From IMG/VR virus record IMGVR_UViG_3300008448_000512, positions 1 through 26,874 of that record: a stretch of 26,874 nt of DNA, one strand, 5' to 3'. Positions 1 through 26,874 of the stretch are shown here, piece by piece. This DNA comes from a virus. The notes under the pieces are model-generated. The model was given only the letters and a program-made list of their open reading frames with translations. It was not told where the DNA came from and ran no database searches. How positions within the stretch are numbered: the first letter of the stretch is position 1; each line of letters opens with the position of its first letter. The translations under genes and the position numbers were made by a program.

Positions 1-3000
1 GCCCATGCTCCAGACATCGGGACGGACGCTCTTGGCTGCTTCGAAGACCGCGCTGTAGAAGCCTAGCGCGTCTAGCTCTCGCTCGCCTTTGGGGTCGTGG
101 GTTTGGGATTGGGCTAGGCTGGTTACGCCTCGTCCTCGTCCGAGTTGTCTAGATCGTGCTGCTGCTGCGCGTCGAGTGGCCTGTAGATCCTGCTCAACTC
201 GCGCAAGAGTTCCGGCGATGCGCCGCTCGCTGACTCCGCTGTCTCTGACGAGGGAGGCTGCGGCATTGGCGTAGTCTGGGGCTTCGTCGTCTTCATAGGA
301 CTCCACTCCAAGGTCGTCCGACTTCGAGGCATCATACAACAGCTTCTCAGGATACCAAAGCAGAGCCTGGAGGTCAGCCATCGTCAGGCTGGGATATTCC
401 GCCTGAAGCTCTTCAAGAGCACGGGCAAACACCTTGCGGATGTTGCTCCGCTCTGGCGTCGTCGGCTGTTCCTTCTGCCCATCGATGTACTTGATTAGCG
501 CGTTGCCCAGCTTGCGCAGCTCATCACCGTATGAGATCCGCGTCTTGCCCGTTGCGGCGGCGCCCAAGATGCCATCCAGCGTAGACTGTCTGGCCTTGGT
601 TTTTGCCGCGCCAATCAGCGCCATCTCGTCTCGGTTCGACGCTTTCATCGACGCCTTGAGGATGGCCAGCGCCACACCGTCAGGATCGCCCACGTTCAGG
701 CGATGGCCGATGATATCTTCGAAAGCCTTCTTCTCTGCCGGCGAGAGTTCCTTGATGAGTGCCTTGATCTGATTGCGCTTGGCGCGGACCTGACCCGGAT
801 TGTCGGTGATCAGCGTACCCGTCCACCGGCCCCATGTCCTCATCAGCCAGCGGTCCATCGTCAACTGACCGAACTGGCCATAGAGGTTCATGAAGAACCC
901 GTTGCCGATCTTGGGGCCAAGCACGGCTGCGCCAAAGACCTCAGTCGTCAGGTTCTCTCCGCTGATCTTCTGGCCCGACAGAGCCACGGCAATCTTGACC
1001 GTCGTCCTGGTCGTCATGAACGACTGGAGCTTTTCGAAGCCATGCTTGGCAAGCATGGTGTTGTAGAGCTTCAGGCTCTTGTTGATGGCAATCTTGGCTG
1101 TGCCTTCACCGATGTCGGTCGGCATCTTGCCGGTCTTCTTGAAGGCCACATACGCGCGCTCCGCGAGGCGGAAGTTTTTGTCTACCTTCATCCCGTTCGA
1201 GGTGACGGCAAGCGCCCAGACGAATGCGAACTTCGCCTTGGGGTCCGTCTCAATCTCGGGATGCAGCAGGGCCAGCAGGCGAAGCGCCTTCGTCACCTTC
1301 TCATCGTACCAGCCGACCGCGTTGCCGTTGGTCTTCATGGCCTCCAGAGCGTCAGTCAGCACCATGCTGACAAGGTAGTCCTCGACCTCCGGGCTCATCT
1401 TCCCAGACGCTTCTGAGAGATCGAGTCGCCCTTCAGCCGCAGCGGCCACGCGCTCCTGTAGCACCACCTTGAAGTCACGGTTGGTGGGGAAGGTCCGGCT
1501 CGAGGCCAGCTTCGTGGCGCTCGTCAGGCTGGACACCTTGACGATCGGCGCAGCCGCGCGCGTGGGCTGGACGGACTGCGCCAGCGAACCGGCGCCCTCT
1601 TCCTCAAGATCGACCTGCGGCAGCGACCGCATCGCTTCATCCTCGGCGGCAGCTTCCTCCGCCTGCGCCTCGCGCGTGTCGCGATATTGCCCCGTCGAAA
1701 GCCAGAAATACGCCCGCTGTTCAGGCCGCTCGTCGATCTCGGACTGGACCTCGAGACGAACCTCGCGCTCCTCGTCGGTCCATGCGGACTTCTGCGTGCG
1801 CTGGTACTCGTCCATCAGGCGGGCCATGAGTGCAGCCTCGGCGCGTTCACGGGCTGCGGCGTAGCGCTCCCGCATACGCTCCAGAAACTTCTCCTTGCGC
1901 TCTGGCTTCCACAGGCCCTTGGGGTCTTGCGCCTTGAGGATAGCCTGCGCCATCGCCTCGCCGTCGCGCGCAATCCCGACATGCACCGCCTTGATGGCTT
2001 CGTCGGTCGCGAGCATCCGATCGAACACCTGCCGGATTTCGTCGCTGAGATTGGCGCGTCCACCGATGCGTGAGACGAGCCCCTTGTAGATGCTCAGCAG
2101 CCATTGCTTGAAGCTGGCAAACACAGAGCGCAGCGCCGTCGTCGGAGCCTTGCCGTCCATTAGGTAGGCTTCGAAGCTCTCGGCAAACGCTTCCTGAAGA
2201 TCAACGCCTTCCTTCGTGAACGAGCCGTCCGCGTTGAACATGGCGTCCCAATTCGGGGACTTGCCGTGCCATTCGAGGACGGCTGCAAGTTGCTCCAGCA
2301 CGAACGGGTGCGGGTTCTCGGTCTTTGACATCCGCCAGAGGGTGTCGAGATACCAGTGCGATCCTTCGTGAGCGAGGGTTGAGAGGTTGGCGCTTTCGAA
2401 CAGGCGAACAACGTTGCGGTCGGCGCGGGGGGTGAAGTCGCCGCGTGTCTCTTGAGCTAGAAGCCTAGCTTGCGATCCCGCTAAGACCACAATTTGCTGA
2501 TCCGCAGGCGTGTCTTCCGTCGTCCACGGCGGCTTGGCGCGGCGCTCGTCAGCCGTAAAGTTCCTTCGGCTCTGAACGTTTCGAGCCTCAACCTCGCCAG
2601 CGTGGCGGCGATAGTTGGGGTCTTTGCTGTTCGCGCCCATCGCGAAGAGTTCTTCCTCTTGGATGGCGTGCTGAGTCTCGTGGAGGAGGACACTGCGTAG
2701 ATCGTCGGACTTGGCCGAAATACCGCCCTTGCCGTATTTGCCTCGATCAGTGAACAGCGAGAACTTGGCTGTCGTTGGCGTTTCAGCAACCCCCGGATAC
2801 GCTCCCCCCACATCAGCATTTGTGAGGAAGTCCGCCAAGGTGCCGGTGATGGGTCGCCCTTTCTTAAGGACGACATCGCTGTCATCGACTTCAAAGCGCC
2901 ACAGGCTATCGACGCCCTTGAACGCCCCGATAAAATTCGTGCCGCGAAGCATATCAGTGGTAGCGGCCCAGATCTCCTCTCGGGTTGCCCCCTCAGTGTC

Positions 3001-5754
3001 CATCCGCATTGCAAGACCTAGCGCATCGACAACACGGGGCTCGCCCTCAATCTTCAGCCAGTTTGCACCGTGAACGCCGCCAAACTGCGCCAGCGACTTC
3101 GCGCCTTCCAGCGCCGCGCGCCGCTCCTCGATCTTCGCCTTGTTCTTGCTGGCGAGCGCCTTGACGCGGTTCACTGCCGTCTCGGTATCCACGTCGGGAT
3201 ACAGCGCTGCCGCGATCTGGGGGTTCTTCACGCCCCTTGCGCGCAGCTCGATCAGGCGCTGCGTGACCGGCGACATGCCCCGGTCGTTGAAGCTGGTCTT
3301 CTGCGAATCGTACCCACGCTCGCGTGAGCCCCACAGCCAGCGCTTCACATCGTCGGCAGAGACAACCGCATCGGGCTCGACCGCGTTCATACGCTCCGCA
3401 ATCGCCTCATTGCTGAGACCGTCACGCGCGCCCTTCCACGCTTCGAACTCCTGCGGCGAAAGCTCCTTGGAGGCGAACTCAAGCTCCACATCGCCGGGCG
3501 GGTTGGCCGTGCGCGCCATGCTCTGCGGCAGTGAGTCGGCGTCCGATTGCTCGCCGCTCAGCGCCGCGACGATGTCGAAGCCCTGCTCTTTCCACAGCGT
3601 CTCGGGGTCTACGCCCGTCCGCAGGGCCAGCGTCTCGACCATCGAGCCGACAAGCTCTGCCTGCGTGTTGGCCGAGTCGGCGTTGAACCGGCCCGTTGCT
3701 GAAACCTGCTCGCGGATCGTGTTGCGGACCCGGTCGCCGCTGTCGGCAAATGCCTGATCCGTCGTGCGCCGTTCCTCGCGGGCCGTGGCCTCCGCCTCGA
3801 ATGCAGCCTTCGCCGCTTCGCTCTCACGCGCCGTGAAATCATCAGCACGCAGGCGCATGTCCGCAGCAAGCGCCTGATGGATCGTCTCGCCCGAGACGCC
3901 GATCTCCTTCATCGACGTAGACAGGCCGGCAGCGTAGTTCCCAGCCGGGATGACGACATCCTCGCCGGTATCGATCGCCGTGACCATCTCGTTCGGGTCG
4001 ATGCGGAACGCCTGCGCAATCTGCTCGACGCTGACGCCCTTCTCCTGCGCCAGCGATGTGATGGCCTCGGGCGCGATCCGGACGCTTTCCAGCGGGCCGT
4101 CCTTCGTGACCTGGTTGACCAGTTCCCGGTATTTCTCGGGCAGGCGCTTCAGCAGCTTCGAATCCTTGGCATTCTGCGCCATCGCGTCGAACGTCTTGGA
4201 AAGCTGCTCGGTGCGCTTCTGCCTCGCGTTCTTGTCGATCTGGTCGCCCGCAGCCTGCATCCCCTGCGCAACCGTGGTCGTGACGCCTGACATGATCGTG
4301 GACGCCACCAGCGTCTCGAGAGCAGCGTTCGGACGTTCAGCCAGGAACTCGCCCAGCGTCTTGTCGGGGTTCATCTCAATGAACGTCGAGGCGTCCTGAA
4401 GGAAGGTCGCCGCCTGTTCGGTAATGCCCTCTGCCGCAGCCTGCCGGAAGAACGTCTTGGCGAACGAGCTATCCTTTGCCAGATCATCCACGAGGAACTT
4501 CAGCGGGATAAACTCGGTCGCCGTCTCGATGCCGCCTTGCGTCAGGGCGTAGCGGAAGGCATCGCCCAGCGACTTGCCCTCGTCCCGCGCCTCACCATAG
4601 GCGCCGCCCGCCGTCGTCGCTCCCATCGTGCCAGCGCCCAGCACGGGGCTCTTCGTGATGGCCGTGATGGCAGCCGATATGATCGTGGACGGGGCCGAGG
4701 CAGCCGCCCCATAGATGCCGCGCTCAAGCCACGTCTCGCCAACCGGCATCTTGGCCGCAACCAGGTCGCGGTACGCGCTTGCCTGCATTTGCGCAGTGAG
4801 GCTGCGCTGAACCTGCTCATTGGCGAGATCGAACTTGCCCGGCACCCAGTCAGGCAGCGCCTTGTAGATCGAGGCGTTCGCATCGCCCAGCATCTGGTCG
4901 AGGCCCCAGAGCGTCTCTTGCAGCTTCTCTCCGAAGCCGACCGCGAACGATTGCCCCATCTTCTCAGGCGTGAACCCTCCGGGGCTGAAGAATGCCTGCG
5001 TCTGCTCCCACCAGCCAAGGTTCTCGACATCGTCGTGGGCGACCTCGAGGTTGGCAGGGTTGTAGTCCAGCCATGCCCGCAGTTTCGGAGCGGTCTTCCG
5101 CAGACTGTCGATCGCCTGCGCCCGGTCAACGGCAACGAACGTATCGCGGTTGCGCTCGACCTCGAGCCTGTTGACGCCCTGCCGTTCGGCAAGTTCTGCA
5201 TCGGTTGCGGCCTGATCTGGGTTCGGCGCATTGAGCATCCGGGCGCGGAGGTCGCGGGTAGATTCGCCTTCCTTCCTGGCCCTGAACCGATCGCGGATAT
5301 TGGCGATCTGATCTTCTGACAGACCACCATCGCCAACCGGCTGCTCCGGGCCTCCAGAGCCCATGCCGACAAAGCTCTCCCCTTCCGGGGCCGCTGGCAT
5401 CGCGAGTTCGGGCGACCAGTTGTCAGGGCCGCCAAATCCCTGCTCGTCGCGCATCGGATCGTCAATGTCCGGAGCGCCCATGCGATTGAACACACCGCCC
5501 GGCAGCGCATCCCCGTTTGGCTGCGGATCACCATTCGTCCTGACCCGCCAACCGCCCGTGACGGGTTCGGGAACATCGATCGGTGATGTCCCGCCATTCG
5601 GATCGAACGGCTTGACCTTCTGCTCCATCAGCTCCTTGAGCTTCGCGTCGGACTTCTCGCGATAGCGGCGCGCTTCCTCGCGGTCACGCTGCTCCTGCGT
5701 TTCGCGGTCGATCTCGGTGACGCGCGCAGCGGATGAGAATGGGATAACTGGCAT
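1..5754 (-). CDS. Giant polyvalent internal virion protein with two zincin-like motifs (gp16 position), incomplete
   Basis: An uninterrupted reading frame of 1,918 codons starts at ATG 5754 and runs off the left edge without a stop, so the C-terminus is missing. The start overlaps the stop of the upstream gene (TGATG). Visible parts in order: a charged, probably disordered N-terminus; Gly/Ala-rich hydrophobic stretches near residues 346-385 and 480-500; a GEDVVIPAGNYAA segment near 595, typical of phage polyvalent proteins; helix-turn-helix-like stretches around 755-890; a domain at about 900-1095 with HETQH at 1025-1029 and GEVEAR at 1053-1058, resembling polyvalent-protein domain LPD23; a second zincin-like domain with HEGSH at 1129-1133 and possible third ligands E1188 or E1192; a charged coiled coil near 1290-1340; a conserved phage domain ending in MDRWLMRTWGRWTG at 1633-1646; and a GFYSAVFEAAK motif from 1898. 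Position after gp14- and gp15-like genes suggests an ejected protein like T7 gp16. No lytic transglycosylase motif was seen. Peptidase activity is inferred. Confidence 0.88.
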   Translation of the reverse strand, partial: MPVIPFSSAARVTEIDRETQEQRDREEARRYREKSDAKLKELMEQKVKPFDPNGGTSPIDVPEPVTGGWRVRTNGDPQPNGDALPGGVFNRMGAPDIDDPMRDEQGFGGPDNWSPELAMPAAPEGESFVGMGSGGPEQPVGDGGLSEDQIANIRDRFRARKEGESTRDLRARMLNAPNPDQAATDAELAERQGVNRLEVERNRDTFVAVDRAQAIDSLRKTAPKLRAWLDYNPANLEVAHDDVENLGWWEQTQAFFSPGGFTPEKMGQSFAVGFGEKLQETLWGLDQMLGDANASIYKALPDWVPGKFDLANEQVQRSLTAQMQASAYRDLVAAKMPVGETWLERGIYGAAASAPSTIISAAITAITKSPVLGAGTMGATTAGGAYGEARDEGKSLGDAFRYALTQGGIETATEFIPLKFLVDDLAKDSSFAKTFFRQAAAEGITEQAATFLQDASTFIEMNPDKTLGEFLAERPNAALETLVASTIMSGVTTTVAQGMQAAGDQIDKNARQKRTEQLSKTFDAMAQNAKDSKLLKRLPEKYRELVNQVTKDGPLESVRIAPEAITSLAQEKGVSVEQIAQAFRIDPNEMVTAIDTGEDVVIPAGNYAAGLSTSMKEIGVSGETIHQALAADMRLRADDFTARESEAAKAAFEAEATAREERRTTDQAFADSGDRVRNTIREQVSATGRFNADSANTQAELVGSMVETLALRTGVDPETLWKEQGFDIVAALSGEQSDADSLPQSMARTANPPGDVELEFASKELSPQEFEAWKGARDGLSNEAIAERMNAVEPDAVVSADDVKRWLWGSRERGYDSQKTSFNDRGMSPVTQRLIELRARGVKNPQIAAALYPDVDTETAVNRVKALASKNKAKIEERRAALEGAKSLAQFGGVHGANWLKIEGEPRVVDALGLAMRMDTEGATREEIWAATTDMLRGTNFIGAFKGVDSLWRFEVDDSDVVLKKGRPITGTLADFLTNADVGGAYPGVAETPTTAKFSLFTDRGKYGKGGISAKSDDLRSVLLHETQHAIQEEELFAMGANSKDPNYRRHAGEVEARNVQSRRNFTADERRAKPPWTTEDTPADQQIVVLAGSQARLLAQETRGDFTPRADRNVVRLFESANLSTLAHEGSHWYLDTLWRMSKTENPHPFVLEQLAAVLEWHGKSPNWDAMFNADGSFTKEGVDLQEAFAESFEAYLMDGKAPTTALRSVFASFKQWLLSIYKGLVSRIGGRANLSDEIRQVFDRMLATDEAIKAVHVGIARDGEAMAQAILKAQDPKGLWKPERKEKFLERMRERYAAARERAEAALMARLMDEYQRTQKSAWTDEEREVRLEVQSEIDERPEQRAYFWLSTGQYRDTREAQAEEAAAEDEAMRSLPQVDLEEEGAGSLAQSVQPTRAAAPIVKVSSLTSATKLASSRTFPTNRDFKVVLQERVAAAAEGRLDLSEASGKMSPEVEDYLVSMVLTDALEAMKTNGNAVGWYDEKVTKALRLLALLHPEIETDPKAKFAFVWALAVTSNGMKVDKNFRLAERAYVAFKKTGKMPTDIGEGTAKIAINKSLKLYNTMLAKHGFEKLQSFMTTRTTVKIAVALSGQKISGENLTTEVFGAAVLGPKIGNGFFMNLYGQFGQLTMDRWLMRTWGRWTGTLITDNPGQVRAKRNQIKALIKELSPAEKKAFEDIIGHRLNVGDPDGVALAILKASMKASNRDEMALIGAAKTKARQSTLDGILGAAATGKTRISYGDELRKLGNALIKYIDGQKEQPTTPERSNIRKVFARALEELQAEYPSLTMADLQALLWYPEKLLYDASKSDDLGVESYEDDEAPDYANAAASLVRDSGVSERRIAGTLARVEQDLQATRRAAAARSRQLGRGRGVTSLAQSQTHDPKGERELDALGFYSAVFEAAKSVRPDVWSMG

Positions 5755-7418
5755 CAGTCAGCCACCACGCGCGCATACTCCGCATCCAGTTCCGCCTTGG
5801 TAGGCTCCCGGCGCTTCGTGCGGATAAACTCGGATATGATCTCGTTGCGAATGTTCGCACCCTCGTCATAGGCAAAGCGAGACCCGCCATCGGTCGCCAT
5901 GATGCCCGCCTCAGTCTTGAACGAGGCAGCGCCAGGGTTTTCCAGATAGATGTCACGCTGGTTCGTCGGCAGGTTCATGAAGTTGTCCGGCTGGTAGCTA
6001 CGCAGCGCCCGCGCAACCGCATCGCGTGCCTCGTCCACGGTCAGCGGCGTTCCGCCCTTGTCCTTCGACAAGCTTTCCGCGACGGATTGCAAGACGCCAC
6101 GGAACGGCAGCGAGTTCTCGTTCAGGTTCTTCGGGTTCGCGTCCGAGGAAAGCTGCCATTCCGGCACGACACGCTTTGCCTCGTCGAGAAGCGCGCCATA
6201 AACGGAGTTGACGGAGGGCGTCGTCGTTCCGCTGATCTTCATTTCAGATAGTTTGCGCTCAACAGCCCGCTGATCGTCGTCGTTCAGCATCGTGTAGTAA
6301 TTGCGGTATTCTTCACCCCATCCATCCGGCCCAGCCAGAAAGCGCGCCGTCGTTGCGGGGGTGTTCGCCATTGCATCAAAGATAAACTTCACATTCTTGC
6401 TGCGTTCGTCGAAAGCTTTGCGCTCTGCGGCTGACAGCTTGGCCCGCTCCGCTGCGGCCTTCAGGCGATCATCCTCAGCACGCAGCGCGCGGATAAGCAC
6501 AGGCACATCGTTCGGGTTGATTGTCCCAAGCGCCGCCGCCTCATCGATCTGGCTGCGCGTCACCTTGCCATCAAGGATGTCCACTTCCATGGCGTTGCCC
6601 ATGGCGCGCTGGCTATCGGCCTTTTCCTTCTCTTGCAGGTTCCGTTCGCGCCCCACGCTGCTAAGCGCATCCTCACGCTCAGCAACGGAGAGCCCCTTGG
6701 CGCCGGCAATCATCTTCTCTGCGCCGTCAAAGTCTCCGGTGCGGGCGATGGCCAGAACGCCTGCGGACCAGCGCATTTTGACGTCCTTGACTGCATAGCT
6801 CTCCAGCAACGCGACCCGCTTTGCGGCTTCCTCGTCTCCGATAAACCCGCCCGCTAAATGCTGGGCAGTAAGCGCACGAAGGCCGTCGAGCTTGCTTGCG
6901 TATGTCTCTGGCGAGATGGATGGATCGCCCGCCATCGCCTCGGCTTCAGATGCCATCGTGATATAGGCGCCGCCGACCTTGTCCACCTGGCGCTTGCGCA
7001 GGAGGTTCTGGCTCCAGACATCGCCCTCGCCCTGAACGCCGCGAGCGCGGATTTCCCACAGTTCGCGAGCGCGTGAGGATGAGATACCCCCGCCGACCTC
7101 CTTGATGATCAGTTCGGATTCCTGCTTCCAGCGCTGCGGGAGCGCTGCGTCAGGCGTCTCAGGATCAAGTTCGATGTTCTGCCGCGCCTTGTCCATGCGG
7201 ACGCGCATGTCAGCGTCAGCCTTCACAAGCTCGTGGTCTTCTTTTTCTTTCTGAAGCTTGTTGCCGAACTCCAGCATCGCCTTGCCGACACCGTCCAGCG
7301 CCTCAGCCGCAGCACGCTGCCCGCTGAAATCGGGGATCGGGATATCCACAACGCCGCGCGTGTTCTGCGCCGCACTGGGGTCTAGACCGAGCTGAGCCGC
7401 CCTTGGAATGCGAGCCAC
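5754..7418 (-). CDS. gp15-like internal virion (DNA ejection) protein
   Basis: A 554-residue protein that appears almost entirely helical, with few aromatic residues and long charged stretches. Residues about 30-80 look like coiled coil. It starts at GTG 7418 with GAGG upstream, and its TGA overlaps the ATG of the giant gene, so the two are probably translationally coupled. No catalytic motif is visible. By position it matches T7 gp15, an internal core protein that is ejected into the host with DNA and helps span the envelope. The function rests on gene order and the helical composition rather than on a recognised domain. The gap upstream holds a plus-strand lipoprotein gene that separates it from the gp14-like gene. 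Confidence 0.75.
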   Translation of the reverse strand: MARIPRAAQLGLDPSAAQNTRGVVDIPIPDFSGQRAAAEALDGVGKAMLEFGNKLQKEKEDHELVKADADMRVRMDKARQNIELDPETPDAALPQRWKQESELIIKEVGGGISSSRARELWEIRARGVQGEGDVWSQNLLRKRQVDKVGGAYITMASEAEAMAGDPSISPETYASKLDGLRALTAQHLAGGFIGDEEAAKRVALLESYAVKDVKMRWSAGVLAIARTGDFDGAEKMIAGAKGLSVAEREDALSSVGRERNLQEKEKADSQRAMGNAMEVDILDGKVTRSQIDEAAALGTINPNDVPVLIRALRAEDDRLKAAAERAKLSAAERKAFDERSKNVKFIFDAMANTPATTARFLAGPDGWGEEYRNYYTMLNDDDQRAVERKLSEMKISGTTTPSVNSVYGALLDEAKRVVPEWQLSSDANPKNLNENSLPFRGVLQSVAESLSKDKGGTPLTVDEARDAVARALRSYQPDNFMNLPTNQRDIYLENPGAASFKTEAGIMATDGGSRFAYDEGANIRNEIISEFIRTKRREPTKAELDAEYARVVAD

Positions 7419-7441
7419 TGTTATGCGCCTCGCTTAGGCTG

Positions 7442-7471
7442 TTGTGAGGGTTCGATACGTGCCATTCTAAA
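7442..7471 (+). promoter_or_regulatory. Candidate sigma70-type promoter for the lipoprotein gene
   Basis: TTGTGA (7442-7447) and TCTAAA (7466-7471) each match four of six consensus bases with an 18-base spacer. They lie in the short gap between the divergent gp15-like and lipoprotein genes. A gene lying opposite to the late block would need its own promoter, which makes this plausible but unproven. Confidence 0.3.
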
Positions 7472-7497
7472 TCACAACTTCGCGCTGGGAGGAATTG

Positions 7498-7794
7498 ATG
7501 CGAAAACTCGCTTTCGTCGGATTGTTCATGCTTGGCTCGTGCTCACTCGGACCATACGGTCTGGAGGGCCTCGATAATTCGGTGCAGAGCTTCGTCACGC
7601 CTGACGGAAAATCCGCCTCGCTGATCCACTGCGGCGGGCCTGATCTGACCATCGCCACATGCCAGGAAAGAGCACGAGCACTCTGCGGTGGGGACTACTC
7701 AGAAATAAACCGCTCGATCACGGCGAGAGCCAAACCGGGCGGATGGACGCCGGCCAGCGAGAACCGATCGATCGAAGTGGTCTGCAAAACTTAG
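7498..7794 (+). CDS. Small secreted lipoprotein, probable moron
   Basis: A 98-residue protein starting at ATG 7498, preceded by GGGAGGA at 7487-7493; a TTG three bases earlier is too close to that ribosome site. The N-terminus MRKLAFVGLFML followed by GSC is a signal peptide with a lipobox, giving a lipidated Cys15 and Ser at +2, which suits an outer-membrane lipoprotein. The mature part has four cysteines (45, 55, 63, 96) that could form two disulphides. It lies opposite to its neighbours inside the internal virion protein cluster, and its TAG overlaps the TAA of the converging gp14-like gene. Lipoproteins in this setting often alter the host surface or block superinfection, but that role is inference. 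No family is recognised. Confidence 0.75.
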   Translation: MRKLAFVGLFMLGSCSLGPYGLEGLDNSVQSFVTPDGKSASLIHCGGPDLTIATCQERARALCGGDYSEINRSITARAKPGGWTPASENRSIEVVCKT

Positions 7795-8327
7795 CCAGTG
7801 AACCCTTTGGAGACTTCGGACATTCCGCCCGATGCAAATGCTGCCGCGATATCTTTACCCAGCTTTTCCGTGGACAATATCGTCTGCCCCCACGTTGCAG
7901 TTTTCTGAGCGCTCGCTTTCAGTCGTCCCTGTTGCAGACCCGTCGCGCCCGCGTACCGCCTCGTGCTCGCTTCAAACCGGAGCTGACGCTCCTTGTCCTC
8001 CGCGTTGGCCATCTGCATCAGCTTCTCGACGCTGGCGCTCTTGATCGTCTCGTCCGTGATGGCCTGAACCGTGGCGTCCGTTGTGTCACCGCCGCCGGCA
8101 GCAGCCGCCGCACGCTGGGACGACAGGATCTGCTTCGCACGCTGGTTGATGATGTCCGCGTTATAGGTGCCGACCGCAACTTCACGCGCGGCCTGCGTCT
8201 CAAGCTGCTTCGCCTCGCCCATGCCCGAGACCAGCGCCGCCTGGCCCGCATTGGTCGCCGCCTTCGCCGCAGCCATACCCGCCTTGTGCGATGCCCCGAT
8301 ACCTAAAGCCTGGAGAGTAAAGCTCAC
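7791..8327 (-). CDS. gp14-like internal virion protein
   Basis: A 178-residue Ala/Gln-rich helical protein. The chosen start is GTG 8327 because AAGGA lies eight bases upstream; an in-frame ATG at 8351 has no comparable site. The early GIGASHKAGMAAAKAA stretch and the following Ala-rich helices (NADIINQRAKQIL, then SSQRAAAAAGG) are typical of T7 gp14-type internal virion protein B, which forms a pore in the outer membrane during DNA ejection. It lies just after the gp13-like gene, which it overlaps by 128 bases in another frame, and before the gp15-like gene, as in T7. Assignment comes from composition plus synteny. Confidence 0.78.
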   Translation of the reverse strand: MSFTLQALGIGASHKAGMAAAKAATNAGQAALVSGMGEAKQLETQAAREVAVGTYNADIINQRAKQILSSQRAAAAAGGGDTTDATVQAITDETIKSASVEKLMQMANAEDKERQLRFEASTRRYAGATGLQQGRLKASAQKTATWGQTILSTEKLGKDIAAAFASGGMSEVSKGFTG

Positions 8328-8673
8328 GCCGCCATTCCTTCTTTTCGTCATCCACCGGCTGGAACCCCAGCCTCAACAGCCAGGCTTCAGCCCTCGGGAT
8401 GTCATAGTTGCAATCAGCGTGGATGGCAGGGACACCCGCATCATCCATGCGCCTGAACATATCCAGCGTCGTCGCATGAACGCTGCGAGGACAGCCGGGG
8501 CGCATCGCGAAATTGCCCCACCACTTCTCGTTCTCGTCAACCCAGATCAGCGCAAGCGCGACCAGTTCACCATCCCGCCGCAGCACGAACCCGAAGAACC
8601 GGCTGGGATGCGGATACTCCTCAACCCCCCACTCAATGAAGTGGGACACATCGAGGTTCTCACGCCAGATCAC
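8200..8673 (-). CDS. GNAT-fold acetyltransferase-like protein (gp13 position)
   Basis: A 157-residue protein. The preferred start is GTG 8673, overlapping the TGA of the upstream nozzle gene in a GTGA junction. The sequence FGFVLRRDGELVALALIW, then W-W-G-N-F, RSVHATTLDMFRRM and IPRAEAWLLRLGFQPV, follows the strand-helix pattern of GNAT acetyltransferases ending in the usual LGF motif. T7 gp13-type proteins, which are needed for assembling the internal virion proteins, occupy this slot and resemble acetyltransferases. The classical acetyl-CoA loop Q/R-x-x-G-x-A is not evident, so enzyme activity is doubtful. The last 40 or so residues are Gly-rich and are read from DNA that also encodes gp14 in another frame, so they may be a non-functional tail. 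Confidence 0.78.
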   Translation of the reverse strand: MIWRENLDVSHFIEWGVEEYPHPSRFFGFVLRRDGELVALALIWVDENEKWWGNFAMRPGCPRSVHATTLDMFRRMDDAGVPAIHADCNYDIPRAEAWLLRLGFQPVDDEKKEWRRELYSPGFRYRGIAQGGYGCGEGGDQCGPGGAGLGHGRGEAA

Positions 8674-10970
8674 GCAGACTTCTCGTTCGTCTCCAGGTGA
8701 GGGACCAGCCCCAGAACAGTTGCAGGCCCCGCAGTCGGCATCGACAGGCACACCCTCGGGTCTTTGCTCGTCGCACCCGCGAACGGCTTGTTGATGTCGT
8801 CCGTAATCTCGACCATCGCCGCATCGAACGTCACCGGGTCATCGCCCTTGATCGTTTCCATGTTCGTGAAATCACGGCCCCACTTCAGGGCGCCCGGCGC
8901 TGTCCGGTAAGGCAGGAGCCCGATGCGGGTGACCTTCCGGTCCTGCGTCATCGCCGTACCCATCGATGCCCCGCCCATCACACGGGGCGACTTGTACTTG
9001 CCCTCATAGAGCAGGCCCGTGATTGCATAGGCCGCTGCATAGTCCAGCGTGATGGCCCCGCTCGTGACCGTGTAAGGCCCCTGCTGGTAGCCATCGGTCC
9101 ACGAATAGACCGTCCTGCCCTCGAGATGGGTGAGCCCGGTGATGGCCGTCGTCGCAGCCCCGGAATACACAACCGCACCGCGCAGACGCCAGACATCCTC
9201 CATGTCCTCCCATGCCTCGGGTGCGAGCTTCTCGACATGCCTTACCGTCGATCCGTTCACTGTCCGACGCACGATGAAATAGACGCTGTCCTCAACGTCA
9301 CCAGGAAGGCAGCAGACGCTTTCGTAGTAGGCCCCGGTATCCACCAGCCTGCACCACGCAACCACGCCCTCGATCGGCTCATACAGCAGCACAGCCATCC
9401 GGCCATCGTCGCACGGGAGCCATATTCTCGGCTCTGGATTGTACTGTACCGCACACTCAATGAAGCCGTCCGCTGATCCCTCGTCGCCGGCGACCGTCCG
9501 GTGCAACCGGGTCAGCTCGTTGAGTTCATACTTGTTGCCGTCCAAGACCATGCGGAACAGCTTGCGGGTCGAACGGTCAATGAACGCCGCATCGGCATCC
9601 ACCGCAATTGCCTGCGCATCAGCCGAACCGCGCCTTGACCTTGGCCGCGAGGCTGCATTGGTCGGCGTCAGGATGTCGTCCTGCGTGTTGGACGAGACCT
9701 CAGCCTCGCGTGCGTCCATGCAGATGACCATCTTGTCCACGCCCAGCATCGAGCGAACCGAACCCCAGCCGCCCGTGACCCGGCGCGTGAATGCATTGGC
9801 GTCATCCGCCCCGATCTCGAAGCTTTCGAAGTCATCCGAGTCGGACGCCCAGAAGCGATCGTCCCTGCCCGCCCACAGCCTGCCATCTGACAGCGCAATG
9901 GCCGCAGGCCAGCCCGAAGCATCCGACCAGGCCGAGAACGCCCAGTCCGTCGTCGCCGTCGTCTTGCCAACCGGCGTCAGCACATCGACCGTCGCTGAGT
10001 TGTCAGTTTCGACGCTGTGGATGCGGACAATACCGTCCGTCGATCCGTTGGCGTGCTGAAGCACAACCGTTGCCGTGCCGCTCGTCCATGCCGTCGCCAG
10101 CACCCGGTAGTAGATGATCTGGTTGTCGAGCGCGTCGTTGTAGGTCGTGTCGGTCGTTCCCGTGTGCGTCTGGTACGTCACCCAGTTGAGTTCGGAGCCA
10201 ACGCTTCGCTGAAGCACCAGCGTTCCGACGAACACGCCCGTGATGGTAAGCTGGAGGTTACGGTTGGTGGTAGCGCCCGTGACCTTGGCGCTTGTCGAAT
10301 ACTCGGCCAGGGCGTCGATCGATGCCGTGATGTACTGGCCCTGATGGGTGATCTTCATCAGCGCGCCAGCATGGGTGGCCCTGAAGATCGGCGCTGATGC
10401 AGTCAGCGTTCCAGCGCCGGTATTGGTGCTGCACGTCATCGTCGAGGTCGTGATGTTGAGGTTGGAGAACGGCCCATTCTCAGGCTGGTACTTGCGAAGG
10501 CTCCACGATTTATCCCCGCGCCGCTCAAGCACCCGCGTCTGCACGCCCTTGGTCGTGATCCATGCAACGTCGAAGCTCTGCTCCATCCGCAGGCTGCGAA
10601 GCGTGTCCTCCTGCCACGGCGTCTCCAGCGTCAGGTCGCCAGCCCCGAGGGTCGTGAACCCGAGCAGGTTCGACTTGCCCTGTGCCGCCCCGACATAGCC
10701 GATGTCTGGCAGGCGGAACTCGACGTAATAGGGCGAGACGCCAGGCGTGAACGTGATGAGATGCTGGCCGGGGTAAAGCGTCAGGTCAGTGAATATCTCC
10801 TGCCCGCCCGCGCTCGTCCCTGCCCGCATCTTCAGCGGACGCCTGGTGATTTCGAACGAGAACGTAACCTCTGATGTGGGCGCTGACGATGTCACAGCCG
10901 AGCGTGCAATCGCCTCGCTGCCTGCCGTGGTCGTGAAGGCAACGTCGGCCCCTGATACCGATATGCCCAT
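8670..10970 (-). CDS. Tail nozzle protein, large part (gp12 / tail tubular B-like)
   Basis: A 766-residue beta-rich protein with the features of podoviral tail nozzle proteins: an N-terminal region around YPGQHLITFTPG and YYVEFRLPDIGYVGAA, a long stretch of Ser/Thr-rich beta structure, the hallmark LSDGRLWAGRDDRFWAS near residue 358 followed by FESFEIGADDANAF, and a C-terminal beta domain. Family members form a hexamer at the tail tip through which DNA leaves. The ATG overlaps the stop of the preceding 177-residue gene (TAATG), and that gene carries the sequence normally found at the N-terminus of this protein family. The protein therefore appears to be made as two coupled chains. It comes directly before the gp13-like gene, as in T7. 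Confidence 0.85.
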   Translation of the reverse strand: MGISVSGADVAFTTTAGSEAIARSAVTSSAPTSEVTFSFEITRRPLKMRAGTSAGGQEIFTDLTLYPGQHLITFTPGVSPYYVEFRLPDIGYVGAAQGKSNLLGFTTLGAGDLTLETPWQEDTLRSLRMEQSFDVAWITTKGVQTRVLERRGDKSWSLRKYQPENGPFSNLNITTSTMTCSTNTGAGTLTASAPIFRATHAGALMKITHQGQYITASIDALAEYSTSAKVTGATTNRNLQLTITGVFVGTLVLQRSVGSELNWVTYQTHTGTTDTTYNDALDNQIIYYRVLATAWTSGTATVVLQHANGSTDGIVRIHSVETDNSATVDVLTPVGKTTATTDWAFSAWSDASGWPAAIALSDGRLWAGRDDRFWASDSDDFESFEIGADDANAFTRRVTGGWGSVRSMLGVDKMVICMDAREAEVSSNTQDDILTPTNAASRPRSRRGSADAQAIAVDADAAFIDRSTRKLFRMVLDGNKYELNELTRLHRTVAGDEGSADGFIECAVQYNPEPRIWLPCDDGRMAVLLYEPIEGVVAWCRLVDTGAYYESVCCLPGDVEDSVYFIVRRTVNGSTVRHVEKLAPEAWEDMEDVWRLRGAVVYSGAATTAITGLTHLEGRTVYSWTDGYQQGPYTVTSGAITLDYAAAYAITGLLYEGKYKSPRVMGGASMGTAMTQDRKVTRIGLLPYRTAPGALKWGRDFTNMETIKGDDPVTFDAAMVEITDDINKPFAGATSKDPRVCLSMPTAGPATVLGLVPHLETNEKSA

Positions 10971-11503
10971 TACGAACCATACCCAAAGTAGCCGAACCCG
11001 GTGAAATTGATGTCCACGTAGAACGGGTCAGCCACATCGCTGGTGCCACCCGTGATCGGGGCCGCGCCGCCTGACGACGGAGCCGCAGATTGATCCGAGA
11101 ACGCGCCGATCGTGGCTTGCGCGCCAGTGATGGTCACATACGCCGCCGTCGCATTGTCAACGAACCGCATCTGGTTTGCCGATAGCTCGAGCGCATAGGA
11201 AATCTCCCGCGAACGAACGAACGGACGCAGGATGCCTAGGCTCTCGCCCTCCGTGACAATCTCCGTCGTGCCATCTTCCTCGAGGATGACCGTGCCGCCC
11301 TCGTCCGTGATCTGCGCCAGCGCCGTCACATCGTCGAGGAACTTGGAGCCGGGAACCTTCGACATGCCCCCGTTCGTGTACGGGAAACAGTTCTCCATCG
11401 TCTCAGCGAGGCGGGAGTAGATGTCGAGATCAGCCCGCGCCAGCGTCTGCTTGTCAGCCTCGCCACCGTTGAGCGCAAGCACTGTTAAATTTTGCTTACC
11501 CAT
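10970..11503 (-). CDS. Tail nozzle protein, N-terminal part as a separate gene
   Basis: A 177-residue protein. Its first 55 residues (LNGGEADKQTLARADLDIY, then NCFPYTNGGMSKVPGSKFL) match the usual opening of podoviral nozzle and stabilisation proteins, where a Gly-rich pattern of the type GG-x-S-x-x-x-x-x-R-x-D precedes a PG-x-x-F turn. Residues 120-165 are low-complexity Gly/Ser/Ala, and the chain ends in an aromatic Gly-rich tail. It contains an internal GGTVILEEDGTTEIVTEG element also found in two other virion genes here. The start overlaps the gp11-like stop by eight bases, and the stop overlaps the start of the 766-residue nozzle gene. It may assemble with that chain. Confidence 0.72.
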   Translation of the reverse strand: MGKQNLTVLALNGGEADKQTLARADLDIYSRLAETMENCFPYTNGGMSKVPGSKFLDDVTALAQITDEGGTVILEEDGTTEIVTEGESLGILRPFVRSREISYALELSANQMRFVDNATAAYVTITGAQATIGAFSDQSAAPSSGGAAPITGGTSDVADPFYVDINFTGFGYFGYGS

Positions 11504-12098
11504 TGTAGCGCCGCGAGAAACCGTAGCGCGCTTTCTCGTACTCGCCCGGAGGGATTACGAATGGCGGATTCTGCTGGGCGTCCCACAGCTTCGCCTGAGT
11601 GAGGTTGCGCAGCATCGTCTTGCGCAGTTCTTCCTTCTTGGTGTCGCTCGAGCCAATGACCGGGCAGACCTTCCACGCCAGTTGAGCTGCAAGAGCACCG
11701 GCAAATACTTCCGGCCACATGCCTGGACTGTCGATCTTCTCGCCATCGACATAGTCCAGCCATGTAGTCTCGGAATCCGTCAGGATGCGACCGCCGAAAT
11801 CCAGATAATCGATCTGGCCGGCGGTCGGTGTGGAGACAGACGCTACCTTGAGGATGCGCTTGCACTTCGCAGGCTTGGTGAAGCCATAGTCCCAACCGTC
11901 TGGGGTCGGGCTCACTGCGGCGAGTTGAGACTTGACGAGCGAGAAGTTCCAATTGTGAACCTCGAACAGCTTTTTGACCTCACGGTCGTAAGCCTGCGTC
12001 AGTCTAACGACCCATGTGCTGTCATCGTCCGACCCGCTTGAGGGCGGTTCGCCCAGATGCTCAAGCGCGTCGTTGATAACGTCTGTCGCGGTCGTCAT
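11496..12098 (-). CDS. Tail tubular protein A (gp11-like head-to-tail adaptor)
   Basis: A 200-residue protein with the signature of T7 gp11-like proteins: ALEHLGEPP at residues 11-19, then a helix ending LTQAYDREVKKLFEVHNWNF (the Y-x-x-x-R and W-N-F pattern), then a beta region around WDYGFTKPAKCKRIL, and C-terminal helices AGALAAQLAWKV and MLRNLTQAKLWDAQQNPP. In T7 this protein forms a dodecameric ring between the portal and the nozzle. Its ATG overlaps the stop of the upstream gene (TGATG) and GAGG lies eight bases upstream. The nozzle genes follow at once, as in T7. This is one of the firmer assignments in the window. Confidence 0.88.
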   Translation of the reverse strand: MTTATDVINDALEHLGEPPSSGSDDDSTWVVRLTQAYDREVKKLFEVHNWNFSLVKSQLAAVSPTPDGWDYGFTKPAKCKRILKVASVSTPTAGQIDYLDFGGRILTDSETTWLDYVDGEKIDSPGMWPEVFAGALAAQLAWKVCPVIGSSDTKKEELRKTMLRNLTQAKLWDAQQNPPFVIPPGEYEKARYGFSRRYNG

Positions 12099-12625
12099 CA
12101 GACAGCCTCAGCATCCAGTCGAGTGTCTGTGGCGGTGCGCGGCTGGCGACCTCGTCGCTTGGGAGCCTCACCATCGTCAGGCTCACCACCCAGTTCGATG
12201 ATCTTCGCACGCGCCTGCTCCGATGAGTTGAACATCGCAGCCTTCTCGACGCCCTTGAAGAAGATCGTCCACTTGCGCTCGATGCCCATGTACTGCATCG
12301 ACCAGCCCGCCGGCAGCGTGCCGTGCTCGAACACCACCGGCCCATGAATGGCCGAGGTGATGACCTTGTCCACAGAGCCAAGGCAGGCGCGGACCATCAG
12401 GCGCACATACCAGGACCAGTCAGCCGGGCGGACATCGATGAAGTCGCCCTCACGCAGAAGCTTGTCGGTCGGACCACGCGCCTGCATCCGTCCGAAGTAT
12501 TCCGGCGCCATTACGTCATCAAGCGAATGCCCGACAGGCAATGTCGCCACGTAGGTGCCAAATTGTTTGCCGTCGTGCTCGATCTCCAGAACGTTCTTCG
12601 TCGGGCAGCGCATCGGGTCGGCCAT
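12098..12625 (-). CDS. Conserved phage virion-associated protein, function unknown
   Basis: A 175-residue protein starting at ATG 12625 with GGAGAC at the right distance upstream. The middle (EYFGRMQARGPTDKLLREGD, DWSWYVRLMVRACL, WTIFFKGVEKAAMF) looks like a compact alpha/beta fold, followed by an acidic then strongly basic tail (PKRRGRQPRTATD). I do not recognise a named family. It is the first gene after a strong terminator and precedes the head-to-tail adaptor gene, so it probably acts in head completion or is a minor virion component. That role is inferred only from position. Confidence 0.7.
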   Translation of the reverse strand: MADPMRCPTKNVLEIEHDGKQFGTYVATLPVGHSLDDVMAPEYFGRMQARGPTDKLLREGDFIDVRPADWSWYVRLMVRACLGSVDKVITSAIHGPVVFEHGTLPAGWSMQYMGIERKWTIFFKGVEKAAMFNSSEQARAKIIELGGEPDDGEAPKRRGRQPRTATDTRLDAEAV

Positions 12626-12636
12626 GTTGTCTCCAG

Positions 12637-12668
12637 AAAATTAAGGGCGGAGGCCGAAGCCCCCGCCC
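12637..12668 (-). terminator. Rho-independent terminator after the capsid/decoration genes
   Basis: On the minus strand a 10-base-pair stem (GGGCGGGGGC with GCCTCCGCCC, one G-U pair) closes a TTCG tetraloop and is followed by TTAATTTT. It lies between the 110-residue decoration-like gene and the next gene. T7 has its main late terminator in the equivalent place just after the capsid gene, so this one probably sets capsid output above tail protein output. Confidence 0.82.
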
Positions 12669-12682
12669 AGTTGGTCGTCTTA

Positions 12683-13015
12683 CTACGAATTGGTGATCGT
12701 AATCGCCAAGCCGTTGGTCAGGTCAGCCGCGCCGGCAGTCGAGATGCCGAGCACGATGTGGATGTACATCGCCGTCAGGATGTTGGCGGTGCCAGCAGCC
12801 GTTTGCATTTCCGACGTTTCGGTCGGAACAGCGGTGGTCCAGATGCGGACGTACACAAGGTCGCCCTTCTGCATTCCGCGTTCGAGAGCATCAGAGATGT
12901 ACCCGATTGCGTACACCGTCGAGTTGGTATCGACCGTGTCGTAGGTCCACGTTGACATGCCGAGGGGACCGCCAGAGTTCGAGACCATCCCCAAACTTGC
13001 AGGAGTATAAGCCAT
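12683..13015 (-). CDS. Probable capsid decoration or stabilising protein
   Basis: A 110-residue protein with a strong ribosome site (GGAAGGAAA) before ATG 13015. It starts MAYTPASLGMVSNSGGP and continues with a beta-rich chain containing IGYISDALERGMQKGDLV and a hydrophobic C-terminal part ending in ITITNS. Proteins of this size and pattern often sit directly after the capsid gene in podoviruses and appear to bind the capsid surface. It is only 26 bases from the capsid gene stop and is followed by a strong terminator, so capsid and this protein are probably made together at high level. The decoration role is inferred from context. Confidence 0.68.
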   Translation of the reverse strand: MAYTPASLGMVSNSGGPLGMSTWTYDTVDTNSTVYAIGYISDALERGMQKGDLVYVRIWTTAVPTETSEMQTAAGTANILTAMYIHIVLGISTAGAADLTNGLAITITNS

Positions 13016-13041
13016 AGTTCAGTTTCCTTCCGTTCAGGGGA

Positions 13042-13896
13042 TTAAGCGATGGACGCGGTGTCGTCATGCACGGCGCGATAGACGCCACGCGTGAGGACCA
13101 GAGCGGCGCAATGGATCGTCTTCACCCATGTGCCGTACCGATCTTCTTCGTCCTCGTAGTACATGTGCGTCATCGGCTCGCCGTCGATCTGGTGGCCGAT
13201 CGCGTTCATGTCGTAGATGTAGCACTTGGCAGTGCTCGTACCCTTGCCGGTGAGGCCGGTGTGGCGCAGCCACTTGACGCCGAGCCACTCGCGATACTGA
13301 CCAACAGGCGGTGCGCCTTCGACCAGCGGCTTCACGTCGTTGAAGTCGATCGACACGAAGTCGTTGATCGTCTCCATCTGAAGCCACGCATTCGGGGTGA
13401 TGACGCCCCAGATGTTGCCGTTCCACTCAACGTCAGCGTTCATCAACTGGGAGACCCAGGTCAGGAACGTGGACTTGACGCCGAAATCGATGGCGGAGCC
13501 GGAGTTGATCGCGTTGGACGATCCATCGAGCGCATCGATGATCGCCTGGTCGATCGACTTGTTGATCGATGCACGGCCCTTGCGAGCGTGCGCGGCGCGG
13601 GTGTTCGGGTTGGCGCGGAACAGGTCGAACGAGTCGATCTGATACTTCTTGAAGTGTTCCTCCATCGTGCCGGTCGCCTGGCTGAGGCCAAGCTGGGACA
13701 CGGGGATGAGGCCGTCACGGGTGCGGACGTTAGCCGCGTCGGAAGGATCGACAACGTCCCACTTCACCGTCGATCCGTGCTGCGCGCCGTCGTTGCGGAC
13801 GGTCTGCTTGAGGAGCGAGGGCTCGCGTTCGTAGTCGAATTTGAACTCGTCGTTATACTGCGTCCGAAATTGGGACGTGATCTGGTTAACAGCCAT
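13042..13896 (-). CDS. Major capsid protein
   Basis: A 284-residue protein. ATG 13896 is chosen because AAAGGA lies eight bases upstream; the in-frame ATG three codons earlier overlaps that site. The sequence MAVNQITSQFRTQYNDEFK, a middle region DLFRANPNTRAAHARKGRA, the strand-rich NIWGVITPNAWLQMETINDF and the C-terminal MYYEDEEDRYGTWVKTIHCA followed by ALVLTRGVYRAV fit the HK97-fold capsid family of podoviruses annotated simply as 'phage capsid protein'. It follows the scaffold gene by about 180 bases and precedes a decoration-like gene, the normal order. The length is on the short side for a T7-like capsid protein (T7 gp10A is 344 residues). Confidence 0.85.
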   Translation of the reverse strand: MAVNQITSQFRTQYNDEFKFDYEREPSLLKQTVRNDGAQHGSTVKWDVVDPSDAANVRTRDGLIPVSQLGLSQATGTMEEHFKKYQIDSFDLFRANPNTRAAHARKGRASINKSIDQAIIDALDGSSNAINSGSAIDFGVKSTFLTWVSQLMNADVEWNGNIWGVITPNAWLQMETINDFVSIDFNDVKPLVEGAPPVGQYREWLGVKWLRHTGLTGKGTSTAKCYIYDMNAIGHQIDGEPMTHMYYEDEEDRYGTWVKTIHCAALVLTRGVYRAVHDDTASIA

Positions 13897-13953
13897 GTGC
13901 TGCATCCTTTGTGTGATGAATGACAGAAATGGCGATGCCGTCCGTCGCGTGGG

Positions 13954-14031
13954 TTACTCGTTGCCGAGGGCCGCGTGACAGTCTTCGAAAAGCTCGCAGG
14001 GCTGTTTCCAGGTTACTGCGCGCTGAGCCAT
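13954..14031 (-). CDS. Possible 25-residue ORF between scaffold and capsid
   Basis: ATG 14031 opens a 25-codon frame (MAQRAVTWKQ, then PCELFEDCHAALGNE) with CAGGG four bases upstream. It fills much of the gap of about 180 bases between scaffold and capsid. The peptide has a mixed, protein-like composition with two cysteines, but it is too short to judge. It could equally be an untranslated leader of the capsid message. Confidence 0.25.
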   Translation of the reverse strand: MAQRAVTWKQPCELFEDCHAALGNE

Positions 14032-14067
14032 CAACCCTGATCGCCGGGGGTGACAGTCAGCCTGTTA

Positions 14068-14091
14068 GTCCGCCTCTAGTTTGAGGCAGAC
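14068..14091 (-). other. Hairpin across the scaffold stop codon
   Basis: A nine-base-pair stem (minus strand GTCTGCCTC with GAGGCGGAC, one G-U pair) and a six-base loop encloses the TAG of the scaffold gene. No T-run follows, so it is unlikely to terminate transcription. It may protect or define an mRNA end just upstream of the capsid message. Confidence 0.45.
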
Positions 14092-15014
14092 CGATCTTCA
14101 TGGCGCTGTTTGGCGTCATAGAGTTCTGCGAGACGTTTCTGCGTCTCGGAGGAGTTGTACTTGGCTCGGTTGGTCGCACGCAGCGCCAGCAGGCCGTCCA
14201 GTTCGCTCTGGATCGACTTGCTTGCATCCGCGCCATTGCGCCCGGCCTCGAGGAAGATCGGATCCTCCATCGTCTCACGGCCAATGCGCGCCATTGCCTT
14301 GATGAATTGCACGTTGTCGCCCAGCAGGGAGCCGTCCGCGAACTGCATGTCCGCGATATCCGACCATTCCTTGCCGAAGTAATGCGCCGCCGCAGCCTTG
14401 GCGAAGCCGACATTCCGCGCCTTCTCAGGGCCAGGCCACAGCTTGCCCAGCATCTCGTTGGTCACTTCAGCCTGACGCGCAGCCGTTGCAATGGCATAAG
14501 CCACAGCCGTCTCGGCTTCCCGATAGTAAAGCTCGTGAGCCGCATTAATCACAGCCGGATCAGCGTAGACGCCGCCCTTGGAATGCAGGAACGCCGTGAT
14601 GTCAGTCAGGCGCTCCTTGTCCGTGTCATTGGGCTCATAGCCCTGCGGAGGCTTGGTCTTGATCTCGTACTTGTCCGGTGTCTCAGGGATGCCGCGCGCC
14701 TTGGCATAGGCTGCACGGTCCTCGTCGGTCGCATCATCGCCGGGAATGGACACACGCCGCGGGTCCGTCGCCTTCGATCGGACTTCCTTGTACGCCTTGG
14801 CGAACGAGCCTTCGTCCGTGAACCGATCCAGCTCCTTGCGGAACTTGGCATCTTCACCGGCCAGCTTGCCGCGCCAGTCATAGTCCGATGACGTGTCGCT
14901 CGCCTCAGCGGGTGCAGCTTCTGCCTTCGCCGGGACCGCCTTTGCTTCTGCCTTGGGTGCGGGTGCAGCCTTTGCCGGCGCTTCCACAACTGCTGCTTCT
15001 GCTTCTTCAGCCAT
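14076..15014 (-). CDS. Capsid assembly scaffolding protein
   Basis: A 312-residue acidic protein. Residues 1-45 are almost wholly Ala, Glu, Lys and Pro and should be disordered. The rest is mostly charged helix, including WRGKLAGEDAKFRKELDRF and the RGIPETPDKYEIK pattern (PDKYE), which is frequent in podoviral scaffolds. A helical C-terminus ends in a basic KRLAELYDAKQRHEDRSASN tail of the kind that binds capsid protein. The start overlaps the end of the upstream gene by eight bases and has GGAG seven bases before it. It lies directly upstream of the capsid gene, as in T7 gene 9. A hairpin overlaps its stop codon. Confidence 0.82.
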   Translation of the reverse strand: MAEEAEAAVVEAPAKAAPAPKAEAKAVPAKAEAAPAEASDTSSDYDWRGKLAGEDAKFRKELDRFTDEGSFAKAYKEVRSKATDPRRVSIPGDDATDEDRAAYAKARGIPETPDKYEIKTKPPQGYEPNDTDKERLTDITAFLHSKGGVYADPAVINAAHELYYREAETAVAYAIATAARQAEVTNEMLGKLWPGPEKARNVGFAKAAAAHYFGKEWSDIADMQFADGSLLGDNVQFIKAMARIGRETMEDPIFLEAGRNGADASKSIQSELDGLLALRATNRAKYNSSETQKRLAELYDAKQRHEDRSASN

Positions 15015-15327
15015 TCTCAGTCTCCATTGCCTTGCGGACGCCCGTGGTCACAAGCCTGACCTCGGCTATGCTGAGCAGGGTTGCCCCGACCCAGCGCTTG
15101 CCCGCGTTGAATGCCCATGCCTCGGACGACATCATCTGTTCGCCAGCGACGACGCCCGTCATGTTGAGCAGGTATTGAACGAACCACGCCTGTTGCGGTC
15201 CCGATGCCCTGGCAGACATCACAGCCTTGATGGCCGCAATGTCGTCCACGGTGAGCGGCGGGGCCTGGTCGGGGCGAAGGGCGATCCGCTCCGGTTCAGG
15301 GATGACAGAACGCCGGTCGTCAGCCAT
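15007..15327 (-). CDS. Small conserved phage protein before the scaffold gene
   Basis: A 106-residue protein. The start is placed at ATG 15327 (MADDRRSVIPEPERIALRP) because the 35 extra in-frame codons upstream only mirror the neighbouring gene in another frame. The core (PQQAWFVQYLLNMTGVVAGE, then MMSSEAWAFNAGKRWVGATL) is a helical pattern with aromatic and Gly-Lys-Arg positions resembling Bbp19-type small proteins encoded near the portal and scaffold in podoviruses. That resemblance was judged by eye. It overlaps the preceding gene by eight bases and the scaffold gene by eight bases, so it is part of one coupled message. The molecular role is unknown. Confidence 0.7.
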   Translation of the reverse strand: MADDRRSVIPEPERIALRPDQAPPLTVDDIAAIKAVMSARASGPQQAWFVQYLLNMTGVVAGEQMMSSEAWAFNAGKRWVGATLLSIAEVRLVTTGVRKAMETENG

Positions 15328-15526
15328 CCGTACCCGTCCGCGGCTCCTCGGCAGGAACCGCTTGCGGGCGCAGGATGGTGGCGATGTCCACGCGATCCGT
15401 AGCGAGGAGCGCGTCGATGACAGCGATGCCACCAGTCGCCTGATTGGCGCGACCGATAGCGTCTTCCTTCATATCGACCAGAACCTTGCGTCTGGCCTGA
15501 AGGGCTTTGCTCTCTTCTGGCGTCAT
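15320..15526 (-). CDS. Small helical phage protein, unknown function
   Basis: A 68-residue protein. ATG 15526 is chosen because it overlaps the stop of the upstream repeat-protein gene (TAATG); the longer frame to 15571 would only read into that gene. The N-terminal half (MTPEESKALQARRKVLVDMK) is a charged amphipathic helix, followed by a small Gly/Ala segment and a Pro-rich C-terminus. No family is recognised. Its place in a run of overlapping virion genes suggests a minor structural or assembly role. Confidence 0.55.
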   Translation of the reverse strand: MTPEESKALQARRKVLVDMKEDAIGRANQATGGIAVIDALLATDRVDIATILRPQAVPAEEPRTGTDG

Positions 15527-16269
15527 TAGGTCAACGTGATGCCAAGGAGGCCGGTCGTGGTCTGATACCACAGCTTGCCGGTTCCGCTGATCGCCGTCGC
15601 CGCCGCTGCCTGGTCAACGTGCGGACCAGAGATATCGCCCAGCGTTGCAAAGCCGTTGAGGGCCACCGCGCTGATCAGCTCGTCGAACGTCATCGTCTTC
15701 GGAACGCCGTTATCCGACACGATGATCTCGTCAGTGGCGGGGGCCACGTCAGAGCCAAGCATCGTGGTCGTGACCGCAGCAAACTGAGCCGCGACCGATT
15801 CCGGCACGGTGATGGTCTTGGGAACACCGCCATCCGAGATCAGGTACTCATCCGCAGCAGCAGCACCCGAGCCAGTGAGTTCCGTCGTGATAGCCGCAGG
15901 CCAGGTCGCAAAGAACTCGGCCAGCGTGATCGTCTTCGAGACGCCAGCATCGGAGAACAGGAGTTCATCCGCAGCATCCGCGCCCGATCCGGTCATCGTC
16001 GTTGTGACGCCAGCCCAGAGAGCATTGGCGGATTCAACGACCGTGATCGTCTTCATCACGCCAGCGTCAGAGATCAGGTACTCGTCCGTCGCTGCCGCGC
16101 CCGATCCCGTCAATTCCGTGGTAATGACCACAGGGATTGCCGCGAACAGTTCCGGCAGTGTCATGCTCTTCGAGCCGGATGTCGTGGCCGATACATCGAC
16201 CACAGGCACCAGGTCACCAACAGCAGCGTTTGCGCCCGTTAGGGCAGTCATAGCGCTAATCTTGCCCAT
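15526..16269 (-). CDS. Repeat-containing virion protein (fibre or decoration-like)
   Basis: A 247-residue protein made mostly of four 38-40 residue repeats (residues 49-88, 89-126, 127-166, 167-206), each with the core DE-Y/L-L-I-SD-x-GV-x-KTIT. A weaker copy is visible at 18-45. Residues 207-247 form a different C-terminal part ending TTTGLLGITLT. Similar 'DExLISDxGxxKxIT' repeats are common in phage tail fibre and appendage proteins and suggest a beta-strand rod. A strong ribosome site (GAGGAG) lies eight bases before ATG 16269, which overlaps the previous stop. It sits in a cassette of beta-rich proteins between portal and scaffold rather than in a tail-fibre slot, so it may instead decorate the head or neck. 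Confidence 0.75.
   Translation of the reverse strand: MGKISAMTALTGANAAVGDLVPVVDVSATTSGSKSMTLPELFAAIPVVITTELTGSGAAATDEYLISDAGVMKTITVVESANALWAGVTTTMTGSGADAADELLFSDAGVSKTITLAEFFATWPAAITTELTGSGAAAADEYLISDGGVPKTITVPESVAAQFAAVTTTMLGSDVAPATDEIIVSDNGVPKTMTFDELISAVALNGFATLGDISGPHVDQAAAATAISGTGKLWYQTTTGLLGITLT
15652..16125 (-). repeat. Four tandem coding repeats of about 117 bases
   Basis: Units are at 16006-16125, 15892-16005, 15772-15891 and 15652-15771. Units 1 and 3 share ITTELTGSGAAA and units 2 and 4 share TTTM, so the array looks like a two-unit block that was duplicated and then drifted. Confidence 0.8.
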
Positions 16270-16664
16270 CAGGCATTCTCCTCGTTTAGCTTGGTTACAC
16301 CGTCTTCGTTCAGTATGTCTTCGCCCGCTTCTTCAATCATGTTGGAGCCGGGCGAAGCTCCTCCAACCGTATCGTTTGCATTCAGCTTGCCTCGCACCGC
16401 CCAGTTGATCGGGCCGGTGTCGAAGGTCGTGGCCGTGAGACGGAAGGTCGTGGCGCAGCCCTCTGGAACGTCAACAATGTGCGTCCCGCTCGCCGTGAAC
16501 GTGTCCGTCGTCTGCCAATCCGTGTCGTCCAGCAAATCCTGCTGGAGCGCCAGCACGTTCGTTCCCGCCTCGATCTCGATGCGCAGGATGAAGTCCATGT
16601 ACGCTGTGAACACGATCGTTGGACTATTGGACGCCGTGATTGTCCCGCTCAACTTGGTGGCCAT
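16269..16664 (-). CDS. Beta-rich virion protein, paralogue of the gene at 17851
   Basis: A 131-residue protein that starts MATKLSGTITASNSP. It shares with the gene at 17851-18273 the same opening, the VFTAYM and ALQQD stretches, the GTHI-V/I-DVPEGCA block, the GKLNxNDTxGGAS block and an acidic tail (here ILNEDGVTKLNEENA). It is predicted to be a small beta sandwich with an acidic C-terminal peptide. The start overlaps the stop of the 395-residue gene and its own stop overlaps the repeat-protein start, so all are coupled. I recognise no named domain. It is probably a virion component that binds the same partner as its paralogue. Confidence 0.72.
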   Translation of the reverse strand: MATKLSGTITASNSPTIVFTAYMDFILRIEIEAGTNVLALQQDLLDDTDWQTTDTFTASGTHIVDVPEGCATTFRLTATTFDTGPINWAVRGKLNANDTVGGASPGSNMIEEAGEDILNEDGVTKLNEENA

Positions 16665-17851
16665 CAGTCGGCAACTTCAACTAGTGAGAACCTTGCCTTG
16701 CACGACGTGTCGTTGGTGTCAGTCGTCGCCTCGACCCACACCGCACTCTTCTCGCCAACTACCAACGGCTGAGGCATATTGAGGTCCAGATGCCCGTCGC
16801 CCGCAGAGGTGTCGATAAGATACCGAAACACCTCGTACTTCGCGTTGGAAACGGCGCTGAATACCCAAATCTTGAATGTGACCTTGGGCGTCGAACCGCC
16901 GCTAAGCTTCTCGGCATTGAGGAAGATGAAGTCGATCAGCGCCTGATAATTGTCGCGAACGAAGAAGATGACGTTCTGCGTCGTTCCCTCGCCTGTCGCG
17001 ATCAGACCCTGCGTGGCGCCGCCCGTCGTCGCCGTGATGGTGATCGTCCCGGCGTTCGCCTTGCCCGATCCCGCCAGATAGACCGCCGCGCGATTGATGC
17101 CCAGCCACGTTGATGTCGTGACGACCGGCGTCGTGCCGTTCAGCAGCACCACCTCGATCTGGCTGTTCCAGTTCGCGTCTACCCCATAGACAACCACGCC
17201 GTGCGCGCCTGTGCCGCCATCGATATCCGAGTTGGACGAGCAGGTGAACGTCAGCGTGCTGGCCGCAGCCAGTGGCGTAAATGTCCCACCGAAATTCGCG
17301 ACAATCTCGGTGCCTATGTCTACGTCAGAATTGTATCCGAAATTGTTCCAGGTCGTGACGCCCGCGCGCCGTCCAAGCGCCGCCTCGTACTGAAAGTGCG
17401 AGGGCCGAACAGCCGCAGCGTCGGCATCGTTCTGAAGCGTCTGGTTGATGCTCTGGTTAGGTAGCCGAAACGTGCCGTACTGCGTCGATAGCCGGAAATA
17501 GCTCTGCGCGCTGGACCCGTTCAGGTAGCGGACGCGACACGTCCGCTTGCCCTTGACCGCAATGTGAAACTCACCCGTATTCGCCGCGACCGAATACGTC
17601 AGCGTGGTGTCGTAGTTCGCCCCTCCGTCAATCGACAGGTCAACGTACAGCGTACCAGCGACGTTGCTCTTTAGCGTCACCATCACGTCCGGATAGGCGT
17701 TAAGTTCGCCCGTGCCAGTGAATGTCGCACCGCCAGCAAGCGGCGTCGTCGTGCTGTTGCCCGTGCTGATGTAGGCGTCGGCGCTGATTGAAAGCGGGTT
17801 GGCCTCGGTGTACGGGCCGTCTGACGATCCGCCACTCCTGGTCAAGCCCAT
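16664..17851 (-). CDS. Beta-rich virion protein (structural, possible head or fibre component)
   Basis: A 395-residue Ser/Thr/Gly/Asn-rich protein without long helices. Residues about 45-130 look like a beta sandwich (VAGTLYVDLSIDGGANYDTT). The second half contains the conserved-looking stretches NSDVDIGTEIVANFGGTFTP, GAHGVVVYGVDANWN, STWLGINRAAVYLAGSGKAN and FVRDNYQALIDFIFLNAEKL, ending VWVEATTDTNDT and RFSLVEVAD. I have seen this pattern in virion proteins of marine podoviruses but cannot name the family. It is flanked on both sides by the two small paralogous proteins and linked to them by overlapping stop/start codons, which suggests they assemble together. Confidence 0.72.
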   Translation of the reverse strand: MGLTRSGGSSDGPYTEANPLSISADAYISTGNSTTTPLAGGATFTGTGELNAYPDVMVTLKSNVAGTLYVDLSIDGGANYDTTLTYSVAANTGEFHIAVKGKRTCRVRYLNGSSAQSYFRLSTQYGTFRLPNQSINQTLQNDADAAAVRPSHFQYEAALGRRAGVTTWNNFGYNSDVDIGTEIVANFGGTFTPLAAASTLTFTCSSNSDIDGGTGAHGVVVYGVDANWNSQIEVVLLNGTTPVVTTSTWLGINRAAVYLAGSGKANAGTITITATTGGATQGLIATGEGTTQNVIFFVRDNYQALIDFIFLNAEKLSGGSTPKVTFKIWVFSAVSNAKYEVFRYLIDTSAGDGHLDLNMPQPLVVGEKSAVWVEATTDTNDTSCKARFSLVEVAD

Positions 17852-18273
17852 CAGGCGGCTTCTTCAAAGAGTTGGGTTGTTCCGTCTTCGTCAAGGACAG
17901 CAGAGCCGCCCTCCTCAAAGATGTCCAGCACGCCGCCAGAAGCGCCGCCAATGGTATCGTTGAGATTGAGCTTGCCAGACACCACGACCCCGACCGGGCC
18001 TGTACTCAGCGTTGTGATCATCGTGCGGAACTTGGACGCGCAGCCCTCCGGCACATCTATGATGTGCGTGCCGTCCACCGAGAACGCGATGCTCGTGACC
18101 GGATTGGTCGTGGCAATCGTCGCCCACACGCCGTCGTCGTTGATGTCCTGCTGTAGCGCCACAGTCGAAGCGCCCGCTGTATGCACAAAGCGCATGTAGA
18201 ACGGCATGTAAGCCGTGAATACCGGGCCTGGTACGTTCGCAGCCGTCATCGACCAGCTAAGTTTCGTCGCCAT
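17851..18273 (-). CDS. Beta-rich virion protein, paralogue of the gene at 16269
   Basis: A 140-residue protein starting MATKLSWSMTAANVP. It shares blocks along its whole length with the 131-residue protein at 16269-16664, including VFTAYM, ALQQD, GTHIIDVPEGCA and GKLNLNDTIGGAS, and ends in an acidic tail (VLDEDGTTQLFEEAA). It has the strongest ribosome site in this cassette (AAGGAGG about seven bases before the ATG), pointing to high expression. It is the first gene after the portal, and the portal stop overlaps its start. Role in the virion unknown; decoration or head-fibre attachment is a reasonable guess. Confidence 0.72.
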   Translation of the reverse strand: MATKLSWSMTAANVPGPVFTAYMPFYMRFVHTAGASTVALQQDINDDGVWATIATTNPVTSIAFSVDGTHIIDVPEGCASKFRTMITTLSTGPVGVVVSGKLNLNDTIGGASGGVLDIFEEGGSAVLDEDGTTQLFEEAA

Positions 18274-19988
18274 TAAGCGCCCTCCTTCATGGCGGCTTCC
18301 AGTTTGTTCAGGTTCTCAGGCCGCGCCTTGAGCCCGACCTCGAGCGCCTGCGCCTGTTCCATCTTCTGCTGCTGCTCGGCCTGCGCTTGGCTGCGCTGCT
18401 CACGCATCTCAGAGACCTGCTTCGGATCACGCGCCCAATCGGTAGGCGTGTCGCCCATCGCACCGCGTGTGACCTCGTCCCAATCGACATTATCAAGGCT
18501 GTCAGGCGCGATCTGGGCCTGTGCCGTCATCCTGGCGACCAGAGCCTCAGCCTGCTGCGTCCTCAGTTCACGATAGGCGATCGATAGCGGCGTCTCGAAC
18601 TCGAAATCGACCTGTGCGCCCTGCAATCCGTCAGGCATTCCCTCGGGAAGCTGCGTCTGCTCGTCCAGATCACCGAACGCGCCCTTGCTCCATGCCCGCT
18701 CGAACACCGCATCCATCAGGATGGCGTTCTCGCTCTCCATCGGTTCGAAGATCGGGGCGGCAGAGCGGACGTATTCCTCGATCCACTTGCCCGCCTCGTA
18801 AGCGGTCATCTGCTTGTCGGGCATCTTGAACAGGTCCTGCCAGAAAGCGCGGCCCTGGTTCATCGACAGCCGGTCAGTCAGCTCGATACCGTAGCGCGGG
18901 TCGCCCGACTCGAGGTTCTCGATGACCTTGCGGTTGCCGTCTCCCATCGCGGAGGCGTCGTAATAGGTGATGGCCCCGGCACGCAGGTTGATCTCACCGA
19001 CCACCGCGTCGTGCGCTGCCACTTTGGGCGGGTCCACTTTCCACTCGACGCTCTTGAGCAGCGCCTGCTGGGCAATGTTCAGGGTGCGCGCATCTGCCAG
19101 AGCCACGCCGGCACAGGGCGATCGACCGTAGGGCTCGCCGCTCACCGTCATCCAGCGCCTGACCAGGTACGGGAACCAGTTGAAATGGCCCTCGCCCAGC
19201 CCGGCTTCCTTCTCATCGACGCCGCAAGCCATGTACATGCTCATGTACTTGGCGCTCTTCCGGGGCTTCTCGGTCTTGTCGTAGGTGTACTCTTCGACGG
19301 GTGCGACACAGCGCTGGACCTGGACCTCGCGCTCGGGCTCCTTGTCCAGCGTCTCACGCCATTCACGCGGCAGGTTGGCCTTGCCGAACAGCCCAGCGCA
19401 CTGACGCAGCGTCATGTGCATCCGCTCGTGAAGTTCGTCCACCATGCCTTCGTGGTTCTCGCTCCACGCGCAATCCTTGAGATGAGCGCAGGTGAACAGC
19501 AGGCCGGTGTTAGCCGAGTTGTAGGTGTGCCGGACGATCGCGTTGCCGAATGTCGTGTAGTCGTGGTCCGATTCCGACATGGCCCGCGTGAAGTTCGCGC
19601 CCGGATGATAGACGATATTGCGCTGCGTCCTGGTCGCACGCTCCAGCCACAGCCGGGTCGCCTTGTCGTCCATCAGTTCCTCGGGACGGGCGACAGCCTT
19701 GAACCAGTCCTTGCCGCGGGGTCTCAGCATCGCGCCGAGGTTGTTGGCCATGTCGCGGCGCATACGCTGGGGAACGCTGGTGTAGATGCCGTCGTAACGC
19801 TCGTCGCCCTTGGACTTGTTGCCGAAGAAGTCAGCGCGCTCGGGGTAGAATATCTCGGCACACGCCTGGAAAAGGGAACTGTAGGCGTCTTTCGCCGTGA
19901 AGAGTTGATCGCCCCGCTTCTTCCACTTGGCGCCCCTCTCTTTCATGCGGCCTTTGCTGACCGCATCCTCACCATCATCATACGCCAT
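18273..19988 (-). CDS. Portal protein (head-to-tail connector)
   Basis: A 571-residue protein of the T7-like head-tail connector family, slightly longer than T7 gp8 (536). The N-terminal helical part (FQACAEIFYPERADFF, then RRDMANNLGAMLRPRGKDWF) and the middle (FNWFPYLVRRWMTVSGEPYG then RSPCAGVALADARTLN) are typical: the P-Y-G-x-S-P element is followed by a helix that leads to the channel. The C-terminus is a Gln/Glu-rich coiled coil (SEMREQRSQAQAEQQQKMEQ) as in other podoviral portals. Twelve copies form the ring through which the terminase pumps DNA. Genes for a small conserved protein and the terminase lie just upstream, which supports the call. Confidence 0.9.
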   Translation of the reverse strand: MAYDDGEDAVSKGRMKERGAKWKKRGDQLFTAKDAYSSLFQACAEIFYPERADFFGNKSKGDERYDGIYTSVPQRMRRDMANNLGAMLRPRGKDWFKAVARPEELMDDKATRLWLERATRTQRNIVYHPGANFTRAMSESDHDYTTFGNAIVRHTYNSANTGLLFTCAHLKDCAWSENHEGMVDELHERMHMTLRQCAGLFGKANLPREWRETLDKEPEREVQVQRCVAPVEEYTYDKTEKPRKSAKYMSMYMACGVDEKEAGLGEGHFNWFPYLVRRWMTVSGEPYGRSPCAGVALADARTLNIAQQALLKSVEWKVDPPKVAAHDAVVGEINLRAGAITYYDASAMGDGNRKVIENLESGDPRYGIELTDRLSMNQGRAFWQDLFKMPDKQMTAYEAGKWIEEYVRSAAPIFEPMESENAILMDAVFERAWSKGAFGDLDEQTQLPEGMPDGLQGAQVDFEFETPLSIAYRELRTQQAEALVARMTAQAQIAPDSLDNVDWDEVTRGAMGDTPTDWARDPKQVSEMREQRSQAQAEQQQKMEQAQALEVGLKARPENLNKLEAAMKEGA

Positions 19989-19991
19989 CGG

Positions 19992-20252
19992 TTAGCCCAG
20001 CGTCGTTTTGGTGTCGTAGCCGAGGTCGCTGAGCTGCCCGCCCGTCATGATGGTCGAGGCCAGACCACGCCGGCCAGCAGCCTTGCGACGGTTCATGCGC
20101 TTAGCCTCCACGATGTTGGGGTCGTTCTCTTCGGGAAGGTCCGTAGGCTTCTCAGGACCAGCCAGAACCTCCTTGCGATAGCGCTCGAGGTCAGCCGCTG
20201 TTGAGCCTTCCATTGGTGAGGTCGGCGTCTTCTTCTTCTTGAACAGAGCCAT
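19992..20252 (-). CDS. Small conserved phage protein between terminase and portal
   Basis: An 86-residue basic protein. It starts MALFKKKKTPTSPMEGS, has a charged helix in the middle, and ends with RMNRRKAAGRRGLASTIMTG then a short Leu/Lys/Gly tail. A similar R-x-GR-x-STI-x-TG ending is common in small proteins encoded next to the portal in many podoviruses. The ATG shares bases with the terminase stop and it ends three bases before the portal ATG. It is probably a virion or assembly factor at the portal; its exact role is unknown. Confidence 0.72.
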   Translation of the reverse strand: MALFKKKKTPTSPMEGSTAADLERYRKEVLAGPEKPTDLPEENDPNIVEAKRMNRRKAAGRRGLASTIMTGGQLSDLGYDTKTTLG

Positions 20253-21886
20253 CAGTTTTTCCGCCCTATGACTTTATCGTACTGGCGGTTAACCGGGGGC
20301 GTTGACGTTGCCCGATTGCCGTTTACCGCCGCCATTATGCGGTTGCGCTTGTCGCCCGCGTGCCAGGCCAGCAGCACCGAATCCAGCTTGTCCGTCGATC
20401 GCTTCAGTTCGCCCATCATCTCTGATTTGGGCCTGATCTTGATGCCCTGGCGCGTCACATCGAAGGTCGCTGAGAGGAGTTCCTGCTCAAGCTCATCGTC
20501 AGGCGGAAGCTCGACGTTCTCGCCGTTCTCAGGGTCAAGGGCCTCGCGGAACTTCCAGAACAGCTCATCCCGCAGCAGCGGGAACTCGAGCTTCTTGTCT
20601 CTGGTCTTGGCCATCGACTTGTTCGAGTTCACGACGCCCAGAACCGGCAGCTTCAGGGCCTTGAGGTGCGAATAGGTGTCGCCTCCCCATCCGCCCGTCA
20701 TGTCGATCGCGATGGTTGCATCGCCCCGAACCATCGAGATGACCTGGCCCGCAACAGCCGCGCCATCCGGTGTCAGCTTGCCCGCAATCGCCCTGATCGG
20801 CTCGAACCTGACGCCATGAAGCGGCGAGAGCGATGTCTTGGCCTGTCCGCCTTGAGCGATATCCACACCCACGCCCGTCATCAGAGGGAGCGGCTTGTCG
20901 CGGTTGAGTATCCAGCGCGCCTGCGCCTTGCGGATCCACTCCATCGGGAACACACGGGCCAGATCGTCGCCCGCCGTCTCGAATGCTTCGTCGTCAGTTG
21001 CGGGATATTCCCGCTTGAATTGCTGGCAGAACTCATCGGTCGGCAGGCCGAAGGTCATGCACATGTTCCGGTTCTTCAGCCAGGCCCAGTGCAATTGGGC
21101 GTCGTCTAGCTGGTGGCGGATGGCGTAATCCGTGAACAGGTCAGGCGGCGCCCAGCCCTTTGGCGGCTCTGTCCGATACTCCTCGTGGAGAAACCACGGG
21201 AGGAACAGCGCCTCGTATGAGCTTTCGCCCCGCTTGGCCGCTTTCCATGCCCGGTGAAACCTGCCGCCTGGAACGTCAGCCGTGCTTTCAATGATGGCTT
21301 CAGTGCCATCAGCGTCGGCAAGGGCTTCCGTCAGGCCGGTCCAGACCTCGTCAGCAGATGCCGCAGGCCAGAAATCGAACTCGGATGCGTGCAGGCACTG
21401 GATTGTGCTCGAGCGTCCAGCCGATCGTGCGCCGGCGGTTGCAATCTTGTAGCCGCTATCCAGCCTGCCAAACACAAGCTCGTTGGCATTGGCCACACTG
21501 GTCTGGGGCTTGAAGTCTGCCAGACAGTTCTCGTGATAGCGCTTTGCCATTCCGAACAGGTTCTGCGTTGCGGCGTCCTCGTGGGTGACGATGTAGGCCA
21601 GCGTGCCGCGGCTTGTGCTGGTCTTGCGATAGAACCTGGCCCCGACATAGGTCGAGATGCCCATCTGCCTGCCCTTGAGGACAAGCATACGAACACGGCC
21701 TGTGCGCTCTAGCTGATCCTCCATCCGTTGATGGGCAATGCGCTGGACGCTGTTGAGCTTGAACGGCTGGAGCCCGTGCTCCTTGGTTCGGATCTGCAAG
21801 CAGCTTTCGAAGTAAAGCTCTGCGTCACCTAACAGGGTGGCATATTCTGCGTCAGTTAAGCCGGGCTGTTGTGGTTGGGATGTCAT
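20252..21886 (-). CDS. terL: Terminase large subunit (ATPase and nuclease)
   Basis: A 544-residue DNA-packaging motor protein. The ATPase half has the P-loop KGRQMGIST (71-79), the Walker B region around HASEFDFW with E169, and the coupling motif IIESTA (198-203). The nuclease half has the RNase H-like acidic residues in GVDIAQGG (D342), IAIDMTGGWGGD (D395) and KLDSVLLAW (D502). All expected catalytic positions are present. It uses ATP to push DNA into the prohead through the portal and cuts the concatemer. The start overlaps the small-subunit gene by 35 bases, with AGAGG just upstream of the ATG. Confidence 0.95.
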   Translation of the reverse strand: MTSQPQQPGLTDAEYATLLGDAELYFESCLQIRTKEHGLQPFKLNSVQRIAHQRMEDQLERTGRVRMLVLKGRQMGISTYVGARFYRKTSTSRGTLAYIVTHEDAATQNLFGMAKRYHENCLADFKPQTSVANANELVFGRLDSGYKIATAGARSAGRSSTIQCLHASEFDFWPAASADEVWTGLTEALADADGTEAIIESTADVPGGRFHRAWKAAKRGESSYEALFLPWFLHEEYRTEPPKGWAPPDLFTDYAIRHQLDDAQLHWAWLKNRNMCMTFGLPTDEFCQQFKREYPATDDEAFETAGDDLARVFPMEWIRKAQARWILNRDKPLPLMTGVGVDIAQGGQAKTSLSPLHGVRFEPIRAIAGKLTPDGAAVAGQVISMVRGDATIAIDMTGGWGGDTYSHLKALKLPVLGVVNSNKSMAKTRDKKLEFPLLRDELFWKFREALDPENGENVELPPDDELEQELLSATFDVTRQGIKIRPKSEMMGELKRSTDKLDSVLLAWHAGDKRNRIMAAVNGNRATSTPPVNRQYDKVIGRKN

Positions 21887-22286
21887 TGAGCCTCTGACGG
21901 ATACGGTCGAGACGGTCCTCGTGCATTACGCCGACCGTTAGCTCCTGCCGATCAACCCAGCCGTGATTGTTCTTCAGATCGAAGATGACGCCAGGCGTGA
22001 ATGTGTCCTTGCCGATAAGGCGATTGTGCCGATCTGCTTCGATGCGGAGCTGCGTTCTTTTTATTGTTCGGAAAAACTCATCGCCGTATGCAGCATAGTT
22101 TGAGAATGATTCCTTGTCGCAGAACCCCATGAAGAGGCAGAGCCCTGCGAGTGTTGGCCTCTCTTCACTGGTGATCTGGGCGAAGTAGGCGTTGGCCTTC
22201 TCTTCGAATGCCTCTGGGGATTGGAAGAGGCGGGGCCTGCCACCAGTGTTGCCAACCGCGAACTTGTTTCCCTTTGGGGCGCCCAT
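21852..22286 (-). CDS. terS: Terminase small subunit
   Basis: A 144-residue protein with the typical N-terminus MGAPKGNKFAVGNTGGRP, a helix-turn-helix-like segment around residues 45-68 (TLAGLCLFMGFCDKESFSNY), and the family's conserved GVIFDLKNNHGWVDRQE block at 99-115. The C-terminus is variable and charged. It recognises the packaging site and passes DNA to the large subunit, whose gene it overlaps by 35 bases. ATG 22286 fits the conserved N-terminus. Confidence 0.9.
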   Translation of the reverse strand: MGAPKGNKFAVGNTGGRPRLFQSPEAFEEKANAYFAQITSEERPTLAGLCLFMGFCDKESFSNYAAYGDEFFRTIKRTQLRIEADRHNRLIGKDTFTPGVIFDLKNNHGWVDRQELTVGVMHEDRLDRIRQRLNDIPTTTARLN

Positions 22287-22353
22287 TGGTGTTCCGTATT
22301 GTGAGCGCCCGTCGATCAGGTTTGCTGATACGGACTGCGGCGCGTTTGTTGGG

Positions 22354-22554
22354 TTAGGCCGTTCCTACCGGATCAGCCGCGATCAGGTACATCCGCTGGG
22401 CGGCTTCATCGCCGGTGAGCATGATGTCCATTTCGTAGATGGCCTGGATGAGAAGGTGCTCGGCCATTGTCTTGAGGTCCATCTCATAGGCGCCCGCGAG
22501 CTGCTCGAGCAGGCTGGCGTGGGTGGCGTCTACCTTGAGGGTGAGCGTGGTCAT
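22354..22554 (-). CDS. Small ribbon-helix-helix-like protein
   Basis: A 66-residue protein. ATG 22554 is preferred over ATG 22569 because AGGTG lies about six bases before it. A short strand (TTLTLKV) followed by two helices (ATHASLLEQLAGAYEMDLKT and MAEHLLIQAIYEMDIML) fits the size and layout of ribbon-helix-helix DNA-binding proteins, although few basic residues are present in the strand. It lies just upstream of the terminase genes. A regulatory role is possible but not shown. Confidence 0.6.
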   Translation of the reverse strand: MTTLTLKVDATHASLLEQLAGAYEMDLKTMAEHLLIQAIYEMDIMLTGDEAAQRMYLIAADPVGTA

Positions 22555-22565
22555 GCTTGCACCTG

Positions 22566-22796
22566 TCATTCGTCTGCCAGCTCATCACGCATCAGGACGT
22601 GCTTTCCAGCCTCCAGCAGCCAGAGCGTGTTCATTGAGCCCTTGGAGCCTGCCAGGAAGATTGTGCCATCCTTCTCGACCCCAACCACGACAACCTCGAC
22701 GAGCGCTCCCTTTGCCCCCTCTAGGACGATGTCGGGGGTGACGTTGTAGTTCTCGCCTACATTCTCGCCGTTGAGATTGAGCACGGTTGCAGTCAT
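22566..22796 (-). CDS. Small beta-rich phage protein, first gene of the late block
   Basis: A 76-residue protein. ATG 22796 is chosen because AGGGA lies seven bases upstream; the frame could extend to 22880 but that part does not look like protein. The sequence has alternating hydrophobic strands (GALVEVVVVGVEKDGTIFLA) and a closing helix with NTLWLLEAGKHVLM. Similar small proteins are frequent in phage genomes and have no known function. It is the first gene of the leftward packaging and structural block and follows the divergent control region. Confidence 0.62.
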   Translation of the reverse strand: MTATVLNLNGENVGENYNVTPDIVLEGAKGALVEVVVVGVEKDGTIFLAGSKGSMNTLWLLEAGKHVLMRDELADE

Positions 22797-23104
22797 CAGG
22801 TCGTCCCTAGTCTGCGTTTCTCTTTGCGAATACTGGCAGCGCGGGAGGCTATGCTTGACGGATACTTTCAGGTAACGCACTTGTGATCGATTTGTTACCC
22901 GTTCGTGATGTCATTCACGTAAAACGAGTTTGACAGCAGGATTTCGCCATTAGGTTGATCTCAGGCCAGCGCGGCATTGCCGCCAGATGAGCCATTGAAA
23001 TCGCAGGTTGAACCATCCCCCCAACAGCAGGAGGCCTAAGCCCCCTGCCGGATCGGTCAGCGCGTCAACGCTGAACGGTCTGATTGATGAGCAGGAACTC
23101 ACCA
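22797..23104. promoter_or_regulatory. Divergent control region with inverted repeats
   Basis: About 300 bases separate the leftward late block from the rightward membrane protein gene. Visible elements: GGTAAC/GTTACC arms at 22871-22876 and 22894-22899; CGTGA-N6-TCACG at 22904-22919; a perfect TTGACA at 22930-22935; a nine-base-pair hairpin with one mismatch at 23027-23048, which buries an AGGAGG with no start codon after it; and TCAGCG-N6-CGCTGA at 23057-23074. The inverted repeats could be operators or mRNA leader hairpins. No convincing coding frame is seen here. Confidence 0.5.
22930..22959 (+). promoter_or_regulatory. Candidate promoter for the membrane protein gene
   Basis: A perfect -35 hexamer TTGACA at 22930-22935 faces the membrane protein gene. 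Possible -10 boxes (TAGGTT at 22951 or GTTGAT at 22954) match only three of six bases, so the call rests mainly on the -35 and on the position of an isolated plus-strand unit. Confidence 0.33.
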
Positions 23105-23950
23105 ATGACCTCGAATACTTCCAAACCCGCCAGCTTCAAAGCTGGTTTGATCTTCCTCTGCCTCTTCACTTTCGCGATGGGCGCCTTGGGCGTCTATGGC
23201 TGGACGCAGGCAGAACTCGGGACGCTTACCCGGATCGTGCTCGGCTTTGCTGCCGGCGCTACGGCCCTGGTTATCCCGTTCACCGTGATTGCCCTCGGGC
23301 GGTCATGGTCGAGCATCGGAGTTATCCCGGTGCTTGTGATCTGCATGGCCGTCCAGGCCGTGTCGTTTCACAACTTCGTCGGCACGATTATCGAAGCGCC
23401 CCACAAGGCCAGCTTCGATAAGGGACTGGAGCCTTTGCAGGCCGAAGTCTCCCGGACCACCGATCGCCTCAACGTGGCGCAAGCCGCCGTTGATGCCTTC
23501 CCGGCCCTGATCCTGCCAGACTGCCTCTGCCCGAAGACGACCGCGGCGAAAACCGCGTCTTGGGAAGCCCAGCGTGCTCCGCTGGCGCTTGCAGTCGATA
23601 CCGCCAAGGCTGACCGCCAGAATGCACGCGATGCGCTGGTGACCGCCTCGGAAGCCTACCAGCCGCTGGCCCCTGATTGGGCCGTGTGGCTGGTTGGCGG
23701 TCTCCTCGACCTTTCGATCGCCCTGGCGATCTGGTCGCTGGAAGCTACTGCCCGCCGCGTCCGCAAGGACCATGAGCGGGAGGCCAAGGCCGAAGCTGTG
23801 AAGCTCGAGCGCAAGGCCGAGAAACTGAAGGCGATCCGGGCCGAAAGGCTCGAGGCTCGCCGGAAGGTAAAAGCCGCAGCGGCAAAGAAAGCCGCCAAGG
23901 CCAAACCGCCGCAAGGGTTTACCCCCTACCTTATCGCGGCAAACGATTAG
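23105..23950 (+). CDS. Four-helix membrane protein with coiled-coil and basic tail
   Basis: A 281-residue protein. ATG 23105 is chosen because AGGA lies eight bases upstream; an upstream in-frame start at 23084 lacks a site. Predicted membrane segments: about 13-33, 42-64, 71-93 and 191-212. Residues 100-188 between the third and fourth are a charged helical region with a Cys-Leu-Cys at 140-142. Residues 216-268 are a highly basic Lys/Arg/Ala helix facing the same side as the N-terminus. No family is recognised. It has its own candidate promoter and terminator and runs against the late genes, so it may act early in the host membrane, for example in superinfection exclusion or lysis control; this is inference. 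Confidence 0.8.
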   Translation: MTSNTSKPASFKAGLIFLCLFTFAMGALGVYGWTQAELGTLTRIVLGFAAGATALVIPFTVIALGRSWSSIGVIPVLVICMAVQAVSFHNFVGTIIEAPHKASFDKGLEPLQAEVSRTTDRLNVAQAAVDAFPALILPDCLCPKTTAAKTASWEAQRAPLALAVDTAKADRQNARDALVTASEAYQPLAPDWAVWLVGGLLDLSIALAIWSLEATARRVRKDHEREAKAEAVKLERKAEKLKAIRAERLEARRKVKAAAAKKAAKAKPPQGFTPYLIAAND

Positions 23951-23970
23951 CCGGTTCAACCTGACGTCTG

Positions 23971-23998
23971 ACGCCGCTCCTCACGGGGCGGCGTTTTG
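23971..23998 (+). terminator. Rho-independent terminator of the membrane protein gene
   Basis: A 10-base-pair stem (ACGCCGCTCC with GGGGCGGCGT, one G-U pair) with a TCAC loop runs into TTTT, 21 bases after the stop codon. The T-run is on the plus strand only, so it ends the rightward transcript and should not block leftward transcription. Confidence 0.85.
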
Positions 23999-24029
23999 CG
24001 TTCCCGCCGTCATCGTTTAGCGGTTCAGC

Positions 24030-25088
24030 TTACGCCGTCGCCCGCTGCAATTGTGCGTCAGTGAGTGCGGTGTTGAAGATGGCGGCGCGCAGAAGATAGC
24101 CGTTCAATTGAGCAGTTGTTGACGGGTTCATGCCAAAGAACAGGCGGGTAGGCGTCAGTGGCACGGTTATCGCGCCGCTCGCCGCCTGCAGCACGTTGTC
24201 CCGCGCGCTGTTAGCCGAAGCGGTTGAAACACGCACGGCCAGCTTTGTCGTGACGTTTGCGCCCAATGCGGGTGAAATATTTACGTTGTATTGAGTGGTT
24301 GACACGGCGGAAACTAGTGGTTGGAGAGTGCTTGTGGTGGCGTTTACAATTATAGTGGTGCGCTCACCAGCGGTCCCGTTGTCTAAATTGAATGCTATCG
24401 TGTTGGAGGGGTAGCTCGCCATTGTGCGGTTAAACTCCGTATGCACGGAGAGCGGGTAATCCACGCCCGGCGGGGTGACGATTAGAGTGTCGGCGTTCCG
24501 CGTTACGCTGGCGCCTGTCGTGGGTATCCAGCTTGACGCAGACGATCCCGCTTCAAGCTGCACGTTCGTGATTGAGCCAGAGACTGTCAGGGTCAGTGTG
24601 CCAGCAGTCGGCGTGAATGTGAGGGTGACGCGGTTGTTTACGCCCGTCCCGACGAGCGGGCCTGCGGTGGACGTACCCGTTAGGGTGATCGTGCCGGTTC
24701 CCCTGAAGCTTAGCGTGTGAGCGACAGCCGCAACGGTGACGTTTTGAGTGACCCCGACCGCGCTGTTGAGAAAGAGGTTTGTCCCTGCCTCCTCGATCAG
24801 CACACCCTTGTCGGTGCGGCGTAGCTGTCCCGAGGCGAATTGGATGATGTTGCCTGCAAGGTCGTCAGCCGTTCCGACAGTGGCGCGGGTAAAGCTCCAT
24901 CCAGGCGTGCTGGTAACAGCGCCAACGTCAGCCCCGGCAAACAGCGCGCGGTTAGTGGTGAAATCCCAATAATGAAGCGGCTGGATGCCTAGCTGCGCCG
25001 TTGCGAGGCCAATCAGGCTTCCATTGCCAGCAACAGCCGAGCGCACAGGCGAACGCACCACGCTCCGAAGGATTGAGCCTACAGCCAA
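24030..25088 (-). CDS. Tail fibre or receptor-binding-type protein
   Basis: A 352-residue beta-rich Ser/Thr/Ala/Gly protein. Residues 35-110 (PLHYWDFTTNRALF, WSFTRATVGTADDLAGN, QLRRTDKGVLIEEAGTNLF) form a pattern repeatedly seen in phage tail and fibre proteins of alphaproteobacterial phages. Residues 120-200 are a beta sandwich that ends ITNVQLEAGSSASSWIPTTG, a typical carbohydrate-binding-like motif. A LamG-like C-terminal part ends AAIFNTALTDAQLQRA. The start is TTG 25088 with GAGG five bases upstream; there is no ATG near. It lies upstream of the packaging genes rather than after the gp16-like gene where T7 keeps its fibre. Host binding is inferred. Confidence 0.7.
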   Translation of the reverse strand: MAVGSILRSVVRSPVRSAVAGNGSLIGLATAQLGIQPLHYWDFTTNRALFAGADVGAVTSTPGWSFTRATVGTADDLAGNIIQFASGQLRRTDKGVLIEEAGTNLFLNSAVGVTQNVTVAAVAHTLSFRGTGTITLTGTSTAGPLVGTGVNNRVTLTFTPTAGTLTLTVSGSITNVQLEAGSSASSWIPTTGASVTRNADTLIVTPPGVDYPLSVHTEFNRTMASYPSNTIAFNLDNGTAGERTTIIVNATTSTLQPLVSAVSTTQYNVNISPALGANVTTKLAVRVSTASANSARDNVLQAASGAITVPLTPTRLFFGMNPSTTAQLNGYLLRAAIFNTALTDAQLQRATA

Positions 25089-25204
25089 GAATGCCTCGAA
25101 TGGGTGAGCGGGCGATGCTCGATGGCATCTGGCCCCGCCTGTTTAACTTGTCGCCGTCTCAGGCTCGCCGCGGACGACTGCCGCCTCTGCGTTCCTTGCG
25201 TCCG
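25089..25204. other. Short gap between endonuclease and fibre-like genes
   Basis: 116 bases with no coding frame I trust. It holds the leader and ribosome site (GAGG) of the fibre-like gene, and no clear terminator hairpin with a T-run is visible. Confidence 0.4.
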
Positions 25205-25795
25205 TCAAATCAACCACGCCCACGACTTTCGATAAGCTATTGCGTGGATGGTTCTGACGCTGACGCCTAAATCTGCGGCGATGCTTTTGAACTGTTCTCC
25301 AATGGCGCGGCGGCGGCGAATTTCGCGCACATCAGCTTCTTTGAGGATTGCCCCGTGCTTGGCTTCTCCACGGACTGAAGTTCCGTGAACGACGGTGTCG
25401 CGCATGTTTTCTAAGTGCGTTGCCCAACGCAAATGCCTCGGAGCGAAACAGCCGAGATGACCGTTTCCGCAATTGTGCGCAGCTTCGTGCTTTGGTGACG
25501 GGGGCGGGCCATACGTGATTTCGCACACCGCACGACACACAAGAACGTTTTTCCCGTCGTGTCTCAGCCGCCCATAGCCGAACTCGTTTCGATAATAAGG
25601 CCAGATCAAACAATCGTCTGACCCGTGATTTTCAATAGCTTGAACGAGATAGGGCATGGCATCGAAGCGCACTCGGATAGGCGTCGTGCCCGGATCACCC
25701 TTTTCCTGCCATCGACTATAGTGGCCTTTGCACCAGCCTCGACAATAGACTTGGTTGCGACAATCCAGAATCGAACATAGGGCTTTGTCAGCCAT
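25205..25795 (-). CDS. HNH homing-type endonuclease
   Basis: A 196-residue protein with three parts. Residues 7-25 form a zinc-binding finger (C7, C12, C18, C22, H25) leading to HYSRWQEKGDP. Residues 55-135 hold an HNH nuclease core with HEAAHNCGNGHLGC (H103, H107, N111), P119, H121 and LRWATHLENM. Residues 150-192 are a helix-turn-helix DNA-binding tail (ADVREIRRRRAIGEQFKSIA then DLGVSVRTIHAIAYRKSW). A strong GGGAGG site precedes the ATG. This layout is typical of freestanding HNH endonucleases that spread by cutting DNA lacking them. No intron was detected around it. It lies next to the fibre-like gene. Confidence 0.87.
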   Translation of the reverse strand: MADKALCSILDCRNQVYCRGWCKGHYSRWQEKGDPGTTPIRVRFDAMPYLVQAIENHGSDDCLIWPYYRNEFGYGRLRHDGKNVLVCRAVCEITYGPPPSPKHEAAHNCGNGHLGCFAPRHLRWATHLENMRDTVVHGTSVRGEAKHGAILKEADVREIRRRRAIGEQFKSIAADLGVSVRTIHAIAYRKSWAWLI

Positions 25796-25825
25796 ACCGC
25801 GCCTCCCTAAAGGCCGTCGTGGTTA

Positions 25826-25873
25826 GGCGTCGGTCGAGTGCTTCAACACTCCCGACGCCGAATCATATTCGGC
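25826..25873. other. Two overlapping hairpins upstream of the endonuclease gene
   Basis: Arms GGCGTCGG (25826-25833) and CCGACGCC (25852-25859) enclose an inner GAGTG/CACTC stem, giving 13 paired bases with a small bulge. A second hairpin, GCCGAAT (25857-25863) with ATTCGGC (25867-25873), uses three of the same bases. No T-run follows on the minus strand. It lies in the 94-base gap before the HNH gene. Confidence 0.6.
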
Positions 25874-25889
25874 TGTTTGGCAGTCGCCG

Positions 25890-26123
25890 TCAAATGGTTG
25901 CGCCGTTCGGCCTGATTTCCTCAGCTTGCCGAAAATCCTCATGCTGGGCCGCGATCCGTGCGTGCTCGCAGGCGAGGTCGTATTCGGCTCGGAGGTCTTT
26001 CATCGCCTGGCTGATGAAGCTCTTGCGATGGTCGGGGCGCATCCTGCGGAAGTTGCTGGGGAATTTCACCGCAGCCTTGCCGCCGTGGTGAAAGCCGATG
26101 ATCTTCACAACGGTTCGGAGCAT
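25890..26123 (-). CDS. Small basic phage protein, unknown function
   Basis: A 77-residue protein starting at ATG 26123 with GAGG seven bases upstream. The N-terminal part (GFHHGGKAAVKFPSNF, then RRMRPDHRKSF) is basic, and the C-terminal half is a charged helix (LRAEYDLACEHARIAAQHED). The start is separated from the stop of the upstream membrane protein by one base, so the two are likely co-translated. No family is recognised. Confidence 0.6.
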   Translation of the reverse strand: MLRTVVKIIGFHHGGKAAVKFPSNFRRMRPDHRKSFISQAMKDLRAEYDLACEHARIAAQHEDFRQAEEIRPNGATI

Positions 26124-26124
26124 G

Positions 26125-26718
26125 TCAGCGCCTCGGGGTCAGCTTGGCCTTAGCCCGTTGTGGCGGGGTTGTGGATGGCGGCGGGCTGGACGATGCAGCC
26201 GCAACCTTCAGCCGGGGCGCGACGGGTTCGGTGCGCTTGGGCGGGCTGGTTATGTCGCTCCAAGCCTCCGCGATCGGGCGCTTGGTTTCCAGCTTCAGGG
26301 TCGGCTGGCGGTTTACCTCAACGTTAACTGACCGGATGCCTTCCTTGTCGCCAACGATCCTGTGTCCGACCCAAGGGCGAATGGCTGCGATGTTCCCTGA
26401 GATGACGCATTTGGCGTCGGGCCAGTTGGGCGTGACCTCGATCTTCAGGCCGGGGTGGATGTTGGCGTATTCGCGGGCGATGGCGTGACGGGCTAGCTCC
26501 TCAAGATGCGCCTCGGCTTCTTCCGCGCTCATCTTGGAAACATCCACGCCCTTTACCGCCTGGATCACGGCTTGGCGTAGCTTCTCGTCTGTGAAGTCAT
26601 TGGCGCGGACAATGCCAATGGGCTCGATCCTGGTCTTGCTGAAGAAGTAAGCCCCTGCCGCGATAGCCGCAGTCAGGGCCAGCAAGATCCACGCAAAGTC
26701 TGCGAAGGATAGGGACAT
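26125..26718 (-). CDS. Membrane-anchored protein of unknown function
   Basis: A 197-residue protein with one N-terminal membrane helix (about residues 8-26, FAWILLALTAAIAAGAYFF). This is followed by a helical region (VSKMSAEEAEAHLEELARHA), a compact beta part around IEVTPNWPDAKCVISG, and a Pro/Ser/Lys-rich disordered basic tail (SSSPPPSTTPPQRAKAKLTP). The single N-terminal anchor and long soluble domain would suit an inner-membrane protein or a spanin-like lysis partner, but no second spanin gene is seen, so I do not assign that. Its start lies one base from a seven-base-pair hairpin that contains the Shine-Dalgarno sequence. Confidence 0.65.
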   Translation of the reverse strand: MSLSFADFAWILLALTAAIAAGAYFFSKTRIEPIGIVRANDFTDEKLRQAVIQAVKGVDVSKMSAEEAEAHLEELARHAIAREYANIHPGLKIEVTPNWPDAKCVISGNIAAIRPWVGHRIVGDKEGIRSVNVEVNRQPTLKLETKRPIAEAWSDITSPPKRTEPVAPRLKVAAASSSPPPSTTPPQRAKAKLTPRR

Positions 26719-26719
26719 G

Positions 26720-26737
26720 GGAGAAGCCCCCTTCTCC
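26720..26737 (-). promoter_or_regulatory. Hairpin over the ribosome-binding site of the membrane-anchored protein gene
   Basis: GGAGAAG (minus strand) pairs perfectly with CTTCTCC around a GGGG loop, ending one base before the ATG at 26718. The purine-rich ribosome site is inside the stem and loop, so translation may be limited unless the hairpin opens. On the plus strand the same hairpin is followed by GATTTTGG, so it could also act weakly as a terminator there. Confidence 0.5.
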
Positions 26738-26739
26738 GA

Positions 26740-26874
26740 TTTTGGACATGGCTCAAGATTGGGTCATTTTGCATGACCAGCTCGCAGGACGCTCGGCTTT
26801 CGCCTACTCGCAGGGAAACACCTGCGCATGTCCCGGTCATGTTGACGGATTCCAGCCCCATCAAACAGTGCGTG
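26740..26874. other. Structured, probably non-coding stretch at the right edge
   Basis: Several short perfect hairpins lie close together: GGTCAT/ATGACC at 26762-26778, GGC/GCC with a GAAA loop on the minus strand at 26795-26804, and CGCAGG/CCTGCG at 26809-26826. CTCGCAGG is present twice (26781 and 26807). A plus-strand frame from ATG 26750 is open to the edge but has no ribosome site, so a partial gene cannot be excluded. Otherwise it is the leader of the leftward gene at 26718. Confidence 0.4.

Follow-up and report, generated by a model that had tools for sequence, protein, structure and literature searches.

The giant gene at one end of the window (the whole stretch of DNA analyzed, a linear IMG/VR record of 26.9 kb) encodes, judging from its sequence, a phage-type polyvalent protein of a short-tailed phage, in which two predicted zincin-like domains behave differently among relatives. 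The second (Z2) is a near-constant partner of the N-terminal core, and the first (Z1) is a swappable cassette. We regard as moderately probable a reading in which this polyvalent and probably packaged protein combines a fixed frame of core and Z2 with exchangeable modules (Z1 and a helical domain, X), with Z2 cutting the chain and Z1 being cargo. Among the domains of polyvalent proteins, zincins are the most frequent; the description of these proteins left undecided whether zincins process the chain that carries them or attack the host (PMC5512222). The features on which the analysis rests are collected in Table 1.

TABLE 1 Features of the giant gene and its upstream neighbors in the window
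Feature	Residues	Position (nt)	Strand	Basis
Giant polyvalent gene, 1,918 codons, no stop within the window, 3' part missing		1..5754	-	
N-terminal core, common to Bbp10 (BPP-1), AF_016 (Pseudomonas phage AF) and Caulobacter phage Jess A	171-740	3535..5244	-	Profile search
LPD22	175-252	4999..5232	-	Pfam PF18834, E 2.8e-14
Hydrophobic Ala/Ile-rich stretch, possible membrane segment	349-375	4630..4710	-	Hydropathy only
LPQ, core end	742-744	3523..3531	-	
LAQ, before Z1	888-890	3085..3093	-	
Z1 module: LPD23 plus zincin-like metallopeptidase, exchangeable cassette	910-1089	2488..3027	-	Pfam, alignments, model
HETQH, predicted Z1 active-site motif	1025-1029	2668..2682	-	
GEVEAR; E1054/E1056 candidate third zinc ligand	1053-1058	2581..2598	-	Invariant Glu, model
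LAQ, before Z2; low-confidence linker in model	1099-1101	2452..2460	-	
Z2 module: second zincin-like metallopeptidase, near-constant core partner	1101-1255	1990..2454	-	Alignments, model
HEGSH, predicted Z2 active-site motif	1129-1133	2356..2370	-	
E1188 (candidate third ligand) to E1195 of Z2	1188-1195	2170..2193	-	Alignment
LPQ, after Z2 block	1378-1380	1615..1623	-	
LAQ, before X	1391-1393	1576..1584	-	
X domain, conserved all-helical module, exchangeable	1411-1861	172..1524	-	Alignments, model
LAQ, after X	1880-1882	109..117	-	
P0002, 554 aa		5754..7418	-	Internal-virion-protein (gp15-like) position; without family match
Internal virion protein		7791..8351	-	phrog_418

A polyvalent protein gene among virion genes

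All the recognized virion genes of the window are on the minus strand, and their order is that of a podovirus: terminase, portal, major head protein, tail tube A, the two ORFs of tail tube B, internal virion protein, P0002, and the giant. From tail tube A onward, through the tail tube B ORFs, the internal virion protein, and P0002 to the giant, the same order is found in L002, L003, L020, and L229, and the giant gene occupies the equivalent place in Bordetella phage BPP-1, Pseudomonas phage AF, and Caulobacter phage Jess A. Because this order is kept in relatives, the placement of the gene in the position of T7 gp16, originally proposed from the window, is real. The reading frame itself agrees with the original prediction in its coordinates, its length of 1,918 codons, and its open 3' end.

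Several unrelated domains (LPD22, LPD23, Z1, Z2, and X) occur in this one large chain, and its gene sits among virion structural genes, both of which mark polyvalent proteins. The polyvalent-protein segments that had been anticipated were recovered as LPD22 (residues 175 to 252; E = 2.8e-14) and LPD23, which forms the start of Z1 (residues 910 to 963; Pfam E = 2.7e-6, with a bit score barely over the curated cutoff). The helix-turn-helix-like segments anticipated at about residues 760 to 880 have no supporting match in the window protein; the homologous segment of L003 gives a subthreshold match to MerR (E = 0.027). Gene context and the precedent of other polyvalent proteins suggest that the giant is probably packed in the particle and injected with the DNA. 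A literature search for virion proteomics of the giant-protein family returned none.

The gene preceding the giant, P0002, is 30% identical to its counterpart in L003, although the tail tube proteins of L003 are 93 to 95% identical to those of the window. With L002, which is more distant, the identity of P0002 is 47%. This reversal of identities indicates that the P0002 gene has probably been exchanged between lineages. Two assignments of P0002 were rejected: as a structural lysozyme like AF_015, since the sequences are dissimilar, and as a relative of Bbp11, to which similarity is absent. Tail tube B is represented by two adjacent ORFs (8670-11503), one covering positions 1 to 60 of phrog_376 and the other positions 104 to 711; an assembly error splitting the gene was rejected because the split is also present in L002, L003, L020, and L229. 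A short acidic repeat, ILxEDGxTxL, recurs in three different proteins of the virion region (10970-11503, 16269-16664, and 17851-18273).

Two zincin-like domains

The giant contains exactly two HExxH motifs, compared with 0.0098 expected from its composition: HETQH at residues 1025 to 1029 and HEGSH at residues 1129 to 1133, both where they had been predicted. In the alignment of Z1 with 32 relatives, H1025, E1026, Q1028, H1029, E1054, and E1056 are among the invariant positions, the last two lying in GEVEAR, which begins at residue 1053 as originally noted. An HExxH-type motif is retained in 152 of 153 nonredundant Z1 stretches. All 32 aligned members match LPD23 in Pfam, 14 match the putative metallopeptidase family PF20573 (best E, 1.5e-8), and 4 match Peptidase_M78; the top PDB profile match, to IrrE, is weak (0.31 to 0.73). 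Searches with the Z1 profile recovered 243 bacterial and more than 500 viral loci, and a genome-contig scan with the Z1-Z2 block alone as the query gave no matches. In an Aeromonadaceae metagenome-assembled genome (L107, ORF 3-16169), a prophage-like giant has five Z1-type stretches, four of them with HExxH.

Z2 has no Pfam family match of its own, and its top PDB profile match, to Spartan/SprT, is weak (E = 0.02). Among 36 aligned relatives, H1129, E1130, H1133, E1188, and P1204 are invariant. Of the two glutamates originally singled out in Z2, E1188 is thus upheld and E1192 is not conserved; E1195 is conserved in at least 90% of the relatives.

An AlphaFold model of residues 886 to 1262, built from 55 sequences (mean pLDDT, 84.2), shows the zincin layout of strands, an HExxH-bearing helix, and a conserved Glu on a later helix in both domains, in agreement with the prediction that each motif lies in a zincin fold. 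Z1 is modeled as three strands followed by a helix with HETQH and a next helix with GEVEAR. In Z2, a short beta hairpin precedes the HEGSH-bearing helix, and E1188 to E1195 are on a later helix. The two strands of the Z2 model compare with three in the published core fold of polyvalent zincins (PMC5512222). With the joint two-domain model as the query, Foldseek found no match in the PDB at E < 0.1; against viral models, the significant matches were mostly to phage proteins that are unnamed or named as polyvalent, with E values down to 4e-11. As modeled and aligned, both HExxH motifs therefore sit in zincin-like domains with intact predicted catalytic residues.

The two domains had been described as different zincin-type folds. 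They do represent two families, both zincin-like, but their profiles align with a probability of 73%, superposing strand and HExxH, which argues that they are divergent members of the same kind rather than unrelated folds. Since conservation of the catalytic Glu equals that of the His residues, we infer that both domains would be active peptidases.

Constant and exchangeable modules

When all fetched proteins were searched with profiles for the core, Z1, Z2, and X, 44 nonredundant core-bearing giants emerged, 39 of them with a core match that goes beyond a fragment. Z2 is present in 38 of these 39 full-core giants, and Z1 and X occur in 14 and 21, respectively, of the 44. Most core-bearing loci had been found through X or Z1 patterns and not through Z2; a few (L054 and L059 to L061) came from a Z2 query.

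The closest relatives found, L002 and L003 (core identity, 73 to 80%), lack Z1, and its place is either empty or taken by a coiled-coil-like stretch. In these close relatives the first motif has thus been lost, as part of an exchanged cassette, whereas the second is kept. Loss in the two closest relatives indicates that Z1 is dispensable for this type of phage; it is also absent from L054. Its position and neighbors vary as well: Z1 follows Z2 in L020 and L055, the ART-PolyVal domain adjoins Z1 in L157 and is placed elsewhere in L055, and in Bbp10 of BPP-1 the slot between core and Z2 is filled by PBECR1, an RNase-like domain. Z1 followed directly by Z2 is a recurrent tandem: phage AF has it, as do about ten further loci in phages or prophages. 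The idea that this combination is unique to the window phage was accordingly rejected, and its recurrence in phages and prophages indicates that it is not accidental either.

X comprises about 450 residues, is modeled with a pLDDT of 91, and has many invariant residues, including those of GPKIGNGFF, TSNG, and DRW. Neither Foldseek nor a PDB profile search gave a fold or profile match, and similarity to DUF7178 is weak and confined to two relatives. X precedes Z2 in most X-bearing relatives and follows it in the window protein and L019.

L-x-Q peptides at module boundaries

Within the clade of the window protein, modules start behind a short L-x-Q peptide. When each tetrapeptide is counted once per nonhomologous context, SLAQ ranks above all others (7 versus 0.38 expected; P = 1.6e-7). 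At breakpoints derived from alignments between clade members, L[APFY]Q lies within 12 residues in 16 of 39 cases, against a rotation-based expectation of 2.2; control tripeptides with a comparable composition are not enriched. After redundant breakpoints were removed, L.Q ranked first of 1,200 patterns (19 of 33 versus 4.9 expected; P = 1.8e-8). These P values are optimistic, since related proteins contribute breakpoints that partly depend on one another. A relative fetched afterwards, L229, has SLAQ near the core end (residue 728) and ALAQ before the next module (residue 918).

Outside the clade, the tag precedes Z2 in 28 of 33 cases, versus 9.4 expected, and is at chance level before Z1 (31 of 150 versus 31.1 expected) and X (6 of 33 versus 9.0 expected). 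In a coarse boundary test that covered 41 giants, L-x-Q did not stand out. The 41-giant test, together with the chance levels before Z1 and X, led us to reject the idea that L-x-Q marks all module junctions of all giants. Low model confidence at the tag at residue 888 says little, since this tag lies in the N-terminal tail of the model.

Proposed roles of the two domains

In the reading we favor, the giant would be made alongside the late virion proteins and then packaged and delivered with the DNA. The LPD22-containing N-terminal core and Z2 would form the fixed frame. The exchangeable modules would be Z1, made up of LPD23 and a zincin and lying between core and Z2, and, behind Z2, the helical X. 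As a zinc peptidase, Z2 may cut the giant chain in flexible linkers, plausibly at the L-x-Q tags, and cutting during maturation or after entry would release the modules. Z1 would be one cargo among several, with a host protein or its own neighbors as its target. In this proposed division of labor, the constant Z2 would process the chain and the exchangeable Z1 would be cargo.

Both zincins might instead be injected effectors that cut host proteins, the chain being delivered whole and never processed. Host-attacking zincins have been proposed (PMC5512222), the N4 virion RNA polymerase is packaged unprocessed (PMC5512222), and relatives carry toxin-like domains in the Z1 slot, such as PBECR1 in Bbp10 and the ART-PolyVal domain beside Z1 in L157 (and elsewhere in L055). 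The presence of Z2 in nearly every full-core giant is, however, unlike the turnover expected of an arms-race effector, and we consider this account improbable. The same constancy would fit a structural role: the HExxH domains might serve as structural or metal-binding folds that packaging or ejection requires, without protease activity. In the N4 virion RNA polymerase, encapsidation depends on the region with the HExxH domain, and the protein is not cleaved (PMC5512222). The catalytic glutamates E1026 and E1130 are, however, invariant in all aligned members, although a zinc site with a purely structural task could do without them, and this account seems to us more doubtful still.

The tags are candidate processing sites. 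A self-processing polyprotein, in which Z2 cuts after L-x-Q to release the exchangeable modules, Z1 included, into the cell, and in which the tag is a portable cleavage site for slotting in modules, appears unlikely. There is close to an even chance that the tags are recombination leftovers or common linker composition rather than cleavage sites, with modules swapping at short shared linkers. Consistent with such leftovers, the tags coincide with exchange breakpoints, several lie directly behind FDP-type ends of the preceding modules, and those at residues 888 and 1391 of the window protein share one DNA word, TCGCTGGCGCAG, with an LAQ at residue 568. Other tags have differing codons (AGC CTA GCC CAA, CTT CTA GCT CAA, and TCG TTA GCT CAA), which argues for conservation of the peptide and not of the DNA, and the lack of enrichment among control tripeptides likewise speaks against this alternative.

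In this family, a constant and a swappable zincin occur in one chain, with defined candidate cut sites (L-x-Q at residues 742, 888, 1099, 1378, 1391, and 1880) and homologous giants in cultured phages (Pseudomonas phage AF and Bordetella phage BPP-1), and the process-or-attack question of PMC5512222 thereby becomes directly testable.

Comparison with known systems

The T7 gp16 gene and the giant gene occupy the same position, following the genes for tail tube and internal virion proteins. Homology to gp16 was rejected: no PDB match was found at an E value of 1 or less, and no transglycosylase domain appeared in the Pfam scan. Of the original description, an ejected channel protein carrying host-attacking or processing peptidases, the two zincin-like domains are upheld; the channel part is conjecture, since the giant has neither similarity to solved T7 proteins nor a lytic transglycosylase domain.

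The N4 virion RNA polymerase resembles the giant in its large size, its ejection, and its zincin-like domain with HExxH (PMC5512222, PMC12633501). The latter, a 2025 structure report, places the HExxH motif in the C1 domain, and the passages found in it mention no activity test. The N4 protein combines an RNA polymerase with one zincin, whereas the window giant has two zincin-like domains and no T7-like RNA polymerase domain in Pfam and PHROGs scans of its available part (the 3' end is missing). The zincin-bearing DdrB of P1 is processed before packaging (PMC5512222); the N4 polymerase, packaged unprocessed, shows that a zincin can be present in a virion without processing the chain it belongs to.

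Closer counterparts are found in three phages. AF_016 of Pseudomonas phage AF has the same core, the same order of Z1 then Z2, and the same gene position, but no X domain was found in it, and it is preceded by an annotated structural lysozyme (AF_015), to which P0002 of the window is dissimilar. Bbp10 of BPP-1 and gp039c of Caulobacter phage Jess A share the core, Z2, and gene position and, unlike the window giant, lack Z1, with PBECR1 in its slot in Bbp10.

That zincins occur in virion-delivered giant proteins, with roles in processing or host attack, was proposed in 2017 (Iyer et al., PMC5512222), and about 8% of zincin-bearing polyvalent proteins have more than one zincin (PMC5512222). The original interpretation is partly right and was mostly anticipated there, and the protein belongs to this known kind, being a giant multidomain protein encoded beside virion genes, with LPD22, LPD23, zincins, and, in relatives, toxin-like domains. 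A term search of the main text of PMC5512222 did not find L-x-Q junction peptides. Unlike the polyvalent proteins as described there, the giant has one zincin fixed to the core and another that is exchangeable; what these sequence comparisons add is this split, with Z2 constant alongside the core and Z1 as a cassette, and the L-x-Q peptides at module breakpoints in its clade.
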